Made by a program: the position numbers and the translations under genes
In this document: piece by piece, positions 1-64,000 of the stretch
Layout: each line of letters begins with the position of its first letter
Position numbering within the stretch: position 1 is the first letter of the stretch
NCBI GenBank assembly: GCA_009379815.1
Contig: WHSY01000004.1
Coordinates: 1-64,000 of the forward strand
Origin: Pseudonocardiaceae bacterium
GTDB taxonomy: Bacteria; Actinomycetota; Actinomycetes; Mycobacteriales; Pseudonocardiaceae
Length of the DNA stretch: 64,000 bases
Direction of reading: 5' to 3'
Notes under the pieces: generated by a model
Database searches by the model: none
What the model was told of the DNA's origin: nothing
Seen by the model: the letters and a program-made list of their open reading frames with translations, nothing else

Positions 1-217
1 ACAGCCGCCCGAGCTCATCCCAGTAGTGCTGCACCTCCTCGGTATCGAGCAGACCCGGGACCTGCAGATACCCGTTGCGGTCATAGGAGTCGACCTCGGC
101 GCCGGTGACCGGACCGCTGCTGGTCCCCGGCCACGCCGTCGGATGCGACCGCTCGATCATCCTCGGACGATCCGACACCCGCGTCGGATAACTGTCGGGC
201 ATCGTGCTGACGGTCAT
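1..217 (-). CDS. ectD: Ectoine hydroxylase, N-terminal part (runs off the window)
   Basis: Reading leftwards from an ATG at 217, 72 codons are open to the window edge. The start is supported by GGAGGA about 7 bases upstream (226-231). The peptide has the pattern of EctD N-termini: a YPTRVSDRP stretch, then ERSHPTAWPG, then SYDRNGYLQVPGLLDTEEVQ, the opening of the Fe(II)/2-oxoglutarate-dependent phytanoyl-CoA dioxygenase fold. EctD converts the compatible solute ectoine to 5-hydroxyectoine in the cytoplasm. The iron ligands (HxD...H) would lie in the missing part. No ectABC gene is visible on the upstream (right-hand) side, so ectD here either has its own promoter or is the first gene of a unit lying to the left. 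Another dioxygenase of the PhyH family is possible but the N-terminal motif argues for EctD. Confidence 0.85.
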   Translation of the reverse strand, partial: MTVSTMPDSYPTRVSDRPRMIERSHPTAWPGTSSGPVTGAEVDSYDRNGYLQVPGLLDTEEVQHYWDELGRL

Positions 218-598
218 GTGTTGATCCTCCTTCGCCGTATCCGTCGGTGCGCGGTGCGAACAGACATTATCCGACTAAGACCCCTGAAACGTGCGCTGGT
301 CAAAACCCGGTGGGCGGATTGCCGCAGCGCCGGCCGGTTCAAACATCGGATTCTCGTCGGCGAGGATCGCGATGCGGTGTCCGATCAATTGCGCGGGCAG
401 CAGCGCAGGCTCCGTATCACGGACAGCGTCGCCTGGGTGCACAGCACATCTCGGCGAGATATCCGGCCGTAACAGCCGGGGTCTCAGCCCGCCAACCGGT
501 GGCTCAGCGAGCGGACCGGGTGTCGACCACATGCCCTTCGGGCGGGCCGCGCCGCAGCGTGCCGACCATGCAGGATCGACCGGCCACGAGAAGGAGTC
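218..598. other. Intergenic stretch between ectD and the FUSC fragment
   Basis: This 381-base gap separates two divergent starts. Reading frames exist on both strands but none has a recognisable domain or a convincing ribosome binding site. On the minus strand GATAAT (266-271) about 50 bases before the ectD start could be a -10 element; I see no well-spaced -35. On the plus strand AAGGAG at 591-596 belongs to the next gene. Otherwise I see nothing. Confidence 0.5.
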
Positions 599-967
599 AT
601 GTCCGAGAACCAGCAGTCTGCCGGCACGAGCGGGTCCACGCGGCTGTACGACCGGCTAGCGCGCGCACCGCGCCACGTGCTGACCACGCTGCGGCGGGCA
701 AGGGACCACGGTGGCCACGAGCGTGAGGTCGTGCTGCTGGTGGTCAAGAGCACCATCGCCGCGGTCGTGTCCTGGGCTGTGGCCAACCAGCTCGGGATGT
801 CCTCGGCGACCTTCGCGCCGTTCTCCGCGCTGCTCGTCGTGCAATCGACTGTCCCCAGCGATCCGATGCCGGCGACGACGTTTGAGCGCGGCAGTCACCT
901 GGGTAGTCCGAGTTCTGCACCGCGCTCACAGCTGCAGGCAGGCTACGAGGTTCTGCTGAAGAGCTGA
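599..967 (+). pseudogene. Truncated FUSC/aromatic acid exporter family protein
   Basis: The 122-codon frame has a good AAGGAG ribosome binding site just before ATG 599. Residues about 40-85 (VKSTIAAVVSWAVANQLGMS, then FAPFSALLVVQSTV) match the first membrane hairpin of the FUSC/ArAE (aromatic acid exporter) family, whose members usually have several hundred residues and multiple membrane spans. After about residue 86 the similarity stops and an unrelated low-complexity tail runs to a stop at 965-967, so most of the transporter is missing. This looks like an internal deletion rather than a short natural protein. It is not expected to transport anything by itself. Confidence 0.6.
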
Positions 968-1015
968 CGCCGGCGCTGTCGGCGACACCAAGCAAGCGAC
1001 ACGAGAGGACGGGAC

Positions 1016-1192
1016 ATGGCAGACGAGAGCAAGGCCGAGCACAAGGCCGAGGAGCTCAAGGGAAAGGCCAAGGAGAAGGCCGGCGAGGCCACTGACAACG
1101 AGCAGTGGCAGGCCGAGGGAAGGGCTGAGCAGACCAAGAGCAGCTTGAAGCAGGCCGGTGAGAAGGTGAAGGACGCCTTCAAGAAGAAGTAG
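1016..1192 (+). CDS. CsbD family stress protein
   Basis: A 58-residue protein, very rich in Lys, Glu and Ala, starting at ATG 1016 behind GAGAGGACGGG. It contains the CsbD-type pattern HKAEELKGKAKEKAGEATDN followed by an amphipathic Lys-rich helix and ends in FKKK. CsbD-like proteins are small, hydrophilic, general-stress-induced proteins of unknown biochemical role; in Bacillus csbD belongs to the sigma-B regulon. The usual length is 55-70 residues, so this copy is complete. A hairpin that may act as terminator follows at 1212-1243. A DUF2267 gene lies just downstream, a common companion among actinobacterial stress genes. Confidence 0.85.
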   Translation: MADESKAEHKAEELKGKAKEKAGEATDNEQWQAEGRAEQTKSSLKQAGEKVKDAFKKK

Positions 1193-1211
1193 GACTCGGC
1201 GCAACGCGAAA

Positions 1212-1243
1212 CGCCCCGTCGCGAGCACCGCTCGGGCGGGGCG
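1212..1243 (+). terminator. Hairpin downstream of the CsbD gene
   Basis: CGCCCCG (1212-1218) pairs perfectly with CGGGGCG (1237-1243) around an 18-base loop that can itself pair partly. It starts 20 bases after the CsbD stop. There is no T-tract, as is usual for GC-rich actinobacterial terminators. Confidence 0.5.
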
Positions 1244-1323
1244 GCGTCCGGCAGGTAGCCGTGGTAGCGCCCGGGAGGGCGAGCGCCGCGCCCCACGAAG
1301 TTCCGAGCACGGAGAGGTGCACG

Positions 1324-1722
1324 ATGACCTACCCCGAACCGGGTGGACCCACCAAGGAGTCCTTCATCTCCCAGGTGCAGGACAAGATCGGTGTGCAGAC
1401 CCGCGAAGAGGCCGAGCGAGTTGCCCGGGCGACCCTGCGAACCCTGGCGGAGCAGGTCAGTTCCGGCGAGATGGGCAAGCTCGCTTCGGCGCTACCCCCT
1501 GAGCTTCGCGACGAGCTCGCCGGGGTCCGCGGGCAGGCTCAGTCGTTCGGCAAGGACACATTCCTCGACACGATCACCGGCCAGATCGACACCGTGTCGC
1601 TGGACACCGCTGAGCACCACGTCCGCGGCGTCCTCCGAGTGGTGCGCGCGTGGACGCCGGACGAGGACGTCGAGACCGCGCGGGAGCAACTTCCTCCCGG
1701 CATCTCGGAACTGTTCGCCTGA
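1324..1722 (+). CDS. DUF2267 domain protein
   Basis: A 132-residue soluble protein. I start it at ATG 1324 (MTYPEPGGPT) because GGAGAGG lies 7 bases upstream; a longer in-frame start at 1261 would add a tail with no family character. The sequence shows the DUF2267 pattern: a helical region with EEAERVARATLRTLAEQVS, LPPELRD, then a second helical repeat ending in EQLPPGISELF. DUF2267 proteins are small helical cytoplasmic proteins of unknown function, often found beside stress or PRC-barrel proteins in actinobacteria. It probably belongs with the CsbD gene 130 bases upstream, although a hairpin separates them. No catalytic motif is visible. Confidence 0.8.
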   Translation: MTYPEPGGPTKESFISQVQDKIGVQTREEAERVARATLRTLAEQVSSGEMGKLASALPPELRDELAGVRGQAQSFGKDTFLDTITGQIDTVSLDTAEHHVRGVLRVVRAWTPDEDVETAREQLPPGISELFA

Positions 1723-1731
1723 CGTCGTCTC

Positions 1732-2538
1732 CTACCGGGAGTCGGACGGGTAGACCGTGGCGGGACTGCTGCGGGACCAGTCGAGCATGAGCAGGGTGGC
1801 GTCGTCCTACAGGCGCCCGCCCTGGTGCTCCAGCACCGCATGGGACAGTCGACGCAAGGTCTCCGGGGCGGGCTTCACTGCGCTCGGCGAAGTAGCAACG
1901 GTGGGTGCCTTGGGATGAGGTAGGCCAGCTCACCGGCGCGGGTGTCGAGCCGAGCGAGCGCCGCGGTGACGAACCGGTTGCCGGGGCTTTCCTCTCGACG
2001 AGCAGCTCGTCGGCCCGGCGAGCCATCGTCGTCAGGTCGCTCTCACCGTGGACCCGGGCATTACGGATCGCGGCCAGGGCGATGGCGGTGCTCACACCGG
2101 CCTGCAGATCGTGACCGACCGCGTCGAAAACGGCGAAGAAGGCGGTGTCGTCGCCGACCGCGTAGTCGAAGCCGACACCCCCGAGCATCGGCACCCACAA
2201 CACCGGCTCACCGCGCTCGTCGGTGGCCGCGACGACGTCGACGTGCTGGAAGGCACGCCCGGCGACGGTTCCGTCCACATTGGTCGGTTCTCCATGTCGA
2301 ACCCCAGTGGCACCAGTGCCCGCTGGGCGAGGTCGACGAGATACATCGCGGCGGTCATCCCCAGCCGGTCGGCCGCCCGGCCGGCCATGCGCGGCAGATC
2401 CTCGCCGGTCGCGGCGTGGGACTCTTCGATGACACCGGTCAGTGCCTGCCACCAGCCCTGCAGCCCGTTGTCCAGCCGCCCATGCAACACCAGGGTCGCG
2501 CCACGGTCACGCTCGGGTGTGTTGCAAATAATCGTCAC
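1732..2538 (-). pseudogene. SpoIIE/PP2C-type phosphatase, multiply frameshifted
   Basis: Pieces of one protein of the actinobacterial SpoIIE (PP2C-type Ser/Thr phosphatase) family can be read in order on the minus strand, but in different frames. The N-terminal part (LTGVIEESHAATGEDLP ... AAMYLVDLAQRALVPL) runs from about GTG 2538 to about 2290. The next frame gives VDGTVAGRAFQHVDVV, LWVPMLGGV and VFDAVGHDLQAG to about 1980. A third frame gives NRFVTAALARLDTRAGELAY. The end, LSHAVLEHQGGRL then DDATLLMLDW, is interrupted by in-frame stops. VFDAVGHDLQAG corresponds to the family's conserved metal-binding YDAVGHGL element. At least two frameshifts plus stops make it non-functional. Intact relatives act in anti-sigma/anti-anti-sigma partner switching. 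Confidence 0.75.
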
Positions 2539-2687
2539 GCTGCGAACCCCGCGCGGTGCGGCTGCGAAGGTCCGTCGGGCGAAAACTCGGTACAGCTGAC
2601 AAGCTGTCGCACGCTTTGTGCTTTTCGTCGTTGCGCCGCCGGCTCGCGGAACCAGGTCGGGGGAGACCAAGGAGTGAGGAGTACTGG

Positions 2688-3401
2688 ATGGCCCAGCCGC
2701 GCGACGGCGCTGCACGCTGCAGCACGGTGTTACTCGTGGTGGCCAAGGCACCGGAGCCCGGCCACGCCAAGACCCGGCTGTCGCCCCCCGCGACGGAGGG
2801 CCAGGCCGCCGACATCGCCGCCGCGAGCCTACTCGACACCTTCCGCGCGGTGCGGTCGGCTGACGGGGCGGCCGCGGCGGTGGCGCTGACCGGGACGATG
2901 GCGCGAGCCCGGCGCCGTGACGAGCTCGCTGCCGCCCTGCACGCCGCGACGGTGCTGCGTCAGCGCGGTGACGGCCTCGCTGCGCGGCTCGCTGCGGCCC
3001 ACGCCGACGCGAGCACGGCGCTGCCGGGGAGGCCGGTGCTGCAGATCGGGATGGACACCCCGCAGCTCACCGGTGACCTGCTGGCCCGCTGCGCGCGGCC
3101 GCTGCGCCGTCGCGGCGGTCCCGACGCGGTGCTCGGCCCGGCCTGCGACGGGGGTTGGTGGGCACTGGGGGTCGCCGACCCCCAGCATGCCGAGCTGCTG
3201 CGGGCGGTACCGATGTCACGGCCCGACACCGGCGAGCTGACCCTGCGGGCGTTGCGGTCGGCGGGGCTGCGGGTCGAGCTGCTCGACGAGCTCGACGACG
3301 TGGACACCATGACCGATGCCCGACGTGTCGCGGCGCAGCTGGCGGGGTCGCGATTCGCCGAAGCCGTGAGCGCGGTGGCTGTCCCGTCGGGTGTCCGATG
3401 A
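2688..3401 (+). CDS. DUF2064 (GT-A-like, TIGR04282-type) glycosyltransferase-like protein
   Basis: A 237-residue cytoplasmic protein starting at ATG 2688 behind GGAGTGAGGAG. The N-terminus VLLVVAKAPEPGHAKTRL is the signature of the DUF2064/TIGR04282 family, a nucleotide-diphospho-sugar transferase (GT-A) fold; QIGMDTPQLT supplies the DxD-like position and LGPACDGGWWALG is the conserved C-terminal block. These proteins probably transfer or handle activated sugars, but no substrate can be read from the sequence. The stop overlaps the start of the next gene (ATGA at 3398-3401), so it is translationally coupled to the methyltransferase. An epimerase gene sits opposite, suggesting a glycan or glycolipid locus. 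Confidence 0.85.
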   Translation: MAQPRDGAARCSTVLLVVAKAPEPGHAKTRLSPPATEGQAADIAAASLLDTFRAVRSADGAAAAVALTGTMARARRRDELAAALHAATVLRQRGDGLAARLAAAHADASTALPGRPVLQIGMDTPQLTGDLLARCARPLRRRGGPDAVLGPACDGGWWALGVADPQHAELLRAVPMSRPDTGELTLRALRSAGLRVELLDELDDVDTMTDARRVAAQLAGSRFAEAVSAVAVPSGVR

Positions 3402-4003
3402 GCGCGGCGTTCGACGACGCGCTGGCCACAAGCCACTGCTGGCTGCAGCTCGACGGCGGGCAGCGCCACGAGCTCCCGGTATGGCGGTGGCACGCCGAGC
3501 CCGACGAGGCCGACGAGCTGATGCTGCACCGGTGTCAGGGGTCCACTTTGGACGTGGGGTGCGGCCCCGGCCGGCTGACCCGCGCGCTGCGGGAGCGAGG
3601 CACGGTGGCGCTGGGCATCGACACCTCGCCACGGGCCGTGCAGCTGACCGAGCGGCGCGGGGGGATCGCGCTACGGCAGAGCGTTTTCGAGCCCGTACCC
3701 CTCGAGGGCTCGTGGCAGCACGTGCTGCTGGCCGACGGCAACGTCGGCATCGGCGGCGATCCGATGGCGCTGCTCGGTCGGGTGGGTGAGCTGCTCGCCG
3801 CGGGCGGTACCGCGATCGTCGAGGTCGGTCCACCCGGGACGGGGTTGCGGTGCGGGCACGCCCGCATCGGCTCCGGTCCGCTCTTCCCGTGGTCGGTGCT
3901 CGGCGCCGACGCTGTCGCGTCCCTGGTCACCGGTGCCGGGTTCGAGCCGGTGTGGGACAGCAGCCATGACGGCAGGTGGTTCGTCGAGCTCGTCCGGCCC
4001 TGA
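3398..4003 (+). CDS. Class I SAM-dependent methyltransferase
   Basis: A 201-residue soluble enzyme that begins inside the stop codon of the previous gene (ATGA). Motif I is LDVGCGPGRLTRALRERG, followed by an acidic end of strand 2 in LGIDTSPRAVQLTERRGG; GSWQHVLLADGNVGIGGDP and GGTAIVEVGPPG correspond to later motifs of the Rossmann-like methyltransferase fold. The acceptor substrate is not evident. Operon position after a DUF2064 glycosyltransferase-like gene suggests methylation of a sugar, lipid or related surface precursor (inference). A block of four 16-bp tandem repeats begins two bases after its stop codon. Confidence 0.85.
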   Translation: MSAAFDDALATSHCWLQLDGGQRHELPVWRWHAEPDEADELMLHRCQGSTLDVGCGPGRLTRALRERGTVALGIDTSPRAVQLTERRGGIALRQSVFEPVPLEGSWQHVLLADGNVGIGGDPMALLGRVGELLAAGGTAIVEVGPPGTGLRCGHARIGSGPLFPWSVLGADAVASLVTGAGFEPVWDSSHDGRWFVELVRP

Positions 4004-4004
4004 G

Positions 4005-4068
4005 TGGGGTTCAGCCACGCTGGGGTTCAGCCACGCTGGGGTTCAGCCACGCTGGGGTTCAACCACGC
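4005..4068. repeat. Four tandem 16-bp repeats between convergent genes
   Basis: The unit TGGGGTTCAGCCACGC is repeated four times without spacing (4005-4020, 4021-4036, 4037-4052, 4053-4068); the last copy has one G-to-A change. The last unit contains the stop codon of the epimerase gene on the opposite strand (4059-4061), and the first begins right after the methyltransferase stop. It lies where transcripts converge. Confidence 0.95.
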
Positions 4069-5105
4069 AGTGGTGCGGTGGCGAACTCGGCCATCCCCTC
4101 GTCGAAGCCGATTCCGGCCTGGTACCCGAGCTCGTCACGGGCCCGCTGCGGGGAGGCGACGACGTGGCGGACGTCGCCGAGCCGGAACTGGCCGGTCACG
4201 ACGGGATCCGGCCCTCCCGCCACCGCGGCGAGCCGGGCGGCCATGTCCGCGATCGTGTGAGGCTGCCCGGAGCAGACGTTGTAGGCCTCGAAGCCATCAC
4301 CCGCCCGCTGCAGCGCCGCCAGGTTGGCCGCGGCGACGTCGCGCACGTGCACGAAGTCCCGACGCTGCGCGCCGTCCTCGAACACCTGCGGCGGCTGGCC
4401 CCGCACCAGGGAGGAGCGGAAGATCGAGGCGACACCCGCGTACGGGGTGTCGCGCGGCATCCGCGGCCCGTAGACGTTGTGGTAGCGCAGGGCGACGGTG
4501 CTACCGCGGGTGTGGCGCGCCCACGCGGCGGCGAGGTGTTCCTGGGCGAGCTTGGTGGCGGCGTAGGTGTTGCGGGGATCCGGAGCGGCGTCCTCCGGGA
4601 CCGTTTCCGGCTCCAGCAGCCCGTCGCAGTGCGGGCAACGCGGGTCGAAGATCCCGCCGTGCAGATCCTCGGCGGTCCGCGGGCTGGGGCGGATCGCGCC
4701 GTGCCGGGCGCAGGTGTAACGGCCCTCGCCGTAGACGACCATCGAGCTGGCCAGCACCAGCTGCGCCACGCCCGCCCGCTCCATGGCAGCCAGCAGCGTC
4801 GCCGTGCCCAGGTCGTTGTGCGACACGTACTCCGGCATGTCCGAGACCCCGACGCCCAGACCGACCATGGCGGCCTGGTGGCACACGGCGTCCACCCCGC
4901 GCAATGCGCGGTCGAGCAGGTCCGGGTCGCGCACGTCGCCGTCGATCAGCTCGTGCCCGGCGAGGTACTCCGGGCGGCCCGCTGCGTCGCCGTGCGCCGC
5001 GGGCAGCAGGGTGTCGAGCAGCCGCACCTCGTGCCCGCTGCCGGCGAGCAGGTCGGCAACGTGGGACCCGACGAACCCGGCTCCACCGGTCACCAGGACG
5101 CGCAT
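4059..5105 (-). CDS. NAD-dependent nucleotide-sugar epimerase/dehydratase (extended SDR)
   Basis: A 348-residue enzyme starting at ATG 5105. VLVTGGAGFVGSHVADLLAGSG is the extended-SDR NAD-binding loop (TGGAGFVG). SSMVVYGEG supplies the catalytic Ser, and NTYAATKLAQEH the YxxxK pair (Tyr in NTYAATK). LRYHNVYGPRMPRDTPYAGVASIFRSSLVRG and RRDFVHVRDVAAAN are typical of GalE/RmlB-like nucleotide-sugar enzymes. An insert with two CxxC-like cysteines (DPRCPHCDGLLE) lies between the Ser and Tyr motifs, as in some actinobacterial epimerases. The likely role is interconversion of an NDP-sugar for a surface glycan. It converges on the DUF2064/methyltransferase pair; its final codons lie in the 16-bp tandem repeat. 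Confidence 0.9.
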   Translation of the reverse strand: MRVLVTGGAGFVGSHVADLLAGSGHEVRLLDTLLPAAHGDAAGRPEYLAGHELIDGDVRDPDLLDRALRGVDAVCHQAAMVGLGVGVSDMPEYVSHNDLGTATLLAAMERAGVAQLVLASSMVVYGEGRYTCARHGAIRPSPRTAEDLHGGIFDPRCPHCDGLLEPETVPEDAAPDPRNTYAATKLAQEHLAAAWARHTRGSTVALRYHNVYGPRMPRDTPYAGVASIFRSSLVRGQPPQVFEDGAQRRDFVHVRDVAAANLAALQRAGDGFEAYNVCSGQPHTIADMAARLAAVAGGPDPVVTGQFRLGDVRHVVASPQRARDELGYQAGIGFDEGMAEFATAPLRG

Positions 5106-5284
5106 TTGGATCAGGTCCTCCCGGTCTTCGACATGACCGGCGAATGCTACGCGCTGCAGAACGGTCATGAAGGAGCGATGCCGGAGCTGTTCGTGCGGAC
5201 CCGCCGATCGGTTCGACATACCGGGCGCGAGATGGCTCACCGGCCCCGCCCAGTTTGTCCGGGTGTAACCCCAGCTAATCCGGA

Positions 5285-5323
5285 GTGTGGATGAGGCCTG
5301 GTGATTGCAGGCCTCATCCACAC
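5285..5323. repeat. Perfect 16-bp inverted repeat in a divergent intergenic region
   Basis: GTGTGGATGAGGCCTG (5285-5300) pairs perfectly with CAGGCCTCATCCACAC (5308-5323) across a 7-base loop. It lies between the divergent starts at 5105 and 5382, 59 bases before the secreted-protein gene, so it is not positioned as the terminator of either flanking gene. It could be a 5'-leader structure of the downstream gene, an operator, or a relic terminator. Confidence 0.9.
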
Positions 5324-5381
5324 CGGCCCTGACGGGCCCGCCATCACGCAATCGACAGACAACAGAAGGGATGAGCTTCTG

Positions 5382-5729
5382 ATGCGCACGACGTATCGCA
5401 TGCTGACCGCCGGAGCGCTGAGCCTGCCGCTGGCCCTGGGCATCTCCGGAACCGCAATGGCCGGCACCGAGGCGCAAAGCCAGGTCTCCGAGGATCCCGC
5501 GGCAGTGAGTGTCCAGTTCCAGAACCATGACGACAGCACCCACGAGCAGCGTAACGCCGGCGGCGAGGCCCGCGCGAGCGAGGACGAGGGCTTGAGCCTC
5601 GACCTGAACTCGGACGGCCTGCTCGGCTTCGGCGACAACGAGGGCCGTGACCACGATGGCCAGGACGACGGCATCGTGAGTGGCATCCTCGGCAGCGACG
5701 AGGGTGACGACAACAACGGCATCCTCTGA
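5382..5729 (+). CDS. Small secreted acidic protein
   Basis: A 115-residue protein with a clear Sec signal peptide (MRTTYRMLTAG, hydrophobic core LSLPLALGI, cleavage likely after AMA at residue 27). I use ATG 5382 because it gives this signal peptide; AGAAGGG lies about 12 bases upstream. The mature part is hydrophilic and strongly acidic, with many Asp, Glu, Gly and Asn and stretches such as SLDLNSDGLLGFGDNEGRDH and a C-terminal DEGDDNNGIL. No domain is recognised. The D-rich patches could bind Ca2+ but no EF-hand loop is clear. A strong terminator follows within 20 bases, so it is a single-gene unit. Confidence 0.7.
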   Translation: MRTTYRMLTAGALSLPLALGISGTAMAGTEAQSQVSEDPAAVSVQFQNHDDSTHEQRNAGGEARASEDEGLSLDLNSDGLLGFGDNEGRDHDGQDDGIVSGILGSDEGDDNNGIL

Positions 5730-5748
5730 CCTGGCTCACACAGCACAC

Positions 5749-5780
5749 GAAGGGCCCGCCGGGTCACCGGCGGGCCCTTC
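5749..5780 (+). terminator. Strong hairpin terminator
   Basis: GAAGGGCCCGCCGG (5749-5762) and CCGGCGGGCCCTTC (5767-5780) form a perfect 14-bp stem with a 4-base loop, 19 bases after the stop of the secreted acidic protein. No U-tract follows, but stem strength and position fit an actinobacterial terminator. Confidence 0.85.
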
Positions 5781-5919
5781 GCGCGGCTGCGCACCGTGTG
5801 CCCGGCACCCGGCGGCGTGCTGTGGAATGACCAGCAACCGCGACGGCCGCGGCGAACCCCGCGACGGTGACGATCGAATCGTGCGGGTGGAGCTGAAGTG
5901 ACGACCCTGGATAGGTGAG

Positions 5920-6951
5920 ATGGAACCACGGATCACCCGACGTCGAGCCCTCGCGGTGGGGGGCACGCTGGCACTGCTGGCGTCCGGATGTGGCGTCGAG
6001 CGCTCGGACCCCGCAGCCCGCGACCCCGGCTCGCGGCTACCTCCGCCCGCCGAGACTGCGAACTCGCCGGAACAGACGCGCACGCCCAGCGGTGACGTGG
6101 TGGCGATCGGGCCGATCGCCGAGGGCGTGGTGGCCGACCCGCGGACCGGGCTGGTCGCGGTGGGATTGCGCGATCCGTTCCGGCTCGCGCTGGTCGATGG
6201 CGCCAGCGGCGAGGTGCGCCGGGAGGTACCGCTGTCGGGCCACCTGCGCCACCTGCAGTTGGAGGCACCCGGCGGCCCGGTGCTGGTACCCGCCGAGAGC
6301 GCGAACGCACTGCTACGGGTGGCGCTGCCCGCGGGCGAGGTGATCTCCCGGGTCGGCGTCGATCGGTTCCCGCATGATGCGACGGCCACCGCCGGCGGCA
6401 GCATCGTGGTCGCCAACGAGTTCGGTGGCACCGTGTCGGTCGTCGAAGGTGGTCGCGTCGTGCACGCCTTCGGCAACGCCACCCAGCCGGGCGGGGTGGA
6501 CGCGGTGGGGGAGCGGGTCGGCATGGTCGACGTCCGGGAGAACTCGCTGACCGTCTACGACATCCCCGGCCGGCGGCGGATCGCCGAACTTCCCGCCGGC
6601 GAGGGGACGACCCATGTGGTCACCGGCCCGCGGGGGCGGCTGCTGGTGGCCGATACCGAAGGCGACGCGATCACCATCTTCGGGCTCGACCCCGAACCGC
6701 GTATGCTCGACCGCCTCCCGCTGCCAGGCAGTCCCTACGGCATCAGCTACGACGACGCTCGTGACTGGCTGTGGGTGACCCTGACTGCGACCAACGAGGT
6801 GGTCGGCATCGACTTCGCCGGCGGAGCACCGCGGGTCGCGGTCCGGCTGCCCACCATCCGCCAGCCCAACACGGTCGCCGTGAACAGCGCGACCGGCCGG
6901 GTGTTCGTGGCCAGCCCGACCGAGGGCGCCCTCCAGCTCATCGACGCCTGA
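5920..6951 (+). CDS. YncE-like beta-propeller lipoprotein
   Basis: A 343-residue exported protein starting at ATG 5920 behind GGATAGGTGAG. The N-terminus has twin arginines (ITRRRALAVGG) and a lipobox LLASGC with Cys24, so it is probably a Tat- or Sec-exported lipoprotein. The mature part is a chain of about six or seven blade-like repeats with Gly-Val-Asp and V-V-D/E elements (e.g. ISRVGVDRFPHDATATAGGS, VVANEFGGTVSVVEGG, NTVAVNSATGRVFVASP), typical of YncE/NHL-like beta-propellers. No catalytic residues can be assigned; such proteins usually bind ligands or proteins on the outer face of the membrane. It follows the sugar-modification genes and may belong to the same surface locus (inference). 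Confidence 0.75.
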   Translation: MEPRITRRRALAVGGTLALLASGCGVERSDPAARDPGSRLPPPAETANSPEQTRTPSGDVVAIGPIAEGVVADPRTGLVAVGLRDPFRLALVDGASGEVRREVPLSGHLRHLQLEAPGGPVLVPAESANALLRVALPAGEVISRVGVDRFPHDATATAGGSIVVANEFGGTVSVVEGGRVVHAFGNATQPGGVDAVGERVGMVDVRENSLTVYDIPGRRRIAELPAGEGTTHVVTGPRGRLLVADTEGDAITIFGLDPEPRMLDRLPLPGSPYGISYDDARDWLWVTLTATNEVVGIDFAGGAPRVAVRLPTIRQPNTVAVNSATGRVFVASPTEGALQLIDA

Positions 6952-7055
6952 GCAGCACGGTCGGCGGTTACTCGGTGCGGATGGATCGCGCCACCGCGCC
7001 TTGATGTGCGCCCGGCCAGTGCCGCCGCCGGAGGGGCCGCTTGGTCGCGGCCGGC

Positions 7056-8834
7056 TCAGAAGGGCGGGGGGTCGGTGTCGGGGTCGTGCGGGGGCGGTGC
7101 TGGTGGGGGTTCGGGTTCGGGCGGGGGGTGTTCGAGGATGTGGTCGCCTTCCCAGTCCCGGTCGTCGGGGGTGAGGACCGGGTAGGGATCGCGGTCTCTG
7201 GGGATGGGGTCGGGTAGCGGTTCGATGATCGGCTCGAGCTGTCTGAGGTAGACGTGGCCGAGGCGGCTGGTCCAGCGGAAATGCCCGGGTGCGGGCTGGT
7301 CGAGGCGCCACCCGCCCTCGTGCTTCAGCCGATGATCATGCCGGCAGGGCCCGCCGAGGTTGGCCGGGAGGGTGGGTCCGCCGTGCTGGTGATCGCGGGT
7401 GTGGTCCTGGTCCGTGCCCCGAGCCGGGGCGCGGCAGCCGAGGCCGATACAGCGGCGATCGCGGATCTGCAGGTGGCGCCGCTGCGCGGCGCCGGGATAG
7501 CGGCGGTCGGCGTCGCCGGTGAACGGGTCGGCGCCGGCCTGGGTGGCCTGCTCATGCTGGGTGTGTTGGCGGGCGAGGTCGGTGACCACCGGCGCCCACG
7601 CACCGAGGTCTGCGGCGCCGCCGGCCAGGGTGTCGAGCAGCGCGGCCGGGATCTGCAGCTCGACGACATCGCCCGACCGGCCGATACCCGGCGGAGTGCC
7701 GGCGGGGCGGGCGCGGGTGATCCCGGCACACGCCAGCTGCCCGTGCTCGTCGGTGATCGCGAACCGCCACTGCGCCCTGTCCAGGGTCGCGATCAGGTCG
7801 CGGGCCAGCTCGGCGTGCACCGGCCCCCACCCGACGATCTCACCGGGGTACCGGTCGGCGCCGAGCAGGGTGCTGATCCGCACTCGCAGCTCGATGCCCG
7901 CGCGGCCTCGGGCGCCACATGGGCTGGCATCGCGGTCAGGGCCACTCGCCGGTGCCCCCGCCCCGGGCCCGGGGCCAGCCCCGGTCTCGGCATCGGTGCC
8001 GGTGGTCGCGGTGGTGTCGGCCGCGGCGCTGTTGGCCAGCAGCAGTTCGAGGATGGTGGCGTCATCGCAGCCGACATAGGCGCCGTCGGTCATACCCAGA
8101 AACAGCTCCGCCCGCAGGTGATCGATCGGGCGGGCATCGCCGCCGCGTTTGGCGGCCCTGGCCAGCGCATCGATGCGCTCGCCGGCGGCGGCGACCCGGT
8201 CGACCGGCAGGTTGTAGCCGGACAGGTTCGCCGACCCATCCGGGTTGCGGCGCCCGACAACCTTACGGTCGGCCAGGGCCTGCTCATAGCGGCGCCGCGC
8301 CCAGTCGGGGTCGATCGCGATCGCGGCCTTCTTGATCGCCTCGATCAGCGCCCCGGTGGTCAACTCCCCCAACCGCGGCAACAACGCCTCACACAACGCC
8401 CGGGCCTGCTGCTCGGACAGATCCGCCGTCCACTCCGAGAAGATCCGGGCGCGGGGCTCGTCACAATCCCCCGCGGTCATCGCCGCGTGCACCGCCGGCA
8501 GCCGCGAACACAGGTCATAAGCCAGCCACAACTGGCCCTCCGCTGCGCGGCGGGTGAACACCAGCGCCGCGCGGACCTCATCGGCGGCGAACTCATCCGG
8601 GGTGGCGCGACGCGGCAACTCGTCGTCCGGCCCGATATCGCACAACCCCACCTCGACCATCGTGGCCATCAGCCCGGCCCGGTCATGGTTGAGCTGGCGA
8701 TACCGCGCCCGCAGCACCTCCACCGCGTCGAACCCACTCAGCCGCGACAACTCGATTCCCGCCAGCACCGCCGCCAACTCCGGGCCCGGCGCCATGTCGG
8801 CCAGGTCTTCCGGAATGCGCTGCCGCCCGCTCAC
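7056..8834 (-). CDS. HNH endonuclease-domain protein of the DUF222/13E12 family (copy 1)
   Basis: About 592 residues. I choose GTG 8834 because the protein then starts SGRQRIPEDLADM, matching SRRQQLPEGLAEM at the start of the second copy (24164); an ATG at 8864 would add ten residues. The N-terminal two-thirds is the DUF222 helical domain; a Pro/Gly-rich linker follows near residues 265-300. The C-terminal HNH motif reads RDRRCIGLGCRAPA, TDQDHTRDHQHGGPT, then LGGPCRHDHRLKHEGGWRL, with the DH...H residues of the nuclease. The tail is Pro/Asp-rich and ends DTDPPPF. These 13E12-repeat proteins are abundant in actinobacteria; function is unproven. It is the inverted paralogue of the gene at 24164-25999 and shares its promoter region. 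Confidence 0.88.
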   Translation of the reverse strand: MSGRQRIPEDLADMAPGPELAAVLAGIELSRLSGFDAVEVLRARYRQLNHDRAGLMATMVEVGLCDIGPDDELPRRATPDEFAADEVRAALVFTRRAAEGQLWLAYDLCSRLPAVHAAMTAGDCDEPRARIFSEWTADLSEQQARALCEALLPRLGELTTGALIEAIKKAAIAIDPDWARRRYEQALADRKVVGRRNPDGSANLSGYNLPVDRVAAAGERIDALARAAKRGGDARPIDHLRAELFLGMTDGAYVGCDDATILELLLANSAAADTTATTGTDAETGAGPGPGAGAPASGPDRDASPCGARGRAGIELRVRISTLLGADRYPGEIVGWGPVHAELARDLIATLDRAQWRFAITDEHGQLACAGITRARPAGTPPGIGRSGDVVELQIPAALLDTLAGGAADLGAWAPVVTDLARQHTQHEQATQAGADPFTGDADRRYPGAAQRRHLQIRDRRCIGLGCRAPARGTDQDHTRDHQHGGPTLPANLGGPCRHDHRLKHEGGWRLDQPAPGHFRWTSRLGHVYLRQLEPIIEPLPDPIPRDRDPYPVLTPDDRDWEGDHILEHPPPEPEPPPAPPPHDPDTDPPPF

Positions 8835-8841
8835 GACACGA

Positions 8842-8869
8842 ACGCTACAACCGACCCCCGACAAAATCC
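8842..8869 (-). promoter_or_regulatory. Upstream element conserved between the two DUF222 HNH genes
   Basis: Read on the minus strand, the 28 bases ending just before the start region begin GGATTTTGTCGG and end GGTTGTAGCGT. The same spacing and nearly the same bases precede the second copy (24128-24155: GGATTCTGTCGG ... GGTAATAGCGT). A TTGTCG/TCTGTC-like -35 and a TAGCGT or TAATAG -10 are possible. Conservation outside the coding region suggests a real promoter. Confidence 0.55.
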
Positions 8870-9061
8870 GACCATCCGAAGATGCCCGACCGGCACCGTT
8901 TCCGAACCCGACGGAGGCTGCCGTGTCGAGAGCGACACGCTACCGCCGTGTCAGCACGACGCAGGCGTAATCCGCTGAATTCCGGTATCAGCTCGCCTCG
9001 GACATGCGGTCCGGGTGCCGTCAGCGCGTGGAAAGCGGTGACGCGTCGTCCGACTTCTCCG

Positions 9062-10423
9062 CTACCAGGTGGTCAGCAGCACATGGTTGATCACCAATGC
9101 GAGAACCGCTTGGGAGGCGAGCCAGAGCCGCACGCTGGAGCGGGGCAGCAGCGCGCAGGCTGCCACCAGCCAGACGGCGAACAGTAGCCAGATCCGCTCG
9201 ACCTCGGCCTTGCTCAACCCGGACAGGTCCGCGACCAGGATCGCGATGGCTGCCGCCGCCACCAGCAGCGCCAGCGGCCCGGGGGAGCCACGGGGAGCTG
9301 CCGCCAGCCGCCGCAGCCCGGCCACCGTGGCCGGACCGACGGCCAGCGCCAGGGCCGCCAGGTTCGCCCAGACCCAGTAGCCGTACGGGCGCCGCAGGCC
9401 GTACTCGCCGGGCTGGTAGTAGCGGATCTGTACCAGCTCGACGCCCTCGAACCACCAGAACCCGAGAGCGGTGAAGGTGACGACGACCGCGGCGGCCCCG
9501 AGCGTGGCCAACACGAAGGGGCTCAGCCGCCGTGTCACGAGCAGCACCACGAGCGGCAGCAACCCCGCCAGCACCATCCCGTAGGACAGGTACAGGCTGA
9601 AGCCGAGCAGCACGCCACCGCACAGCGCGGCGACGTACCCGGCAAGCCCCGACCGGACGGCGCCCACCGCCAGCAGCGCCACGCCCCAGGCCAGTACCCC
9701 CGCGAACAGCCCGTCGGCGGACGCCCCTACCCAGATCGCACCCGGGAACAGCACACCGAAGGGCAACGCCGCGCGCGCGGTGTCCTCCGCGCCGAGCGCC
9801 CGCAGCGTGACGGCCACGGCGACGGCCGCCGACGCGCCGACCAGGATGCACAGCACGCCGGCAGGCGCCCCGCCGGACAGCCCGAGCCGGTCGAGGGTCA
9901 CGAACGTCAGCAGCGCGCCCGGGGGGTGGCCGGCGACGTGGGTGGTCCAGGAGTCGGGTTGGAGCGAGAGGATCCCGCCGGCGAACGTGTCGATCATCCG
10001 GGGGATGTCGGTGACCCGGGGCACCGCTGCGATGTACTCGGTCGGGGTGGTCAGCTGGTCGACAACTCCCCGGGTCCAGCCGTCGATCAGCGCGAGGCTC
10101 ACCGTCCATGCCACCGAGGTCAGGTAGCCCGCAGCAAGAAGCGGGCGCCAGCGCAACCGGGCGGCGATCTCGGGCCCGCGCAGCACGACCGCCGCCGCGA
10201 TCAGCACGGCGAAGACGCTGCCCGGCCCCACGTGCGGCAGCCACCTGGCCAGCAGCGGCGGCGCTCCGGCGAGCACCGGGACACCCCGCTCGACGAGGAT
10301 GGCACCGATCACCGCCGCGAGCGTCACGAGCACCGCGGCCGCGAAGACCGCCACCCCGTCGGCGACTGCCGGCGACCGGCGGCGGCGCGGCGGGGTCTCG
10401 GAGCGGCGTAGCAATCCGGTCAC
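9062..10423 (-). CDS. Polytopic membrane protein, GT-C glycosyltransferase-like
   Basis: A 453-residue protein with about ten to twelve hydrophobic spans (e.g. GVAVFAAAVLVTLAAVIGAI, VLWGVALLAVGAV-like segments). Between spans, the extracytoplasmic regions carry SLQPDSWTTHVAGHPPGALL and YQPGEYGLRRPYGYWVWAN, and the C-terminal part has LSGLSKAEVERIWLLFAVWL, a combination seen in actinobacterial GT-C-type membrane proteins that use lipid-linked sugar donors. No classical DxD/ExD loop can be pointed to with certainty. It lies near the DUF2064, methyltransferase, epimerase and beta-propeller genes, which supports a role in surface glycan or glycolipid assembly (inference). A transporter function cannot be excluded. 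Confidence 0.7.
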   Translation of the reverse strand: MTGLLRRSETPPRRRRSPAVADGVAVFAAAVLVTLAAVIGAILVERGVPVLAGAPPLLARWLPHVGPGSVFAVLIAAAVVLRGPEIAARLRWRPLLAAGYLTSVAWTVSLALIDGWTRGVVDQLTTPTEYIAAVPRVTDIPRMIDTFAGGILSLQPDSWTTHVAGHPPGALLTFVTLDRLGLSGGAPAGVLCILVGASAAVAVAVTLRALGAEDTARAALPFGVLFPGAIWVGASADGLFAGVLAWGVALLAVGAVRSGLAGYVAALCGGVLLGFSLYLSYGMVLAGLLPLVVLLVTRRLSPFVLATLGAAAVVVTFTALGFWWFEGVELVQIRYYQPGEYGLRRPYGYWVWANLAALALAVGPATVAGLRRLAAAPRGSPGPLALLVAAAAIAILVADLSGLSKAEVERIWLLFAVWLVAACALLPRSSVRLWLASQAVLALVINHVLLTTW

Positions 10424-10512
10424 GCGGCGACGCTACGGGACGTGGCTGCGAGCCCCGGCGCCGGTCGTTGTCACCGATGGCGCGCGCGGTTGCCTGTTCC
10501 CGCAGCGGTGGC

Positions 10513-11655
10513 TCAGGCTGCCTGGCCCGGCTTGAGCACCACCTTCGAGTAGCCCTCCTCGCGGCGGTCGAAGCGCTCGTAGGCATCCGGCGCGTCGTCG
10601 AGCGGCAGCTGCTGGGAGACCACGAAGCTCGGCCTCGCCCGCCCAGCGATGATCATGTCGCGCAGCTGCCGGTTGTAGGCCTTGACGTTGGCCTGGCCGG
10701 TGCCCATACGCAACCCCTTCTCGAAGAACTTGCCCACAGTGAACAGCAGGTGGCCCTGCGCGGCGTCCTCATCGGGCGCTCCGGGGTCTTGCGGGAGGTA
10801 GAGCCCGACGACACCGAGGGTGCCGGTCGGCCGCACGGTCTGGACGAGGTCGTTGAGCACCACCGCGGGCTGTTCCTCGCCCTGCGCCACGGTGGCCTGG
10901 TAGCCGACCGCGTCGATGCCCTGGTCGGTGCCTACCCCGTCGGTCTGGTCCTTGATCTGGTCCACGGCGCTGCCTTGGCTGAAGTCGACGGGGGTGGCGC
11001 CGATCTGCTGGGCCAACTGCAGCCGCGACGGCACCCTGTCCACGACGAACACCCGCGCGGCGCCCCGGATCAGCGCGGAGTAGGCCGCCATCAGCCCGAC
11101 CGGGCCTGCGCCGAACACCGCGACGGTCTCGCCGGGCGAGACCTCGGCGAGCTGCGTCGCGTGGTACCCGGTCGGGAAGATGTCGGCGAGCATCGCGAAG
11201 TCGTCCTCGTGCTCGGTGCCCGGCGGCAGGCGCAGGCAGTTGAAGTCCGCGAACGGCACCCGCAGGTACTCGGCCTGGCCGCCGCGGTACGGGCCCATGC
11301 TGACGTAGCCGTAGGCGCCGCCCGCGAAACCCGGGTTGACCGTGAGGCAGAACGCGGTGTCGCCGGCCAGGCAGGTGGCGCAGAACCCGCACGCCACGTT
11401 GAAGGGCATGCAGACGCGGTCACCCTGCCGGATGCCGGCCACACCCGAGCCGACCTCCTCGACGATGCCCAGGTTCTCGTGCCCGAACACGATCCCCGGC
11501 TCGGCGCCGGTGCGGCCCTCGTACATGTGCAGGTCCGACCCGCAGATCGCGGTGCTGGTGATGCGCACCACGACGTCGGTCGGCGCCTCGAGCCGCGGGT
11601 CGTCCACCTGCTCGACAGCCACCTCGTGCGGTCCCCGGTACACCACAGCTCTCAC
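10513..11655 (-). CDS. Zinc-dependent alcohol dehydrogenase, glutathione-independent formaldehyde dehydrogenase type
   Basis: A 380-residue MDR-family enzyme starting at ATG 11655. The catalytic-zinc region reads TAICGSDLHMYEGRTG and FGHENLGIVEEVG (Cys, His-Glu), and the structural-zinc lobe has CGFCATCLAGDTAFC. The NAD-binding turn is VFGAGPVGLMAAYSA. The inserted segment with NPGFAGGAYGY and GPYRGGQAEYLRVP, and DAVGYQA later, follow the pattern of the glutathione-independent formaldehyde dehydrogenase (Pseudomonas FdhA) subgroup. It would oxidise formaldehyde or other small aldehydes/alcohols with tightly bound NAD. It is downstream of, and co-oriented with, the whiB-like gene, but a 183-bp gap with palindromic repeats separates them. 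Confidence 0.88.
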   Translation of the reverse strand: MRAVVYRGPHEVAVEQVDDPRLEAPTDVVVRITSTAICGSDLHMYEGRTGAEPGIVFGHENLGIVEEVGSGVAGIRQGDRVCMPFNVACGFCATCLAGDTAFCLTVNPGFAGGAYGYVSMGPYRGGQAEYLRVPFADFNCLRLPPGTEHEDDFAMLADIFPTGYHATQLAEVSPGETVAVFGAGPVGLMAAYSALIRGAARVFVVDRVPSRLQLAQQIGATPVDFSQGSAVDQIKDQTDGVGTDQGIDAVGYQATVAQGEEQPAVVLNDLVQTVRPTGTLGVVGLYLPQDPGAPDEDAAQGHLLFTVGKFFEKGLRMGTGQANVKAYNRQLRDMIIAGRARPSFVVSQQLPLDDAPDAYERFDRREEGYSKVVLKPGQAA

Positions 11656-11737
11656 GGCACGTCCCTTCTCGATTTCTTGCGATTCCCGAGCCGACTACCC
11701 GGACAGGCGGTCGGCTATGCGCCCCAGCCCGACCCCG

Positions 11738-11792
11738 TTGCGCGAACGCCGCGTTGGCGCAACGCCGTTGCCCAAACCCCGCGTTGGCGCAA
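11738..11792. repeat. Two 25-bp palindromic repeats
   Basis: Copy one (11738-11762) begins TTGCGCGAACG and ends GCGTTGGCGCAA; apart from its central base it differs from its own reverse complement only at one symmetric pair. Copy two (11768-11792) begins TTGCCCAAAC and has the same end GCGTTGGCGCAA, starting 30 bases after copy one. A related copy is at 40776-40800. They could fold as hairpins downstream of the whiB-like gene or be mobile short repeats. Confidence 0.85.
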
Positions 11793-11838
11793 CGAACGGG
11801 CGCGGGAGAGCAGCCGTCGGGCGGCGTGTGACGTGGGA

Positions 11839-12132
11839 TCAGCTCGCGATCGGTTGCTGCTGGTCGCCGAGGACGTCCGCACGCTCCTCCTCGGTGAGCC
11901 CACCCCACACCCCGTAGGGCTCGCGGGCGGCCAGCGCGTGCTCGCGGCATTCCCGGATGACCGGGCAGGACCTGCACACGGCCTTCGCGCGCTCGGCGCG
12001 CGCCGACCGCTGGGCGCCCCGCTCGCCGGAGGGGTGGAAGAAGACCTCGCTGCCGAGCCCGACGCATGCCGCGTGCAGCTGCCACTCCCAGCGGTCGGTG
12101 ACCGGCCGGGGGAGGTGCTTGGTGGTCGTCAT
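11839..12132 (-). CDS. WhiB family regulator, WhiB3/WhiD type
   Basis: A 97-residue protein; ATG 12132 gives the typical short leader. Four cysteines (Cys23, Cys53, Cys56, Cys62) in AACVGL and AVCRSCPVIRECREHAL ligate the [4Fe-4S] cluster, followed by EPYGVWGGLTEEER, the G-V-W-G-G turn. The combination WEWQL, VFFHPSGERG and EPYGVWGGL is characteristic of WhiB3 (Mycobacterium) and WhiD (Streptomyces) rather than WhiB1 or WhiB2. These iron-sulfur proteins sense redox/NO and control transcription by binding the sigma-A sigma-4 domain. It is transcribed away from the M50 protease gene and towards the formaldehyde dehydrogenase. It lacks the longer basic C-terminal tail of many WhiB3 proteins and ends LGDQQQPIAS. 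Confidence 0.9.
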   Translation of the reverse strand: MTTTKHLPRPVTDRWEWQLHAACVGLGSEVFFHPSGERGAQRSARAERAKAVCRSCPVIRECREHALAAREPYGVWGGLTEEERADVLGDQQQPIAS

Positions 12133-12309
12133 TCGGCTGACTCCTTGCCGCCGGGCGGCACTGCCGCCGTACTCTTCGATCACCGGTGGCATATCCCGCC
12201 GCGGGCTGCCCGAAACATCGGGCGTGAGCGCGGTCCGGTGGTTTGTCCGCGCCCGGAGTGGGGAACCCGGTGCAGGCCGGGAGAGTTGTGCCGACCGCAG
12301 GGTGAGCCG

Positions 12310-13440
12310 ATGACGGAGACAGTCCGCTTGGGCCGCATCGCGGGTGTCCGCGTCGGTGCCAACTGGAGCGTGCTCGCGATCGTGGTGCTGATCACGGTGG
12401 GGCTGGCCGCCGGTCGCTTCCCGCTGGTCGCGCCAGGCATGCCGGTGGTGCTCTACGCGATCGCCGGGGTGGTGGCCGCACTGGTCTTCCTGCTGTCACT
12501 GCTGGCTCACGAGGTCTCTCACGCGGTCGTGGCGCAGCGCAACGGACTGGCGGTGGAGGGGATCACGCTGTGGCTCTTCGGCGGGGTCGCCTCGCTGCGG
12601 GGGGAGCCGGCCAGCCCTGGCGCCGATCTGCGCATCGCCGGGGTCGGCCCGCTGGTCAGCGCCGTGCTCGGCGTGGTGTTCCTGGGTGCCGCCGCGATGG
12701 CCGGGCTCGCGGGTGCCGCGCAGCTGCTCGTCGCGGCGCTGGGCTGGCTCGGCGTGATCAACTTCGTGCTCGCGGTGTTCAACCTGATCCCGGCCGCGCC
12801 GCTGGACGGCGGACGGGTGCTGCGCGCGGCGCTGTGGCGGTGGAGCGGGGACCGGCAACGGGCGGCGATCATCGCGGCCGGCGCCGGGCGGGTCTTCGGG
12901 TTCGTCCTCATCGGACTCGGCCTGGCGCAGGTCGTGTTCTTCCGCGGCTTCAGCGGCCTGTGGCTGGCTCTCATCGGCTGGTTCCTGGTCAACGCTGCGG
13001 GTGCGGAGCAGCAGTACGCCGCCGGCCAGCAGGCACTGGCGGGGATCCGGGTGTCGGACGTGATGTCCGCCGACCCCGTCACCGCCGCACCCGACCTGCC
13101 CGTGCAGCAACTCCTCGACCGCTACGTCATGCACCATCGGTTTTCCACGTTCCCGCTGCTCGGCGCCGACGGGCGGCTGGCCGGGTTGGTCACCCTCGAC
13201 CGGATCCGCCAGGTGCCGTCCGACTCCCGCGCGTCCATGCGACTGCTCGACGTCGCGTGCCCACCCGACGAGGTGCCGGCCGCCGGGGTCGAGGAGCCGC
13301 TGGCGGACCTACTGCCACGGATGGCCGGGTGCGCCGACGGCCGGGCCGTCGTGCTCGACGGAGCGCGTCAGGTGGTGGGCATCGTCTCGCCGAGCGACAT
13401 CTCGCGGGCCGTGCAGGGACCGCGGTACCACCCGGCCTGA
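12310..13440 (+). CDS. Site-2-type M50 membrane metalloprotease with CBS domains
   Basis: A 376-residue membrane protein starting at ATG 12310 behind AGGGTGAG. HEVSH (His67, Glu68, His71) is the zinc-binding HExxH motif in the second hydrophobic span, and NLIPAAPLDGGR (158-169) carries the conserved Asp that completes the site. About six membrane segments are followed by two cytoplasmic CBS modules (VSDVMSADPVTAAPDLPVQQ from about residue 245, and VVLDGARQVVGIVSPSDISR near the end). This is the SpoIVFB-like group III S2P architecture; CBS domains usually sense adenine nucleotides and gate cleavage of membrane-bound factors. No substrate is evident locally. It is divergent from the whiB-like gene. 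Confidence 0.92.
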   Translation: MTETVRLGRIAGVRVGANWSVLAIVVLITVGLAAGRFPLVAPGMPVVLYAIAGVVAALVFLLSLLAHEVSHAVVAQRNGLAVEGITLWLFGGVASLRGEPASPGADLRIAGVGPLVSAVLGVVFLGAAAMAGLAGAAQLLVAALGWLGVINFVLAVFNLIPAAPLDGGRVLRAALWRWSGDRQRAAIIAAGAGRVFGFVLIGLGLAQVVFFRGFSGLWLALIGWFLVNAAGAEQQYAAGQQALAGIRVSDVMSADPVTAAPDLPVQQLLDRYVMHHRFSTFPLLGADGRLAGLVTLDRIRQVPSDSRASMRLLDVACPPDEVPAAGVEEPLADLLPRMAGCADGRAVVLDGARQVVGIVSPSDISRAVQGPRYHPA

Positions 13441-13498
13441 CATCGACCGTGGTGGACCCGCGCGAGGTGACACCGGCCGGTTCGGGCACCATTCCGGC

Positions 13499-14188
13499 AT
13501 GCGAGTGACACCGAGCGATCGAACCGACACCAACCGTGGCAGCTCGCTGGGGCGCGCGTACCGCCGGCCCGCGCCGGTTCTCGTGGCAGGTGCCGCCCTC
13601 ATGCTCGCCGCGGCCGGCTGCTCGTCGGGCAACAGCGGTCAAGGGGAGGGCGGCGGATCTGCCTCCGACTCACCGTCCGCCACGGCCTCGGCGGGGGACA
13701 ACACCTACCGCGGAACGCTCGCACCACCCGAGTCGGCCGGCGACGCCTACACCTACGACCCGGCCCTCGCCCCGGTCGGAGCGCAGCTCGTCGCCACCGT
13801 GACGGAGGCTGCGAGCTCGACCACGGTGAAGCTCGAGGCCACCGGCCTGCTGCCCGACCGCGGCTACGCGGTGCACGCGCACGTCAACCCCTGCGGAGCC
13901 ACCGGCGACGCGGCCGGGCCGCACTTCCAGAACCGCATCGACCCGGCCGCGACGCCACAGCAGCCGTCGAGCGACCCCACCTATGCCAACCCGCAGAACG
14001 AGATCTGGCTCGACCTGCGCACCAACGGGCAGGGAGCGGGCAGCTCGATCGCCGAGGTGCCGTTCACCTTCACCGACCGCGCGCCCGCGTCGATCGTCGT
14101 GCACGAGGCGATGTCCACGGCGACCGCAGCCGGCGAGGCCGGGTCGGCGGGGGACCGGCTCGCCTGCCTCAACCTGCCGATCCAGTGA
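13499..14188 (+). CDS. Cu/Zn superoxide dismutase-like lipoprotein lacking zinc ligands
   Basis: A 229-residue protein with a long basic leader, hydrophobic core VLVAGAALML and lipobox AAAGC (Cys41), so it is membrane-anchored outside the cell. After a Ser/Gly-rich linker the SodC fold begins. Copper ligands are visible: HAHVNPCG (two His), GPHF (bridging His) and IVVHEA (last His); the disulfide cysteines are in NPCG and ACLNLP. The usual zinc loop HG...RHxGD is replaced by PQQPSSDPTYANPQNEIWLD, with no His, so it resembles Cu-only SODs. The active-site Arg position near the end is GDRLAC. Its stop overlaps the convergent GH65 gene by 20 bases. The ribosome binding site is weak, so the exact start is uncertain. 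Confidence 0.82.
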   Translation: MRVTPSDRTDTNRGSSLGRAYRRPAPVLVAGAALMLAAAGCSSGNSGQGEGGGSASDSPSATASAGDNTYRGTLAPPESAGDAYTYDPALAPVGAQLVATVTEAASSTTVKLEATGLLPDRGYAVHAHVNPCGATGDAAGPHFQNRIDPAATPQQPSSDPTYANPQNEIWLDLRTNGQGAGSSIAEVPFTFTDRAPASIVVHEAMSTATAAGEAGSAGDRLACLNLPIQ

Positions 14189-16526
14189 TCCGGGCGCGGC
14201 GGACCGGTGCGCGACCGGGTGGCTGGTGAGCTGCCGGCGCAGCAGGCGGCGGCGGGATGGGCCGGGTCACCGGCGGCCCGACCGTGACCGTGATCGGCTC
14301 GCCGTGATGCTCGGCGTGCAGCGGTGCGCCGTCGACCAGCCGGTAGGTCGCCTCGTCGGGCCGCACCTCGACGGTGAGGTGGGAGCCTCGGTAGTGCAAC
14401 CGGAACACGACCCGGGTCAGCTGGGCGGGTAGCCGGGGCGCGAAGCACAGCCGCCCGTCGTGGTCACGCATACCACCCAGGCCGGCCACCACGGCGATCC
14501 ACGAGCCCGCCAGCGAGGCGATGTGCAGGCCGTTGCGCACGTTGTGGTGCAGGTCGTGCAGGTCGGTCAGGGCCGACTCGGCGAGGTAGTCGTAGGCCAA
14601 CTCGAGGTGCCCGACCTCGGCGGCGAGCACCGCCTGCGGGCAGGCCGACAGCGACGAGTCGCGCACCGTCCGGGCCTCGTAGTAGGCGAAGTTGCGGGCC
14701 TTCTGCTCAGGGGTGAACGCGTCACCGCGCAGGTGCATCGCCAGCACCAGGTCGGCCTGCTTGACGACCTGCTTGCGGTAGAGGTCGAAGTACGGGTAAT
14801 GCAGCAGCAGCGGGTAGCTGCGGGCAGGCGTCCCGGCGAAGTTCCACTCCGCGTGCTCGGTGAACTCGTCGGACTGCGGGTGCACGCCGAGGACCTCGTC
14901 GTAGGGCACCAGCATGGCCTCGGCGGCGTTGCGCCAGCGGGCCGTCTCCTCGGGTCCGACGTCGAGCGCGACCGCGACGTCCGGGCAGCGCTCGCATGCC
15001 GCGGCGGCCTCGCGAAGGTTCCGCTGCGCCATCAGGTTGGTGTAGACGTTGTTGTCCGCCACGGCGCTGTACTCGTCGGGCCCGGTGACCCCGTCGATCC
15101 GGAAGCCGTCGTGCGGGCAGTGGTGTCCGAGCGAGGACCACAGCCGGGCGGTCTCGACCAGCAGCTCCACCCCGAAGGCGCGCTCGAAGCCGGTGTCCCC
15201 GGTGGCGTGCAGGTAACGGGCGACGGCATCGGCGACGTCGGCGCCGATGTGGAACGCCGCCGTGCCGGCCGGCCAGTAGCCGGATGTCTCCTCCCCGTTG
15301 ACGGAGCGCCAGGGGAACGCCGCACCGCGCTGCCCGAGCTCGGCCGCCCGCGCCCTGGCCTTGTCCAGCGTGGAGTGCCGCCAACGCAGCGCGTCGCGGG
15401 CCGCCTCGGGAACGGTGTAGGTGAGCACCGGAAGCACGAAGGTCTCGGAATCCCAGAAGGCGTGCCCGTCGTAGCCGGGTCCGGTCAGCCCCTTGGCCGG
15501 GATCGCTCGGCTCTCGCCGCGGGCGCCGGCCTGCAGCACATGGAACAGCCCGAACCGCACCGCCTGCTGCAGCTCGGGGTCGCCGTCGATCTCCACGTCG
15601 GCCGAGTTCCAGAAGTCGTCCAGGTAGGACCGCTGCTCGGCGAGCAGCCGCTCCCAGCCGGTCTGCAGCGCCCCGGCCAGGGCGGCGTCTACCTGGGCGC
15701 GCACGGCCGGCGTGGAGCGCTGGCTCGACCAGCCGTAGCCGAGGAACTTCGTCAGCCGCAGCGGCTGTCCGCGGGGCACGTCGGCGGCGGCGGTGAGCCG
15801 GGCCAGGTCACCCTCGGTATGGATGGCAGTGCGCAACCCGTCGACATCACCGATGACGTGGTCCATGGCGGCGGCCATCCGCAGCCCGGAGTGGGCGGTG
15901 CGATGCACGAGCACCGCGCGGCAGTCCTGGCACTCGGCGAACTCGGCCTGCAGCGGGGAGCGCAGCGCGGCGGTCAGTCGCGGATCGCCGGTGCCGGGAT
16001 CGATCGGCTCGTTGGCCAGCAGGTCGGACTGCATGACCAGCTGCAGGTCGTCGTCGAGCGGTGTCACCTCGTAGTGGATCGCGGCGACGGCGCGCTGCGT
16101 GAACGACACCAACCGCTCGCTCTCGATCAGTACCCGCCGCCCGGTGGGCGAGACCCATTCGGTGCGCCGCCGAAGCGTGCCGGACCGGAAGTCCAGCACC
16201 CGCTCATGGGACGGCGTGCTGCCGTAGCGCACGTCGAGCGGCTCGTCCCCGACCAGCAGCCGGATGATCTTGCCGTCGGTCACGTTGACCACGGTCTGGC
16301 CGGATTCCGGGAAGCCGTAGCCCGCTTCGGCGTGGGGCAGCGTGCGGCGCTCGAAGAAGCCGTTGAGGTAACTGCCGGGTAGGCCGCGCGGCTCGCCCTC
16401 CTCCAGCGTCCCGCGCAGTCCGATGTGGCCGTTGGAGACGGCGAAGGTCGACTCGGTGCGCTGCAGCGCGTCGAGGTCGAGGCCGGACCAGCGCAGCTGC
16501 CACGGTGAGATCTCGTAGCCGGTCAT
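14169..16526 (-). CDS. Glycoside hydrolase family 65 (disaccharide phosphorylase-type)
   Basis: A 785-residue enzyme from ATG 16526. The N-terminal beta-sandwich opens with ISPWQLRWSGLDLDALQRTESTFA and SNGHIGLRGTLEEGEPRG, typical of GH65. The (alpha/alpha)6 barrel has GYDGHAFWDSETFVLPVLTYT, FPWRSVNGEETSGYWPAGTAAFHI and DGVTGPDEYSAVADNNVYTN; the Glu in TGPDEY is the family's general acid. GH65 phosphorylases split trehalose, maltose, kojibiose or nigerose with phosphate to give beta-glucose-1-phosphate. Which disaccharide is used cannot be read here. Normally a beta-phosphoglucomutase gene accompanies it; only a 31-codon remnant overlaps its start. The C-terminal tail is Pro/Ala-rich and overlaps the SOD gene end. 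Confidence 0.9.
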   Translation of the reverse strand: MTGYEISPWQLRWSGLDLDALQRTESTFAVSNGHIGLRGTLEEGEPRGLPGSYLNGFFERRTLPHAEAGYGFPESGQTVVNVTDGKIIRLLVGDEPLDVRYGSTPSHERVLDFRSGTLRRRTEWVSPTGRRVLIESERLVSFTQRAVAAIHYEVTPLDDDLQLVMQSDLLANEPIDPGTGDPRLTAALRSPLQAEFAECQDCRAVLVHRTAHSGLRMAAAMDHVIGDVDGLRTAIHTEGDLARLTAAADVPRGQPLRLTKFLGYGWSSQRSTPAVRAQVDAALAGALQTGWERLLAEQRSYLDDFWNSADVEIDGDPELQQAVRFGLFHVLQAGARGESRAIPAKGLTGPGYDGHAFWDSETFVLPVLTYTVPEAARDALRWRHSTLDKARARAAELGQRGAAFPWRSVNGEETSGYWPAGTAAFHIGADVADAVARYLHATGDTGFERAFGVELLVETARLWSSLGHHCPHDGFRIDGVTGPDEYSAVADNNVYTNLMAQRNLREAAAACERCPDVAVALDVGPEETARWRNAAEAMLVPYDEVLGVHPQSDEFTEHAEWNFAGTPARSYPLLLHYPYFDLYRKQVVKQADLVLAMHLRGDAFTPEQKARNFAYYEARTVRDSSLSACPQAVLAAEVGHLELAYDYLAESALTDLHDLHHNVRNGLHIASLAGSWIAVVAGLGGMRDHDGRLCFAPRLPAQLTRVVFRLHYRGSHLTVEVRPDEATYRLVDGAPLHAEHHGEPITVTVGPPVTRPIPPPPAAPAAHQPPGRAPVRRARITGSAG

Positions 16527-16618
16527 GACGCCGCCTCGGCCGGGGAGAGTGCCTCGGTGGTCGGCACGCCGTCGAGGTCGAACCGGCATGCTGTGATGTC
16601 GTCGGGTGGTCCGAGCAT
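16523..16618 (-). pseudogene. Remnant of a HAD-type beta-phosphoglucomutase fused by deletion
   Basis: A 31-codon frame from ATG 16618 to TGA 16523-16525 reads MLGPPDDITACRFDLDGV followed by PTTEALSPAEAAS. ACRFDLDGV is HAD motif I (DxDGV, nucleophile Asp) exactly as at the N-terminus of actinobacterial beta-phosphoglucomutase-like proteins that partner GH65 phosphorylases. All later HAD motifs and the cap domain are missing. Its stop overlaps the GH65 start (ATGA), preserving translational coupling. I interpret it as a gene collapsed by a large internal deletion that left the start and the coupling intact. Confidence 0.65.
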
Positions 16619-16713
16619 GGGCGCCGACGCTACCGCCCCTGCGGGAGCACGCGTGGTGCTGTGCCGGGAGTGTCGCCTGGCGGGGAGGCAGGGAGGCAGG
16701 GAGGGAGACCGGA

Positions 16714-17952
16714 GTGGTCTACGTCCTGGCGTTCCTCGGGGCGTTCCTCGTGGGCGTGGGCAGTGTCATCGAGCAGCGCAACGCCGCGCAGGCACCCCCG
16801 GAGTACAACCTGTCGCCGAGGCTGCTGCTGTGGCTGGCTCGGCGGCCGATGTGGTTGGCCGGGTGGGGTACCACCCTGCTCGGCAACCTCGCCTTCGCCG
16901 GGGCAGTCATCGGCGGCACCGTCGCGCTGGTGCAGGCGGTGTTCACGACGCGACTGCTGTTCGCCCTCGCGCTGGCGTCCGCGTGGGGCCGGCACCGCGT
17001 GCCGCTGCGGGACTGCGTGGGCGCGGCAGCCGTCATCGCGGGTCTGGTCGGCTTCCTCGTCGGCTCGCGGCCGGGTCCGGGCGAGGGAGCGCAGGTGCCC
17101 GACCTGACGTGGGTGATCGGCGTCGGGTCCGTCGCTGCCGTGGTGATGACGATGGTCGGCCTGGCGAGGGCGTCCGGCCCGGTCGGTAAGGCCGTGATGT
17201 TGGGCCTCGGGGCAGGCGGGCTGTACGGGCTGCAGTCGTCGATGATCCACATCGCCGGCGATGTCGCCGCCGAGTCGGGGATCATGGCCTTGGCAATCAG
17301 CTGGTCGGGCTATGCGGTCCTCGGGATGGCATTGGTGGGCATCCTGCTGGTGCAGAGTGCCTACGAGGCCGCGCCGTTGACGGCGTCCTATCCCGCCATC
17401 GTGACGACCGAGCTGCTCGCCGGCATCGCCCTCGGTGTGTTGCTGCTGGGTGGGACCGTGTCGTTCCATCCGGTCGGTCTCGTGTTCGGCGCGGTGGGGG
17501 TCGGGGCCATGGTCGTCGGGATCGCCCTGCTGACCACATCGCCGCTGGTCACCGGCCAGCTCGACCGGCTGGTCCACCAGCAGGAGGTCGGCATGATCCG
17601 GCAGCTCGAGTCGCGGTTGGAGCGCGAGCTGCGCCGGACGGACCGGGACCTGAGCCGTGCCGAGGCGCGGCTCGGTACGTCCGGCCGCTCCTCGTGGCGG
17701 GTGCAGCGCGAGCTCGACGGGATCGAGCGGGGCATCGAGCGCCTGCTGCGGCTGCAGCGCGACATCGGGCGGCACCGCGCCGGCGAACGGGAGCGGTCCG
17801 AGGGTGACGCCGGGCTGGAGCCCGCCGAGTTCGCCGAGTTCGCCGAGCAGGATCGCCGGCTGCGCGACCACGAACGCGTCATCGAGGAGCGGGCCCGGCA
17901 GCTCCGGGACCGCGCCGACCGGCTGGAGGCGCGCACGGAGCGGGTGCCCTGA
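16714..17952 (+). CDS. DMT-like membrane protein with C-terminal coiled coil
   Basis: A 412-residue protein. I start it at GTG 16714 (VYVLAFLGAFLVGVGSVIEQ) behind GAGGGAGACCGGA; the in-frame upstream stretch is purine-rich non-coding sequence. The first 290 residues form nine or ten membrane spans of the DMT (EamA/NIPA-like) type, with RNAA after span 1 and internal duplication. Residues about 300-412 are hydrophilic, Arg/Glu/Leu-rich and predicted coiled coil (RQLESRLERELRRTDRDLSR ... EERARQLRDRADRLEARTER), an unusual addition for this superfamily. Substrate unknown; relatives are annotated as Mg2+ or metabolite transporters. It is divergent from GH65 and converges on the MFS gene five bases away. 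Confidence 0.75.
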   Translation: MVYVLAFLGAFLVGVGSVIEQRNAAQAPPEYNLSPRLLLWLARRPMWLAGWGTTLLGNLAFAGAVIGGTVALVQAVFTTRLLFALALASAWGRHRVPLRDCVGAAAVIAGLVGFLVGSRPGPGEGAQVPDLTWVIGVGSVAAVVMTMVGLARASGPVGKAVMLGLGAGGLYGLQSSMIHIAGDVAAESGIMALAISWSGYAVLGMALVGILLVQSAYEAAPLTASYPAIVTTELLAGIALGVLLLGGTVSFHPVGLVFGAVGVGAMVVGIALLTTSPLVTGQLDRLVHQQEVGMIRQLESRLERELRRTDRDLSRAEARLGTSGRSSWRVQRELDGIERGIERLLRLQRDIGRHRAGERERSEGDAGLEPAEFAEFAEQDRRLRDHERVIEERARQLRDRADRLEARTERVP

Positions 17953-17957
17953 CCCGG

Positions 17958-19316
17958 TTACGGCCCGCCCGAACGCTGACCGGGGCCGGTGGCGGGTATC
18001 CGGCGCAGCAGCGGAGTGCTGGCCAGGAGCAGCACCATGGCCACCGCGAAGATCGACGAGTAGCCCTTCGTGTCATCGAAGCTGAGCGCTCCCACCGAGC
18101 TGAGCGCGGAGGTGGCCCCACCGGCCAGCAGCGGGCCGATGATCACCCCGAAGCCGCGGCTGAGGCCGAACAGGCTCGCACCCGCACCGTGCTCGCGGTT
18201 CTCGGGCAGCAGCCCCATCAGCACCGCGTACGGCAGTGTCATGAGGACCACCGCGGCGAAGGCCACCGGCACGATCGCGGCGATGAAGTAGGTGTTGGTG
18301 GTCAGCAGCGGTGGCGCCAGGCCCAGTGCGAAGAGCCACACCGCGACCTGCATGACGCGCCGCGGCCCGTAGCGGTCGGCGAGCTTGCCCGCCACCGGCG
18401 CGGCGACCAGCGCGGCCCCGCCGACCAGCGCCAGTGCGGCCGAGGCGCCGTGCAGCGAGAACCCGAGACCCACGGTGAAGTAGAGCACCACGAACGTCCG
18501 CAATGCCGCGATCGCGCCTTCCCAGCATGCGTTGGCCACCGCCCAGAGCCGGATGGCCCGGTCGCCGCGCAGCATCTGCCAGTCGATGACGAACCCGTTG
18601 CGGCCGCCCGCCACCCGCGCGCCGCTGCGGGCCGTTGCGACGCGGTGGCGCACACCGGCGTACAACCCGGCCGTGGTCGCCACGACGGCGGCCGCCCCGA
18701 CCACGAACGGCAGCGGGTGCCACAGGCTCAGCAGGAAGCCGCCGCCGGACAGCCCCAGCAGGAGGCCGGCGGAGCGCAGCGTGCCCTGGAAACCCTGCGA
18801 GCGCCCCCGGGCCTCCTCGGGCACGAGGTCGGGGTAGAGGGCGTAGTAGGGCGCGTAGTAGACGAAGTAGCCGATGAAGAACCCGCCGAGCGCCACCGCG
18901 ATGAACACCAGTGAGCCCGTACCCAGCGGCAGCAGGACCAGCGCGGCGACGGCGAGCCCCGAGCCCGCCAGCACGAACGGCAACCGGCCACCGAGGCGGC
19001 TGCGCAGCGAGTCCGACCAGTTGCCCACCAGGACCGGGACGATCAGCGCGAGCACTCCCTCGCCACCGATCAGGATGCCCGTGATCGCCGGGCCGGAGAG
19101 CTGGTTGAGCAGGACCGGGACGTAAGTCGTCACGAGCGTGTAAGCCAGCGCGATGCCGAAGGCGGGCATCCCGAGAAGGAACAGGAACCGGCGCTGTGAC
19201 CAGCTCAGCGGACGTACGGTCGTGGCCAGCGTCGCGTCCCTCCTGACGGCTACTGCACGTGGGGTACCCGCCCATGCTGCCGCGCAACCACCGTTCCTGC
19301 CGCCGGGGGCTGCCAA
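17958..19316 (-). CDS. Major facilitator superfamily transporter
   Basis: A polytopic protein of up to 452 residues with twelve hydrophobic spans. GNWSDSLRSRLGGRLPFVLAG after span 2 is the MFS loop-2/3 motif (D..R.GRR-like), and GKLADRYGPRRVM is the equivalent in the second half; ALYPDLVPEEARGRSQGFQG lies in the loop after span 4. The layout resembles the sugar/cation and SLC45-like MFS groups; the substrate is not predictable. The start is uncertain: the longest frame begins at TTG 19316 with a non-membrane leader, whereas a perfect AGGAGG (19239-19244) lies nine bases before an in-frame CTG at 19229-19227 (L-A-T-T-V-R-P-L). No ATG or GTG fits. The true product may be about 423 residues. Confidence 0.85.
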   Translation of the reverse strand: MAAPGGRNGGCAAAWAGTPRAVAVRRDATLATTVRPLSWSQRRFLFLLGMPAFGIALAYTLVTTYVPVLLNQLSGPAITGILIGGEGVLALIVPVLVGNWSDSLRSRLGGRLPFVLAGSGLAVAALVLLPLGTGSLVFIAVALGGFFIGYFVYYAPYYALYPDLVPEEARGRSQGFQGTLRSAGLLLGLSGGGFLLSLWHPLPFVVGAAAVVATTAGLYAGVRHRVATARSGARVAGGRNGFVIDWQMLRGDRAIRLWAVANACWEGAIAALRTFVVLYFTVGLGFSLHGASAALALVGGAALVAAPVAGKLADRYGPRRVMQVAVWLFALGLAPPLLTTNTYFIAAIVPVAFAAVVLMTLPYAVLMGLLPENREHGAGASLFGLSRGFGVIIGPLLAGGATSALSSVGALSFDDTKGYSSIFAVAMVLLLASTPLLRRIPATGPGQRSGGP

Positions 19317-19396
19317 CTCGATCCAGCGGGCGGGTTGAAACGAACCACCTCCGGGTATCCCGCACCCGTTGCACGGGGCCGGACCGGGAGGTGACA

Positions 19397-19723
19397 GTGC
19401 TCAGCGAACGGGAACAACGCGAGCTGGAAGAGATCGAGCGCCAGGTCTCCGAGGAGGATCCGGGGCTGGATGCGTCGCTCCGCGCGGCAGACGCGGCAGA
19501 CGCGGCCGACGCGGCCGATCGCTGGCCCTACAGCGCAGCCCTCGCGCTGGCGTGCGCGCTGATCGTCTGCTGCGTGGTGCTGGGACTGCCGGGGGCCACC
19601 ATGGGCGCGGTGGCACTCGCCGTGCTTGCCGCCGCCGCGCGGCGGCGGCGGTTCCCGGACCGGCGCGACGACAGCGGGGAGACCGGGCCTGCGGGTCAGG
19701 ACCCGCCGCTTCAGCCGGGGTAG
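19397..19723 (+). CDS. DUF3040 family membrane protein
   Basis: A 108-residue protein; GTG 19397 is chosen because it lies just behind GGGAGG and gives LSEREQRELEEIERQVSEED, the DUF3040 N-terminal signature. A run of Ala-Ala-Asp repeats (RAADAADAADAADR) is followed by two short membrane spans (YSAALALACALIVCCVVLGL and ATMGAVALAVLAAAA) and a basic, polar tail. DUF3040 proteins are small actinobacterial membrane proteins of unknown function, often in cell-wall or division neighbourhoods. The AADAAD run reflects a short in-frame DNA repeat (GCAGACGCG). Its end overlaps the convergent MBL gene by 13 bases. Confidence 0.8.
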   Translation: MLSEREQRELEEIERQVSEEDPGLDASLRAADAADAADAADRWPYSAALALACALIVCCVVLGLPGATMGAVALAVLAAAARRRRFPDRRDDSGETGPAGQDPPLQPG

Positions 19724-20745
19724 GTGTAGCGGACGACGCCGTCGCGCTCGGCGCAGCGCAGTTGTCCCTGTGCCACCAGCAGGTCGAGGTGCGCCGCGGT
19801 CTCCATGACGGCGAGCATCTGGTTGAACGGGTCGAGTTCGTCGAGGGTGCGGCCGCGGCGGGTCCAGCCGAGCATGCCCGCCGCCTCGTAGGCGGTGTCG
19901 GCCCCGCGGCCGAGCGTGTCGGAGGTGGCTTGCAGCCGTGCGGCGTGGTGGTCGAGCAGCTCGTCGATGCGTGCGTGGACGCTGTCGGCCACCGGCCCGT
20001 GTGCGGGCAGCAGCCGCGCGTCCGGGCGCTGCCGTACCAGCCGCAGCGAGTTGAGATAGTTGCCCAGCGGTAGCTCGGCGGGCGCCTGCTCCAAGCCGAT
20101 CGACGGCGTGATGTGCGGCAGCACGTGGTCGCCCGCGAAGAGCAGCCCGCTGAGCTCGTCGGCGAACACGAGGTGTCCGCGGGTGTGTCCCGGTGTGGGC
20201 ACCGCCAGCAACGACCGCGTCTGCAGCGCGATGTCGGCGGGCCCCTTCAGCCAGTCGTCGGGTAGTTCCCACACGCTCTTGTCGTGCTCGCCCCTCGACT
20301 CCTGCAGGCGTTGGGCGATCGGCAGCGCCCCGGTTCGGCGCAGTTGACCGATCTCGGAGTCCAGCGGCTGCCGGTCCGGGTCCGCGATCATCTCGAGGGT
20401 GGCCCGTTCGCCGATCCCGAGGCTCACCCGGTTGCCGAACTCGCGGCGCAACGTGACCGCGAGCGTGTAATGGTCGCGGTGCACGTGGGTGACCAGGAAC
20501 CGGCGCACGTCGCCGAGCCCGCAACCCAGCGCGGCCAGCGCCTTGCCGAGCTGCTCACGGGCCTCGGTGATCGCCCAGCCGGAGTCAATGAGGACCAGCC
20601 CGTCGCCGTCGTCGACGGCGTAGACGTTGACCGCGCGCAGCCCGTCGGTGGGAAGCGGCAGCGGGATCCGGTGCACGCCGGGCGCCACCTCGAAGACACC
20701 CGGTTCGGTCCAGTCCGCCGTCGGATCGTCCGTCGTTGCGATCAC
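19711..20745 (-). CDS. MBL-fold metallo-hydrolase
   Basis: A 344-residue protein. Start GTG 20745 is preceded by AGGAGG at a 9-base distance; a GTG six bases upstream is also possible. The metallo-beta-lactamase metal motif is VTHVHRDHYTLA (HxHxDH), with further ligands in PTPGHTRGH, FAGDHVLPHI and LLPAHG. After the catalytic core there is a C-terminal winged-helix-like segment (GMLGWTRRGRTLDELDPFNQ ... ETAAHLDLLVAQGQLRCAE) as in LACTB2-like and related hydrolases. The probable reaction is hydrolysis of a thioester, ester or phosphoester; the substrate is unknown. Divergent from the acyl-CoA dehydrogenase gene, which could hint at an acyl-CoA-related role (weak inference). Confidence 0.88.
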   Translation of the reverse strand: MIATTDDPTADWTEPGVFEVAPGVHRIPLPLPTDGLRAVNVYAVDDGDGLVLIDSGWAITEAREQLGKALAALGCGLGDVRRFLVTHVHRDHYTLAVTLRREFGNRVSLGIGERATLEMIADPDRQPLDSEIGQLRRTGALPIAQRLQESRGEHDKSVWELPDDWLKGPADIALQTRSLLAVPTPGHTRGHLVFADELSGLLFAGDHVLPHITPSIGLEQAPAELPLGNYLNSLRLVRQRPDARLLPAHGPVADSVHARIDELLDHHAARLQATSDTLGRGADTAYEAAGMLGWTRRGRTLDELDPFNQMLAVMETAAHLDLLVAQGQLRCAERDGVVRYTYPG

Positions 20746-20887
20746 GGGCACATGCCTCCTCCAGTCACCGGGGCGGGACACCCCAGCCTCCTGGCATACC
20801 ACGTCGGCCACCCCGTGGTCCCGCCCGGCTACGGTGACGGCCGCCACCGGGTTGCGGCACGCTGATCAAGCGACGACCGTGGACGGG

Positions 20888-22603
20888 GTGAGCGAACAGG
20901 CACGAGACCGCGATTCGTCATTCGCCAAGGCGTTGTTCACCGGGCGGCTGCAGGAGGAGATGGTCTTCCCCTACCCGCGGCCGGAGCGCGCCGAGCTGCG
21001 TCGGGTGGAGCAGCTGATCACCGACGGCCGGGAGTTCCTCGACACCTACTACGACCCGCAGCGCGTCGAGGAGCAGCGCTGGGTCGGTGACGACATCATC
21101 AAGGGCCTCGGCGAGCGGGGGCTGCTCGGCCTCTACATCTCCCCGGAGTACGGCGGGCAGGGGCTGTCGCAGACCGGGTACTGCCGGGTGATGGAGGAGT
21201 TCGGCGGCTACGACTCCTCGCTGTCGGTGGTGATGGGGGTTCACCAGTCGATCGGATGCAAACCCATCCACCTGTTCGGCAGCGCGGAGCAGCAGGCCCG
21301 CTACCTGCCCGATCTCGCGGCCGGGCGCAAGCTGGCGGGCTTCGCGCTGACCGAGCCGGGCGCCGGTTCGGACGCCTATCACATCACCACCCGCGCCGAA
21401 CGGCAGTCCGACGGGTCGTGGCTGCTCAACGGCGAGAAGCGCTGGATCGGCAACGGCGGCCGTGACGTGTTGTGCGTCTTCGCCCGGTCCGAGCAGGGCC
21501 ACGTCGCGCTGATCGTCGAGGGCGGCTTCGACGGGGTCGACGCCGCCGAGCGCCACGACACCCTGGGCCTGCGGGGCAACGACCTGCGCCGGGTGCGGTT
21601 CCGTGACGTGCGCGTGCCCGCCGAGAACCTGCTCGGTGAGCCGGGCGACGGTTTCCGGATCGCGATGCACACGCTCAACAACGGGCGGATGTCGCTGGGT
21701 ACCGGCGTGGTCGGCGGCGCCAAGCGACTCGTCGAGCAAGCCATCGTGCACACTACCGAGCGGGAGCAGTTCGGGCGCCCGCTGGCCGACTTCGAGCTCG
21801 TCGAGGACAAGGTCGGTTGGATGGTGTCCTACCTCTACGGCCTGGAGTCGATGTCGTATCTGACGACCGGGCTGGTCGACAGCGGGGTCGAGGACTACTC
21901 GGTGGAATCGGCGATGGCGAAGGTCGCCGCCACCGAGTACATGTGGTACGCGGTCAACCGGGTGTTCCAACTCGCCGGCGGCGAGGCCTACATGGGGGGC
22001 TCGCCGCTGGCCAAGACGCTGCGTGACACGCGCGTGTTCCCGATCTTCGAGGGCGCCAACGACGTGCTGTCGGCCTTCATCGCGCTGTCCGGGCTCAAGG
22101 CCGTCAGCGAGGAGGTCTCGGACCTGCAGCATCTGAGCCTGTCCGATCCGCTGCGTTCACTGGGCACCATCGCGGACTACGTCGTCGGACGGCTCGCCCG
22201 TGGGGTCCGCCCCGATCGCCTCGAGGCCGCACACCCCACGCTGCGGCGCCAGGCCGGGCAGGTCGCCGACCAGGTCGGGCAGCTGCGCGACACCGCGGAG
22301 AAGCTGTTGCGCCTCTATGGTGACGACGTGCAGGCACGGCAACGCCAGCAGAAGCGCATCGCGGCGGCCGCGTCGGACATCTACGCCCAGGTGGCCACGA
22401 TCTCGCGCACCACCGCGCTGTTCGCCGACCAGGGCGTCGAGGCCTCCGGGCAGGAGCGCTACATCGCCACCTCGTTCTGCAACCGCGCCGCGGCCCGCGT
22501 CGGAGCTCAGTTCGACCGGGTCGACGACAACGACGACCCCGACGTGCACTCCATCGCGCGCCTGGCCTACAACCGCCGCGGCTACAGCCCACGGTTGTTC
22601 TGA
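20888..22603 (+). CDS. Acyl-CoA dehydrogenase with C-terminal extension
   Basis: About 571 residues from GTG 20888 (GTG 20879 is an alternative; neither has a strong ribosome binding site). The ACAD fold is clear: LGLYISPEYGGQGLS, LAGFALTEPGAGSDAYHITT (FAD/substrate region), GEKRWIGNGG, LNNGRMSLGTGVVGGAKR, TEREQFGRPLADFELVEDKV, and FPIFEGANDVLSAFIALSGLK, where the Glu of FEGANDV is the position of the catalytic base in this class. A helical C-terminal extension of roughly 150 residues follows, as in very-long-chain enzymes. It oxidises acyl-CoA to enoyl-CoA with FAD, probably in fatty-acid breakdown. The HAD gene begins 18 bases downstream, suggesting an operon. Confidence 0.9.
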   Translation: MSEQARDRDSSFAKALFTGRLQEEMVFPYPRPERAELRRVEQLITDGREFLDTYYDPQRVEEQRWVGDDIIKGLGERGLLGLYISPEYGGQGLSQTGYCRVMEEFGGYDSSLSVVMGVHQSIGCKPIHLFGSAEQQARYLPDLAAGRKLAGFALTEPGAGSDAYHITTRAERQSDGSWLLNGEKRWIGNGGRDVLCVFARSEQGHVALIVEGGFDGVDAAERHDTLGLRGNDLRRVRFRDVRVPAENLLGEPGDGFRIAMHTLNNGRMSLGTGVVGGAKRLVEQAIVHTTEREQFGRPLADFELVEDKVGWMVSYLYGLESMSYLTTGLVDSGVEDYSVESAMAKVAATEYMWYAVNRVFQLAGGEAYMGGSPLAKTLRDTRVFPIFEGANDVLSAFIALSGLKAVSEEVSDLQHLSLSDPLRSLGTIADYVVGRLARGVRPDRLEAAHPTLRRQAGQVADQVGQLRDTAEKLLRLYGDDVQARQRQQKRIAAAASDIYAQVATISRTTALFADQGVEASGQERYIATSFCNRAAARVGAQFDRVDDNDDPDVHSIARLAYNRRGYSPRLF

Positions 22604-22621
22604 ACCGGCGAGGAGCAGCAG

Positions 22622-23302
22622 ATGCCCCCAGCGCCCTCGGTGGTCGCCTTCGACGTGAACGAGACCCTGTCGGACATGTCGCCCATGGCCGGCAGGTTCG
22701 CCGACATCGGCGCGCCCGAGCACCTGTCGAGGGTGTGGTTCGCCTCCCTGCTTCGGGACGGGTTCGCGCTGACCGCGGCCGGCAGCCAGGAGCGCTTCGC
22801 CGTGCTCGGTGCGGGCACGCTGCGCACCGTGCTCGCCGGGTTCTCGCTGAACCGGGAGCTCGACGCGGCCGTCGAGCACGTGATGTCCGGCTTCATGAGC
22901 TTGCCGCTCCATCCGGACGTACCGGCCGGGGTACGTTCGCTGCGCGCCACCGGCCGTCGACTGGTGACTCTGAGCAACGGATCCACCCAGGTTGCCGAGC
23001 AGTTGCTGTCGGCCGCCGGGATCCGCGAGGAGTTCGGGCAGCTCCTTTCGGTCGAGGACGCCGGGGTGTGGAAGCCCTCCCGAGGCGCCTACGACTACGC
23101 CGCGAAGGCGTGCGGGACCGAACCCGCCGACATGCTGCTGGTGGCGGTCCACCCCTGGGACACCGACGGTGCAGCCCGCGCCGGGATGCGCACGGCGTGG
23201 GTCAACCGCACCGGCGTCGCCTACCCGGACTACTTCACACCGCCGGACCACACGGTGACCGCGCTCGGCGAGCTTGCCCCCGAGCTCAGCCGGCCCGGGT
23301 AG
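22622..23302 (+). CDS. Haloacid dehalogenase type II (HAD superfamily)
   Basis: A 226-residue cytoplasmic enzyme from ATG 22622 (GAGGAGCAGCAG upstream). Motif I is AFDVNETLSD with nucleophile Asp and the Asn-Glu-Thr variant typical of L-2-haloacid dehalogenases; motif II is VTLSNGS; the Lys of motif III lies in GVWKPSRGAY; motif IV is AVHPWDTDGA. This matches haloacid dehalogenase type II, which hydrolyses 2-haloalkanoates through an Asp ester. In many actinobacteria such genes are annotated as housekeeping with unknown substrate. It follows the acyl-CoA dehydrogenase by 18 bases and its end overlaps the convergent PAP2 gene by 17 bases. Confidence 0.88.
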   Translation: MPPAPSVVAFDVNETLSDMSPMAGRFADIGAPEHLSRVWFASLLRDGFALTAAGSQERFAVLGAGTLRTVLAGFSLNRELDAAVEHVMSGFMSLPLHPDVPAGVRSLRATGRRLVTLSNGSTQVAEQLLSAAGIREEFGQLLSVEDAGVWKPSRGAYDYAAKACGTEPADMLLVAVHPWDTDGAARAGMRTAWVNRTGVAYPDYFTPPDHTVTALGELAPELSRPG

Positions 23303-23957
23303 CCGGTTGCCTTCGCCGGTGCCCGAACGCCGCGGTGGTCAGCCCCAACCAGGCCAGGCCGAGCAGCCAGCCGGCAAGCACGTCGGAGACGAAGTGCACA
23401 CCCAAGGCGACGCGGGTGAAGCCGACGACCAGCACCAGCACGCCGCAGCCGACGGCGAGATGCGGCCGGGCGCGGCGCGGCACAGCGGGAAGGAAGACGA
23501 GCAGCAGGACCCCGTAGCCGACCATCGAGCCGAGCGCGTGACCGCTCGGGAAGCTCGCACCGTCCACGACACCGACCGGTTCGGCGAGCAGCGGGCGGGT
23601 TCGTTCCACCAGTTCCTTGACGGTCTCGGCGAGGATCGCCGCACCGATCCCGGTCACCACGACGTAGCAGGCGAGCCGGACCCGGCGACGGGTCAGCAGC
23701 CGGACCGTGGCCAGGCCCAGCAGCGACGCGATCACGGCCGGGTCACCGAGCCAGGTGACGACCTGCAGCGCCGCGACGACGGCCGGCATCCCGGAGATCC
23801 ACTCGTTGAGCTGGTGGGCGACGCTGCGGTCGACCGTCCGCAGCGGCGACCAGCCGGTTTCGACCAGGGCGAGCAGCAGGCCGAACGCGGTGCCGGCGAC
23901 CAGCACGGCAACGGCGCGTGCGCGACATCTGAGGCGTAACAGGGCCATGGCAGTCAT
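23286..23957 (-). CDS. PAP2 family membrane phosphatase
   Basis: A 223-residue protein with about six membrane spans. The PAP2 (lipid phosphatase) motifs are in order: KELVERTRP (motif 1), FPSGHALGS (motif 2, with catalytic His) and SRxxxGVHFVSDV-like GFTRVALGVHFVSDVLAGW (motif 3). These enzymes dephosphorylate lipid phosphates such as undecaprenyl pyrophosphate or phosphatidic acid on the outer face of the membrane. ATG 23957 is the first start; an in-frame ATG at 23948 is also usable. It converges on the HAD gene and is divergent from the second DUF222 HNH gene. Confidence 0.9.
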   Translation of the reverse strand: MTAMALLRLRCRARAVAVLVAGTAFGLLLALVETGWSPLRTVDRSVAHQLNEWISGMPAVVAALQVVTWLGDPAVIASLLGLATVRLLTRRRVRLACYVVVTGIGAAILAETVKELVERTRPLLAEPVGVVDGASFPSGHALGSMVGYGVLLLVFLPAVPRRARPHLAVGCGVLVLVVGFTRVALGVHFVSDVLAGWLLGLAWLGLTTAAFGHRRRQPATRAG

Positions 23958-24127
23958 GTCTCCCAGTCAGGTCTCATGTCGCGCAGTCAGGTCGGAACGA
24001 GGACAGATCATCACGACGGGCAGCGCCCTGTCGGTCCGCAGTACCCGACCGACAGGGGTAGGCAAGGTCATGGACATCGTGCCGGTGTTGTCCGAATGGT
24101 TGCTTGGTCGGCCGCCCGCCGCGAGGC

Positions 24128-24155
24128 CCGGATTCTGTCGGTGGTGGGTAATAGC
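24128..24155 (+). promoter_or_regulatory. Conserved upstream element of DUF222 HNH copy 2
   Basis: GGATTCTGTCGG ... GGTAATAGCGT ends eight bases before ATG 24164. It corresponds base for base, with a few substitutions, to the element upstream of copy 1 (8842-8869, opposite strand). TAATAG at the expected distance may be the -10, which would give a very short leader. Confidence 0.55.
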
Positions 24156-24163
24156 GTGTCGCC

Positions 24164-25999
24164 ATGTCGCGTAGGCAGCAGCTTCCCGAGGGCTTGGCGG
24201 AGATGGCGCCCGGCCCGCAGCTGGCAGCGGTGCTGGCGGGGATCGACCGGTCGCGGCTGTCCGGGTTCGACGGTGTGGAGGTGCTCAAGGCGCGGTATCG
24301 GCAGGTCAGCCACGAGCAGGCAGAGTTGATGGCCACGATGGTCGAGGTCGGGTTGTGCGACATCGGCCCCGACGATGAGCTGCCGCGCCGAGCGGTGCCG
24401 GATGAGTTCTCCGCCGACGAGATCCGGGCGGCGCTGGTGTTGACGCGCCGGTCTGCCGAGGTGCAGTTCGCGCTGGCCTACGACTTGTTGACCCGGTTGC
24501 CGGCGGTGCACGCGGCGCTGCAGGCAGGGCTGGTTGATGTGCCGCGGGCGCGAATCCTGTCCGAGTGGACCATGCAGCTCAGCGGTGAGCAGGCGCGGGC
24601 GCTGTGCGACGCCGTGCTGCAGCGCGTGGGTGAGTGGACCACGGGGCAGTTGATCGAGCAGGTCAAGAAGGCCGCGATCGCGATCGATCCGGAATGGGCG
24701 CAGCGGCGCTACGAGCAGGCCGTGGCCGACCGTAAGGTCGTCGGTTACCGCAACGAGGACGGGTCGGCGAACCTATCGGGACTCAATATGCCGGTCGACC
24801 GGGTGGCGGCGGCCAGCGCGCGTATTCACGCGCTGGCCATGGCCGCCAAGCGCGCCGGGCACCCGGATCCGATCGATCACATCCGGGCGGACTTGTTCCT
24901 GGGTATGACCGACGGCAGCTACGCAGGCTGCGATGATGCCGCCCTTCTCGAGCGGCTGCTCGCCGCACCGTCCGGTAGCGGCGAGCCCGACACGAACACA
25001 GCTGACCCCGCCACCGACCCCGCCACCGACCCCGAGCCTGCGCCCGGTGGTGACACCGCCTGCGGTGACGAGTCCGGCGGTGGGCGCGGCGGAGAGCCCG
25101 AGCACGCTGCGCCCGGCGGCGGCGCTGCGCGGGCGAGCACACGCGGTGGCGTGCCCGTCGGCAATGAGCTGCGGGTGCGGCTGTCGACGCTGCTGGGTCG
25201 CGACGAGTACCCGGCCGAGTTGGCCGGGTGGGGGCCGGTGCCCGCGGCGTTGGGCCGGGATGTGGCCGCGGCGCTGGCCGGTGGGCAGTGGCGGTTCGCG
25301 GTCACTGACGCCGACGGGCAGCTCGTGTGCGCGGGCCTGACCCGGGCGCGTCCGACTGGCGGCCGGGGCCACCCCGCAGCGGGGAGGTGCGGGGGCATCG
25401 TGGAGCTGCAGATCCCTGCGACGGTCCTGGTGGCCCTAGCCTCCGAGGACCCGGCCGGGCTGGGTGGCTGGGCGCGTGTGGTCGCCGACCTGGCCCGCCA
25501 GTACGCCGCGCACCGGGACGGCGGCGATGGCGATCGGTTCGGCGGCGATGCCGCCCGCCGCACCCCCGGGGCCGCGCTGCTCCGGCAGCTGCAGATCCGC
25601 GACCGCACCTGCACTTTTCGCGGATGTCGGGTCCCTGCGGTGGAGACCGACACCGATCACACCGTCCAGCACGCCCATGGTGGAGCCACCATCGAGATCA
25701 ACCTCGGTGCCGGATGTCGACATGATCATCGGCTCAAGGACGAGGGTGGGTGGCGTCTCGATCAGCCTCAACCGGGGCATTTCCGCTGGACCAGCCGTCT
25801 CGGACACACCTATTGGGTTCGCCCGCCGCCGATCATCGACCCGCTGCCCGACCCCCTCGTCCGCGACCGGGCCCCACCCCCGGTGTGGCCACCCGACGAC
25901 GACCCCGACGACGGCATCTTCCACGTACCCGACCCCGAGCCACCGCCCGAACCACCGCCCGAACCACCGCCACCCGACGACGAGCCCCCGCCCTTCTGA
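24164..25999 (+). CDS. HNH endonuclease-domain protein of the DUF222/13E12 family (copy 2)
   Basis: A 611-residue protein from ATG 24164. The DUF222 domain (SRRQQLPEGLAEMAPGPQLA through DDAALLERLL) is closely similar to copy 1 over about 265 residues, then a variable Pro/Asp/Glu/Gly linker (about 270-330) differs in length and sequence. The HNH part reads RDRTCTFRGCRVPA, ETDTDHTVQHAHGGAT and GAGCRHDHRLKDEGGWRL. The tail is a low-complexity Pro/Glu/Asp run ending DDEPPPF. Role unknown; proteins of this family may be nucleases linked to mobile or defence functions, but that is unproven. Its inverted orientation relative to copy 1, 15 kb away, makes the pair a potential substrate for inversion. 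Confidence 0.88.
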   Translation: MSRRQQLPEGLAEMAPGPQLAAVLAGIDRSRLSGFDGVEVLKARYRQVSHEQAELMATMVEVGLCDIGPDDELPRRAVPDEFSADEIRAALVLTRRSAEVQFALAYDLLTRLPAVHAALQAGLVDVPRARILSEWTMQLSGEQARALCDAVLQRVGEWTTGQLIEQVKKAAIAIDPEWAQRRYEQAVADRKVVGYRNEDGSANLSGLNMPVDRVAAASARIHALAMAAKRAGHPDPIDHIRADLFLGMTDGSYAGCDDAALLERLLAAPSGSGEPDTNTADPATDPATDPEPAPGGDTACGDESGGGRGGEPEHAAPGGGAARASTRGGVPVGNELRVRLSTLLGRDEYPAELAGWGPVPAALGRDVAAALAGGQWRFAVTDADGQLVCAGLTRARPTGGRGHPAAGRCGGIVELQIPATVLVALASEDPAGLGGWARVVADLARQYAAHRDGGDGDRFGGDAARRTPGAALLRQLQIRDRTCTFRGCRVPAVETDTDHTVQHAHGGATIEINLGAGCRHDHRLKDEGGWRLDQPQPGHFRWTSRLGHTYWVRPPPIIDPLPDPLVRDRAPPPVWPPDDDPDDGIFHVPDPEPPPEPPPEPPPPDDEPPPF

Positions 26000-26058
26000 G
26001 ACACCAACACCAGGCGGGGGCGACCGACACCGGCCGCCCCCGCCTACCGGCACGCCCG

Positions 26059-26109
26059 TTGCGAGTTCGTCGAGGTTGCGAGTTCGTCGAGGGTGCGAGG
26101 TCGTCGAGG
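26059..26109. repeat. Three tandem 17-bp repeats between convergent genes
   Basis: TTGCGAGTTCGTCGAGG occurs at 26059-26075 and 26076-26092, and a variant GTGCGAGGTCGTCGAGG at 26093-26109. The array lies 60 bases after the HNH stop and just before the end of the convergent PGPGW gene. Confidence 0.9.
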
Positions 26110-26124
26110 CGGCGCGCCGGTGCG

Positions 26125-26595
26125 TCAGCCGTCCGGCCTGCTGCGGGGGCCCTTCCGGGTGGCCGCGCTGACGCCGACCGCCGACCGGCGCCGCTGCAGC
26201 CGGGCATCCCGGTGCACGTGCCACGCGCTGTAGCCGAGCAACCCGAGCAGCACGACCCCGCCCAGGATCAGGCTCGAGCCGGTTACGATACCGCTGAGGG
26301 GCAGCCGGTCGACGACGATCCAGCCGATGCCGAGCCCGATCAGCACGAGGCCGGTCAGCACCGAGCCGGCGAGCCGCACCGGCGACGCCACGCTGACCTC
26401 GGCGGCCTGCAGGGCCCGCAGGCGTACGGGTCGCAGCAGTCGGTGGGCCCGTTCGTACTCGGTGGACAGCACGACGAGGCCCGCCAGCACCACGAGCAGA
26501 CCAGGTCCGGGCAGGACGAGCAGTGCGATACCGACCAGGCACAGCAGGGCACCGGCCACGCTCACGGCGGTCCGCCGCACCGGGTTGATGCTCAT
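26125..26595 (-). CDS. PGPGW-family transmembrane protein
   Basis: About 156 residues from ATG 26595 (MSINPVRRTAVSVAGALLCL); an in-frame ATG pair at 26634-26637 is an alternative. Two N-terminal spans flank the LVLPGPGLLVVLAGLVVLS motif, the PGPG element of this family, followed by the charged helix TEYERAHRLLRPVRLRALQ. Two further spans come later, then a basic C-terminal tail (RDARLQRRRSAVG, RKGPRSR). Function unknown; these proteins are common in actinobacteria and resemble TIGR02611. It lies downstream of the two-component genes in the same orientation with an 85-base gap. Confidence 0.75.
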   Translation of the reverse strand: MSINPVRRTAVSVAGALLCLVGIALLVLPGPGLLVVLAGLVVLSTEYERAHRLLRPVRLRALQAAEVSVASPVRLAGSVLTGLVLIGLGIGWIVVDRLPLSGIVTGSSLILGGVVLLGLLGYSAWHVHRDARLQRRRSAVGVSAATRKGPRSRPDG

Positions 26596-26680
26596 CGGGG
26601 GAGAGGCTCCATGCAGGTCGGTTCCGGGGTTCATCATCTCATCACGGGCCGATCGTGACGGTCGAACGCCGCCGTGTCGG

Positions 26681-27280
26681 TCAGATCCAGCCCTCCTCCC
26701 AGGCCCGGCGGGCAGCTTCGTGACGGGTCGCGGCACCGAGCTTGGCCATCGCGGCGGAAAGGTAGTTGCGCACGGTCCCCGGTGCGAGGTGCACCGAGGC
26801 CGCGATGTCCGCCACGGGGTCACCGTCGCGGGCATGGCGCAGTACGTCGAGCTCCCGCGCGGTCAGCGGGCAGTCCTGCTCGGTGAGCGCGCTCGCCGCG
26901 ATCTCCGGATCGACGTAGCGCGCACCGCCGTGCACGTCCCGGATGATCGACGCCAGCCGGGAGGCGGGAGTGGTCTTCGGCACGAAGCCCCGCACCCCGG
27001 CGGCCAGCGCCCGGCGCAGCACCGCCGGGCGGGCGTGCCGGGTGACGATGACGACCGCGCCGCCGTGACCGCGTAGCCGCTCGGCTGCGGTGATGCCGTC
27101 GAGCTCGGGCATCTCGAGGTCCAGCACCGCGATGTCCGGCCGGTGCTCGGTGGCGAGGCGCACCGCCTCGGCTCCGTCGGCGGCCTGGGCCACCACCCGC
27201 AGGTCGGGCTCGAGGTCGAGCAGGGCGGCGAGCGCACCGCGGATGAGGTCCTCGTCGTCGGCGAGCAGCAGCCGGATCAC
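26681..27280 (-). CDS. NarL/DesR-like response regulator
   Basis: A 199-residue protein from ATG 27280. The receiver has acidic residues Asp8/Asp9, phospho-acceptor Asp54 in AVLDLEMPELDG, the Thr of VIVTRHARP and Lys of FVPKTTPASRL. The LuxR-type HTH follows: CPLTARELDVLRHARDGDPV, then VHLAPGTVRNYLSAAMAKLG and a C-terminal ATRHEAARRAWEEGWI, the DesR-like ending. It overlaps the histidine kinase gene (ATGA). The pair faces a divergent ABC exporter. I infer that it binds the palindrome ATGACGGATGTCAT at 28506-28519, which recurs within an exact 23-bp repeat at 43059-43081. Confidence 0.92.
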   Translation of the reverse strand: MIRLLLADDEDLIRGALAALLDLEPDLRVVAQAADGAEAVRLATEHRPDIAVLDLEMPELDGITAAERLRGHGGAVVIVTRHARPAVLRRALAAGVRGFVPKTTPASRLASIIRDVHGGARYVDPEIAASALTEQDCPLTARELDVLRHARDGDPVADIAASVHLAPGTVRNYLSAAMAKLGAATRHEAARRAWEEGWI

Positions 27281-28452
27281 GGGACTCGCCCCACCAGCCG
27301 GAAGCCACCGTCGCCCGTCGCGCCGGCCTCGACGTCACCGCCTGCCGCGGTGAAACGCTCCCGCAGCCCGGCCAGGCCCGACCCGCCGTCGAGGGCACTC
27401 GGCTCGGTGGCGCCGTCGTTGCAGACTCGGACGGTGTCCGCGTCGAGGTGCAGCGCGCAGCGGGTGGCCTGGCTGTGCCGCAGCACGTTGGTGGTGCCCT
27501 CGCGCACCAGCACACCGAACAGCGGCTGCCACGCCGCCGGGACGGCCCTGGTATCGCCGGTGACCTCGGCGTCGATACCGGCCGCGGCGAGGATCCGCAC
27601 CGCGTTGGACACCTCGGTGTGCAGGTCGGCCTGCCGGTAGCCCTGCACGATGTCGCGGGTCTCGGCGAGCGCGGTGCGCGCGATGGTGACCAGCTCGTCG
27701 GCCTGCGCCCGGGCGGCGGCGCCGTCGGCGTCGATCAACCGCGATACCAGCTCCCCCTTGAGCGCGATCACCTGCAGGTGGTGGCCCTGCAGGTCGTGCA
27801 AGTCGGCGGCGAAGCGCAGCCGCTCCCGGGTCACCGCGAGGTCCGCCCCAGCCTGCCGGGCCCGGTCCAGCCGCTGGGTCACCTCCCAGAACCAGATCTG
27901 GAAGACGTTCAACGCAGCGAACATGGGTACCGCGATGATCGCGATGAGCCCCTGGGCGACCGGGGCGGTCGGCGCGTCCACCACCACCGCGCCCACCACG
28001 CCCGCCGCGGCGGTCAGCACCGCGCCGACCGCCGTGACCGGCCACCGGAGCCGCCGCTGCACGCTGATCGCCAGCGCGCCCACCATGGCGGCCGGGACCA
28101 ACAACCACAATGCGAGATCCCAGACCGGGGCGGCGAGGAACCAGGCGAGGACCGCGGCCAGCAACCCCGCACCGGCCTCCACCGGGCGCCGCAGACCGTC
28201 GTGCGGCGCGCGCACCGCGTCGACGACCAGCCGAAGCTGCACCGCCGTGGCGACCACCAGCAGCACCGACAGCGCCACGGTGTGCAGCAGTGTCGGCGCC
28301 CCGACGTTGGCCAGCGCGAGCGCAGGCAGCAGCGCCGAACCCGCCGCCACGGTGACGAACGTCCACCACGTGTATCGCCGCATCGCCTCGACGCCAGGCC
28401 CGGGCGCGCGCTCACCGGGACCCGGGACGCCGGGCGCGGGCTCGTCGGTCAC
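27277..28452 (-). CDS. DesK-like sensor histidine kinase
   Basis: About 391 residues from GTG 28452 (GTG 28497 is a longer option). After a Pro/Gly-rich N-terminus there are about six membrane spans (residues 30-185). The HisKA_3 dimerisation domain has RERLRFAADLHDLQGHHLQV with phospho-acceptor His219, and the HATPase_c domain shows REGTTNVLRHSQAT (N box) and GGSGLAGLRERFTAAGG (G box), ending FRLVGRVP. The layout matches DesK-type kinases that sense membrane state or envelope-active compounds and usually control a neighbouring ABC exporter. It lies head-to-head with that exporter; the exporter's ATPase is interrupted by the inserted element, so in this cell the pathway's usual target is broken. 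Confidence 0.9.
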   Translation of the reverse strand: MTDEPAPGVPGPGERAPGPGVEAMRRYTWWTFVTVAAGSALLPALALANVGAPTLLHTVALSVLLVVATAVQLRLVVDAVRAPHDGLRRPVEAGAGLLAAVLAWFLAAPVWDLALWLLVPAAMVGALAISVQRRLRWPVTAVGAVLTAAAGVVGAVVVDAPTAPVAQGLIAIIAVPMFAALNVFQIWFWEVTQRLDRARQAGADLAVTRERLRFAADLHDLQGHHLQVIALKGELVSRLIDADGAAARAQADELVTIARTALAETRDIVQGYRQADLHTEVSNAVRILAAAGIDAEVTGDTRAVPAAWQPLFGVLVREGTTNVLRHSQATRCALHLDADTVRVCNDGATEPSALDGGSGLAGLRERFTAAGGDVEAGATGDGGFRLVGRVP

Positions 28453-28501
28453 GCCGTCCACTGTAGGCAGGATCGCGCGGTCCGCGGACCCTTCCACGGC
28501 G

Positions 28502-28524
28502 GCTCATGACGGATGTCATCGCGG
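28502..28524. promoter_or_regulatory. Probable response-regulator operator, copy 1
   Basis: A 23-bp sequence containing the dyad ATGACGGATGTCAT (28506-28519, arms ATGAC/GTCAT) between the divergent kinase and ABC genes, about 78 bases before the ABC start. Exactly the same 23 bases occur on the other strand at 43059-43081. The dyad form fits a NarL/DesR-type regulator dimer. Confidence 0.7.
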
Positions 28525-29160
28525 AGTCGTGCGATGCCACATCTCCTCCGGTGACGCCGCGGCCCTACCCGGGCCCGGGCCCGCCGGCCAGCATTGCCGC
28601 CATGACCACAACCGTGATTCAGGCGCAGGGCTTGCGCTGCCGCTACGGGGACTTCGAGGCGGTGCGGGGCATCGACCTCCGGGTCGGCGCGGGCGAGCTG
28701 TTCGCGCTGCTCGGCACGAACGGCGCCGGCAAGACCACCACCATGGAGGCGCTGGAGGGGCTGCGCGCCCCGAGTGCGGGCACCGTGCGGGTGCTCGGCC
28801 ACGACCCCGGTGCCGAGCGGCGCGCGGTCCGGTCGCGCGTCGGGATCATGTTGCAGGACAGCGGTTTCGTCGCGGAGCTGTCCGTCGTCGAGACGCTCGA
28901 CCTGTGGCGCCGGCTGCGCGGCCGCGGTGGTGACGTGGCGATGGCGCTGGACCGCGTCGAGCTCGGGCACCGCCGCGACGTCGCGGTCGGGCAGCTGTCC
29001 GGCGGCGAGCGGCGGCGCCTCGACCTGGCGCTGGCCGTGTTGTCCCGGCCGGACGTGCTCTTCCTCGACGAGCCGACCACCGGGCTCGACCCGGAGTCGC
29101 GTCACCACACCTGGGACGTGGTGCGCGAGCTGCTCGCCGACGGGGCGTCGGTGCTGCTGA

Positions 29161-29170
29161 CCACGCACTA
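29161..29170. other. attL core of the integrated element
   Basis: CCACGCACTA, identical to 39527-39536. It covers the codons for the H-loop Thr-His-Tyr of the ABC ATPase. Upstream sequence is host gene; downstream sequence (TCCGTTACACGG...) is element. The functional att site may include flanking arm sites that cannot be defined here. Confidence 0.85.
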
Positions 29171-29237
29171 TCCGTTACACGGTCTCCTGGCCCAACATGC
29201 TGTGACCAGGGGAAACGTGCCTTACGCGGCTATACGC

Positions 29238-29243
29238 TACACT
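29238..29243 (+). promoter_or_regulatory. Probable -10 element of a leaderless integrase transcript
   Basis: TACACT (fits TANNNT) ends eight bases before the GTG start of the integrase, the spacing seen for leaderless mRNAs in actinobacteria. No ribosome binding site precedes the GTG, which supports the reading. No clear -35 is visible. Confidence 0.45.
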
Positions 29244-29251
29244 AGCATGCC

Positions 29252-30154
29252 GTGCCTCGTCTAGATAACGCTGAACTGCGGTCCCTGCTCGACTCGTGGC
29301 TGCTGCGGCTCAAGGCCGAACGCAAGGCCACCAAGACCATCGCCTGCTACCGGGAAGGCGTCGAGCAGTACCTCACCTACTGCGCCCGGGTCGGCGCCGA
29401 CCCCGACCTGCACCCGAACACGGTGGCCGCGTTCACCTCCTCGGTGCTCGACGCCGGCAACTCCCCGTCCACCGCTCGACTGCGGCAACTGGCGGTTCGG
29501 CTGTTCTCCGCGTGGCTGGCTGCCGAGGACGAGATCGCCCGGGACGAGCTGCTCGGTGTGAAACCCCCGAAGCTCGACCAGCAGCTTGTGGTCGGGCTCG
29601 ACGACGACGAGGTCACCGCGCTGCTCAAGGCGTGCTCCGGGAAGAGCCTGGGTGATCGCCGCGACGCGGCTATCGTGCGGCTGTGCCTCGAAACCGGGGT
29701 GCGCATCGGTGAGGTGGTGGCGATGACCACCGCCGATGTGGACCTGGCGCGCGGGCTGGCCACCGTCCGCCGCGGCAAGGGCGGCAAGGCCCGCACTGTC
29801 GCGTTCGGACCGGCGACCGGTTCGGCCATCGACCGCTACATACGCGCCCGGCGCCGCCACGTCCTCGCTGACAGGCCCGCGCTGTGGCTGGGGGAGAAGG
29901 GCTACGGCTACTCGTATGAGGCCGCCTACCGGTCGCTGGGGCGCCGCGCTGCGGCTGCGGGCATCGCCGGGTTCCACCCGCACCGGCTGCGGCACGCGTT
30001 CGCCTCGAGATGGTTGGCGGCCGGGGGCAGCGAGCAGGGGCTGATGGTCACCGCCGGGTGGACACGGCGGGAGATGCTGGACCGCTACTCGCGGGACACG
30101 TCGGCGAAGCGGGCTCACGAGGAGGCACGCCGACTCAACCTCGGTGACCTCTGA
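29252..30154 (+). CDS. int: Tyrosine recombinase/integrase of the element
   Basis: A 300-residue XerC/D-like integrase from GTG 29252. Residues 5-95 form the SAM-like core-binding domain (ELRSLLDSWLLRLKAERKAT). The catalytic domain shows Arg151 (ETGVRIGEVVAMT), a Lys-rich beta-hairpin (VRRGKGGKARTV), His244-x-x-Arg247 (FHPHRLRHAFASRW), Trp270 at the position of the second His (TAGWTRREM) and nucleophile Tyr279 (LDRYSRD). It lacks the N-terminal arm-binding domain of lambda-type integrases, so it may be a simple, possibly bidirectional recombinase. It lies 80 bases inside attL and most likely catalyses integration into the ABC H-loop sequence. No separate excisionase gene was recognised. Confidence 0.95.
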   Translation: MPRLDNAELRSLLDSWLLRLKAERKATKTIACYREGVEQYLTYCARVGADPDLHPNTVAAFTSSVLDAGNSPSTARLRQLAVRLFSAWLAAEDEIARDELLGVKPPKLDQQLVVGLDDDEVTALLKACSGKSLGDRRDAAIVRLCLETGVRIGEVVAMTTADVDLARGLATVRRGKGGKARTVAFGPATGSAIDRYIRARRRHVLADRPALWLGEKGYGYSYEAAYRSLGRRAAAAGIAGFHPHRLRHAFASRWLAAGGSEQGLMVTAGWTRREMLDRYSRDTSAKRAHEEARRLNLGDL

Positions 30155-30356
30155 CCCGTCGGTCGTCGTGGACCCAGCGCGACGCTCAGGCAGGGTGAAA
30201 GTACTTGCATCCTGCTCTCGCCCGAGAACCTGGCCGACGTACTGACGCGATACGCCGGCTACCTTGCCGATCGTCGACCTGTAGCCGTCGGTCGTCGTGG
30301 ACCCGTCGGCGCACCATGCTATCGTGTTCACCGTTACAGAACGTGAGTAGCAGCTA
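30155..30356. promoter_or_regulatory. Regulatory region with 20-bp direct repeats and probable promoter
   Basis: CCGTCGGTCGTCGTGGACCC occurs at 30155-30174 and again at 30285-30304. The second copy overlaps a possible -35 (TGGACC, 30298-30303) placed 16 bases before TATCGT (30320-30325, TANNNT-like -10), which would drive the structured leader and the early genes. The repeats are candidate operators for a repressor or excisionase. On the minus strand one frame across this region reads IGKVAGVSRQYVGQVLGRE, HTH-like, but it has no stop or clear start and the flanking repeat is in the same frame, so I do not call a gene. Confidence 0.5.
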
Positions 30357-30534
30357 GGGACGGGACCCCGTACCCAAAGCCGAACGGCGTGGCCACGAAG
30401 CCACACCAACCGGGTACGTGCACTGTGGGGTTGGAGGACGTCCCGAACGGCGAAACACAGCCGGGCAGATCGGCTTCCGGTGAGGAATACCGCCGAGCAG
30501 CGACAACCGGCAGATCCGGTGTCGCCGCTCGGCG
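30357..30534 (+). ncRNA. Structured RNA leader upstream of the early genes
   Basis: Three successive folded domains are visible. Domain 1 is nested: GGGACG (30357-30362) with CGTCCC (30439-30444); ACCCC (30365-30369) with GGGGT (30427-30431); GTACCC (30370-30375) with GGGTAC (30412-30417); and inside, GTGGC (30389-30393) with GCCAC (30400-30404). Domain 2: AGCCG (30459-30463) with CGGCT (30471-30475), loop GGCAGAT. Domain 3: CGCCGAGC with GCTCGGCG (30491-30498/30527-30534), GCGAC with GTCGC, ACCGG with CCGGT, loop CAGAT. The string GGCAGATC occurs at both loop 2 and loop 3. All helices listed are perfect. It ends 25 bases before the first small gene and follows a probable promoter, so it is a cis leader or a separate small RNA. 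Confidence 0.6.
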
Positions 30535-30558
30535 TTCGTGTTCCCTGGAGCCGGAACC

Positions 30559-30819
30559 ATGGCACTGTCCCCCGAGCAGCGTTCGCAGCGCGCCCGCATC
30601 GCAGCCCTAGCCCGCTGGGCACACGAGGACCCCACCGCCAACGCCGCACGCGCCCAGGCCGGTCTGCGCCGCAAGTTCGAGAACGAGGTCGACCCCGACC
30701 GGGTGCTGCCCGAGGCGGAACGAGCCCGCCGCACCGAGTGCGCTTGGCGCGCCCATCTGGCACGGGCGGCGTTCGCCAGCGCGAAGGCCCGCCGAGCCAG
30801 GTCGGGGGCTGACGAATGA
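30559..30819 (+). CDS. Small Arg/Ala-rich element protein
   Basis: An 86-residue protein from ATG 30559 with CTGGAGCCGGA upstream. It is helical and strongly charged: LSPEQRSQRARIAALARWAH, then ANAARAQAGLRRKFENEVDP and LPEAERARRTECAWRAHLAR. The spacing and composition match small hypothetical proteins found next to integrase or replication genes in many actinobacterial prophages and integrative elements. DNA binding is plausible from the basic helices but no HTH is definable. It is the first gene of the overlapping early gene chain; its stop overlaps the next start (ATGA at 30816). Confidence 0.7.
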   Translation: MALSPEQRSQRARIAALARWAHEDPTANAARAQAGLRRKFENEVDPDRVLPEAERARRTECAWRAHLARAAFASAKARRARSGADE

Positions 30820-31100
30820 AACCCCGCCGCGGGCAGTGCGACGGGGTTCCAGAAAGCAGCCCATGCGAGGGGGACAGCCCCGATCCTACCGCGCCCGGGC
30901 GACAGCTGCGACGGCGTCGTGACACGTCCCGACGGCTCGAGCCGGTGGCCGGGCTGCAGCCGGACCCGTGGCGCCACCCGCAGCCGGACCGGTGGTCAGC
31001 CCGCGAGGTCGCCTCCTGGCGGCTGGCCTGGGTGCACCTCGCCGAGCTCGGGCTCGAGCCGATCGTTCCCGACAGCCTCTACACGAGGTCGGCGGCATGA
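30816..31100 (+). CDS. Small element protein of unknown function
   Basis: Up to 94 residues from ATG 30816, which overlaps the previous stop. The first 45 residues are basic and Pro-rich without family character; the C-terminal half (DPWRHPQPDRWSAREVASWR, then LAWVHLAELGLEPIVPDSLY) has the pattern of short hypothetical proteins in actinobacterial prophages. A GTG at 30944 would encode only that half and is a reasonable alternative start. AACCCCG (30819-30825) and CGGGGTT (30841-30847) form a 7-bp hairpin inside the 5' part, which favours the shorter start. The stop overlaps the next gene (ATGA at 31097). Confidence 0.5.
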   Translation: MKPRRGQCDGVPESSPCEGDSPDPTAPGRQLRRRRDTSRRLEPVAGLQPDPWRHPQPDRWSAREVASWRLAWVHLAELGLEPIVPDSLYTRSAA

Positions 31101-31981
31101 CCGAACCGGCTTACGAGGGAGGCCACGTAAAACGGCAGCGGGCGACCAAGGCCGAGATGCAGCACCGGTACGACGCGCTGTACGAGATCGTCAGGGAGAA
31201 CAAGCCCACCGGCATCAGGTTCTGCTACTACCGGGCCACCACCAGGGGTGTCGTGGCCAAGACCGACTCCGGGTACAACATGGTGCAGCGCGCCATCCTC
31301 GACATGCGCCGGTCCGGTCGCATCCCCTGGCACTGGGTCGTGGACTCAAGCCGCTGGATGCGGAAACCGGACACGTGGGGGTCGGTCGAGGAGCTGCTCG
31401 CCGACGCCGGCGCCTCCTACCGCCGGGCCTTGTGGCGCGACTCAGAGTCGGTCGTCGAGGTGTGGTGCGAGTCGGAGTCTGTGGCCGGGGTGCTGTACCC
31501 GACCACAGCGAAGTGGGACGTGCCGCTGCACCCGCTGAAGGGCCAGACGTCGGACTCGTTCGCGTGGGGCGCGGCGGTGCAGTACCGCGACGACCCCCGC
31601 CCGTTGACGATCTTCTACCTGGGTGACCACGACCCGGCCGGGTACGAGATCGAGACCAACCTGCACGCGAAGCTGGTCGAGTTCTCGGGCCGCGTCGACA
31701 TCGAGTTCCTGCGGCTCGCCGTCGACTTCGGCGATGTGCAGCAGCTCGGGCTCACCGGCACCACGCCGAAGAAGCCCAGCTACCGAGACAAGGTGACCGG
31801 CGGGTTGGTGCCGTGGCATGGGCCGGCCGTCGAGGTCGAGGCGGTCGACCCGCCGATGCTGCGGCGCTGGCTCGACGCCTGCATAAGCGACAAGGTCGAC
31901 CACGAGGCGCTGCGGCTGCTGCGGGTGGCCGAGGAGTCTGAGCGGGAGATCCTGCTTCGCATGGCTGGGGAGGCGTCGTGA
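31097..31981 (+). CDS. TOPRIM-like (topoisomerase VI A/Spo11-like) element protein
   Basis: A 294-residue protein from ATG 31097. The central FYLGDHDPAGYEIETNL is a TOPRIM-type D-x-D site (Asp-His-Asp) followed by the helix seen in topoisomerase VI A/Spo11-like proteins. The N-terminal part (RFCYYRATTRGVVAKTDSGY, MVQRAILDMRRSGRIPWHWV) looks like a winged-helix DNA-binding region with Tyr residues that could be nucleophiles. The C-terminal part has DYR..-type Lys/Arg segments and a helical end. Such proteins occur in actinobacterial prophages and elements without a tested function; roles in replication, DNA topology or anti-defence are possible. Translationally coupled on both sides. Confidence 0.6.
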   Translation: MTEPAYEGGHVKRQRATKAEMQHRYDALYEIVRENKPTGIRFCYYRATTRGVVAKTDSGYNMVQRAILDMRRSGRIPWHWVVDSSRWMRKPDTWGSVEELLADAGASYRRALWRDSESVVEVWCESESVAGVLYPTTAKWDVPLHPLKGQTSDSFAWGAAVQYRDDPRPLTIFYLGDHDPAGYEIETNLHAKLVEFSGRVDIEFLRLAVDFGDVQQLGLTGTTPKKPSYRDKVTGGLVPWHGPAVEVEAVDPPMLRRWLDACISDKVDHEALRLLRVAEESEREILLRMAGEAS

Positions 31982-32217
31982 AGCGCGACGGCGGGCCGAC
32001 CTTGTTCATCACGGTCGACCCGGAGCGTGGCCTCGCCTTGGTCCGCGGCAAGTCCGGCAAGCGCACCGTGCACCTCCTGGTGGCCGAGGAGGACATCACC
32101 TATAGCACCTCTCAGCGTGGCTGGGTGGTGCCCGCGTCCGCCGTGCCGGACATCGAAACCTTCGCGTCCTACTACGCGGAGGAACTGTGCGTGACGACGA
32201 AGCGGAAGCTGCCATGA
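31978..32217 (+). CDS. Small element protein
   Basis: A 79-residue protein starting at GTG 31978, overlapping the stop of the TOPRIM-like gene. It begins KRDGGPTLFITVDPERGLAL, then VRGKSGKRTVHLLVAEEDIT, WVVPASAVPDIETFASYY and a basic end TTKRKLP. It is probably a small beta-rich domain. No family is recognised. Its stop overlaps the next start (ATGA at 32214), so it is part of the early/replication unit. Confidence 0.6.
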   Translation: MKRDGGPTLFITVDPERGLALVRGKSGKRTVHLLVAEEDITYSTSQRGWVVPASAVPDIETFASYYAEELCVTTKRKLP

Positions 32218-32858
32218 CCTGGACCAAGCTAGGCGACGAGTTCCCCGACGACTGCGAGCGCGCCGAGCTGTCAGACGCGGCCGTCCGCACCCACGTCGAG
32301 GCGCTGTGCTGGTCCAACCGGCTCCTCCTCGACGGGCACATCCCGATGCGCCACCTCGGCCGGTTCGCGTTCAGCCAAGACGCCGACCGCGCCGTCAGTG
32401 AACTACTGGCCGCCGGCTGGTGGGGCGAGACGGAGGACGGCTACCTGCTGATGCACGACATCACCGAGCAGCGCAGCCGCGAGCAGGTGCTGGCATCGAG
32501 AGAGACAGCGAAGGGGAGGCAGGCCCGATGGAGAGGCAAGCACCGCGTGGAACCGGATAACGCCGTTACTAACGCCGTTACGAGACGGGGACGTAACGCC
32601 GTTACCCGGGACGGGACGGGACAGGACAGGTCTGGGTCTAAACCCAGCCAGGAAGAGAAGGAAGTACACGTGCGCGAGGACGCGATCACCGAGGCCGAAC
32701 CACCGACGGAGGAGACGTTGTCACCACCTCGTCCAGATGCATGTTCGGGCTGCGGGAAGGTCGGCTCCTCCCTCACGGCCGGGGGTCTGTGCCGCCGCTG
32801 CCACGGCGAGGCGGTGTCCCGCTCCTACAACCTCGACAACGGCAGGAGCTCGGCGTGA
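32214..32858 (+). CDS. Replication-initiator-like protein with internal iterons
   Basis: A 214-residue protein from ATG 32214. The N-terminal domain (TWTKLGDEFPDDCERAELSD, AAVRTHVEALCWSNRLLLDG, IPMRHLGRFAFSQDADRAVS, LLAAGWWGETEDGYLLMHD) is the winged-helix pattern of phage replication proteins of the lambda-O/DnaT-like kind common in actinophages. The linker contains ITEQRSREQVLASRETAKGR and then a repeated NAVT peptide (NAVTNAVTRRGRNAVTR) encoded by DNA iterons (32558-32605). The C-terminus is a zinc ribbon, CSGCGKVGSSLTAGGLCRRC. I infer that it binds its own gene as the element's replication origin, as lambda O does. It lies within the translationally coupled chain. Confidence 0.7.
   Translation: MTWTKLGDEFPDDCERAELSDAAVRTHVEALCWSNRLLLDGHIPMRHLGRFAFSQDADRAVSELLAAGWWGETEDGYLLMHDITEQRSREQVLASRETAKGRQARWRGKHRVEPDNAVTNAVTRRGRNAVTRDGTGQDRSGSKPSQEEKEVHVREDAITEAEPPTEETLSPPRPDACSGCGKVGSSLTAGGLCRRCHGEAVSRSYNLDNGRSSA
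32558..32605. repeat. Three iterons inside the replication gene
   Basis: TAACGCCGTTAC occurs at 32558-32569, directly repeated at 32570-32581, and again at 32594-32605. With its flanking base the third copy is the dyad GTAACGCCGTTAC. The array encodes the repeated NAVT peptide. Tandem dyad repeats inside an initiator gene are the arrangement of a lambda-type origin. Confidence 0.75.
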
Positions 32859-33445
32859 GACCGCACCTCACCCCGTGCGCGGGCTGCGGGCAGCTGGTGC
32901 CCACGTGCACCCTCGACGGCCAACGCCGGTGCACCACCTGCGCACGCAGGCCGCGGACGATGGAGTTGGGATACGTATCCCTTTTACCGGATGAGGCAAG
33001 ATTGCCGATATCGGTAAAGTCCTTCGTTAGATCCGCGACTGTCTGCTGCGGTACCCCTTCCAACTGTCAACGACTTGACAGTCCAGCCGGAGCGGATCAC
33101 TGGCCCGTGCACGCCATCCACAGGCACACCCACCCTGTGGACAACACCTGTGCACAACCCCTGTGGACAACCGAGGGAGACACGTGGACACCGAGCAGCG
33201 CATCGACGCCTGGACCTTCACCCCACCCGGACCAGGCCGAGCCGACGAACGCGTGTGGTCGCGATGCGCCGTCAACGGCTGCGCCTGGAGAGTCCCCGCA
33301 CACCCCGACGGCGTCGCGCTGCTGTGCCGCGGACACCGCGAAGATGCCTACGACACGAGGCCGAGCTACCGCAAGGTCGACGAGGTCACCCACCTCAAGC
33401 TCCGCAAACTGCCCGGTACGCGACGCGGTGACGGTGCGGCGGTGA
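32855..33445 (+). CDS. Zinc-ribbon element protein (C-terminal extent uncertain)
   Basis: GTG 32855 overlaps the stop of the replication gene. The first ~40 residues, RPHLTPCAGCGQLVPTCTL then DGQRRCTTCARRPR, form a treble-clef or zinc-ribbon with two CxxC pairs and are convincing. Formally the frame stays open to 33445 (196 residues), but from about 32960 it runs through a lower-GC region full of dyads and DnaA-box-like repeats and then overlaps the next gene by 260 bases, so much of the C-terminal part may be non-coding run-through. A mutated or missed stop is possible. Confidence 0.4.
   Translation: MRPHLTPCAGCGQLVPTCTLDGQRRCTTCARRPRTMELGYVSLLPDEARLPISVKSFVRSATVCCGTPSNCQRLDSPAGADHWPVHAIHRHTHPVDNTCAQPLWTTEGDTWTPSSASTPGPSPHPDQAEPTNACGRDAPSTAAPGESPHTPTASRCCAADTAKMPTTRGRATARSTRSPTSSSANCPVRDAVTVRR
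32968..33082. promoter_or_regulatory. Cluster of operator-like dyads
   Basis: Three separate dyads lie within 115 bases of relatively AT-rich sequence: the perfect palindrome GGGATACGTATCCC (32968-32981); TTGCCGATATCGGTAA (33002-33017), 14 of 16 bases symmetric; and ACTGTCAA-CGAC-TTGACAGT (33063-33082), perfect 8-bp arms. TTTACCG (32983-32989) and CGGTAAA (33012-33018) pair as well. This density suggests repressor or initiator binding and a promoter for the rightward genes. Confidence 0.6.
33114..33170. promoter_or_regulatory. DnaA-box-like cluster, candidate replication origin
   Basis: TGTGGACAA, the complement of the actinobacterial DnaA box TTGTCCACA, is present at 33136-33144 and 33162-33170; TGTGCACAA (33149-33157) differs by one base, and CCATCCACA (33114-33122) matches TTATCCACA at seven of nine on the other strand. 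Spacing is regular (13 bases between successive boxes). It lies next to the dyad cluster and 530 bases from the iterons. Confidence 0.6.
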
Positions 33446-33453
33446 CGGAGTGA
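33184..33453 (+). CDS. Small Cys/His element protein
   Basis: An 89-residue protein from GTG 33184, with GAGGGAGACAC directly upstream. It reads DTEQRIDAWTFTPPGPGRAD, then ERVWSRCAVNGCAWRVPAHP and GVALLCRGHREDAY. The CxxxxC...CxxH arrangement suggests a small zinc-binding fold. No function is known. It begins right after the DnaA-box cluster, so it is the first gene of the rightward unit behind the putative origin. The T-rich GTTTTTTATT at about 33482-33491 after its stop may be part of a terminator, though no strong stem precedes it. Confidence 0.6.
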   Translation: MDTEQRIDAWTFTPPGPGRADERVWSRCAVNGCAWRVPAHPDGVALLCRGHREDAYDTRPSYRKVDEVTHLKLRKLPGTRRGDGAAVTE

Positions 33454-33582
33454 CGGTGCGATGCGGTCCGATGACACAACGGGTTTTTTATTCAGCAGCC
33501 TCGGACGACCGCGCAATCCCCCGTTTCTCTCCCTACGTTGAATTGCGGCGGTTTCCCCTTCTCTCTGTGACAGGTGGTAGCG

Positions 33583-34011
33583 ATGAGTGACCTAGGCCTT
33601 GCGCGGGCGCTGAGTCGGCTGCAGGCCGACGAGCTGCCGTCGGTGCAGGGCGAGGAGCGGGCGGCACTGCTGAGCGCTCTCAGCAACGGTTGGGCGGACC
33701 TGGCGGCTGTGAACGATGCGGTTGCCGAGTTAGCGGGCACGGTCCGGATGATCGGCCGCTGTCCCTTCCCTGCCGGCCGTGCTGTGACGGCCGCGCTCGA
33801 GGCGTGTTCGCCGTCGGACCGGCGGGTAGTGATGCTGTCAACGGCCGAGGTGCGGGACCGCATGGTGGGTGTGGGTGAACACCGGCTCGCGGCGGCGTGG
33901 GCCGAGCTCGCAGCGTTGGCCGGCGAGGTGATAGCGGCGGAGGGGGAGCTGCTGCGGGCGCTCGAGGACGACGGCGCGTCGGGCCCGGGTTTTGTCGGGA
34001 CGGACCGGTAG
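33583..34011 (+). CDS. Helical element protein of unknown function
   Basis: A 142-residue protein from ATG 33583 behind AGGTGG. It is mostly alpha-helical and Ala/Leu/Glu-rich: SDLGLARALSRLQADELPSV, GEERAALLSALSNGWADLAA, AEVRDRMVGVGEHRLAAAWA, ELAALAGEVIAAEGELLRAL. No motif of terminase small subunits, proteases or portal proteins is present. Its place just before the capsid gene would fit an assembly or scaffold helper, but this is only position-based. A 180-base gap with a hairpin (34088-34109) separates it from the capsid gene. Confidence 0.6.
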   Translation: MSDLGLARALSRLQADELPSVQGEERAALLSALSNGWADLAAVNDAVAELAGTVRMIGRCPFPAGRAVTAALEACSPSDRRVVMLSTAEVRDRMVGVGEHRLAAAWAELAALAGEVIAAEGELLRALEDDGASGPGFVGTDR

Positions 34012-34087
34012 GATGATCGGTGCGACGGTGGAGCGCAGGTCGACAACCACGCTGCCCGTTGACGGGTGAGTTGAACGCGTAGGGACC

Positions 34088-34109
34088 GCTGACGAAGATC
34101 GTCGTCAGC
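34088..34109. terminator. Hairpin between small gene and capsid gene
   Basis: GCTGACGA (34088-34095) pairs perfectly with TCGTCAGC (34102-34109) around a six-base loop, in the gap before the capsid gene. It may be a terminator or a leader element of the capsid transcript; no T-tract follows. Confidence 0.4.
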
Positions 34110-34191
34110 CGCAGGCACCGTAGCTGTCGGTGCGGGAAACCCCGGGCTCCCTCTAAGACCCCCATTGTGCTGATCTTGGAGTGGAGTAGAC

Positions 34192-35487
34192 GTGAACCCG
34201 GATTTCGCTGATCTTGCGTCGAGGCTGCGCGCGGAGCGTGAGGTGTTGTCGCAGGCCATCGACCACATGAGGACGCCGGAGGGCGCGCCGCGCCCCGACC
34301 TGTCGACGCAGCAGCGTGCACTGTGGGAAGCATCAGTCATGCGCCGCACGGTCGTCGATGAGCGACTTGCGGACCTTCCGGAGCATGTTGCTGCTGCGGG
34401 CGGGGTGGAGCAGCGCAAGGACGATGTGGACGAGCGGCTCGGCGAGCTCGACGCCGCCGATCGGCGGCAGGCCTCCGCGGAGGAGGCGTTCCGGCAGCTG
34501 CACGCCACGCCGCGGGTGGCTGGTCGCGGCTCCCGTGGTCGGGACGAGGGGTTCGCGGCGTTCGCGCGCGGTGAGGAAGGGCACCGGGCCACGTTCAACG
34601 TGGACCTGTCCGAGGCCGCGGAGGCGCGTTCCCTGACCGTGGGCACCGGCAGCGAGGGTGGAGACACCGCCCCGGCTTCGTTCGTGGCCAGGTTGTACGA
34701 GCACATGATCGAGACTTCGGGGGTGCGGCAGGCCGGGCCGACGGTGTTGACCACCTCCGGTGGTGAGGACTTGGCGGTGCCGAAAACCACCGGGCATGGG
34801 ACGGCGGCGATCGTTTCCGAAGGGGCGACGATCGGCGAGGACGACCCGGAGTTCGACACGGTGACCCTGGGCAGCTTCAAGTACGGCAGCCTGATCAAGG
34901 TCACGAACGAGCTTTTGACGGACACGTCGGTGGATCTTGTGGGGTATCTGGCCCGCTCGTTCGGGCGTGCGGTCGGGAACCTCAGTGGCGAGCACTTCGT
35001 GTCCGGGTCGGGCTCCGGGGAACCTGAGGGGCTGCTGGGTGCGTCCACGTTGGGTGTGACCGCGGCGGCGACGGACACTGTCACCGCCGACGAGGTGATC
35101 GACATGTTCTTCACGGTTATCCCCGAGTACCGGGGTCGGGGGACGTGGCTGATGACCGACAGCATGTGGGCGAAGATCCGCAAGTTGAAGGACGCGGACG
35201 ACAACTACCTGGTGGGTCCGATCGCCGACGGTGGTGTGTTGCGGCTGTTGGGCCGGCCGGTGGTGATCGACCCGTATGTGGATGAGCCCGCGGCGGACGC
35301 TAAAACGATCCTGTTCGGCGACTTCTCGGCGTACTACATCCGGCAGGTGTCCGGGTTGCGGTTCGAACGGTCCGACGATGTCGGGTTCGACACGGACACC
35401 GTGTGGTTCCGGGTGTTGCACCGGCTCGACGGCCGTCTGGTGGACGGCTCCGGGGCGATCAAGCACCTCGCGCAGGCCGCTGCCTGA
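34192..35487 (+). CDS. HK97-family phage major capsid protein
   Basis: A 431-residue protein from GTG 34192 (TTGGAGTGGAG upstream). Residues 1-100 are charged and coiled-coil (LRAEREVLSQAIDHM, RKDDVDERLGELDAADRRQA), equivalent to the HK97 delta/scaffold domain. The capsid core starts near FAAFARGEEG; ETSGVRQAGPTVLTTSGGED, EGATIGEDDPEFDTVTLGSF, KYGSLIKVTNELLTDTSVDL, GRAVGNLSGEHFVSGSGSGE and GRGTWLMTDSMWAKIRKLKD are the family's conserved blocks. No separate protease gene accompanies it. A 267-base gap with no recognisable gene follows before the tape-measure gene; the head-tail connector and tail-tube genes normally found there are absent. Confidence 0.95.
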   Translation: MNPDFADLASRLRAEREVLSQAIDHMRTPEGAPRPDLSTQQRALWEASVMRRTVVDERLADLPEHVAAAGGVEQRKDDVDERLGELDAADRRQASAEEAFRQLHATPRVAGRGSRGRDEGFAAFARGEEGHRATFNVDLSEAAEARSLTVGTGSEGGDTAPASFVARLYEHMIETSGVRQAGPTVLTTSGGEDLAVPKTTGHGTAAIVSEGATIGEDDPEFDTVTLGSFKYGSLIKVTNELLTDTSVDLVGYLARSFGRAVGNLSGEHFVSGSGSGEPEGLLGASTLGVTAAATDTVTADEVIDMFFTVIPEYRGRGTWLMTDSMWAKIRKLKDADDNYLVGPIADGGVLRLLGRPVVIDPYVDEPAADAKTILFGDFSAYYIRQVSGLRFERSDDVGFDTDTVWFRVLHRLDGRLVDGSGAIKHLAQAAA

Positions 35488-35754
35488 CAGTGATGGTCGT
35501 GGGGCGTCAACCTCACCCGCCGGGGGCTTTGGTTCCTTTCACCCCGGATCGGAAGGAAGGCCGGCACTCAAGGGTCCCGCCGGGCCCGCCGGCCTGCGCC
35601 CCGCCGAACGTGGTGTGCGGGCCGGGACCTATCCAAGCGGTCGCTTCGGGCCCCGGTCTGCGCACCTCGAGCGGGCACCCCGGCCGGGGGCGGTTGGTCC
35701 TTCCCGCCGGTCGGGGCTGCCTGCACCCCTTCGTGACTAGCTGAGAGGGCGAGC

Positions 35755-38700
35755 ATGGCCAAGACGTTGAGGGTCAACTTCATTGGCGACACCTCGGACC
35801 TTGAGAAGTCGGTCGACCAGGGCACCGCGAAGATCCGCTCGTTCGGGCAGAAGGTCGTCAAGATCGCTGCCGCCGCGGGTGCCGCCGCCGGTGTGGCTGT
35901 GGGCGCCGCCCTGACGAACGCGATCAACGTGGAGGGCGCCAACGCGAAACTCGCCGGTCAGCTCGGTTTGGTCGGGAGGGACGCGAAGCGCGCCGGGGCT
36001 GTCGCCGGACGGGTGTACTCCCAGGGCTGGGGGGAGAATCTGGGCGCGGTGCACGACGCGGTCCGCGGGCTCGTGCAGAACGCCAACGTCTCAGTCAAGG
36101 CGGTCAACCTCGAGCCGTTGGTCAGGAACGTGACGGTGCTGACCGACACGTTCGGGGTGTCGGCGGGGGAGATCACCACCGCCATCGGCGGGGTGGGTCG
36201 CGCGTTCGGCACCAAGCCGCAGAAGGCGCTGGACTCGGTCACTAAGCTGCTGCAGACCGGTGGGGACCGGGCCACGGACCTGGGCGACACGCTCACCGAG
36301 TACCCGCAGCGCATCAAAACACTCGGTCTGTCCGGGCAGCAGTTCTTCGGGCTGATCAACCAAGGTTTGGCGGCCGGTGGCCGCAACACCGACGTGTTCG
36401 GCGACAGCTTGGCGGAGCTCAACATCCGCATCTCGTCCGGTGAGGCAGCCAAGGGCATGCAGATGTTGGGGATCAACGCGTCGCAGGCCACCGCCGCTAT
36501 CTCGGCGGGGGGGCCGGGGGCGCAGGCCGCCCTGGACCAGATTTTCGACAAGCTGCGGGCGATTCAGGACCCCACCCGCCGCGCTCGGGTCGCCACCGAG
36601 CTGTTCGGCAGCGTGTGGGAGAACGCCGGGGAGGCGTTGTTCGCGTTGGACCCGTCGGAGGCGGTCGCGTCCCTCGGGAACGTGGAGGGCGCCTCCAACA
36701 GGCTCACCGAGTCGCAGAAGAACGCGGCGCAGCAGATCGAGGCGTTCAAGCGGTCGGCGATCAGTTTGGCGACGCAGGCGATCGGCGGGTTCCTGCTGCC
36801 GAAGGTCACCGAGCTGGCGGGATTCTTGAACCGCAACCTGAAGCCCACCATCGACGCGGTGGTGCGGGCGTTCCGGGAGAACCGGACGGCGGTTGAGGCA
36901 ACAGTGTCGGTGCTCGGGGGGATGCTGACCGCGCTGCTGGCCATGAAGGTCATCGGTTCGGTGATCGCCGGTGTGAAGGGGCTACGGCTCGCTGTCATCG
37001 CGTTGAACGCGGCCATGCGGGCGAACGTGATCGGCATTGTGATCACCGCGCTGGCGGGGCTGGTCGGCGGGCTCATCTACGCCTACAAGAACTCCGAGAC
37101 ATTCCGCAACATCGTGAACGCGGTGTTCCGGGCGGTCGCCGCGGTGGCCACATGGTTGTGGAACAACGTGCTCAAGCCGGTGTTCAACTTCATCGGGGGG
37201 GTGTTCCGCGCCAACGCGGACCGGATCGGGTGGGCGTGGCGCAACGTCATCAAACCGGCGTGGGATGCGCTGGTGGCCGTCCTACAGTTCTTGTGGAACA
37301 ACGTGCTTCGCCCGATCTTCCAGCGCATCGGGGACCGGTGGAACGCGATGGGGGTCGGGATCCGGGCGGTGTGGCGCAACGTGATCCGACCCGCCTGGGA
37401 CGCGCTGGTGGGCGGTTTGCGGTGGGTGCGCGACCGGTTCCGGGAGATCGTGGACTGGGTGGGCCGTAAGTGGGACCAGCTGCGCGGGCTGCTCGCCCGG
37501 CCGATCAACGCGGTGATCCGCACCGTGTTCAACAACGGGATTCTGCGGGCCTGGAACTGGGCCGCGGGGCTGCTGCCCGGGGTCGACAAGGCCAACAAGG
37601 TCCCGGAGTTCCGGTGGGCTCGTGGCGGTATCCACGAGCAGCATCAGGCGCAGATCACCAAGGCTGGGGGTCCGCTGCGGATCTGGAGTGAGCCGGAAAC
37701 CGCCGGTGAGGCCTACATTCCGCTAGCGGCGAGCAAGCGGCAGCGGTCCACGGGGATCCTGGCGGAGGTCGCCGACCGGTTCGGGCTCGATGTGCTGCCC
37801 CGCCACCTGGCCACGTTCGCGTTCGGTGGTGTCGTCGACCGGGCCCTGGCGCTGGCCGCCCGCCCATCCGGTGCGCGGGTGTCCTCGGCGTACCGGCCCG
37901 GCGACAGCGGCTATCACGGGCGGGGGAAGGCCGTCGACCTGGTCGGGAACCTGCCCGGCATCAACCGCTATCTCGCGAAGGGCTGGCCCAACTCGACGCA
38001 GCTGATCTACACCCCGGGCACGAACCTGCTCAACGGGCGGCCGCACCGCTACAACGCGGCCACCCGAGCCGACCACTTCGACCATGTGCATTGGGCGCAG
38101 GAGAACCTCGCGATGGTCGGGAACCCGGCGCTTCGTGCGATCGGCGGCGGGCTCCGTGGCGCGTTCAACTTCGTCCGCGACCAGATCCGCGGCGCGTTCG
38201 AGCGCATCACCAACCCGCTGATAGACGGGCTGCCGAAGGCGCCGCCCGCGTTCAAGGACATGGGCCGCGGTGTGGCCACCAAGTCCCGCGACTCGCTGCT
38301 GAACTGGATGCTGGGGGAGGCCGACAAGGTCGACGGGGCATCGGATCCGGGCGGGGCCGGGGTGCAGCGCTGGCGGCCGCTGGTGCAGCAGATGCTGCGC
38401 CTCGTGGGTCAGCCGCTGGGGCACACCGGGATCACGCTGCGGCGCATGAACCAGGAGTCCGGCGGGAACCCGCGGGCGATCAACAACTGGGATGTGAACG
38501 CCCGCCGGGGCACCCCGTCTAAGGGGCTGATGCAGGTCATCGACCCGACGTTCCGGGCGTTCCGGCACCCTAGGTTGCCTAACAATGTGTGGCACCCGGG
38601 GGCGAATGTGGCGGCGTCCATGCGCTACGCCCTGTCCCGCTACGGCAGCCTGCCGTCCGCGTACAACCGGCCGGGCGGGTACGCCGACGGTGGGATTGTC

Positions 38701-38910
38701 ACCGGCCCGACGATGGCGACGCTCGGTGAGGACGGCGCCGAGGCGATCGTTCCGCTGGGCAAGCCGCGCCGCGCCCGTGAAGTGATGGACCAGGCCGGGC
38801 TCGGCGGCGTCACGAAGCTCTACCAGGTGAACATCAACGCCACCTCGGTCGACGGGGAGGACGTGCGCAACGCGATCCGGCGCATGGAAATGCTCGACGG
38901 CGCCTACTGA
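35755..38910 (+). CDS. Phage tail tape-measure protein with peptidoglycan-hydrolase modules
   Basis: A 1051-residue protein from ATG 35755 behind GAGAGGGCGAGC. The N-terminus (KTLRVNFIGDTSDLEKSVDQ and an Ala-rich span) and the GxF-x-TxPQKALDSVT-like region are typical of TP901-type tape measures. Hydrophobic segments near 380-450 may be membrane-inserting. Trp-rich repeats (LWNNVLKPVFNFIGGVF, AWRNVIKPAWDAL and similar) span about 460-570. Around 705-780 a D,D-peptidase-like module has SSAYRPGDSGYHGRGKAVDL and DHFDHVHWAQ. Around 880-975 an SLT lytic-transglycosylase module has RRMNQESGGNPRAINNWDVN and SKGLMQVIDPTF. At about 1.5 angstrom per residue it would specify a tail near 150 nm, yet no other tail gene is present. 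Confidence 0.92.
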   Translation: MAKTLRVNFIGDTSDLEKSVDQGTAKIRSFGQKVVKIAAAAGAAAGVAVGAALTNAINVEGANAKLAGQLGLVGRDAKRAGAVAGRVYSQGWGENLGAVHDAVRGLVQNANVSVKAVNLEPLVRNVTVLTDTFGVSAGEITTAIGGVGRAFGTKPQKALDSVTKLLQTGGDRATDLGDTLTEYPQRIKTLGLSGQQFFGLINQGLAAGGRNTDVFGDSLAELNIRISSGEAAKGMQMLGINASQATAAISAGGPGAQAALDQIFDKLRAIQDPTRRARVATELFGSVWENAGEALFALDPSEAVASLGNVEGASNRLTESQKNAAQQIEAFKRSAISLATQAIGGFLLPKVTELAGFLNRNLKPTIDAVVRAFRENRTAVEATVSVLGGMLTALLAMKVIGSVIAGVKGLRLAVIALNAAMRANVIGIVITALAGLVGGLIYAYKNSETFRNIVNAVFRAVAAVATWLWNNVLKPVFNFIGGVFRANADRIGWAWRNVIKPAWDALVAVLQFLWNNVLRPIFQRIGDRWNAMGVGIRAVWRNVIRPAWDALVGGLRWVRDRFREIVDWVGRKWDQLRGLLARPINAVIRTVFNNGILRAWNWAAGLLPGVDKANKVPEFRWARGGIHEQHQAQITKAGGPLRIWSEPETAGEAYIPLAASKRQRSTGILAEVADRFGLDVLPRHLATFAFGGVVDRALALAARPSGARVSSAYRPGDSGYHGRGKAVDLVGNLPGINRYLAKGWPNSTQLIYTPGTNLLNGRPHRYNAATRADHFDHVHWAQENLAMVGNPALRAIGGGLRGAFNFVRDQIRGAFERITNPLIDGLPKAPPAFKDMGRGVATKSRDSLLNWMLGEADKVDGASDPGGAGVQRWRPLVQQMLRLVGQPLGHTGITLRRMNQESGGNPRAINNWDVNARRGTPSKGLMQVIDPTFRAFRHPRLPNNVWHPGANVAASMRYALSRYGSLPSAYNRPGGYADGGIVTGPTMATLGEDGAEAIVPLGKPRRAREVMDQAGLGGVTKLYQVNINATSVDGEDVRNAIRRMEMLDGAY

Positions 38911-39137
38911 GCCGCAGTCTGCGCGGCCGTCGACAGGCAGTCCGCCAACTCCGTGGCCTCGTGGCCGGTCAGCTCCGCAGCGGTGTCGGTGGCGCCGTGG
39001 TGCAGCAGCAGAACCCTCCGGTTCGTGCCGATCACCAGCAGGGTGCAGTACCCGCCGCCGCCGAACAACTTCGCGGTGATGCCGCTGCGGTAGCGCTCGC
39101 GCTCACCCTCGGGCAGCGACCCGGTCACCGGGACCAT
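38904..39137 (-). CDS. Small protein at the element's right end
   Basis: A 77-residue protein if started at ATG 39137 (VPVTGSLPEGERERYRSGIT); a GTG at 39188 would add 17 residues. The body ITAKLFGGGGYCTLLVIGTN then RRVLLLHHGATDTAAELTGH and a helical C-terminus looks like a small alpha/beta fold. It overlaps the upstream minus-strand gene by 13 bases and its end overlaps the tape-measure stop. Genes opposite to the structural genes at the end of a prophage are often expressed in the lysogen (moron-like); no function can be assigned. Confidence 0.5.
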   Translation of the reverse strand: MVPVTGSLPEGERERYRSGITAKLFGGGGYCTLLVIGTNRRVLLLHHGATDTAAELTGHEATELADCLSTAAQTAAQ

Positions 39138-39379
39138 TCCCGCAGGTGAATCGGTGGCGGTCCCGGGACCCCCACCGAAGGCGACCACTGTGCGGCGGCA
39201 CCGGCGGGCAGCACCGCACCCGCTGAGTCGCCTCCTGACAGCCGCAGCAGGCGTTCCAGGTCTGCTGCCACCTGCCGCCGCTGCGGTGCCGTGAGCCTCG
39301 AGCTGACGACTAGCAGGACGTGGTCGCCGACGCGGACACCGACACCGTCCTCGACCATGGTGTCTGACACGCTGTGCAT
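39125..39379 (-). CDS. Small protein, first gene of the right-end minus-strand pair
   Basis: An 84-residue protein from ATG 39379; GACGAGG lies about nine bases upstream. It reads HSVSDTMVEDGVGVRVGDHV, LLVVSSRLTAPQRRQVAADL and ERLLRLSGGDSAG, then a Pro-rich C-terminus. No family recognised. It is followed by an overlapping second small gene, so the two form a unit read towards the tape-measure gene. Position just inside attR suggests lysogenic expression, perhaps superinfection immunity or a host-interaction role (inference only). Confidence 0.5.
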   Translation of the reverse strand: MHSVSDTMVEDGVGVRVGDHVLLVVSSRLTAPQRRQVAADLERLLRLSGGDSAGAVLPAGAAAQWSPSVGVPGPPPIHLREWSR

Positions 39380-39526
39380 GGGCGGGACCTCGTCTCCCGT
39401 CAAGGCCCCGGGTCGGTGGTGTATACCGGCCTTGGGGCCGCCTACTGGTAGGGGATAGTGCACGACCGACGGTGTGTCACCACCTGCACAAACCACACTC
39501 GCGCATGCCGTGGTGAGCGGTTCTAG

Positions 39527-39536
39527 CCACGCACTA
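39527..39536. other. attR core of the integrated element
   Basis: CCACGCACTA, identical to attL. To its right the ABC ATPase frame resumes (CTGGAGGAGGCC, Leu-Glu-Glu-Ala). Just left, the element sequence contains CACCACCTGCAC and GCCGTGGTGAG, complementary blocks that may be recombinase arm or accessory sites. Confidence 0.85.
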
Positions 39537-39891
39537 CCTGGAGGAGGCCGAGGCACTCGCCGACCGGCTGGCGATCATGCACGAGGGCCGGATCGCGGTC
39601 AGCGGCACCGTCGCCGAGGTGGTCGGCGCCCAGCCCGCGCGGATCTCCTTCGAGCTCGGGCGGCCCGCTCCACCGCTGCCGGTGCTGTCCGCCGCGGCGC
39701 AGCACGACGGTGCCGCGGTGGCGCTGCGCAGCACGGCGCTGCAGCAGGACCTGACCACCTTGCTGGCGTGGGCGCAGCACCACGACGTGGCGCTGCGCCG
39801 CCTGGTCGCACGGCACGCCTCGCTCGACGACGTCTTCCGCGCGGTCCGCACCCAAGGGCGCTCCGACGAACGACAGGAGGTTGCGGCATGA
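39527..39891 (+). pseudogene. ABC exporter ATPase, C-terminal part
   Basis: The frame through attR encodes THYLEEAEALADRLAIMHEG, RIAVSGTVAEVVGAQPARIS and a final regulatory region ending SLDDVFRAVRTQGRSDERQE. This is the normal continuation of an ABC-2 exporter ATPase after the H-loop, in frame with the N-terminal half at 28602-29171. Inside the element the frame has a stop at 39514-39516, so no fusion is made; an internal ATG at 39577 could start only a non-functional fragment. Its stop overlaps the permease start (ATGA at 39888), so the insertion may also reduce permease translation. Confidence 0.9.
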
Positions 39892-40715
39892 TCACCCCCG
39901 AGACGACTACCACCGACACGATCACCACCGACACGATCACCACCGACACGATCACCACCGACACGATCAGCCCGTTGCGCGGTGCCGTGACTCTCGCGGG
40001 CGCGGAGGCCCGGCTGCTGGTGCGCAATCGCGTGGTCGCCACCACCGCCCTGGTCATGCCGCTGGCACTCGGCGGCCTTCTCGCGCTCAACGCGGACGGC
40101 CTGACCCGCGGGGGCTGGGCGGGGGCGGCGGCGCTGCAGATCATCGCGATGCTCGGGCTCGCGGTCTACGCCGGGGCCACCACGTCGCTGACCGCACGCC
40201 GCCAGGCGCTGTACCTCAAGCGGTTGCGCAGCGGGGAGCTGCCCGATGCCGCCATCCTCGCCGGCCTGCTCGGCCCGTTCCTCGCACTCGGGGCGCTGCA
40301 GGCCATCCTGCTGCTCGGGATCCTGGTGGCGCTCGGCGCACCGCCGCCTACGAACGTGGCGCTGCTGGCGCTCGCGGTGCTCGGCGGGTCCGTGGTGTGC
40401 TGCGTGGCCGCCGCGGTCACCAGCGGCCTGACCCGCTCGGCGGAGACCGCGCAGCTGACGACGACCCCGTTGTTCGTCGCGATCATCGCCGGCGGCATCT
40501 GGGTGATCACCACCGCGCCGGCGGAGGTGACGGCGCGGATGCTCGCCACCCCCGGCGGCGCGCTCGCGGACCTGGTGCGCCGCGGCTACAGCGGCGACGG
40601 CCCGTTGCTCGACCAGCTCTCCGGCGCCCTGCCGGCAATCGGGTTCCTGGCCGCATGGGTCGTGATCGGCGTGGTCGCCGCCACCCGCACCTTCCGCTGG
40701 GACCCCCGCCGCTGA
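39888..40715 (+). CDS. ABC-2-type exporter permease
   Basis: A 275-residue membrane protein from ATG 39888, overlapping the ATPase stop. The cytoplasmic N-terminus is a Thr/Asp/Ile repeat (TTDTITTDTITTDTI) encoded by a 15-bp DNA repeat. Six hydrophobic spans follow, beginning with VVATTALVMPLALGGLLAL; ARRQALYLKRLRSGELPDAA between spans 2 and 3 is the typical cytoplasmic coupling loop with L-K-R-L-R-x-G. It should form a homodimeric exporter with the split ATPase, under control of the divergent DesK/DesR-like pair. Substrate unknown; drug or peptide efflux is usual for this arrangement. Confidence 0.85.
   Translation: MITPETTTTDTITTDTITTDTITTDTISPLRGAVTLAGAEARLLVRNRVVATTALVMPLALGGLLALNADGLTRGGWAGAAALQIIAMLGLAVYAGATTSLTARRQALYLKRLRSGELPDAAILAGLLGPFLALGALQAILLLGILVALGAPPPTNVALLALAVLGGSVVCCVAAAVTSGLTRSAETAQLTTTPLFVAIIAGGIWVITTAPAEVTARMLATPGGALADLVRRGYSGDGPLLDQLSGALPAIGFLAAWVVIGVVAATRTFRWDPRR
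39911..39970 (+). repeat. In-frame 15-bp tandem repeat
   Basis: CACCGACACGATCAC is repeated exactly three times and a fourth time with the last base changed (39911-39925, 39926-39940, 39941-39955, 39956-39970). It encodes Thr-Asp-Thr-Ile-Thr units in the N-terminus of the ABC permease and could vary in copy number without shifting the frame. Confidence 0.9.
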
Positions 40716-40775
40716 CGGCGCTGCGCCGCTGACGGCGCTGCGGCGCTGCGCCGGCGCGGCGTCGAGGCAACGGTA

Positions 40776-40800
40776 TTGCCCGAACGCCGCGTTGACGCAG
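40776..40800. repeat. Third copy of the 25-bp palindromic repeat
   Basis: Begins TTGCCCGAACGCCGCG and ends TTGACGCAG, closely matching the copies at 11738 and 11768. It lies in the 107-base gap between the ABC permease and the FGGY kinase, next to short direct repeats of CCGCTGACGGCGCTGCG-type sequence (about 40710-40745). Confidence 0.7.
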
Positions 40801-40822
40801 CGCCCGACGTTATCGTCGCGGG

Positions 40823-42181
40823 GTGCCGGCCGCCGTCTCGACCGCCGAGGAGCCACTGCTGCTCGGCCTCGACGTCGGCAGCAGCAGGATCAAGGGTGTC
40901 TTGCTCGACCGCGCCGGCGAGGCGCGCGGCTTCGCCACGGCGAAGACCCCGTTCTGCCCGTCGCCCGACGGTGTCGACATGACCGTCGACGCCTTCCGGG
41001 GTGCGCTCGCGGAGGTGCTGGCCGGGTTGGGCCCCGACCGGCGGCTGGTGGCCGGCGTCGGTGTCGCCGGCATGGCCGAGAGTGGCGCGCCCTTCGACGG
41101 GCGGCAGCAGCCGATGGGGCCGATCATCGCGTGGCACGACCCCCGGGGCGGCGAGGCCGTCGAGCGCCTGCATCGGCAGTTCGGCGACGGCCTGGCGACG
41201 CGGATCGGCCAGCGGCTGCGCACGGTCTCGTCGGTCGCCAAGCTCGGCTGGGTGCTCGCGCACGCCGACCGCGCGCCGAGCCGGTGGCTCGGAGTGCCCG
41301 AGCTGTGCCTGTTCGAGCTGTCCGGGCAGCAGGCCACCGAGCACTCCCTCGCCGCCCGCACCGGCTGCTACGACGTGGCCGCCCGCGCCTACATGCCGGA
41401 GGTTGCCGAGGTGCTGGGGCTGTCGGTCGACGTGTTCGCGCCGGTGCACGCCGCCGGGGAAGCCATGGGTCGGGTGTCGGCGGCCGGGGCGGCCTGGTCG
41501 AGTCTTCCGCAGGGCGTCCCGGTCACGATCGCCGGCCATGACCACCTCGCCGGGGCCGAGGGGATCGCGGCACGAGAGGACGACCTCGTCAACTCGGTGG
41601 GCACGGCCGAGACGGTGCTGCGCCGCCACCGCGAGGTGCCCGATATCGAGCGGTCGTTGTCGCTGCGGCTCGCGGTCACCGTGCGCCCCGGCGGCGCAGG
41701 GTGGGTCGTGCTGTCGAGCGCCGCCCGCGCCGGCCTGATCCTCGACGCCGTCGCCCGCGTCCTCGGTCGCGCTCCCCGCGACCTCGACGAGCTGGCTGAG
41801 CGGGCCGGCGAGGCGGCGGCGGAGGTCGACGTCGCCGCCCTGCGCGCCAGCGTCGACGCGGGTACGGAGCCCGAGCTGCCGCCCGGATCACCGGGCGAGA
41901 TCTGGAACGGTCTGCTCCACGCCCTGGCCGCCCGCACCGCGGCCGCGGCCGATCGGGTGACGAGCCTGCTCGGACCTTCCCACCGGACGGTCGTGTTCGG
42001 CGGTGGCAGCGCCAGTGACCCGTGGCTGCGGGCCAAGGCCACGTTGCTGCAGCTACCCGTGCTGCGTTCGGCCGCGGGCGAGGCGGTGGCCCGGGGCGCC
42101 GCGATCACCGCGGGGACGGCCGCCGGATGGTGGCCGGGCCAGCACGGCGCACCGGTCGCCGCGCTCGAACCGGTGCGTTGA
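40823..42181 (+). CDS. FGGY-family carbohydrate kinase
   Basis: A 452-residue protein from GTG 40823. The N-terminal phosphate loop is LLLGLDVGSSRIKGVLLDRA (DxGSSxxK), and PIIAWHDPRG corresponds to the region before the sugar site. GVPVTIAGHDHLAGAEG carries the catalytic-base Asp in the GHDH motif; VVFGGGSASDPWLRAKATLL is the C-terminal adenosine motif. It should phosphorylate a sugar or polyol with ATP; the FGGY signature itself is too divergent to name the substrate. It stands alone, tail to tail with the CPBP gene, with no sugar transporter next to it. Confidence 0.88.
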   Translation: MPAAVSTAEEPLLLGLDVGSSRIKGVLLDRAGEARGFATAKTPFCPSPDGVDMTVDAFRGALAEVLAGLGPDRRLVAGVGVAGMAESGAPFDGRQQPMGPIIAWHDPRGGEAVERLHRQFGDGLATRIGQRLRTVSSVAKLGWVLAHADRAPSRWLGVPELCLFELSGQQATEHSLAARTGCYDVAARAYMPEVAEVLGLSVDVFAPVHAAGEAMGRVSAAGAAWSSLPQGVPVTIAGHDHLAGAEGIAAREDDLVNSVGTAETVLRRHREVPDIERSLSLRLAVTVRPGGAGWVVLSSAARAGLILDAVARVLGRAPRDLDELAERAGEAAAEVDVAALRASVDAGTEPELPPGSPGEIWNGLLHALAARTAAAADRVTSLLGPSHRTVVFGGGSASDPWLRAKATLLQLPVLRSAAGEAVARGAAITAGTAAGWWPGQHGAPVAALEPVR

Positions 42182-42184
42182 GGT

Positions 42185-42922
42185 TCACCCGAGCAGGACG
42201 GCTGCGGTGAGGAAGATGATCGCGTTGTTGACTCCGTGGGCGACCACCGCGGGCCAGATCGAGCGCGACCACTCGTAGACCAGTGCGGTGATCACCCCGA
42301 CGACCACTGCGCCCGCGAGGACGACGCTGATGCCGTGCGCGAGGCCGAACACGGCGGCGCTGCCGAGGGTGGCCACCACGACGCCGTAGCGGCGCAGCCC
42401 TCCGTAGATCACGCCCCGGAACAGCAGCTCCTCGCCGAGGGGGACCAGCACGGAGCCGAGGGCCAGCATGCCGACGAGCCCCGCGACAGATCCCGAGGCG
42501 GCCTCCGCCAGCCCTTGCTGTGGGTTGGTGGTGTCCCCGGTGATCGCGATGTACGCGAGGATCACTCCCCGGTTGATCAACCAGGCCACGACGCCGGCCC
42601 CGACGCCGAGCCACACCCACCGCCAGGACACGGCCCGCACCCCGAGCGCCGTGATCGAGCGCACCCGCAGCGCGGCGGCGATGGCGACAGCGCCCAACGC
42701 CGTGACAGCGGAAGCGAGCACGGCGAGGAGGATCGGCGGGGTCGCGCCCACGAACGCGATGAGTGAACCGATGACCAGGGCGTTGAGCAGCACGAAGGCA
42801 GCCACCCCGACGACGATCTCGGTCCAGCCCAGCGCAGGGCGGTCCGGGTCACCCACGCCTACCCGACCCCGGTCTCCGATGCTGTGCTCGCCGACCGGCT
42901 CCGACCCGATGGACTCCGACAT
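42185..42922 (-). CDS. CPBP family intramembrane glutamic protease
   Basis: A 245-residue protein from ATG 42922, with GGGAGGATGAGAAC upstream. About seven membrane spans. The Abi/CAAX protease motifs are present: EELLFRG (Glu164-Glu165), FGLAHG (His196) and HGVNN (His229, Asn233). Bacterial members process CAAX-like or bacteriocin-related peptides, give self-immunity, or cleave anti-sigma factors. The exact 23-bp sequence at 43059-43081 lies 137 bases upstream in the same orientation relative to this gene as it has relative to the ABC exporter, suggesting control by the DesR-like regulator at 26681. Confidence 0.88.
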   Translation of the reverse strand: MSESIGSEPVGEHSIGDRGRVGVGDPDRPALGWTEIVVGVAAFVLLNALVIGSLIAFVGATPPILLAVLASAVTALGAVAIAAALRVRSITALGVRAVSWRWVWLGVGAGVVAWLINRGVILAYIAITGDTTNPQQGLAEAASGSVAGLVGMLALGSVLVPLGEELLFRGVIYGGLRRYGVVVATLGSAAVFGLAHGISVVLAGAVVVGVITALVYEWSRSIWPAVVAHGVNNAIIFLTAAVLLG

Positions 42923-43058
42923 GTCGTTCTCATCCTCCCACGCCGTCCGCCACCTTTCGGCCTCGATCACCGTGCTGACCATGCCGACGATGCTCCGAGC
43001 CGGCGCCGGGCCGCGGTAGCGCCGACAGTCACGCGATGGCATGCGCCGGTCCACTATC

Positions 43059-43081
43059 CCGCGATGACATCCGTCATGAGC
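43059..43081. promoter_or_regulatory. Probable response-regulator operator, copy 2
   Basis: The reverse complement of this 23-bp stretch is identical to 28502-28524. It contains the dyad ATGACATCCGTCAT (43064-43077). It lies in the divergent region between the CPBP protease (minus) and the tyrosinase operon (plus), with GATAGTGG just downstream on the minus strand as a possible -10 region. Confidence 0.65.
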
Positions 43082-43160
43082 TACCCACGCCGGGCGCCCA
43101 CGGGCGTGCGTAACGTCTGCCGACCACCGTCGATAGGGTGGTAGGAAGCAGGTGACCGCT

Positions 43161-43559
43161 ATGGACCTGGGCTACACGGAACTGGCGGCGGCGAGCCGGC
43201 CGGACGCACTGCGGGCGGCGCTCGCGGCCAATGCGGAGGAGCTGCGGCACGCTGCCGACGAGCATCACGGCGGCGAGATGGCCTCGGTCCGCCGGGCGTC
43301 GTATCAGGGCCACGAGATCGAGGTGTGGACGACCTACGAGATCACTGTGGACGGCCGGCCGTTCGACGTGCACCTCACCGTCGACAACGCCGGCCGGGTG
43401 CACTACCACGGTCTGCCGACCCGCGATTTCCCGTCGGTGATCGGCCTGGTCAAGAAGGCCATCGACGTCTTCGGCGACGAGTTCAGCTCGGATTCGCCCG
43501 TCCAGCCGGACGAGCGCGGGCCGGACCCGCACCATCACGATCACGGGGGCGGCGCCTGA
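43161..43559 (+). CDS. His-rich-tailed partner protein of the tyrosinase
   Basis: A 132-residue cytoplasmic protein. ATG 43161 is preferred (CAGGTG upstream); a GTG at 43152 is possible. The body has LGYTELAAASRPDALRAALA, GEMASVRRASYQGHEIEVWT and VDNAGRVHYHGLPTRDFPSV, and the C-terminus ends DPHHHDHGGGA, a probable metal-binding tail. There is no signal peptide. It ends one base before the tyrosinase start, so the two are co-translated. In Streptomyces, MelC1 sits in this position and delivers copper to tyrosinase; this protein is not visibly homologous to MelC1 but could play the same role (inference from position and the His tail). Confidence 0.65.
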   Translation: MDLGYTELAAASRPDALRAALAANAEELRHAADEHHGGEMASVRRASYQGHEIEVWTTYEITVDGRPFDVHLTVDNAGRVHYHGLPTRDFPSVIGLVKKAIDVFGDEFSSDSPVQPDERGPDPHHHDHGGGA

Positions 43560-43560
43560 G

Positions 43561-44499
43561 ATGGCCTCGATCCGGCGCAACATCGTCACCGACCAGGCAG
43601 CGAGGGATGCCTTCGTGTCGGGTGTTCTCGCCCTCAAGGCCGAGTTCCTCGGCACCACCACGGCCGATATCGGCATCGCAGGCCCGGCCCGGCAAGTCTC
43701 GACCTACGACCTGTTCACCGTCTGGCACCACCTGGCCATGGGGCAGATGACCCCACCCGGACAAGCCGACCGCAACGCCGCGCACAGTGGGCCGGTCTTC
43801 CTGCCCTGGCATCGCCTCATGCTGCTGCTGCTCGAACTGCAGCTGCAGCGGGTCCTGGGCGACGACGAGGTCGGGCTGCCCTACTGGGACTGGGCTGCGG
43901 ACGGCGCCCTGCCCTCGGCTGCGCAGCCGCAGGCGCCGATCTGGCAGCCGGACGGGATCGGCGGCACCGGCACCCCCGTCGCCGACGGCCCCTTCGGCGC
44001 CGACCGGTTCCAGGTCCGGATCGACTCCGACCGCTTCGGCCGGCTGCGCGCCACCGACCGGGGCCTTCGCCGCACCCTGGCCGCCGGGGTGCGAACGCTG
44101 CCCACGCCGCAGCAGGTGAGCGCCGCCCTGCGCCGGCCGGCTTACGACCTGTCCCCGTGGGACCGCGGTGTCGCCGGTTTCCGCAACCACCTCGAAGGCT
44201 GGCGCCCCGCACCTCCCGGGCTGCACAACCGGGTGCACGTGTGGATCGGCGGCGACATGGGCCCGGCCACCTCGCCCAACGACCCCGTCTTCTACCTCAA
44301 CCACTGCAACGTCGACCGGATCTGGGAGGCCTGGATGGTCGACCGCGGCCGGAGCTACCAGCCACCCCAGTCGGCATCGGACCAGTTGCGGTTCCACCGG
44401 ACCGACGACCCCATGTACTCGATCCTCATCACCCAGCCGATCACCCCCGGCCAGGTCCTCGACATCGGCACCTTCTACTCCTACGACCAGCTCACCTAG
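43561..44499 (+). CDS. Tyrosinase (type-3 copper enzyme)
   Basis: A 312-residue protein from ATG 43561. CuA ligands are in TVWHHLAMG (His56/57), AAHSGPVFLPWHRLML (His75, His84), and CuB ligands in GLHNRVHVWIGG (His222, His226) and DPVFYLNHCNVDRIWE (His248). The spacing is that of bacterial tyrosinases, which oxidise monophenols and o-diphenols to quinones. No signal peptide is seen, as for Streptomyces MelC2, which is exported with its caddie protein. The N-terminus SIRRNIVTDQAARDAFVSGV is the usual bacterial tyrosinase opening. It follows the His-tailed partner with a 1-base gap. Confidence 0.93.
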   Translation: MASIRRNIVTDQAARDAFVSGVLALKAEFLGTTTADIGIAGPARQVSTYDLFTVWHHLAMGQMTPPGQADRNAAHSGPVFLPWHRLMLLLLELQLQRVLGDDEVGLPYWDWAADGALPSAAQPQAPIWQPDGIGGTGTPVADGPFGADRFQVRIDSDRFGRLRATDRGLRRTLAAGVRTLPTPQQVSAALRRPAYDLSPWDRGVAGFRNHLEGWRPAPPGLHNRVHVWIGGDMGPATSPNDPVFYLNHCNVDRIWEAWMVDRGRSYQPPQSASDQLRFHRTDDPMYSILITQPITPGQVLDIGTFYSYDQLT

Positions 44500-44545
44500 C
44501 AGGGGCGCCGCGCTGGCCCGCTGCACGACAAGCGTGCTCATGGGT

Positions 44546-44576
44546 GAGAACTCCTCGCTGGAACAGATGAGTTCTC
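44546..44576 (+). terminator. Hairpin after the tyrosinase gene
   Basis: GAGAACTC (44546-44553) pairs perfectly with GAGTTCTC (44569-44576) across a 15-base loop, 47 bases after the tyrosinase stop and 57 bases before the DoxX gene. Possible terminator or processing site; no T-tract. Confidence 0.4.
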
Positions 44577-44632
44577 GCGACGGCTGCGGTCTGTACCGGT
44601 GATCCCGACCGAGTAGCAGAAGGAAGATCACC

Positions 44633-45055
44633 ATGACTGCGAACGACACCCCGACGGCGTCCGCAACGACCCCCGGGCGCGCCCTGAACATCACCCTCTG
44701 GGTGGTCCAGATCCTGCTCGCGGTGTTCTTCCTGGTCGCCGCGGCCGCACCCAAGCTCGCTGGTCAGCAGCTGGCGGTGGAGATGTTCGCCCAGATCGGC
44801 GCCGGTCAGTGGTTGCGGTACCTGGTGGGCGCGCTGGAGCTCGCCGGGGCGATCGGCTTGCTGATCCCACGGCTGGCCGGTCTGGCCGCGCTGGGACTCG
44901 CCGGCCTCATGGTCGGCGCGGTCGTCACCCAGGTGTTCGTACTCGGCTCTGTCGTCCTGGCGCTGACGCCGGCCTTCCTCGGCGTCGTGTGCTGTCTGCT
45001 GGTGTGGGCCCGCTGGCGGCAGGCCATGGCCCGGGCGGGCACGCTCACGCGCTGA
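44633..45055 (+). CDS. DoxX-like membrane protein
   Basis: A 140-residue protein from ATG 44633 behind AGAAGGAAGATCACC. Four spans: ITLWVVQILLAVFFLVAAAA, RYLVGALELAGAIGLLIPRL, ALGLAGLMVGAVVTQVFVLG, and LTPAFLGVVCCLLVWARW. PKLAGQQLAVEMFAQIGAGQ between spans 1 and 2 is the conserved DoxX loop. DoxX-like proteins are small quinone-associated or redox-related membrane proteins without a settled function; in mycobacteria a DoxX works with an integral superoxide-detoxifying complex. It is co-oriented with tyrosinase, which makes quinones, but a hairpin separates them. Confidence 0.85.
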   Translation: MTANDTPTASATTPGRALNITLWVVQILLAVFFLVAAAAPKLAGQQLAVEMFAQIGAGQWLRYLVGALELAGAIGLLIPRLAGLAALGLAGLMVGAVVTQVFVLGSVVLALTPAFLGVVCCLLVWARWRQAMARAGTLTR

Positions 45056-45151
45056 TCGGCCCGTCCGATCCGCTACTCGGGCGTCCGACGGCCTGGCGAC
45101 AGCCGGCCTGCGTCCGAGGGTTGACCGCCCAGCGACCGCCTTCTACCGGTA

Positions 45152-46771
45152 CTAGGCGTCCCGCAGTGCGCGGCGCATGATCTTGCCGGTCGTCGTCTTC
45201 GGCAGGTCGTCGACGAAGACGATCTCGCGCGGTACCTCGTGGTGGGCCAGGCGGCTGCGGACGTGCGCGCGCAGTTCGTCGGCGAGCGTGTCGCCGGGCT
45301 CCCGACCGGGTCGCAGCACGACGAACGCCTTGGGGATCTGCCCCCGCCGCTCGTCGGGGACGCCGACGACCGCCGCCATCGCCACGGCGTCGTGCGCGCC
45401 CAGGCTGCTTTCGATCTCACCCGGCCCGATCCGGTAGCCGGCCGAGATGATGACGTCGTCCTTGCGTGACTGAAACCAGATGTAGCCGTCCTCGTCCTGC
45501 ACGCACAGGTCGCCGGTGAGCAGCCAGTTGCCGTGGAACTTGGCTTCGGTGGCCTCGGGGTTGCGCCAATACTCGAGCATCGTGTTCGGATGATGGCGAT
45601 CGAGGGCGAGTTCGCCCGTCTGGTCGAGCACCGGGTTGCCGTCCTCGTCGAGTACCACGGCGGTGGTTCCCGGCAGCGCGCGGCCGAGCGAGCCAGGCTT
45701 GATCGGATAGACGGAGGCGCAGTTGCCGATGCATGCGTTCAACTCGGTCTGTCCGTAGCCCTCGTTGACGGTGGCGCCGAAGAACTCCTCGCTCCACCGC
45801 AACAGATCGGCTCCGAGGGCCTCACCACCCGAGCACACGGAGCGGAACGAGAAACCACCGGGGTCGGGCTCCGCCGCACGGATCATGCGCAGCGCGGTCG
45901 CCGGTAGCAGGGTCAGCGTGATCTGGAACTCGCGCATCAGCCAGACCGCGCGTTCGGCGGTGAAGGAGCCGTCGAGGTCGACCACGACGGGCAGCCCGTA
46001 GAACCAGGCAGGAACGAGGATGTCCATGATTCCGGCGATCCACGCCCAGTCCGCGGGGGACCAGAACACATCGTCCGGTTTCGGGTAGAACTCGAAGATC
46101 GTCTCAAATGCGGAGATGTGACCGAAGACGATCCGGTGCGCGTGCAGCGCACCCTTGGGGTCTCCGGTGGTGCCCGAGGTGTAGATGAGGAAGGCGGGAC
46201 TCTCGGCGTTCGTCGTCACCGGCTCGAACTCGGACGAGGTCGCCGCGACCGCACGCTCGTACGAGCGCTCGCCGGGGTGCACCGGCTCGCTGCCGATCAC
46301 CAGGCGTGGTACCCCCTCGGCGCCGTCGAGCGCCTCGCGCACGCTCGGCGCGTTGGCCGTCGAGGTGATGACCGCCTTGGCCGCTCCGTGGCGTAGCCGG
46401 AACGCGAGCGCGTCGGGCCCGAACAGCGAGGACAGCGGCAACGCGATGGCGCCCATGCGGAACAGGGCCAGGTAGGTCACGCCGGTCTCGAGCGATGCCG
46501 GATTGACGACCCCGACGACGTCGCCGGGGCCGATGCCCAACTCCCGCAGCGCGTTCGCCAGCCGGTTCGCCTGCTCCTTGACCTCACCGAAGGTGTAGTC
46601 CTGCGACGTTCGGTCCGCGGCAACGACCGTGATCGCCCGGGCGTGCGGATCGTGCTCGTCGACGCATGCCACCCCGAGGTTGAACTGCTCCGGGATGGCC
46701 ATCGTCCGGAAGTCGACCTGCTTGCACAGCTCGTCGTAGTTCGACGCACGCTGCAACATCGGCGTTCTCAT
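45152..46771 (-). CDS. AMP-forming acyl-CoA synthetase
   Basis: About 539 residues if started at ATG 46771 (RTPMLQRASNYDELCKQVDF), which has GAGGCAGG upstream; ATGs at 46798 and 46819 are longer options. P-loop-like motif FLIYTSGTTGDPKGALHAHR, then VNEGYGQTELNACIGNC (Y-G-x-T-E), NWLLTGDLCVQDEDGYIWFQ, SRKDDVIISAGYRIGPGEIE and the catalytic Lys in PKTTTGKIMRRALRD. This ANL-family enzyme activates an organic acid to its CoA thioester. WSPADWAWIAGIMDILVPAW resembles the medium-chain/acetyl-CoA-synthetase-like subgroup; the acid is unknown. It is 78 bases downstream of the oxoprolinase gene in the same orientation. Confidence 0.9.
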   Translation of the reverse strand: MRTPMLQRASNYDELCKQVDFRTMAIPEQFNLGVACVDEHDPHARAITVVAADRTSQDYTFGEVKEQANRLANALRELGIGPGDVVGVVNPASLETGVTYLALFRMGAIALPLSSLFGPDALAFRLRHGAAKAVITSTANAPSVREALDGAEGVPRLVIGSEPVHPGERSYERAVAATSSEFEPVTTNAESPAFLIYTSGTTGDPKGALHAHRIVFGHISAFETIFEFYPKPDDVFWSPADWAWIAGIMDILVPAWFYGLPVVVDLDGSFTAERAVWLMREFQITLTLLPATALRMIRAAEPDPGGFSFRSVCSGGEALGADLLRWSEEFFGATVNEGYGQTELNACIGNCASVYPIKPGSLGRALPGTTAVVLDEDGNPVLDQTGELALDRHHPNTMLEYWRNPEATEAKFHGNWLLTGDLCVQDEDGYIWFQSRKDDVIISAGYRIGPGEIESSLGAHDAVAMAAVVGVPDERRGQIPKAFVVLRPGREPGDTLADELRAHVRSRLAHHEVPREIVFVDDLPKTTTGKIMRRALRDA

Positions 46772-46849
46772 CGGCTGCCTGCCTCTCGCCGCCACCATGC
46801 CGTCAAGTTTTGAACTCATCTTCCACACTCACGTCGGCATCCGCCGGTG

Positions 46850-49800
46850 TCAACTCGGGATTCGGTCGCCGCCGTGCCCCTGAGGTGTGCCGTACCCACC
46901 GCCGCCGGGTGTCTCGATCACGAGCACGTCACCCGGCGCGACGTCGACCGAGTCGCAGCCGGCCAGCCCCGTGACGCTGCCGTCGGTGCGCTCGACGCGG
47001 TTGTGTCCCAGCGCGCCGGGTGAACCGCCTGCCGTGCCGTAGGGCGGCACCCGGCGGTGGCCCGACAGGGTGCTCACCGTCAGGCGTTCCCGGAACCGGA
47101 TCCGGCGCACGGCGCCGTCGCCGCCGCGCCACCGGCCCGTGCCGCCGCTGCCGCGCCGGACGGCGAAGTCCTCCAGCAGCACGGGAAAGCGCCACTCGAG
47201 CACCTCGGGATCGGTGAGTCGGGAGTTCGTCATGTGGGTCTGGACCACGGACGCCCCGTCGAACCCGTCGCCTGCCCCGGAGCCCGAGGCGACGGTCTCG
47301 TAGTACTGGTGTCGCTGGTTGCCGAACGTGATGTTGTTCATCGTCCCGGAGCCCTCGGCCTGGATGCCGAGCGCGGCGTAGAGCGCACCGGTGATCGCTT
47401 GCGAGGTCTCCACGTTGCCTGCGACGACGGCGGCCGGATAGCTCGGGGCGAGCATCGAGCCGTCCGGGATGACGATCTCCAACGGGCGCAGGCAGCCGTC
47501 GTTGAGTGGGATGTCGTCGGCGATCAGGGTCCGGAAGACGTAGAGCACGGCCGCGGTGGTCACCGACGACGGCCCGTTGAAGTTGGTGTCCAACTGTGGC
47601 GACGTGCCGGTGAAGTCGATCGTCGCGGAGCGGGTGGCGCGGTCGACCACGATCCGCACCGAGATCACGGCTCCGGAGTCCATCTCGTAGCGGTACTCGC
47701 CGTCGTCGAGGGTGTCGATGACGCGGCGCACCGCCTCCTCCGCGTTGTCCTGCACGTGCCGCATGTAGGCCTGCACGACGTCGAGGCCGAAGTGGTCGAT
47801 CATCTTGCCGACCTCGTCGACGCCCTTCTGGTTGGCGGCGATCTGCGCGCGCAGGTCGGCGATGTTGGTGGCGGGGTTGCGGGAGGGGTAGGGGGCCTCG
47901 GTGAGCAGCTGCAGCGTCTCGGCCTCGCGCAGCCGCCCATCGGGGCCCCCGCTGTCGGCACCCGAGACGAGCAGCCAGTTGTCGAGCAGCACGCCCTCCT
48001 CGTTCACGTCGCGGCTGTGCGCCGGCATCGAGCCGGGGGTGAGCCCGCCGATCTCCGCGTGGTGGCCGCGCGAGGCGACGTAGAACAGGATCGACTCGCC
48101 GGCAGCGTCGAAGACCGGCGTGATGACGGTGATGTCGGGCAGGTGGGTGCCGCCGTGGTACGGGTCGTTGACGGCGTAGACGTCACCGCGCTTCATTCCG
48201 CCCGCACGCCGGTGGATCACTTCCTTGACACTGGTGCCCATCGAGCCGAGGTGCACCGGCATGTGCGGTGCGTTGGCGATGAGGTCGCCGTTCGGGTCGA
48301 ACAACGCGCACGAGAAGTCGAGCCGCTCCTTGATGTTGACCGACTGCGCGGTCGACTCCAGGCGCGAGCCCATCTGTTCGGCGATCGACATGAACAGGTT
48401 GTTGAAGATCTCGAGCAGCACGGGGTCGGCGCGGCTGCTGACGGCCGCCCCCGCGCGCGGGCGTACTCGCTCGAGCAGCAGGTGCCCGGTCGGCGTTGCC
48501 CGAGCCTGCCAGCCGTCATCCACGACAGTGGTCGCGTTGGCCTCGGCGATGATCGCCGCGCCGGTGACCGTGTCGCCGTGCAGCATCCGCTCCCGCCGGT
48601 GCAGCGGCGCCTGGCGCCACGTCCCGCCCGTGTGGAGCCGGACCGCGTCGGGCGGGCCTGGACGGCCGGGGGCGGTCGGGTCGCCGAGGTGGTCGAGGTC
48701 GGGTTGCTCGGACAGGCCGGTCGCCTCGACCGAGAGCGCCTCGACGACCAGCGGGCGGTCCATGAGGAACGAGTACGTCGCGCGGTGGCTCGCCTCGAAC
48801 GCGGCGACCATGGCGTCGAGCTCGGCCAGCTCGACCGGCACCGCGGTGTCGGTGCCGTCGTAGCGCAGCAGGGCACGCCGAGTCACCGTGAGGCGGCCGG
48901 CCGGCACGCCCTGGTCGAGCAGCTCCGCCCGTGCCGCCGACTCCAGGGACTCGGCCTCTGCGTTGAGCTGCTGCATCGCCGAGGGCTCGAGCGGGGCCTC
49001 CATGGATTGCTCGCGCATCACGGTGGTGTCGGCGAGGCCGATCCCGACCGCCGAGAGCACACCCGCCATCGGCGGGACGAGCACGGTGTCGATGCCGAGC
49101 GAGTCGGCCACCTTGCACGCGTGTTGGCCACCGGCACCGCCGAACGTGGTCAGCGCGTACCCGGTGACGTCGTGTCCCTTCTGGACGGAGATGCGCTTGA
49201 CCGCGTTGGCCATGTTCGCCACGGCGATCTGGAGGTAGCCCTCGGCGACCTGCTCGGGGGAACGCCGGTCGCCGGTCTGCGCGCGGATCGTGGCGGCGAG
49301 CTCGGTGAAGCGCCGCCGCACCACATCGGCGTCGAGCGGTGCCTCGCCATCGGGGCCGAAGACCGACGGGAAGTGCGCGGGCTGGACACGGCCGAGCATC
49401 ACGTTGGCGTCGGTGACGGTCAGCGGCCCGTCACGCCGGTAACAGGCCGGGCCCGGGTCGGCTCCCGCGGAGTCCGGACCGACGCGGTAGCGGCTGCCGT
49501 CGAAGTGCAGGATGGATCCACCGCCGGCCGCGACGGTGTGGATGTCGAGCATCGGTGCGCGCAACCGGACGCCGCCCACCTGTGCGTCGAGCACACGCTC
49601 GAAGCCACCGGCGAAGTGCGACACGTCCGTGGACGTGCCCCCCATGTCGAAGCCGATCACGTGGTCGAAGCCGGCCAGCTGCGACATGCGCACCATCCCG
49701 ACGATGCCCCCAGCCGGGCCGGACAGGATCGCGTCCTTGCCACGGAAATGCCCTGCCTCGGCAAGCCCCCCGTTGGACTGCATGAACATCAGCCGGCTGT

Positions 49801-50527
49801 GTCGTCCCGGCGACGGCTCCGACCCCCGGGCGCGCAGCTGCTCGGCCACCTGCTGCACGTACCGGCGCAACACGGGCGACAGGTACGCGTCGACCACGGC
49901 GGTGTCGCCTCGCGGCACCAGCTTCATCAGCGGGCTGACCTCGCTGGACAACGAGATCTGCGGGAAGCCGATCTGCTCGGCGAGCTTGCCGATCTTCTGC
50001 TCGTGCAGCGGATGCAGGTGGCTGTGCATGCAGACCACGCCGAGGGCACGGATGCCGTCGTCGTAGGCGCTCCGCAGGTCCGTGGCCAGTTGATCGAGAT
50101 CCGGTGGGCGCAGCACCGTCCCGTCGGCCGTGATCCTCTCGTCGACCTCGATCACCCGCTCGTACAGCTGGTCGGGGAGCACGATGTGGCGGTCGAAGAT
50201 GCGCGGGCGGTTCTGGTACCCGATGCGCAGCGCGTCGCCGAACCCACGGGTGGTTACCAGGGCGGTGCGCTCGCCGTTGCGTTCCAGCAGGGCGTTGGTC
50301 GCCACCGTCGTGCCCATCCGCACCGCTTCGATCCGGGTGGCGGGCACCGGCTGGTCCTCGCCGAGGCCCAGCAGCGCGCGGATCCCCGCCACCGCGGCGT
50401 CGTGGTAGCGACCCGGGTTCTCCGAGAGCAGCTTGTGCGTCACCAGCCGGCCGTCGGGTCGCCGGGCGACGATGTCGGTGAACGTGCCACCGCGGTCGAC
50501 CCAGAACTGCCAGTCGTCGCCGGCCAT
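46850..50527 (-). CDS. Fused hydantoinase A/B protein, 5-oxoprolinase type
   Basis: A 1225-residue cytoplasmic protein; ATG 50527 lies six bases behind GGGAG. The N-terminal HyuA half opens [20 protein letters not shown] and [20 protein letters not shown], the pattern of ATP-dependent 5-oxoprolinases including mammalian OPLAH, with a [12 protein letters not shown] actin-like phosphate site and [20 protein letters not shown] later. The HyuB half begins near residue 705 ([20 protein letters not shown]) and includes [36 protein letters not shown] and [13 protein letters not shown] at the end. The reaction would be ATP-driven opening of 5-oxoproline to glutamate; other cyclic imides are possible. 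The length equals that of single-chain oxoprolinases. Confidence 0.9.
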
Positions 50528-50651
50528 CCGGTCTCCCTTCCGCTGTGCAGGTCGGGGCACGTCGGGTTCGCCCTACCCATTGTCCGTCGCAGGCTTGACG
50601 CGGGCCTGATGTGTGACCATCTACGTCACGACCCGCTCGGGGGAGGACGAG

Positions 50652-51458
50652 ATGAACCCAGCGAACAGCACCGTCGCCGTGGTGACCGGCGCGGCGCGCG
50701 GGGTCGGGAGGGGCATCGCCGTGGTATTGGGCGAGGTGGGCGCGACGGTGTACGTCACCGACCGCGAGAGCCGCAGCCACCGGTACTCGGAACTGCCCGG
50801 CACCGTCGAGGAGACCGCCGAACAGGTCACCGAACGGGGCGGCGAAGGCGTCGCCGTGCCCGTCGACCACACCGACGACGATGCGGTGGCCGCGCTGTTC
50901 GAGCGGGTCCGCACCGAGCACGGCGGGCTCGACCTGCTCGTCGCCAACGCCTTCGACGGCAACGCGCTCCCGTTCGCGGGCGGCCCGTTCTGGACGCTGC
51001 CACTGCAGCACTGGCACAACATGGTCGACAACGGCGTGCGCGGCCACCTCGTCGCCGCCTGGCACGCCGCCCCGCTCCTGATCCAACGGCGCGGCCTCGC
51101 GGTGCTCACCGGCTACACCCACCCCGACGCCGAGGTCATCGCCGACCACCTCTTCTACGACCTCGCCATGACGGCGGTCAGCCGGCTGGCCCGCTCCATC
51201 GCGCATGACCTGCGCCCGCACGGGGCCACCGCCCTCGCCGTCTCACCGGGCTTCACCCGCACCGAGGCGATCGTCGCCGCACTCGGTGGCCACCTCCCGC
51301 CCGGCACCGATTCGGTCGAGTACCCCGGCCGCGCGGTACGCGCCCTGCTCGCCGACCCCGATGTCGCCCGCCACGCCGGACGCACCATCCCCGTCGCCGA
51401 GCTCGCCGGCGAGTACGGGTTCACCGACATCGAGCCCGCGTCGGGGCAGCCGTCGTGA
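50652..51458 (+). CDS. Short-chain dehydrogenase/reductase with atypical active site
   Basis: A 268-residue Rossmann protein from ATG 50652 behind GGGAGGACGAG. The cofactor loop AVVTGAARGVGRGIAVVLGE (TGxxxGxG) and LDLLVANAFDGN are SDR-like. The catalytic residues are not: where SDRs have Ser and YxxxK, this protein reads LAVLTGYTHPD and HLFYDLAMTAVSRLARSIAH, i.e. Tyr is followed by Met instead of Lys, and Ser is absent. HDLRPHGATALAVSPGFTRT is the usual C-terminal SDR block. It may bind NAD(P) without normal catalysis or use another mechanism. Divergent from the oxoprolinase gene by 124 bases. Confidence 0.82.
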   Translation: MNPANSTVAVVTGAARGVGRGIAVVLGEVGATVYVTDRESRSHRYSELPGTVEETAEQVTERGGEGVAVPVDHTDDDAVAALFERVRTEHGGLDLLVANAFDGNALPFAGGPFWTLPLQHWHNMVDNGVRGHLVAAWHAAPLLIQRRGLAVLTGYTHPDAEVIADHLFYDLAMTAVSRLARSIAHDLRPHGATALAVSPGFTRTEAIVAALGGHLPPGTDSVEYPGRAVRALLADPDVARHAGRTIPVAELAGEYGFTDIEPASGQPS

Positions 51459-51469
51459 TCGCGAGTGCT

Positions 51470-51712
51470 AGAGCGTGTTTGAGAAGTGGGTCATGAGGCG
51501 TATTCGAGGGGTCGGCGCCTGGGTCGGGTCGCTGGTCGGCCGCGGGCCAGGTGCCGTGTCAGGGGGTTGGATCCCGACTCCCTCGAGCCGACGGTTGCGG
51601 ATAGGTCGCCGCAGGTCGTCATACCGAAACAGCACGTTGGACGCTGGTAGCTGCACCGGCACATCCGCCGGTGTGTGTTTCGCTGCCGCGCACATCCACC
51701 GCTGGGAAGCTG
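51470..51712 (-). mobile_element. Probable IS terminus remnant
   Basis: After the SDR gene, GAGCGTGTTTGAGAAGTGGG at about 51472 resembles the outer end of IS5-group elements, and the minus-strand frame ending at 51468 finishes PTPRIRLMTHFSNTL, similar in style to transposase C-termini of that group. The rest of the 240 bases has no recognisable gene. A second IS5-type end (GGGCGTGTTTCATACG) lies at 53455. I read this as the debris of an old insertion; support is moderate. Confidence 0.35.
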
Positions 51713-51713
51713 G

Positions 51714-52721
51714 CTATCGGCTCGGGAGCGATCGCGGCAGCCCGAACCATGGGAGCACGCTGTTGTCGAAGCGGGTCATGGCGCAGATCCGGTCGCCGGT
51801 GAGGGTGAGCACGTAGAGGCCGGTCCCGTGGCGGATGCCGGTAGGAGCGCGCAGGTAGGCCCCGAATGCCGGCTGGCCGTTGGCTCGCGTCGGCACGAGG
51901 TCGAACCTCCGGCCCGCGCCGAAGAGGCTGGCGCAGAAGCGGGTCACGACGTCACGGCCCTCGTATTCGAAGGGCATCGGTGGCATCGAGATGAAGACGT
52001 CGTCTGTCAGAAGAGCCACCAGCGCGTCGAGCTCGGCGGACTCCCACGCGCTGACGAACTTCGCCACGATCCCATCCTCCGGCGGTGAGCCGGCGGCGGG
52101 AGGCGGTTCACGGTCGGCGGCCGGCGGCCGGCGGCGCTGCAGGCTGGCGCGCGCCCGTTTGAGCGCGCTGGTGACCGATTCGACGGTCGAGTTCAGCATG
52201 CCGGCCACCTCGTTCGCGTGGAATCCGAGGACGTCGCGCAAGATGAGGACGGCGAGCTGGCGAGGCGGAAGGATCTGAAGGGCGGTCACGAAGGCCAGGG
52301 AGATGGATTCGTTCTGCTCGTAGCGGGCCTCCGGGCCGGGCGGCACGCCGGTCGCACCTTCGAAGAGGGCGTCGGGAAATGGCTCGAGCCAGACGACCTC
52401 GCCGAGCCGGGTTGGCTCGGGCGGTTCAACCCCGGGCACGTCCCACTCCCTGGCCGGGCGCCGGCTGGCCGACCGGCGCGCGTTGAGGCACCGGTTGGTG
52501 GCGATCCGGTAGAGCCAGGTGCGGAGCGAGGCGCGCCCCTCGAACCCTGCTAGTCCTTGCCAGGCGGCCAGCAGCGTGTCCTGGAGGGCGTCCTCGGCGT
52601 CCTGGAAGGATCCGAGCATCCGGTAACAGTGCACCTGCAACTCCCGGCGGTGCGGCTCGGTCAGCGCCCGGAACGCGTCGCCGTCCCCGGCCCGCGCCCT
52701 TGAGATCAGGTCCGCTGTCAC
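51714..52721 (-). CDS. ECF sigma factor with C-terminal SnoaL-like domain (SigG/SigJ type)
   Basis: About 335 residues from GTG 52721 (TADLISRARAGDGDAFRALT); GTGs at 52730 and 52733 are alternatives. Sigma-2 region: EPHRRELQVHCYRMLGSFQD and AEDALQDTLLAAWQGL, FEGRASLRTWLYRIATNRCL. Sigma-4 region: ILPPRQLAVLILRDVLGFHA, NEVAGMLNSTVESVTSALKR. Residues from about 215 form a SnoaL-like (NTF2 fold) domain: VSAWESAELDALVALLTDDV and PFEYEGRDVVTRFCASLFG, ending ICAMTRFDNSVLPWFGLPRS. This is the actinobacterial SigG/SigJ-like class, in which the SnoaL domain regulates the sigma factor in place of an anti-sigma protein. The next gene is a RibD/DHFR-like reductase on the other strand. Confidence 0.9.
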   Translation of the reverse strand: MTADLISRARAGDGDAFRALTEPHRRELQVHCYRMLGSFQDAEDALQDTLLAAWQGLAGFEGRASLRTWLYRIATNRCLNARRSASRRPAREWDVPGVEPPEPTRLGEVVWLEPFPDALFEGATGVPPGPEARYEQNESISLAFVTALQILPPRQLAVLILRDVLGFHANEVAGMLNSTVESVTSALKRARASLQRRRPPAADREPPPAAGSPPEDGIVAKFVSAWESAELDALVALLTDDVFISMPPMPFEYEGRDVVTRFCASLFGAGRRFDLVPTRANGQPAFGAYLRAPTGIRHGTGLYVLTLTGDRICAMTRFDNSVLPWFGLPRSLPSR

Positions 52722-52876
52722 CACTCTCACCACCTTCTTCCCGCACCTTGTCGCACTTCCATCCTGATAGAGACACCGGCCGGGGGCGAACTGGGCGGTA
52801 GGCGGGCGCCCGCTTTCCCGACGTCGCGGTGTCTGCAGCAGTGGTAGCTGACAACGCCAGCCAAAGGAGAACCGAA

Positions 52877-53455
52877 ATGGGGAAGATCATCATCAGCGAG
52901 AACGTTTCGCTCGACGGAGTCGTCCAGGACCCGACCGGTGACGAGGGCTTCAGGCACGGCGGCTGGTTCGGCCAGATCGGGAACAAGGACCGCGAAGCGT
53001 GGGCCAAGGTCGAGCTCGACGAGGCGCTGGGCACCGAGGCCCTGCTGCTGGGCCGGCGGAGCTACGAGTGGTTCGCCGGGCGGTGGCCATCTCGGAGTGG
53101 CGAGTGGGCGGACAGGTTGAACAGCCTGCCCAAGTACGTCGTGTCCTCGACCCTCCAAGATCCCGCCTGGAACAACTCGAGGGTACTCAAGGGCGAAGTG
53201 GGGAACGAGGTCTCGAAGCTGAAGCAGGAGCTAGACGGGGACATCGTCGTCTACGCCAGCTTCCAGCTCGGGCGCACGCTGATGGAGCACGACCTCGTCG
53301 ACGAGCTTCGACTCATGATCTACCCGGTCGTGCTCGGGGCCGGCGAGCGCCTCTTCGGCGAGACCAGCGACACGAAACCCATGCGCCTCATCAACACCCA
53401 GACCGTCGGTGACGGCCTCGCCTTCCTCACCTACGAGCCCGTCCGAGACGCCTAG
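52877..53455 (+). CDS. RibD C-terminal/dihydrofolate reductase-like protein
   Basis: A 192-residue protein from ATG 52877 with AAAGGAGAACCG upstream. The fold markers are IIISENVSLDGVVQDPTGDE at the N-terminus, EALLLGRRSYEWFAGRWPSR, YVVSSTLQDPAWNNSRVLKG, DIVVYASFQLGRTLMEHDLV and DELRLMIYPVVLGAGERLFG. This is the RibD_C/DHFR-like reductase family widely present in actinobacteria; substrate unknown, presumably NADPH-dependent. It is divergent from the ECF sigma gene, a pairing often seen where the sigma factor controls the reductase-like gene. An IS fragment begins immediately after its stop. Confidence 0.88.
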   Translation: MGKIIISENVSLDGVVQDPTGDEGFRHGGWFGQIGNKDREAWAKVELDEALGTEALLLGRRSYEWFAGRWPSRSGEWADRLNSLPKYVVSSTLQDPAWNNSRVLKGEVGNEVSKLKQELDGDIVVYASFQLGRTLMEHDLVDELRLMIYPVVLGAGERLFGETSDTKPMRLINTQTVGDGLAFLTYEPVRDA

Positions 53456-53700
53456 GGCGTGTTTCATACGTTCGGGCGGAGCCACTCGGTGATCGCTGCG
53501 ACGTGGACGATGGCTTCGTAGCGGACTGCCAGCTTGTCATAGCGGGTGGCGACGGCCCGGTTGCGCTTGAGCCGGTTGATGCCGCGTTCGATGGCGTGGC
53601 GCTGCTTGTACAGCTGCGGGTCAAACGCCGACGGGCGGCCTCCGGTGCGGCCCTTGTTCTTGCGGTGGCGGACCTGGTCCGCCTTCTCCCCTAGTGGCAC
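53456..53700 (-). mobile_element. IS5-group insertion sequence fragment with transposase C-terminus
   Basis: The minus-strand frame ending at 53464 encodes [60 protein letters not shown] and EWLRPNV: the C-terminal part of an IS5/IS427-type DDE transposase, including the Glu of the DDE triad in the [12 protein letters not shown] helix. The outer end GGGCGTGTTTCATACG (from 53455) abuts the stop codon of the reductase gene. The fragment is truncated on the right at about 53700 by non-IS sequence, so N-terminal transposase and the other inverted repeat are missing. It cannot transpose by itself. Confidence 0.8.
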
Positions 53701-53721
53701 AAACTCGTTGGTGGGGGTGTG

Positions 53722-54326
53722 CTATCCGGTGACCAGCTCGACGAGCCGGTCGGCGCACTCGTCGATGACGAGGTGCCCGGCCGAGGCGATGACGCCGAGC
53801 TCGACGCCGAGTGTGCGTCGCACCGCCGGGACGAGAGCTCGGCTCGGGAGGAACAGGTCGTGCTCGCCGACCACAGCCGTACGATCCACCCCACGAACCG
53901 CGACTGCGACTCTGCCCGGGTCAGTGCTGGAGCGAACGTGGCGGGAGACCAACGTCATCCAGTCGACCAGCTCCGGCCGAGGGTCGTGGCCAGCTCAGTG
54001 AGCCACCGTCCATACCAGGCCAGCCGACCCGCAGCAGGGATACGCTCTCCGCTGATCAGCCCCGGCTGACCGGGGATATCGGCCAGCACGACTCGGAACT
54101 GCCCGGCCAGTGCAGTGGCGAGCGGGAGGCAGGCCCCGGTACTGAAGTTGGTGCCTGGCACGAACACCACTGTCCGATCGCCTTCTCCGGCAATGACCAC
54201 AGGGGTCGGCGTGCCATGGACACTAACCGTGCGGCACTCATGCGCTACCGGCCACGCATCGAGCTGGTCGATACACCACCGAGCGATCGCCTCACGTCCT
54301 GACATCGTCCGATAGATCAACCCCAT
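53722..54326 (-). pseudogene. Alpha/beta hydrolase, broken by deletion and frameshift
   Basis: From ATG 54326 or 54305 the frame encodes SGREAIARWCIDQLDAWPVA, GEGDRTVVFVPGTNFSTGAC (oxyanion-loop region), LPLATALAGQFRVVLADIPG and QPGLISGERIPAAGRLAWYG. It runs out near 53955. In another frame to 53722 the end of the same kind of protein appears: VVGEHDLFLPSRALVPAVRR and VIASAGHLVIDECADRLVEL, with the acid residue and the catalytic His. The middle part, including the nucleophile elbow GxSxG, is missing. The IS5 fragment lies directly downstream, so an IS-related deletion is likely. No functional enzyme is expected. Confidence 0.7.
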
Positions 54327-54506
54327 CGGCCCATGATGAGCTGTCCACCCAGCCGGGAACCGCATGGCAGACCGCCGAACGGCTCGCCCTGGCCCTGGCC
54401 CTGGGACTGCCGTCCCTGATCGAGCGCTGGCAACGGGAAGCCGACTCCAGTCGCACGTAAGAGTCCACGCAGCCCGGCTGGACACGTGCGGCTGTGGTGG
54501 CGTTTA

Positions 54507-54537
54507 ATTTGTTAACGGCTTCGATTCGTTAATAAAT
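54507..54537. promoter_or_regulatory. Operator-like inverted repeat before the monooxygenase/TetR operon
   Basis: ATTTGTTAACG (54507-54517) and CGTTAATAAAT (54527-54537) are inverted repeats matching at 10 of 11 positions with a 9-base spacer. It is a striking AT-rich island in GC-rich DNA directly before the FAD-monooxygenase gene and is the likely binding site of the TetR protein encoded at 56068. Confidence 0.75.
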
Positions 54538-54550
54538 GGGGGTGGTGATC

Positions 54551-56071
54551 GTGGACTCGACAGCGGTGCTGGTCGTGGGTGCCGGGCCGGCGGGTCTGGC
54601 GGTGGCCTGCGGTCTGCTGCAGCACGGGGTTTCGGTGCGCGTAGTGGACGAAGCCCATGGCCCGGCGACCACGTCGCGGGCGAACATCCTGCACGCGCGG
54701 GGAGTCGAGGTGCTCAACCGGCTGGGCGCGCTCGGTGATCTCCGGGATCGGGCCGTTTCCGGCACCAAGATGACCATCCACCTCGGCGGACGCCCGGTGG
54801 CGACGGTGCGGTTCGGCAAGGTCGAGGGCGCGCAGCTGTCGGCACTTCTGGTCTCGCAAGCCGAGATCGAGGCGCAGCTGGGCCGCCGGCTGGCCGAGCT
54901 GGGTGGCGGCGTGGAGTGGAACGCCGCCCTGGTGGGCGCAACCCGAGACGATGCGGGCGTCACGGCCTCGCTGGGCACCGGGGAGGCCGTTCACGCAGGC
55001 TGGATGGTCGGCTGCGACGGCGCGCACAGCACGACGCGCAAGGAGGCCGACATCGGCTTTCCCGGAGCCCCCGTCACCGACCAGTGGCTGCTCGCCGACG
55101 TGCACGCCGACTGGGACGTCGACCGGACCGGGTCGATGGGCTGGTATCACCGGGACGGCCTGTTCTTCGCCATGCCCATGCGTGAGGCCGCAGGCTCGGA
55201 GAACCTGTGGCGGCTCATGTGCGACATCTCGCTGTCCGAGGACGAGCGGCTCGACGACCAGGAGATCCTCGACCGGTTCCGGCGATTGCTGCCCGAGCGC
55301 ACCGGACTGACCGACGTGCGCATCCTGGACACCTCCTGGACCTCGGTCTTCCGCATCCACCGGCGGCTGGCCGATCAGTACCGGAGCGGGCGCATCCTGC
55401 TGGCCGGCGACGCCGCTCACATCCACAGTCCGTTCGGCGGCCAGGGGATGAACACCGGCATCGGCGACGCCGAGAACCTGGCGTGGAAGCTCGCCCTCGT
55501 GGTCCGAGGCCGTGCGCATGACCTGTTGCTGGACACCTATGAGGCCGAACGCCGGCCACTGGCCGAAGACGTACTCCGGAACACGACTGCGAACACGCGG
55601 CTGATGGTGAGCGAAGGCCGGCTGATGCGGTTCCTCCGCGACCGCGTGATGACCCCGCTGTCGAACCTGCCCGCCGTGCAGCGCTGGGCAACCAACAGCG
55701 CCTCGCAGCTGTGGGTGAGCTACCGCCGTGGCCCCCTGGCTGGTCCCGGATCCCGCATGGGACGCCGCCCGCGCCCGGGCGACCGTGTGCCCGACGTCGC
55801 GTGCCGGCGCTCCGACGGCAGCGCCACCCGGCTGCACGCCGAACTCGGAGGGCACTGGGTGTTGCTGGTACCCGACGCCGCCGACGAAGCGCCGGTCACC
55901 TCCGTGCGCAAGCGGCTCGGGGAGTACGTCACCGTTCTGCACTTCGAGGGACGCCAGGACGAGGTCCGGCTCGTGCGTCCCGACGCCCACCTTGCGTGGC
56001 GTGGCCGACCGGACTCGGGTCGCCTCGATCGGTGGCTGGACGACGCGTTGCAGCAAGGACGGGCGCTGTGA
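54551..56071 (+). CDS. FAD-dependent aromatic monooxygenase
   Basis: About 506 residues from GTG 54551 (DSTAVLVVGAGPAGLAVACG), with GGGGGTGG upstream. An ATG at 54536 is in frame but overlaps the operator and lacks a ribosome binding site. Motifs of the PHBH/PheA fold: GAGPAG near the N-terminus, VGCDGAHSTTRKEADI (DG motif), and RILLAGDAAHIHSPFGGQGM followed by NTGIGDAENLAWKL (second FAD motif). The C-terminal thioredoxin-like domain (HWVLLVPDAADEAPVTSVRK) matches phenol or polyketide hydroxylases such as MhpA and RdmE relatives. Aromatic-ring hydroxylation with NAD(P)H is likely. It overlaps the TetR gene (GTGA). Confidence 0.9.
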   Translation: MDSTAVLVVGAGPAGLAVACGLLQHGVSVRVVDEAHGPATTSRANILHARGVEVLNRLGALGDLRDRAVSGTKMTIHLGGRPVATVRFGKVEGAQLSALLVSQAEIEAQLGRRLAELGGGVEWNAALVGATRDDAGVTASLGTGEAVHAGWMVGCDGAHSTTRKEADIGFPGAPVTDQWLLADVHADWDVDRTGSMGWYHRDGLFFAMPMREAAGSENLWRLMCDISLSEDERLDDQEILDRFRRLLPERTGLTDVRILDTSWTSVFRIHRRLADQYRSGRILLAGDAAHIHSPFGGQGMNTGIGDAENLAWKLALVVRGRAHDLLLDTYEAERRPLAEDVLRNTTANTRLMVSEGRLMRFLRDRVMTPLSNLPAVQRWATNSASQLWVSYRRGPLAGPGSRMGRRPRPGDRVPDVACRRSDGSATRLHAELGGHWVLLVPDAADEAPVTSVRKRLGEYVTVLHFEGRQDEVRLVRPDAHLAWRGRPDSGRLDRWLDDALQQGRAL

Positions 56072-56703
56072 GTACCCATTCGCCGGGGCAGCAATCACGC
56101 CGGCGCGGGCGCGGGCGACCCCGCGACCCGGAAGCGGACACCGCGATCCTGCGCGTGGCGCTGGACCTGTTCATCGAGGGCGGCGTGGAAGGCACGAGCA
56201 TCGAGCAGATCGCCAAGCGCGCCGGGGTGGGCAAGCTGACCGTCTATCGACGTTGGAGCTCGAAGGTGGAGTTGCTCGCCCAGGCGATCGAGTCGGCGCG
56301 CGACCGCATCCCCGAGGCGCCCGCCGAGGACTTCGCGAGCGTGCCGCTGGCGGAGCTGATCGAGCGTGCGCTGCCCGCGGTGGCCGAGGCCCTCGCCGAC
56401 GACCGGTTCCGCGCCTTGGTCGCCAGGATCTTCGGGTCCAGCACCAGTCACCCGAGCCTCATGGCAACCTACTGGGAGCACTACATCCTGCCTCGGCGAC
56501 AGGCGACCCAGGTGTTGCTGGAACGGGCCAAGAAGGAGGGTGTGCTGGCCGAGGACACCGATATGGACGTCCTGATCGACATGATGGTCGGTGCCGTGAT
56601 GTACCGCGCCATCCAGCCCGAGCCACTCGACGTCGCCGAGGCCCGCCGCTACCTGGAAACCGTCTACCGGCAGGCCGGCCTCCTCCCACCGGGACGCCAC
56701 TGA
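56068..56703 (+). CDS. TetR family regulator
   Basis: A 211-residue protein from GTG 56068, overlapping the monooxygenase stop. A basic leader (SRRRGRGRPRDPEADTAILR) precedes the HTH: ALDLFIEGGVEGTSIEQIAK, RAGVGKLTVYRRWSSKVELL. The ligand domain belongs to the TetR_C_11/16-like type (FASVPLAELIERALPAVAEA, MATYWEHYILPRRQATQVLL, VLIDMMVGAVMYRAIQPEPL). It probably represses its own operon by binding the dyad at 54507-54537 and is released by the monooxygenase substrate (inference). Confidence 0.9.
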   Translation: MSTHSPGQQSRRRGRGRPRDPEADTAILRVALDLFIEGGVEGTSIEQIAKRAGVGKLTVYRRWSSKVELLAQAIESARDRIPEAPAEDFASVPLAELIERALPAVAEALADDRFRALVARIFGSSTSHPSLMATYWEHYILPRRQATQVLLERAKKEGVLAEDTDMDVLIDMMVGAVMYRAIQPEPLDVAEARRYLETVYRQAGLLPPGRH

Positions 56704-56749
56704 TCGCTAGCCCGACCGCCACCGGGCTGGTCGACGAGGAGCGACGCGG

Positions 56750-57532
56750 TCAGCTCGGCGTCGGCCGATCCGGGGGCCTTGCGATCACCGAGAACTCGGT
56801 GCCAAAGGGATCGGTGATGGTCCCGATCCGCCCGTATGGGATGTCTTCGGCGACGCCGGCCGTGCCCCCGGCCGCGATGGCCCTGCCCACCGCGGCGTCG
56901 GTGTCGGCGACCTCGAACGTCGTCGTCCAGCCGGAAGAGGGTGTGTCCGGAGAGCCGAAGATCCCGGCGACCTCGTGACCGTCCGGCCGCCGTAGGAACG
57001 TGAAGTCGAAGTTCGGGAGATCCTCGTTGCGGTCCAGCGTGAAGTCGAAGACCGCCGCGTAGAAGTCGCGGGCCGGTTTCGGGTCGGCGGTGACGAGATC
57101 GTTGCGCACGAGCGAGTCGGGCTCGTTCACGACCTGGCAGCCGATGTGCGCGCGCCCCTGCCACAGGCCGAACTGGGCGCCGACGGGGTCGACGGCCATC
57201 ACCATGCGGCCCTGGTCCATGACGTCCATCGGGTCCACGAGCAGGGTGCCGCCCGCGTCCGTGATGCGCTTGGCGGTGCGGTCGCAGTCGTGGGTGGCGA
57301 GATACACGTTCCACCAGAAGTCCGTGGCGTCGGGGTCGGGGTTGGGCATGATCGCCGCGACCGGCCGGTTGTGCAGCAGGCAGATCGTGTAGTGCCCGGA
57401 CTCCGCCGGTCCCACGTCGTACTCCCAGCCGAACAGCGCACGGTAGAACTCCATGGCCCGCTCCAGGTCGGGAATGCCCAGGTCGATCCAGGTCGGAGTG
57501 CCGTCCGGTTGGTTGGTGGTGACATAGCTCAT
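56750..57532 (-). CDS. VOC family protein with two glyoxalase-like modules
   Basis: A 260-residue protein from ATG 57532. Two tandem VOC domains are visible: the first with TPTWIDLGIPDLERAMEFYR, ALFGWEYDVG and MVMAVDPVGAQFGLWQG; the second with VVNEPDSLVRNDLVTADPKP, ARDFYAAVFDFTLD and GTITDPFGTEFSVIARPP. This is the layout of Streptomyces CFP30/27-kDa antigen-like and hydroxylase-associated VOC proteins. Metal ligands are not obvious at the canonical glyoxalase positions, so binding or resistance functions are as likely as catalysis. It converges on the TetR gene. Confidence 0.87.
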   Translation of the reverse strand: MSYVTTNQPDGTPTWIDLGIPDLERAMEFYRALFGWEYDVGPAESGHYTICLLHNRPVAAIMPNPDPDATDFWWNVYLATHDCDRTAKRITDAGGTLLVDPMDVMDQGRMVMAVDPVGAQFGLWQGRAHIGCQVVNEPDSLVRNDLVTADPKPARDFYAAVFDFTLDRNEDLPNFDFTFLRRPDGHEVAGIFGSPDTPSSGWTTTFEVADTDAAVGRAIAAGGTAGVAEDIPYGRIGTITDPFGTEFSVIARPPDRPTPS

Positions 57533-57641
57533 CGTGGCTCCTCGGAGGTCGTTGATGTCGCGGGCACCGTAGCCACGACCACCGACGATTCGAGGCCGCG
57601 ATCAGCGGTGGGCCGAGATCACGACGCGCCGCACGTCCTCC

Positions 57642-58379
57642 TCACCTCGGAAGGGCGGCGAGGAGGTCGTCGCCCGCGCGTTCCTCGACGACCGGTGCCG
57701 GGCCGCCGATCAGGGCGACGCAGCCGACATGCCCCGCTGCGGGGGAGAGGTCGGCGAGGTGCACGGCCTGGGTCGGTGCGGCGGCGCCGGTCCAGGACAC
57801 CACGCCCGCGGCCTCGTCCGGCCCGGTGACGACGAGGTCGTGCAGCGGTGCGGCGAGCCCGTGTCCGGTGGCCTTGACGGCGGCCTCCTTGCGGGTCCAG
57901 ACGGTGAGCAGTCCCGGACCACCGTGTACCGCTGCGCGCTCGGCCGGGGTGAGCGCCTGGCGCGCCACCCCGTCGCCGTCGGGGAGATCGGTCACCTGCT
58001 CCACGTCGACGCCGACGCGCCGCGGCGCGAGTGCGACGGCCACCTGGTCGCCGGAGTGCGCGAGGGAGAGTTCGACGCCCGCGGGCGGCTCGAGCCGGGG
58101 CGGGCCGTGGGGGCCGCCGCAGTGCGCGCAGCGGCGGGTGAGGCGCAGCGCCGTGGGCGGGGCGTCGAGCAGGCAGCCCAGGGCGGCACGGGCCAGTGCG
58201 TGTGCCGCGGCGAACCGCGCCCGGTCCGCCGGCAGGCGCAGCGCCGCGTGCCGGGCCCGCTCCGGTGCGTCCAGCACCCGGAGCAGCTTCGGATCGCCGT
58301 CCGGCCGTGCCCAGAGCACCAGGCACCCCTCGGCCCCGCCTGCCCGTAGCCGACCACCGCGGCCCGGCCCGCGACTCAT
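57642..58379 (-). CDS. 4'-phosphopantetheinyl transferase (Sfp type)
   Basis: A 245-residue protein from ATG 58379, which overlaps the stop of the upstream membrane-protein gene. Sfp-type motifs: ELSLAHSGDQVAVALAP (P1-like), RVGVDVEQV with Asp125 and Glu127 (Mg2+), and LTVWTRKEAAVKATGHGL with Trp161, Lys164-Glu165 and Lys169. RRCAHCGGPHGPPRLE before the catalytic core is a CxxC-containing insert seen in actinobacterial relatives. It attaches phosphopantetheine to carrier domains; the neighbouring divergent NRPS with a T domain is the obvious client. Confidence 0.9.
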   Translation of the reverse strand: MSRGPGRGGRLRAGGAEGCLVLWARPDGDPKLLRVLDAPERARHAALRLPADRARFAAAHALARAALGCLLDAPPTALRLTRRCAHCGGPHGPPRLEPPAGVELSLAHSGDQVAVALAPRRVGVDVEQVTDLPDGDGVARQALTPAERAAVHGGPGLLTVWTRKEAAVKATGHGLAAPLHDLVVTGPDEAAGVVSWTGAAAPTQAVHLADLSPAAGHVGCVALIGGPAPVVEERAGDDLLAALPR

Positions 58380-59590
58380 GTCCTCGCTGGGCTCGGTGCT
58401 CGCGTCGCCGCGCTTCGCGCGCGCCGGGCCAGCCACGTCACGCCGGCCTCCAGTGGGCCGCGGCCCACCGCCTGCCGCCACGCGAGCGCAACGGCGAGCG
58501 CGACGACGACCTGCACGACGTAACCGGTGACGGCGCCGAAGCTGTCCAGCGGGGAGTTCATGAACACGACGTGGGCGGTGTAGACGGTCAGCGTCAGGGC
58601 CCCGACGGCGGCCAGCGGGGTCAGCACCGCAATGATCACCCGCCGGAGCACGGGCCGGACGACGTGGGTCAGCAGCAGCATCGCTGCGAGCAGCGCGACC
58701 GCGATGCCGGTGGTGTGCAGCAGGTCGGGCGGGGTGCTGGAGTGCTGGGTGTCGATCGCGAGCCACCACCAGGTCGAGGTCGGTGTGGTGCCCGTGGGGC
58801 CGAAGGCGAGGATCCTCGCCACATCGATCGAGGACGCTGCCTCGAGCTGCTGACGGCCTCCCAGCGGGCCGAGCAGCAGCCAGGACAGCAGGGAGGCGGC
58901 CGTCGCGAGCAGGGCGCCGGCGCCGAGGAGCCCGCCGGCGACCCGGGCCGAGGACAGCCGGAGCCGGCCGACGATCAGCCCGGCGCAGAGGTAGGCCATC
59001 CACGGCAGCGCCGGGTATGTCCCGGTCAGGGACAGCTCGGAGAGCAGCCGGAGGGGGTCGGAGAACAGGTAGCCGAAGGACGGGTTGATCAAGCGTGGCT
59101 CCGGAAGGGCGTCGCGGAGCGGGTGGCTGACCACTGGCACGACGACGGCAGCCGCGACGCCGGTCATCACGAGCCAGCGGGTGGTCAGGAACACCAGCGG
59201 GATCGCGAGCAGGAACAGCACCGCGTAGTACGGCAGGATCACCGCGGCGATCGACGCGTCGGTGTAGCCCAGCACGAGGCCGATGGTGCCGATAGCGAAC
59301 GCCCGCGCGGTCAGCGAGGCCGCGGTGGGCCGCGCCTCGGCTGCGGGCACCTGCCGGCGGCGGGTCGTGAACGCGATGCCGACCCCGGCGAGCACGGCGA
59401 AGGTCGCGGCCGACCGCCCGCCCGCGAGCGAGAACCACCGCGTGGGGTCGCCGGCGGCGTCGACCACGTACAGCGCGTGCACCGCCATCATGCCCAGCAC
59501 CGCGATCCCGCGGGTGGCGTCCACCCCCACCAGACGGGGCCCGGTGGCCCCACTCCGGGGGCTCTCGGGCGTCGCGAGCCGTCGTGTCAT
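58376..59590 (-). CDS. DUF418/DUF1624-like polytopic membrane protein
   Basis: A 404-residue protein from ATG 59590. The opening RLVGVDATRGIAVLGMMAVH, with the D-x-x-R-G element and a His in the first span, followed by ten or more spans, fits the DUF1624/DUF418 group related to heparan-alpha-glucosaminide N-acetyltransferases. SLAGGRSAATFAVLAGVGIA and LPWMAYLCAGLIVGRLRLSS are typical family stretches; HVVFMNSPLDSF lies near the end. A role in moving an acyl group across the membrane onto a surface product is plausible. It is co-translated with the phosphopantetheinyl transferase and divergent from the Pls-like NRPS. Confidence 0.75.
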   Translation of the reverse strand: MTRRLATPESPRSGATGPRLVGVDATRGIAVLGMMAVHALYVVDAAGDPTRWFSLAGGRSAATFAVLAGVGIAFTTRRRQVPAAEARPTAASLTARAFAIGTIGLVLGYTDASIAAVILPYYAVLFLLAIPLVFLTTRWLVMTGVAAAVVVPVVSHPLRDALPEPRLINPSFGYLFSDPLRLLSELSLTGTYPALPWMAYLCAGLIVGRLRLSSARVAGGLLGAGALLATAASLLSWLLLGPLGGRQQLEAASSIDVARILAFGPTGTTPTSTWWWLAIDTQHSSTPPDLLHTTGIAVALLAAMLLLTHVVRPVLRRVIIAVLTPLAAVGALTLTVYTAHVVFMNSPLDSFGAVTGYVVQVVVALAVALAWRQAVGRGPLEAGVTWLARRARSAATRAPSPART

Positions 59591-59847
59591 CGCACTCCGT
59601 CCTGCTGCCGGAATCGGCGGGTGGCGCGTCGCTGGGTGGCCGATCGCAGCCGTCGCGCCCCGCCCCGCGTCTCGGGGTCGCTCCGGCGCGGCGTCAGCCA
59701 CGAGACGAGGACCGGAGCAGCGGTATCGTTCGAGTGACAGCCATCGTTACATGCTGGCCGTAGGTTCACTGACGTGTGAATCGACACAGCGCTCAGGGTC
59801 CCATTCGGCTCGCAGTGTCACCCGACAGAGTGTAATCCTCTTCGGCG

Positions 59848-62800
59848 ATGGCTACTGTTAGTGAGTTAACTCGGCCGAGCGTGCGGTCGGCCGGACCGAC
59901 GCCTCGGCCGCTGCGGAGGCTGCAGCAGTTCTTCGAGGTGACGTGTGATCGTGTTCCCGATCGGGTCGCGGTGGAAGACGGTGACGCCAGGCTGACGTAC
60001 CGGGAGCTGGATCGGCGGGCGAACCAGCTCGCGCATGACCTGCGGGCCCGCGGGGTGGCGCGCGGCGCGCGGGTGGGGATCCTGCTGGAGCGGTCGCCGC
60101 TGTCCTACGTCAGCCTGCTGGGCGTGCTCAAGGCGGGCGCGGCGTTCGTGCCGATCGACCCCGCGTCACCGGCTGGCCGGGTCACCTACATCGCCGCGGA
60201 CGCCGACCTCGACCTGCTGATCACGTCGAACGATCTCGCGATGGAGGCGTGTGACCTCGGCCGACCGTTGCTCGAGATCGACCTGATCGCCGACGTGCTC
60301 GACGCCGCGCCGGTCACCAGGCCCGTGACGGACCAGGGCGGCGACCCGGCCGCCTACGTGATCTACACGTCCGGGTCGAGCGGTCGCCCGAAGGGCGTGG
60401 AGGTCGCGCAGTCCAGCATCTGCAACTTCATCGACGTCGTGCCCGCCATCTACGACGTCCGGGAATCCGACCGCGTCTACCAGGGCATGACGATCTCGTT
60501 CGACTTCTCGATCGAGGAGATCTGGCCGACGTGGGCGGTCGGGGCGACGCTCGTGGTCGGTCCGAACGACTCGCGGCGGCTGGGCGAGGAGCTCGCGGAT
60601 TTCCTCGACGAGACCGGGGTGACCGTCCTGTACTGCGTGCCCACCCTGCTGGCGACGATTCCGCGGGACCTGCCGCGGGTGCGCAGCCTGCTGGTGGGCG
60701 GTGAGGCGTGCCCGGCGGAGCTGGTGGAGCGCTGGAGCACCGCCGAGCGGCGGATGCTCAACACCTACGGGCCCACCGAGGCCACGGTCACCGCGACGTG
60801 GTGCGAGCTGCTGCCCGGCCGGCCGGTGACCATCGGGCGGGCCATGCCGACGTACACGGTCGTGCTGCTCGACGAGGAGCTGCGCGCGGTGCCCGACGGC
60901 GAGGTCGGGGAGATCTGCCTCGGCGGGCCCGGCGTCGCGACCGGGTACATCGGGATGCCGGAACGCACCGCCGAACGGTTCGTCCGCCACCCCCTCGCCC
61001 CTGCGGGCGGCAGGCTCTACCGGACCGGTGACCTGGGCCGGGTGACCGCCGACGGTGAGATCGAGTACCTGGGCCGGGCCGACGCGGAGGTCAAGATCCG
61101 TGGCCACCGGGTCGATCTCGGCGAGATCGAGAGCGTGCTGCTCGAGGACCCGGACGTGGCCAGCGCCGTGGCCGCCCTCACCCCGGACTCCGAGCTCGCG
61201 ACCTACCTCACGCGCAGGCCCTCGGACGTGGGTGACGAGTCACTGGCCGACCGGTTGCACGACGAGCTGCGCCGCCGGCTGCCCAGCTACATGGTGCCCG
61301 CCTTCCTCGACGTGCTCGGCGAGCTGCCCACGATGTCGAGCGGGAAGGTCGACCGGGCGCGGTTGCCCGCGCTCAGCGGCACCCGGCTGGTCGGTACCAG
61401 CGGCCCGGTCGTGCCGCCGGCCACTGAGCTGGAAGAGCGACTCGGCGCGGTGTGGGCGGAGGTGTTCGGCCTGGCGCCCGCGGACCTGTCCGTGGAGGCG
61501 GACTTCTTCACCGACCTCGGCGGGCACTCCCTGCTCGCCGCGACCGCGGTGTCGCGGTTGCGCGAGCGCAGTGTGGGCGCCGGCCCGGCCGTCCGTGACC
61601 TGTACGCCCACCCCACCGTCCGGGCGCTGGCCGCCCATCTCGCGAGCGGCGGCGAACCGGACCACGTCATTGCCGCTGCGCAACCTCGGCCTGCGCCCCT
61701 GCGGCATGCGCAGCGGCGGCCTGCACTGGCAGGCGTGGTGCAGGTGACGTTCCTCTACGCGCTGTTCGCGCTGGTGACGTTGCCGCTCGCGATCGTCTAT
61801 AGCCGCTACGACGGCGCGGTCGCGGTCACCGGCGTGCTCGGCGAGCTCGCGATCGCTGCGGGGGTGAACTATGTGGTGCTGCGCTGGGTGCTGCCGCCAC
61901 TGCTCGCCCGCGCCCTGGCCGCCGGGATCCGACCGGGCCGCTACCGGCTCTGGGGGGTCACCTACCTGCGGCTGTGGGCACTCGACGTCGTGCTGGGGTT
62001 TGCGCCACTGGCCGTACTCAGCGGCTCCCCGCTGATGCCGGCCTACCTGCGGCTGCTCGGCGCGCGCGTCGGGGAGCGGACGCACATCGCGACCAGCGGG
62101 TTGTCACTGCCGACGATGGTGAAGATCGCGGACGACGCCAGCCTCGGCTACGGAGCGCAGGTGCGGCCCTGGGTCGTGGAGGACGGCTGGGTCGTGGTGG
62201 ACCCGATCGCGGTGCGCGCCGGTGCGTTCGTCGGGGCGAACGCGGTGCTCGAGCCCGGCGCCCGCGTCGGCCGGTTCGCCGCGCTGGCCGAGCACTCCGC
62301 GCTCGCCCAGCGCCAAACGGTCCCGGCCGGCGAGAGCTGGGGCGGCTCACCGGTGGTCCCGCTCACGGAGCCGGTCCTCGGCACGATGGCCGACCGCCCA
62401 CCCCAGCCGGGCTGGAACACCCGATCGCTCGCGGGCGTCGCGGGCGGTCTGGCCCTGCTGGAGCTGGCCTCGATCGCGATGGTGGCGCCGAGCATCGTGA
62501 TCGTCTGGACGGCGTTGCTCACCGGCGGCACCGGCGCGGGGCTGCTGGCCGCGGCGCTGGTCGGTCCGGTGTTCGTGCTGACGGTCTGCGCGGTGGTCGC
62601 CGGGCTGCGCCGGCTGGTGCTGCCGCGTACCCCGACCGGCGTGCACCCGGCCCGGTCGACCCTCGGCGTGCGCAAGTGGATCGCCGACAAGCTCCTGGAG
62701 ACGAGCTTGACGTTCACCAACTCGCTGTACTCGACGCTGTACACGGTGCCGTGGCTACGGGTGCTCGGGGCACGGATCGGCCGCGGATCCGAGGTCGCCA

Positions 62801-63804
62801 CCGTGGCCCACCTCGACCCGGACCAGCTCGACCTCGGCGAGCAGAGCTTCGTGGCGGACATGGCCAGCGTGGGAAGTGCCCGGTTCTACAACGGCTACAT
62901 GGCCATGCAGTCCACCGAGATCGGCCGGCGGGCGTTCGTCGGCAACGCCGCCTTCGTCCCGTCCGGCACCCGCACTGGCGAGGGATCCCTGATCGGGGTA
63001 CTCACCGTGCCCCCGCGCGACGGCGTCCCCGCCGGGACGTCCTGGCTCGGCTCGCCCGCCATATACCTGCCGCAGCGCCAGGACAGTGGCCCGTTCTCCG
63101 AACGGGAGACCTTCCGCCCGCCACGCCGCCAGGTCGTCGAGCGGCTGGTGATCGAGTTCTTCCGTATCACGCTGCCGGCATCGGTGCTCGCCGTCGCCGT
63201 GTTCCTGTCCCTGCTCGTGCTCTCCGCGGCCGCCGGAGCCACCGGCGCGCTGGCCACCCTGCTGCTCGCCCCCGCGCTGTTCACCGCGGGCAGCGTCGGG
63301 GTGCTGCTGTTCGTGGTCGCGGCCAAGTGGGCGCTCGTCGGCGCCTACCGGCCCCGGATCGAGCCGCTATGGAGCCGGTTCGTCCGCCGCACCGAGCTCG
63401 CCACCGGTCTCTACGAGGCCGCCGCGGTGCCCGCGCTGCTGGACATCCTCACCGGAACCCCGCTCCTGCCGCCCGCACTGCGGCTGTTCGGCGCGCGGAT
63501 CGGGCGGCGAACCTGGCTCGGCACCACCTTCCTCACCGAGTTCGACCTGGTCCGCATCGGGCACGACGCCACCGTCGGCCGCGAGGTGTCCCTGCAGACG
63601 CACCTGTTCGAGGACCGCGTGATGAAGATGTCCGAGGTCCGCATCGGCGACGGTGCCACTGTCGGGGAACGCTCCATCGTCCTCTACGACGCGGAGGTCG
63701 GCCCCGGTACCGTGCTGGACGCGCTGTCGCTGGTGATGAAGGGTGAGCAGCTCACCTCGGACACCCGCTGGCGGGGCATCCCCGCCCGGGCAGTGGTGAC
63801 CTGA
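59848..63804 (+). CDS. Pls/PosA-type single-module NRPS (poly-amino-acid synthetase-like)
   Basis: A 1318-residue membrane enzyme from ATG 59848. A domain (about 25-520): A3 YVIYTSGSSGRPKG (170-183), A4 FDFSIEEIW, NTYGPTEATVTA, LYRTGDLGRV and the Lys of MSSGKVDRARLP. In the specificity region Asp219 is followed four residues on by Glu223 (positions 235 and 239 of GrsA), a pattern seen for basic substrates such as Lys and Orn. T domain: FFTDLGGHSLLAATAV with Ser561. Then three blocks of membrane spans (about 635-720, 855-925, 1105-1170), each followed by a left-handed hexapeptide-repeat domain. Length and order equal those of epsilon-poly-L-lysine synthetase. No ribosome binding site is obvious; TGTAAT at 59831 suggests a short leader. 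Confidence 0.9.
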   Translation: MATVSELTRPSVRSAGPTPRPLRRLQQFFEVTCDRVPDRVAVEDGDARLTYRELDRRANQLAHDLRARGVARGARVGILLERSPLSYVSLLGVLKAGAAFVPIDPASPAGRVTYIAADADLDLLITSNDLAMEACDLGRPLLEIDLIADVLDAAPVTRPVTDQGGDPAAYVIYTSGSSGRPKGVEVAQSSICNFIDVVPAIYDVRESDRVYQGMTISFDFSIEEIWPTWAVGATLVVGPNDSRRLGEELADFLDETGVTVLYCVPTLLATIPRDLPRVRSLLVGGEACPAELVERWSTAERRMLNTYGPTEATVTATWCELLPGRPVTIGRAMPTYTVVLLDEELRAVPDGEVGEICLGGPGVATGYIGMPERTAERFVRHPLAPAGGRLYRTGDLGRVTADGEIEYLGRADAEVKIRGHRVDLGEIESVLLEDPDVASAVAALTPDSELATYLTRRPSDVGDESLADRLHDELRRRLPSYMVPAFLDVLGELPTMSSGKVDRARLPALSGTRLVGTSGPVVPPATELEERLGAVWAEVFGLAPADLSVEADFFTDLGGHSLLAATAVSRLRERSVGAGPAVRDLYAHPTVRALAAHLASGGEPDHVIAAAQPRPAPLRHAQRRPALAGVVQVTFLYALFALVTLPLAIVYSRYDGAVAVTGVLGELAIAAGVNYVVLRWVLPPLLARALAAGIRPGRYRLWGVTYLRLWALDVVLGFAPLAVLSGSPLMPAYLRLLGARVGERTHIATSGLSLPTMVKIADDASLGYGAQVRPWVVEDGWVVVDPIAVRAGAFVGANAVLEPGARVGRFAALAEHSALAQRQTVPAGESWGGSPVVPLTEPVLGTMADRPPQPGWNTRSLAGVAGGLALLELASIAMVAPSIVIVWTALLTGGTGAGLLAAALVGPVFVLTVCAVVAGLRRLVLPRTPTGVHPARSTLGVRKWIADKLLETSLTFTNSLYSTLYTVPWLRVLGARIGRGSEVATVAHLDPDQLDLGEQSFVADMASVGSARFYNGYMAMQSTEIGRRAFVGNAAFVPSGTRTGEGSLIGVLTVPPRDGVPAGTSWLGSPAIYLPQRQDSGPFSERETFRPPRRQVVERLVIEFFRITLPASVLAVAVFLSLLVLSAAAGATGALATLLLAPALFTAGSVGVLLFVVAAKWALVGAYRPRIEPLWSRFVRRTELATGLYEAAAVPALLDILTGTPLLPPALRLFGARIGRRTWLGTTFLTEFDLVRIGHDATVGREVSLQTHLFEDRVMKMSEVRIGDGATVGERSIVLYDAEVGPGTVLDALSLVMKGEQLTSDTRWRGIPARAVVT

Positions 63805-63823
63805 TGCGTACCGAGGTCACCGC

Positions 63824-64000
63824 GTGACCGGGCCGCTCGCGCTGGTGTACCGGGGGCCGGCCGCGAAGCCCGCGGGTTGCGCGGAGGCCGTCGCCGGGCT
63901 GCTGCGCGGCTCCCCGCGGGGGTTCGACGTCCGCTTCGTCGGGCCGCGGGAGCAGCTGCGGCTCACCGGCGACGTCCTCACCACCGCCGCCGTGTACGCC
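63824..64000 (+). CDS. BPL_N-like protein, N-terminal part (runs off the window)
   Basis: From GTG 63824 the frame is open for 59 codons to the window end: TGPLALVYRGPAAKPAGCAE, AVAGLLRGSPRGFDVRFVGP and REQLRLTGDVLTTAAVYA. LVYRGPAA...GCAEAVA is the opening of the biotin-protein-ligase N-terminal (BPL_N, glutamine-amidotransferase-like) family, whose conserved Cys is expected further in. A seven-codon frame (ATG 63804 to TGA 63827) bridges from the NRPS stop and overlaps this GTG, so coupling to the NRPS is likely. The gene is probably part of the NRPS operon; its role is unknown. Confidence 0.65.
   Translation, partial: MTGPLALVYRGPAAKPAGCAEAVAGLLRGSPRGFDVRFVGPREQLRLTGDVLTTAAVYA

Follow-up and report, generated by a model that had tools for sequence, protein, structure and literature searches.

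The window, i.e., the whole 64-kb stretch of DNA that was analysed, carries the gene of an ABC exporter ATPase that is divided into two parts by a 10,366-bp inserted element (Table 1). The earlier note on this DNA had the position of the split and the core sequence right, and only the borders of the element require a minor correction, to 29171-39536 or, equally, 29161-39526. The GC content of the element (68.7%) is lower than that of its flanks (72.0% and 71.4%). The N-terminal ATPase ORF follows host sequence up to the H-loop histidine and then enters element DNA, where it reaches a stop at 29262-29264.

Table 1. Features of the interrupted exporter locus and of the inserted element (positions in the window).
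Feature	Position	Strand	Basis or remark
Response regulator (NarL/UhpA-like)	26681-27280	-	NCBIfam best match UhpA model, 109 bits, below cut-off 258
Sensor histidine kinase, divergent from ATPase	27277-28497	-	Pfam HisKA_3 46.9 bits, cut-off 24
ABC ATPase, N-terminal part; host to 29170, then foreign residues from element	28602-29264	+	Pfam ABC_tran 102.7 bits; sequence
Left att core CCACGCACTA (attL)	29161-29170	+	Sequence
Integrated element, 10,366 bp, 68.7% GC	29171-39536	+	Sequence
Candidate arm-type site GCATGCCGTG, overlapping integrase start codon	29245-29254	+	Exact 10-bp direct repeat of 39503-39512
Tyrosine integrase, 300 aa; start inside truncated ATPase ORF	29252-30154	+	Pfam Phage_integrase 95.8 bits
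Small gene, after integrase in most relatives	30538-30819	+	tblastn matches in 12 other loci among those compared; no Pfam match
Topoisomerase-like protein (start may be 31097)	30968-31981	+	phrog_6247
Small ORF without assigned function	31978-32217	+	Profile searches
Replication-initiation-like protein	32187-32858	+	phrog_2447
Small ORF with 74% identity to an ORF of own-genome contig C299	33163-33453	+	Sequence comparison
ORF without assigned function	33574-34011	+	Profile searches
HK97-type major capsid protein	34192-35487	+	Pfam Phage_capsid 229 bits; TIGR01554 279 bits, cut-off 27.5
Tape-measure protein with SLT domain	35755-38910	+	Pfam PhageMin_Tail and SLT; many PHROG tape-measure families
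Small ORF with relative on own-genome contig C466	38904-39188	-	Sequence comparison
ORF across attR, relatives on own-genome contigs C71 and C299; host DNA beyond 39536	39125-39556	-	Sequence comparison
Candidate arm-type site GCATGCCGTG	39503-39512	+	Exact direct repeat of 29245-29254
Right att core CCACGCACTA (attR)	39527-39536	+	Sequence
ABC ATPase, C-terminal part (first ATG; ATPase sequence resumes at core)	39577-39891	+	Sequence
ABC-2 type permease	39888-40715	+	Pfam ABC2_membrane_3 30.9 bits, just under cut-off 31.6

Exactly two copies of the core are found in the window, both on the + strand and flanking the element, and their identity ends exactly, extending not one base further on either side. 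At the local base composition, the chance of a 10-bp identity at one given junction is approximately 5e-6. Genome-wide, the core 10-mer is by no means rare, its 11 copies comparing with 12 for a reversed-pattern control, and its significance therefore lies in its placement at both junctions. When 28602-29170 and 39537-39891 are joined with one copy kept, a single open frame of 307 amino acids is obtained, reading ...VLLTTHYLEEAEALADR..., and the ATPase halves on both sides of the element are free of stops. The core comprises codons T187-T188-H189-Y190 (TTHY; numbered from 28602), so that the codon of the H-loop histidine is retained at both junctions. The insertion shows the features by which an integrative element of the tyrosine-integrase kind is recognised: the same core stands at either end, the host sequence is regained when one copy is kept, and a tyrosine recombinase with conserved residues adjoins the att site. 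The claims that a mobile element splits an exporter ATPase at the H-loop, and that a 10-bp core present at both junctions restores the frame when a single copy is kept, are thereby borne out.

The best NCBIfam match of the restored ATPase is the DrrA exporter subfamily (TIGR01188), at 224 bits against a curated cut-off of 312; the protein is related to DrrA and is not a member of the subfamily. At E <= 1e-70, it matches 175 of the 297 genomes of the host's family, a count that includes the own genome and possibly some paralogues. Short stretches were fetched around the 29 loci that ranked next after the own gene (L052-L080). In all 29, the ATPase forms one continuous match through the H-loop and is accompanied by the kinase and the permease, and regulator sequence lies beside it in 25; the core itself occurs in 22 of these loci, as compared with 18 for the longer CCACGCACTACCTGGAGGA. 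Since the orthologous loci are continuous throughout, the ATPase gene was whole before the insertion. Uninterrupted orthologues thus exist in related genomes, as the earlier note had anticipated, with no C-terminal part standing alone at these loci, and the two-component system adjoining the ATPase agrees with its view that the exporter gene has a regulated setting. Near the start of the permease gene, a short tandem repeat at 39906-39968, with units like ACCACCGACACGATC, encodes a Thr-Asp-Thr-Ile-Thr repeat.

Regarding the gene content of the element, searches with Pfam and PHROG profiles recognised no terminase, portal, head protease, or transposase among the element proteins scanned, and no regulator of the PICI-type satellites. 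The proteins scanned, which include several small ORFs without any match, gave no recognised excision factor either, and a scan of 28400-30400 for promoters and terminators found none. The motif of the candidate arm-type sites recurs in relatives, as GCATGCCG or GCAAGCCG stands upstream of the integrase in 9 of 15 examined. Furthermore, a motif close to AGTCAAGATATC stands just before the integrase start in many relatives (e.g., L016, L017, and L018) and is absent in the window; it may be a promoter. The element resembles the phiRv/PICI-type candidates because it has capsid and tape-measure genes and no recognised terminase or portal. A working definition of candidate PICIs asks for integration machinery and a capsid gene; the element combines integration genes and a major capsid gene in one small region with neither terminase nor portal recognised, and by this definition it may be classed as a candidate PICI of the phiRv kind (PMC10654092). 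The combination is shared with phiRv1, phiRv2, and the candidate mycobacterial PICIs, although the tyrosine-integrase examples drawn in that study sit at tRNA genes (PMC10654092), whereas the element in the window interrupts a protein-coding gene and has a tape-measure gene as well.

Integrases of this family were detected in 13 of the 297 genomes of the host's family at E <= 1e-60 (own genome included) and in 12 of the 397 genomes of the order at E <= 1e-70 (own and one earlier genome included). The residues R151, K176, H244, R247, W270, and Y279, which we take to be the catalytic residues of a tyrosine integrase, are present in the window integrase and invariant in a 10-sequence alignment. 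Integration sites were tallied in 25 integrase-family loci besides the window; a GTDB scan had returned four integrase loci, which gave two more usable ones, and the loci L011 (39%) and L012 (27%) and the own-genome integrases L003-L008 (29-36%) were dropped as too distant. Seventeen of the 25 loci are at the 3' end of the principal sigma factor gene (...LRDYLD-stop, once ...LRDYLE-stop). Five are at other 3' ends, namely those of riboflavin synthase (two), glycerophosphodiester phosphodiesterase (GDPD), an acyl-CoA-synthetase-like gene, and a gene ending ...GGYLD-stop (one each); these gene names, and that of the sigma factor, are presumptive and were assigned from the look of the sequences. 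The remaining three loci have no site call, and none of the 25 is in an ABC gene. No tRNA was detected in 20 of 21 loci scanned, the exception being one tRNA-Met in the distant locus L011. Among viral contigs, the first 19 of 38 loci, several of them cut off at a contig edge, gave no ABC match and the RDYLD/E-stop motif in four; a viral-contig scan with a single integrase found nothing, and a capsid scan returned one short contig.

Both ends were mapped in six relatives (L009, L010, L013, L039, L040, and L043), whose elements measure 7.1-9.8 kb and have the integrase beside attL. The exact core is 20-22 bp long in the sigma-factor elements L040, L043, and L009, and the GDPD element L039 has one of 31 bp. 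Shorter exact cores are seen in L010 (15 bp) and L013 (11 bp), the right ends of these two elements being placed with 6 and 4 mismatches, respectively. A head-protease match was found in L039, L040, and L043 and a capsid match in L039 and L040, the rest of the six having been scanned only in part. The home-made gene caller applied to the relatives missed known genes, and no absence in relatives is drawn from it. A tree of 26 integrases groups the window integrase with the GDPD-site integrase (L039 lineage) as its sister, with support of 100/99; it gives the pair no firm position among the sigma-factor integrases. In the genus of the GDPD-lineage host, an integrase occurs in two of seven genomes, both of them known before.

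The same genome harbours further elements. One of the mapped relatives, L013 (contig C388), occupies the sigma-factor site of the window's own genome; it encodes a Prim-Pol and a DUF3631 protein, and close to its other end lies a second integrase in reversed orientation. Another small element of phage-like character (L035, contig C466, approximately 1492-16349) encodes a serine recombinase, a topoisomerase-like protein, and a tape-measure relative of 1231 aa; it lies between two parts of a UPF0102 (YraN-type) gene, of which 1492-1764 corresponds to profile positions 1-37 and 16137-16349 to positions 36-80. Another serine-recombinase element, with head protease and capsid genes (L037, contig C299, approximately 3613-12900), lies next to a comEC-like gene (12985-14433), whose missing end might be the 55-aa piece encoded at 3383-3550, for which no Pfam match was obtained. 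On the 3.1-kb contig C71 (L038), a capsid gene is accompanied by an ORF related to that at 39125-39556 of the window, which points to yet another related element.

Comparisons of att sequences bear on the choice of site. Over 40 positions, 23 agree between the attP of the window element and that of the GDPD element, a level reached by 1 of 20,000 random windows. The ABC attB and the sigma-factor attB have ACTACCTGGA in common, in crossover register, and match at 15 of 29 bases, a level reached by 143 of 20,000 random windows. This likeness is suggestive only, since the match is moderate and the window attP agrees with the sigma-factor site at only 9 positions; codon usage may account for part of it, because both sites code for Tyr-Leu-acidic. 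Ten genomic places hold the core as a possible attB; at the used one alone, the sequence goes on with CCTGGA, which the sigma-factor site also has. In a search for other filled H-loops, two of the nine other places were seen to translate, as read by eye, as H-loops of other ATPases. Resemblance in DNA to the usual att sites of the family would be a sufficient reason for the site, so that selection of a catalytic motif is not needed. The proposal that the integrase chose the catalytic H-loop as its target is therefore not upheld: none of the 25 other family loci is in an ABC gene and 22 are at 3' ends. The same integrase beside other ABC H-loops, for which the earlier note suggested a search, was likewise not found among these loci, and any preference for the site rests on one case because there is no second element at an ABC site.

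Searching the own genome for the attP core region with at most three mismatches gave one other place (16 of 19 bases, unused; none for the reversed control), which lies in a glutamate-racemase-like gene, as judged by eye. It was not counted as evidence for a native attB, approximately one such match being expected by chance by our own estimate; that this place is unused nevertheless speaks against the preferred explanation given below. The GDPD site was also sought in the own genome and set aside: its best match there is weak (E 1.5e-7), and the att sequence is missing from the one C-terminal match.

Several aspects of the locus have precedents. Satellites that interrupt genes and restore them on excision are already known (PMC10111431), and ABC transporter genes are named among frequently observed prophage sites, the passage concerned giving neither the position within the gene nor the H-loop at which the window insertion lies (PMC7371120). 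A like pattern is described for helper-embedded PICIs, a group of satellites with integrases of another single tyrosine-integrase clade that break up genes, mend them when they excise, and have moved to new sites by subclade; each subclade keeps its site, off-target events occur, and the blocks of identity are long where the target gene is rebuilt (PMC10111431). Those satellites occupy late genes of prophages in Gram-negative hosts, whereas the window element occupies a chromosomal exporter gene and is known from its sequence alone (PMC10111431). Prophage switches, such as phiSa3 in hlb and the insertions in mutS and yabG, are alike in that a gene is interrupted and can be restored by excision; in the accounts of those systems, excision or regulation has been studied, whereas our evidence is confined to DNA sequence. 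Related tyrosine integrases are also found in Streptomyces phage Kromp (52%) and in Mycobacterium phages such as SirDuracell (45%), although these are full-length phages (58-76 kb) in comparison with the 10,366-bp window element. Neither the H-loop site nor the sigma-factor 3'-end site was found for such elements among the papers listed in the literature searches.

Taken as a whole, with a probability of roughly 80%, the locus is best explained by entry of a phage-derived element into the ATPase gene through off-target or retargeted integration, which would have inactivated the exporter. A phiRv/PICI-like element of 10.4 kb would have entered the conserved ATPase gene by recombination of its own integrase across the 10-bp core. 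The normal targets of the integrase family appear to be the 3' ends of housekeeping genes, mostly that of the principal sigma factor, and the lineage in the window would have used a look-alike sequence inside the ATPase gene. Because the element cannot rebuild the ATPase, the exporter would be inactive for as long as the element is integrated. Precise excision would restore it, and is mechanically plausible because the integrase, both att cores, and the candidate arm sites look intact.

As to origin, the element may instead be a decayed prophage that lost its packaging genes and most of its tail genes, and not a member of a satellite family, a possible though somewhat doubtful history that is compatible with off-target or retargeted entry. 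The capsid and tape-measure genes are adjacent, the genes usually between them are missing, no terminase or portal was recognised, and no head protease was recognised in contrast to L039, L040, and L043. However, the capsid and tape-measure ORFs are long and open, and the 7.1-9.8 kb of the six mapped relatives with the same integrase type indicate that small size is the normal state. An assembly artefact that fused phage and host sequence is very improbable. The assembly is a draft of 733 contigs and the core 10-mer occurs 11 times in the genome, but both junctions lie within a single contig of 107,767 bases, both ATPase halves fit the orthologues end to end, the junction matches the integrase-att layout of the family, and a 10-base overlap is shorter than assemblers use. 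Barely credible is insertion of a transposon, in which the 10-bp repeat bordering the foreign segment would be a target-site duplication: no transposase was recognised in the proteins scanned, arm repeats are present, and the integrase adjoins attL, as in relatives with 11-31 bp cores at defined gene ends.

A further alternative concerns function. The element might be kept as a reversible regulatory switch (active lysogeny), with controlled excision turning the exporter on when needed. The exact restoration of the frame from halves without stops, the intact integrase residues, cores, and arm repeats, the two-component system adjoining the operon, and the integrase start (29252) within the truncated ATPase ORF are all consistent with a switch. 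However, a recent accident predicts intact halves equally well, none of the proteins scanned was recognised as an excision factor, all 22 sites identified in the relatives are at gene ends and none inside a gene, the assembly contains the filled site only with no sign of the empty one, and a second independent case was not found; we consider a switch unlikely. Still less probable is the specific version in which the exporter's own promoter drives the integrase. Because the start codon of the integrase falls within the truncated ATPase ORF, any signal inducing the exporter would increase the integrase as well, and more integrase would lead to excision and a rebuilt ATPase.

With entry by off-target or retargeted integration as the preferred explanation, the move of an integrase family to a new site becomes readable, both the usual 3'-end att and the new in-gene att being known. 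The element furthermore offers a test case for phiRv-like satellites outside mycobacteria. Regulated excision, should it exist, would place an efflux pump under satellite control. In the promoter-driven case, the efflux operon would amount to a gene that mends itself, gated by a phage satellite that had acquired this control through a change of integration site.

Follow-up and report, generated by a model that had tools for sequence, protein, structure and literature searches.

Our analyses suggest that the 178-nt segment at 30357-30534 of the window, the 64,000-nt stretch of DNA that was analyzed, belongs to a cis-acting 5′ leader whose 3′ hairpin would mask the Shine-Dalgarno sequence of the first early gene in a prophage-like element and so act as a brake on translation, a reading to which we assign a probability of roughly one half; the hairpin is possibly also an attenuator. 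In the mechanism proposed, the early operon of an element that carries an integrase would have the segment as its 5′ untranslated leader. The working part of this leader would be the hairpin at about 30476-30555, in which the lower stem is predicted to pair the Shine-Dalgarno sequence and the AUG just beyond to be more open. Translation of the 86-aa gene would thereby be kept low, including from transcripts that read through from the integrase gene, and the lower stem could be opened by the ribosome, a protein, temperature, or an alternative fold.

Genomic context of the leader

The segment lies in an integrated, prophage-like element (29161-39536) of 10,366 bp between two copies of CCACGCACTA, inside a gene for an ABC-transporter ATPase. 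The two copies of this 10-bp core, at 29161-29170 and 39527-39536, flank the element, and joining the flanks across it makes the ATPase reading frame uninterrupted again. From its gene content, the 10.4-kb element is a decayed prophage or satellite. Its first gene encodes a tyrosine integrase (29252-30154, plus strand; Pfam Phage_integrase, 3e-27) and is followed by the spacer with the candidate RNA, the 86-aa gene, a gene whose product matches phrog_6247 (annotated as topoisomerase), and a gene for a replication-initiation-like protein, with major capsid and tape-measure protein genes further along. Terminase, portal, and repressor proteins were not recognized among the proteins scanned from the whole element. 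A distant second copy of the phrog_6247-like protein, with 23% identity, is present in the same genome (G000:C466:12669-13313, L022).

Several sequence features are found between the integrase and the early gene. An exact 20-bp direct repeat, CCGTCGGTCGTCGTGGACCC, occurs on the plus strand at 30156-30175 and again at 30285-30304, where it overlaps the putative −35 element of the early promoter; the two copies are possible regulator sites. There is also a near-perfect palindrome, GCAGGGTGAAAGTACTTGCATCCTGC (30190-30215, 22 of 26 positions symmetric), which by its appearance looks like a repressor operator. The first-pass annotation had placed the segment between a probable promoter and the first early gene; the position is right and a plus-strand promoter, TGGACC-16 nt-TATCGT at 30298-30325, is plausible by eye, the order of a TANNNT element and then a structured leader being found also in relatives, but a strict sigma-70 scan does not report it. 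From this putative promoter we infer transcription with a start expected at about 30331. When a protein-coding origin of the segment was checked, its codon-position GC proved flat (0.67/0.71/0.66), unlike that of the flanking genes (0.72/0.53/0.88 in the integrase), and the segment is therefore non-coding.

The first early gene (30559-30819, plus strand) encodes a protein of 86 aa that belongs by homology to the phrog_2842 family. The protein itself has no match in Pfam, PHROGs, or NCBIfam, but its relatives match phrog_2842, a family of unknown function. Its AlphaFold model is a three-helix protein (pLDDT 93.9), with which structure and PDB searches returned no significant match. A second homologue of the gene is present in the same genome (G000:C388:22249-22533, L108).

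Folding of the leader

The minimum free energy fold of the leader contains 11 helices with 3 bp or more within 30357-30534, arranged in three domains, so that the helices listed in the first-pass annotation, which had claimed at least nine, do exist. At −88.9 kcal/mol, the 178-nt segment is more stable than all of 200 dinucleotide shuffles (z −4.3; −3.9 to −4.0 in repeat shuffle runs), and its z ranks in the top 3 among 355 tiled windows of the GC-rich 64-kb stretch. Its GC-corrected stability is in the top 2.7%; its raw stability is ordinary, being equaled by 288 of 1064 windows. The other two 178-nt windows with a z as low or lower are 5221-5398 and 25921-26098, the latter falling at the end of a coding region that is repetitive and rich in proline.

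The claim of more structure than expected for such a spacer is thus borne out for the segment as a whole, but the signal comes from one part of it: the excess structure is almost wholly in the 3′ hairpin and not in a multi-domain architecture. Domains 1-2 (30357-30475, plus strand), a short hairpin and a multibranched domain, are close to chance when taken alone, with a z of −2.2 that becomes −1.4 when the linker is included and is −1.4 for domain 2 by itself. The core of the 3′ hairpin (30490-30534, plus strand), 18 bp in three helices and then TTCGTGTT, has a z of −7.2, and the extended hairpin (30476-30555, plus strand), with the Shine-Dalgarno sequence in its lower stem, a z of −6.5 over 30466-30558, a value reached by 0 of 200 shuffles. 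The 8-mer GGCAGATC, previously described as a loop sequence shared by two domains, is indeed repeated, at 30464-30471 and 30509-30516, but some repeated 8-mer is present in 36% of shuffles, which places the repeat at chance level, and only the second copy is in a hairpin loop, the first lying in a junction and closing stem. For the minus strand, the fold is as good as that of the plus strand or better (z −4.9 to −5.3), so folding alone cannot tell which strand is RNA.

Predicted masking of the Shine-Dalgarno sequence

With the 5′ arm of the hairpin present, the Shine-Dalgarno GGAG of the downstream gene (30547-30550, plus strand) is predicted to be unpaired with a probability of only 0.11-0.17, rising to about 0.49 after removal of most of that arm, whereas the AUG at 30559 is predicted to be 64-76% unpaired in the full leader. 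The pairs responsible depend on the segment folded. In the minimum free energy fold of the leader alone, 30476-30481 pairs with 30550-30555 and 30484-30490 with 30538-30544; in the fold of 30466-30600, the pairs are 30471-30475/30549-30553 and 30477-30480/30545-30548, which cover the whole GGAG. These two lower stems are near-equivalent. A competing local hairpin at 30540-30557, in which 30540-30544 pairs with 30553-30557, would place the GGAG in its loop and is the alternative fold by which the site might be exposed. When only 60 nt of upstream context is considered, the ribosome site of the 86-aa gene is fairly open (0.58), and the simple stem-near-start score of the gene, 15, is unexceptional beside the family mean of 15.6.

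Leaders of homologous genes

Nucleotide and covariance-model searches of 386 genomes of the family, 50,697 phages, and 72,556 plasmids gave no homologue of the leader, and its own fold, for which the first-pass annotation had proposed a covariance analysis, is therefore without covariation support. In Rfam, nothing in the window exceeded the gathering threshold, a permissive scan returned only microRNA models at chance level, and nothing was found in ten related loci. Neither 83 loci nor the 386 genomes yielded a homologous leader to a single-sequence covariance model (R1): its matches in L117 and L119 are inside an acyl-CoA-synthetase-like gene, and that in L118 is a terminator-like hairpin. 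The candidate match L115 resembles coding DNA, and of the nucleotide matches of 22-45 nt in phages, plasmids, and family genomes, those inspected either resemble coding DNA or lie in it. An exact search of viral contigs for the domain-3 loop sequence gave none. Even the nearest downstream proteins, 61-69% identical (L028 and L029), have leaders of unrelated sequence, and none of the leaders of the 86-aa protein homologues resembles that of the window in sequence.

As for the gene itself, 77 of the 399 genomes analyzed from the order have a homologue, in most cases with an integrase close by. A phrog_2842 gene directly follows the integrase in 144 mycobacteriophage records, which we take to be cluster E. 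The HTH gene annotated next to the integrase of Kromp was considered and is unrelated to the 86-aa protein. Across the family, with start codons picked automatically, the 60 nt before phrog_2842-type starts have a mean z of −1.10 (n = 72) compared with −0.35 before other genes of the same loci (n = 83; p = 2.7e-4, kinship ignored). Stems ending at most 8 nt from the start are stronger than at other genes (p = 0.0035, kinship again ignored), and the Shine-Dalgarno accessibility of the homologues has a median of 0.20 compared with 0.32 (p = 0.013, likewise regardless of kinship). These family-level effects are modest, and many homologues are without a structured start. In nine homologues (L034, L060, L061, L067, L076, L081, L082, L091, and L098), a GGTGnCA...GCGCTGTGCTGG motif ends about 10 nt before the phrog_2842 start, and this motif suggests leaderless transcription in that set rather than a hairpin leader.

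Parallels come from five co-linear leaders of another family (L120, L121, L123, L126, and L129), whose genomes are probably Mycobacteriaceae, judging from the likeness of L059 to the Mycobacterium locus L025. These leaders, of 102-133 nt, start at a conserved CGCTGTGCTANNGT-like promoter and end in hairpin arrays in which ACCTC/GAGGT masks the Shine-Dalgarno sequence. Two upstream stems stay paired although both partners have changed in 5 of 7 pairs of one and in 4 of 5 of the other, and for each of them permutation of the arms, which were chosen by hand, reached as much pairing as the leaders show in 2 of 120 permutations; the masking stem is nearly invariant. Given the unedited five-leader alignment and no further guidance, RNAalifold predicted the final two hairpins, with both partners of 4 pairs altered in one sequence or more, and its total covariation term was slightly unfavorable (+0.6) because the plain alignment is one base out of register in two rows. 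In the pair of related leaders L025/L059, the stem next to the start also has two double-sided changes. That hairpin leaders of a comparable kind, with compensatory changes, occupy the same slot in related elements speaks for a regulatory leader. The regulatory RNA proposed from the window sequence survives as a structured, non-coding leader, but not as a three-domain RNA with a meaningful repeated loop.

Alternative readings

The main rival to masking is attenuation by the same hairpin. The hairpin 30490-30534 with TTCGTGTT would then be an intrinsic terminator or attenuator at which most transcripts from the integrase gene or the early promoter stop, so that the leader RNA is short and the operon weakly expressed in the absence of antitermination. 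This reading strikes us as somewhat unlikely. The stem is GC-rich and, as its z indicates, very stable, there are 5 T among the 8 bases after it, and L118 has a look-alike hairpin, with the stem CGCCGAGCAG/CTGCTCGGCG, in a gap between converging genes. Together with its tail, the core hairpin could be a weak terminator, and the equally good fold of the minus strand is compatible with a terminator too. However, the T-run is interrupted, a terminator scan does not report the hairpin, and the related leaders place theirs over the Shine-Dalgarno sequence, a few bases from the start and without T-runs. A bolder extension of the masking reading, which we hold to be speculative and rather improbable, is that the phrog_2842 protein together with its leader constitutes a fast-evolving and hitherto undescribed RNA switch that is carried next to integrases in prophages of actinobacteria, cluster E mycobacteriophages among them; the leader would stay shut until a phage signal, or the protein, opened it, and early replication would in this way be coupled to integration or excision.

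It is improbable that the segment acts at the level of DNA, whether as arm sites for the integrase, as an origin, or as an operator for a protein, the inverted repeats of which fold by accident. The equal folding of the minus strand, the direct repeats and palindrome just upstream, and the integration and replication genes on either side would fit such an element, but the attachment core is about 1.2 kb away, upstream of the integrase, there are no iterated sites in 30357-30534, and the five-leader group varies its stem sequence yet keeps the pairing, which is unexpected for a protein-binding site. Nor do we expect a chance structure of a GC-rich spacer to account for the data: the ordinary absolute stability of the segment and the ordinary domains 1-2 agree with it, but the 3′ hairpin exceeds every shuffle by 6-7 standard deviations and is predicted to pair the Shine-Dalgarno sequence. 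A discrete trans-acting or copy-number RNA, like the RNA-based origins that mycobacterial prophages do have (PMC7157519), is very improbable, for although about 200 nt separate the possible promoter from the possible terminator, such origins are those of phages without an integration cassette and adjoin parABS (PMC7157519), whereas the element here has an integrase and a replication-initiation-like gene, and domains 1-2 and the repeated 8-mer are at or near chance. A trans-acting RNA, a riboswitch, or a copy-number RNA is not supported, and the control of copy number or lysogeny suggested at first finds no evidence in an element that is integrated and encodes its own replication-initiation-like protein.

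Relation to known systems

The reading preferred here, a leader hairpin that would mask a ribosome site, has its closest precedent in the T4 genes e, soc, 49, and I-TevI, which have inhibitory hairpins at their translation initiation regions (PMC3014915). As in those genes, the Shine-Dalgarno sequence is predicted to be locked in a stable leader helix (hairpin z −6.5) directly before a phage start codon, and read-through transcripts would be silenced. T4 gene e has an internal late promoter whose transcripts lack the 5′ arm, whereas no promoter is evident inside the 5′ arm here; gene, host, and sequence also differ, and the present leader is known by prediction only. With intrinsic terminators and leader attenuators it shares a GC-rich stem and a T-rich tail, but its T-run is interrupted, its lower stem extends over the Shine-Dalgarno sequence, and no antiterminator was identified. 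The RNA origins of cluster A mycobacteriophages (PMC7157519) are likewise non-coding segments of actinobacterial temperate phages, but there the segment takes the place of integration and adjoins parABS, whereas the present element carries both integrase and replication-initiation-like genes, and ParA and ParB have no match among its proteins scanned.

Taken for this element by itself, the finding is a modest one. The data suggest that a ribosome-site-masking hairpin, a known kind of control, operates in a family in which it has not been described before, and if such hairpins recur before an uncharacterized gene beside actinobacterial prophage integrases, they would constitute a shared and testable control point. 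The leader of Bask21 and its relatives bears no nucleotide similarity to that of the window but shares the order of integrase and then phrog_2842, with a strong hairpin before the gene (z −3.8 over 110 nt). In Bask21, the 181 nt that separate the integrase gene from the phrog_2842 start (2340-2520 of L074) have an identity of 99% or more in 144 of 144 matching phage records, and these leaders are thus too identical to yield covariation. It is in the cluster E mycobacteriophages that a ready laboratory system for leaders of this kind is at hand.

Follow-up and report, generated by a model that had tools for sequence, protein, structure and literature searches.

In Bacillus subtilis, the DesK/DesR two-component system controls a desaturase gene through the des promoter, in which an ATGACA-N2-TGTCAT operator forms an inverted repeat that is followed by further half-sites. 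Clusters of the YvfRSTU type (YvfTU, SA1313/1314 and BA5598/5597) and pneumococcal TCS11 combine an ABC ATPase, a permease, a DesK-like kinase and a DesR-like regulator, and a three-site promoter is located before the ABC gene (PMC7726353, PMC11034029). Pdes-like promoters with three regulator sites have been reported for Firmicute ABC/TCS clusters (PMC7726353). The published motif of DesR is ATGACA-N2-TGTCAT, and that of pneumococcal RR11, whose operon includes ABC transporter genes, is ATGACATTTGTCAT-N7-AGTGACA (PMC11034029). The sole specific target found for RR11 was its own operon. In the literature, no description of the exact motif analysed below was found for actinobacteria, the only comparable case being that of DesR and RR11, and nothing directly relevant was found on EsrR, GPP34, CPBP, MadRS or promoter rewiring.

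The locus described here is located in a 64,000-nucleotide stretch of DNA from a Pseudonocardiaceae bacterium, referred to as the window. It unites an ABC ATPase, a permease, a kinase and a regulator, as in a YvfRSTU-type cluster, and the three-site promoter before the ABC gene is clear in several orthologous loci of relatives. It differs from the YvfRSTU-type clusters and from TCS11 in that the genes for the kinase and the regulator are divergent to those of the ABC transporter, the ATPase gene is interrupted, and additional full promoters are found before a CPBP gene and, elsewhere in the genome, a GPP34 gene. The predicted targets are the ABC exporter, CPBP and probably GPP34, whereas the target in B. 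subtilis is the desaturase. The motif, the regulator and the kinase are of a known kind, that of DesK/DesR and the YvfRSTU-type clusters. Unusual are the apparent growth of the regulon in this lineage, by what looks like the copying of a promoter, to include CPBP and probably GPP34, and the probable loss of the exporter through a phage-like insertion. The features are listed in Table 1.

Table 1. Position, strand and characteristics of the features in the window and of one promoter elsewhere in the genome
Feature	Position	Strand	Remarks
DesR-type response regulator	26681..27280	-	receiver and GerE domains
DesK-type histidine kinase (HisKA_3)	27277..28497	-	true start probably downstream of the start of the longest frame
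Repeat copy 1, 23 bp	28502..28524	+	dyad 28506-28519
ABC promoter	28502..28594	+	dyad, second half-site near 28530, GTGAC 28551-28555, CTACC 28565-28569; R1 38.0 bits
Putative -10 (CAGCAT) of ABC promoter	28589-28594	+	inferred from alignments, as are the half-sites
ABC ATPase gene (DrrA-like), 5' part	28602..29171	+	cut after H-loop codons
Phage-like element, 10.4 kb	29172..39526		10-bp CCACGCACTA at 29161-29170 and 39527-39536
ABC ATPase gene, 3' part	39527..39892	+	
ABC-2 type permease	39891..40715	+	weak match, just under curated cut-off
CPBP (Rce1-like) intramembrane protease gene	42185..42984	-	predicted start ATG near 42982
CPBP promoter	42993..43081	-	architecture of ABC promoter; TGAC third half-site 43028-43031, CTACC 43015-43019; R1 38.4 bits, alignment
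Repeat copy 2, 23 bp	43059..43081	-	dyad 43064-43077
Third DesR-type promoter, before GPP34 (GOLPH3-like) gene	C133:49198-49288 (L083, L130)		R1 31.2 bits

The top solved match of the regulator was DesR, over the full length (3.8e-42), and the GTVRNY stretch in the DNA-binding domain was identical in the two proteins. It was the only regulator of the DesR-type family found in its own genome at E<=1e-40. The solved-structure matches of the kinase were to DesK only, and the protein has a HisKA_3 core and transmembrane segments, the number of which is a hydropathy estimate.

The preliminary description had reported an exact 23-bp repeat before the ABC and CPBP genes, and sequence comparison confirmed it: GCTCATGACGGATGTCATCGCGG at 28502-28524 on the forward strand is the reverse complement of 43059-43081, with identity at 23 of the 23 bases. 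The two copies also have the same orientation towards their genes, as had been stated, and the dyad was found 82 bp from the predicted start of the ABC gene (ATG 28602) and 81 bp from that of the CPBP gene (ATG 42982). Comparison of both flanks revealed nothing convincing in the way of further similarity upstream of the two 23-mers. The dyad core, ATGACGGATGTCAT, is 14 bp long (ATGAC-N4-GTCAT), and in the window both dyads deviate from ATGACA-N2-TGTCAT by one off-consensus base; the consensus was exact in many orthologous loci.

Short identical repeats do occur in GC-rich genomes, so that the 23-mer might have nothing to do with the regulator and be a repeat of dispersed or chance origin. However, the 14-bp core had just two matches in the 64-kb window when up to 2 mismatches were allowed, and the 5.44-Mb genome contained two exact matches and one with a single mismatch; the scattered copies that would speak against a regulon were not seen in this genome-wide search. 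Moreover, exact repeats of at least 23 bp occurred at a mean of 0.03 pairs per Markov-resampled window, and the dyad is conserved at ABC promoters across the family. Such an origin is extremely improbable. The remaining real repeats of at least 23 bp in the window came from tandem repeats and from the duplication of a DUF222 gene. Tandem repeats of 16 bp (TGGGGTTCAGCCACGC) are present at 4005-4084 and of 15 bp (TTDTI-type) at 39884-39969, at the start of the permease gene. The two DUF222 genes, 7056-8864(-) and 24164-25999(+), are inverted, approximately 15 kb apart and up to 78% identical over long stretches.

Orthologous loci of relatives carry the dyad in front of the ABC gene as well. When these ABC promoters were aligned, the dyad was followed by a second half-site approximately 22 bp on, a third (TGAC) approximately 22 bp further and CTACC, and the start codon was 79-82 bp past the dyad in most loci. 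The three regulator sites were clear in several orthologous loci; in the window, the second has a degenerate sequence in either promoter. In other genomes, exact ATGACANNTGTCAT sites were located within 4 kb of a regulator of the DesR-type family in 16 of 25 cases. In relative G018, a 180-bp stretch in front of a GNAT acetyltransferase gene (C52; L011 1387-1566) contained three DesR-like dyads, on a contig without a regulator match.

These findings indicate that ATGACGGATGTCAT is a candidate DesR-type operator site of the ATGACA-N2-TGTCAT class, and that a three-site promoter of a DesK/DesR-type system likely has the 23-bp repeat as its distal and best-conserved part. They agree with the earlier assignment of the dyad to the NarL/DesR type, which is supported by the match to the DesR motif and by the dyads at orthologous ABC promoters. 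The adjacent regulator, put forward at the same time as the candidate binder, likely binds the repeat, judging from DesR as its closest solved relative and from the dyads near such regulators in relatives.

A promoter model, R1, was trained on 14 orthologous ABC promoters of other genomes, with the window sequences left out. In the relatives, matches above 45 bits occurred once per genome and were all ABC promoters, several of them matching by construction because they belonged to the training set; away from known regulator loci the maximum was 24.9 bits. In its own genome, R1 scored the CPBP, ABC and GPP34 promoters highest, in this order (Table 1), and the next best score was 20.4 bits. On the opposite strand at both window sites R1 scored the dyad only, and therefore each promoter faces its named gene. 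The full promoter architecture is thus present before CPBP and directed at the gene, which supports CPBP as a candidate member of the regulon of the DesR-type regulator. The proposal of one small regulon stood as far as the inclusion of CPBP is concerned, but it had missed a third likely member outside the window: judging from its promoter, GPP34 is probably a further member of the regulon. The promoter was not found at the GPP34 homologues of relatives. In relative G011, the GPP34 gene directly adjoins the regulator gene.

Other candidate sites in the genome were rejected. The site at C88:1262-1342 (L003), which has a perfect dyad, GTGAC and CTACC before a DUF222 gene, was not counted as a promoter because of its weak score (20.4 bits) and different half-site spacing. 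The ATGACTCGTGTCAT sequences at C10 and C366 (L004 1501, L006 1501) are part of a longer palindrome common to both places, which seems to be a repeat of its own, and the ATGACCGCCGTCAT dyad at C144 was set aside.

The two window promoters could be aligned past the 23 bp through the start codons, and their similarity exceeded that of 2000 of 2000 shuffles. The CPBP promoter was 62% identical to the ABC promoter of its own genome, compared to 42-56% for nine aligned orthologues. In other genomes, 37 loci that carry CPBP homologues were without an R1 promoter; identity to the homologues compared did not exceed 52%, so the set may lack true orthologues, and a genome scan for CPBP relatives returned distant relatives only. 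Because it is nearest to the own ABC promoter and absent from the 37 loci, the CPBP promoter looks as if the ABC promoter, perhaps including the first codons, had been copied in inverted orientation in this lineage alone, and the repeat is likely the distal portion of a promoter copied as a whole, which extends beyond the 23-mer first noticed. We infer the direction, age and history of the copying; the identity of the two promoters outside the 23 bp is about 60%, and therefore any copy would be old.

The same low identity, together with the shortness of the identical part, would fit a convergent regulon, in which point mutations under selection gave CPBP its operator and the promoter elements and the regulator controls both genes. 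The likeness of the coding starts is only moderate as well, the predicted CPBP start MVSTVIEA corresponding to MTTTVIQA in the ABC protein and the coding sequence alone taking rank 13 of 3821 start-like positions. However, the two promoters agree in the off-consensus dyad centre, in nine dyad-flanking bases, in the spacing of the half-sites and in the distance at which the start codon follows, and no promoter is nearer to that of CPBP than the genome's own ABC promoter, which makes convergence unlikely. The ABC-like codons with which the CPBP reading frame opens could also be the remnant of a second ABC gene, its promoter surviving by chance and not driving CPBP. Such a decayed duplication is very improbable, as the repeat is still identical at all 23 positions although its surroundings have diverged, and the whole architecture is retained at 38.4 bits. 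Copying of the ABC promoter in front of CPBP is the reading we prefer.

The distance of 14.5 kb between the two sites given in the preliminary description is real, but it includes the 10.4-kb phage-like insertion, and the interruption of the exporter had been overlooked; the two sites were therefore originally about 4.2 kb apart. Past the H-loop codons, at approximately 29172, the ATPase frame no longer matches; the match continues from 39527, with THYLEEAEALADR. The element (29161-39536) was inserted in the H-loop codons and has the 10-bp direct repeat CCACGCACTA on either side. Its genes include an integrase gene and replication-type genes as well as genes for a capsid and a tape measure; no terminase or portal was recognised among the frames searched, which covered only part of the small ones. 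In viral scans, the integrase had no relative, and for the capsid a single distant contig was returned. In the only other genome of the same genus among those compared, the ABC gene is uninterrupted. Because its ATPase gene is split by the phage-like element, the exporter is probably non-functional, and the usual output of the system would be lost in this strain.

From these observations, the following mechanism is proposed. The membrane kinase would sense a change in membrane state and phosphorylate the regulator, dimers of which would occupy the dyad and the two downstream half-sites, the spacing of approximately 22 bp corresponding to two helical turns. The proximal half-site would adjoin the -35 region and recruit RNA polymerase, presumably as activation. 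The promoter looks leaderless, with the -10 and the start predicted from the conserved spacing. In relatives, the target would be the divergent ABC exporter. In the present lineage, the promoter and perhaps the first codons of the ABC gene would have been copied in inverted orientation before CPBP, approximately 4.2 kb away, and a similar promoter precedes the GPP34 gene elsewhere in the genome. After the phage-like insertion had split the ATPase gene, the outputs still at work would likely be CPBP and GPP34. The account as a whole, a three-site DesK/DesR-type promoter copied before CPBP and a split exporter, is held with good confidence. A bolder version is doubtful: that a DesK/DesR-type sensor gained protease and GPP34 outputs by unit copying of the exporter promoter, after which an H-loop-targeting element removed the original output and shifted the circuit from export to proteolysis.

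With regard to the inducing signal, nothing was found in support of the envelope stress suggested earlier, which is a possible signal but a guess. Among characterised systems, the closest ones respond to membrane fluidity or cold, and by analogy membrane fluidity or temperature is suggested as the signal.

These findings tie a widespread and poorly understood actinobacterial ABC/TCS family to the DesR operator class, and a testable operator rule is gained for a bacterial family. They also present a case of a regulon seemingly enlarged by the copying of a complete promoter, in which the probable co-regulation of CPBP and GPP34 points to the membrane.
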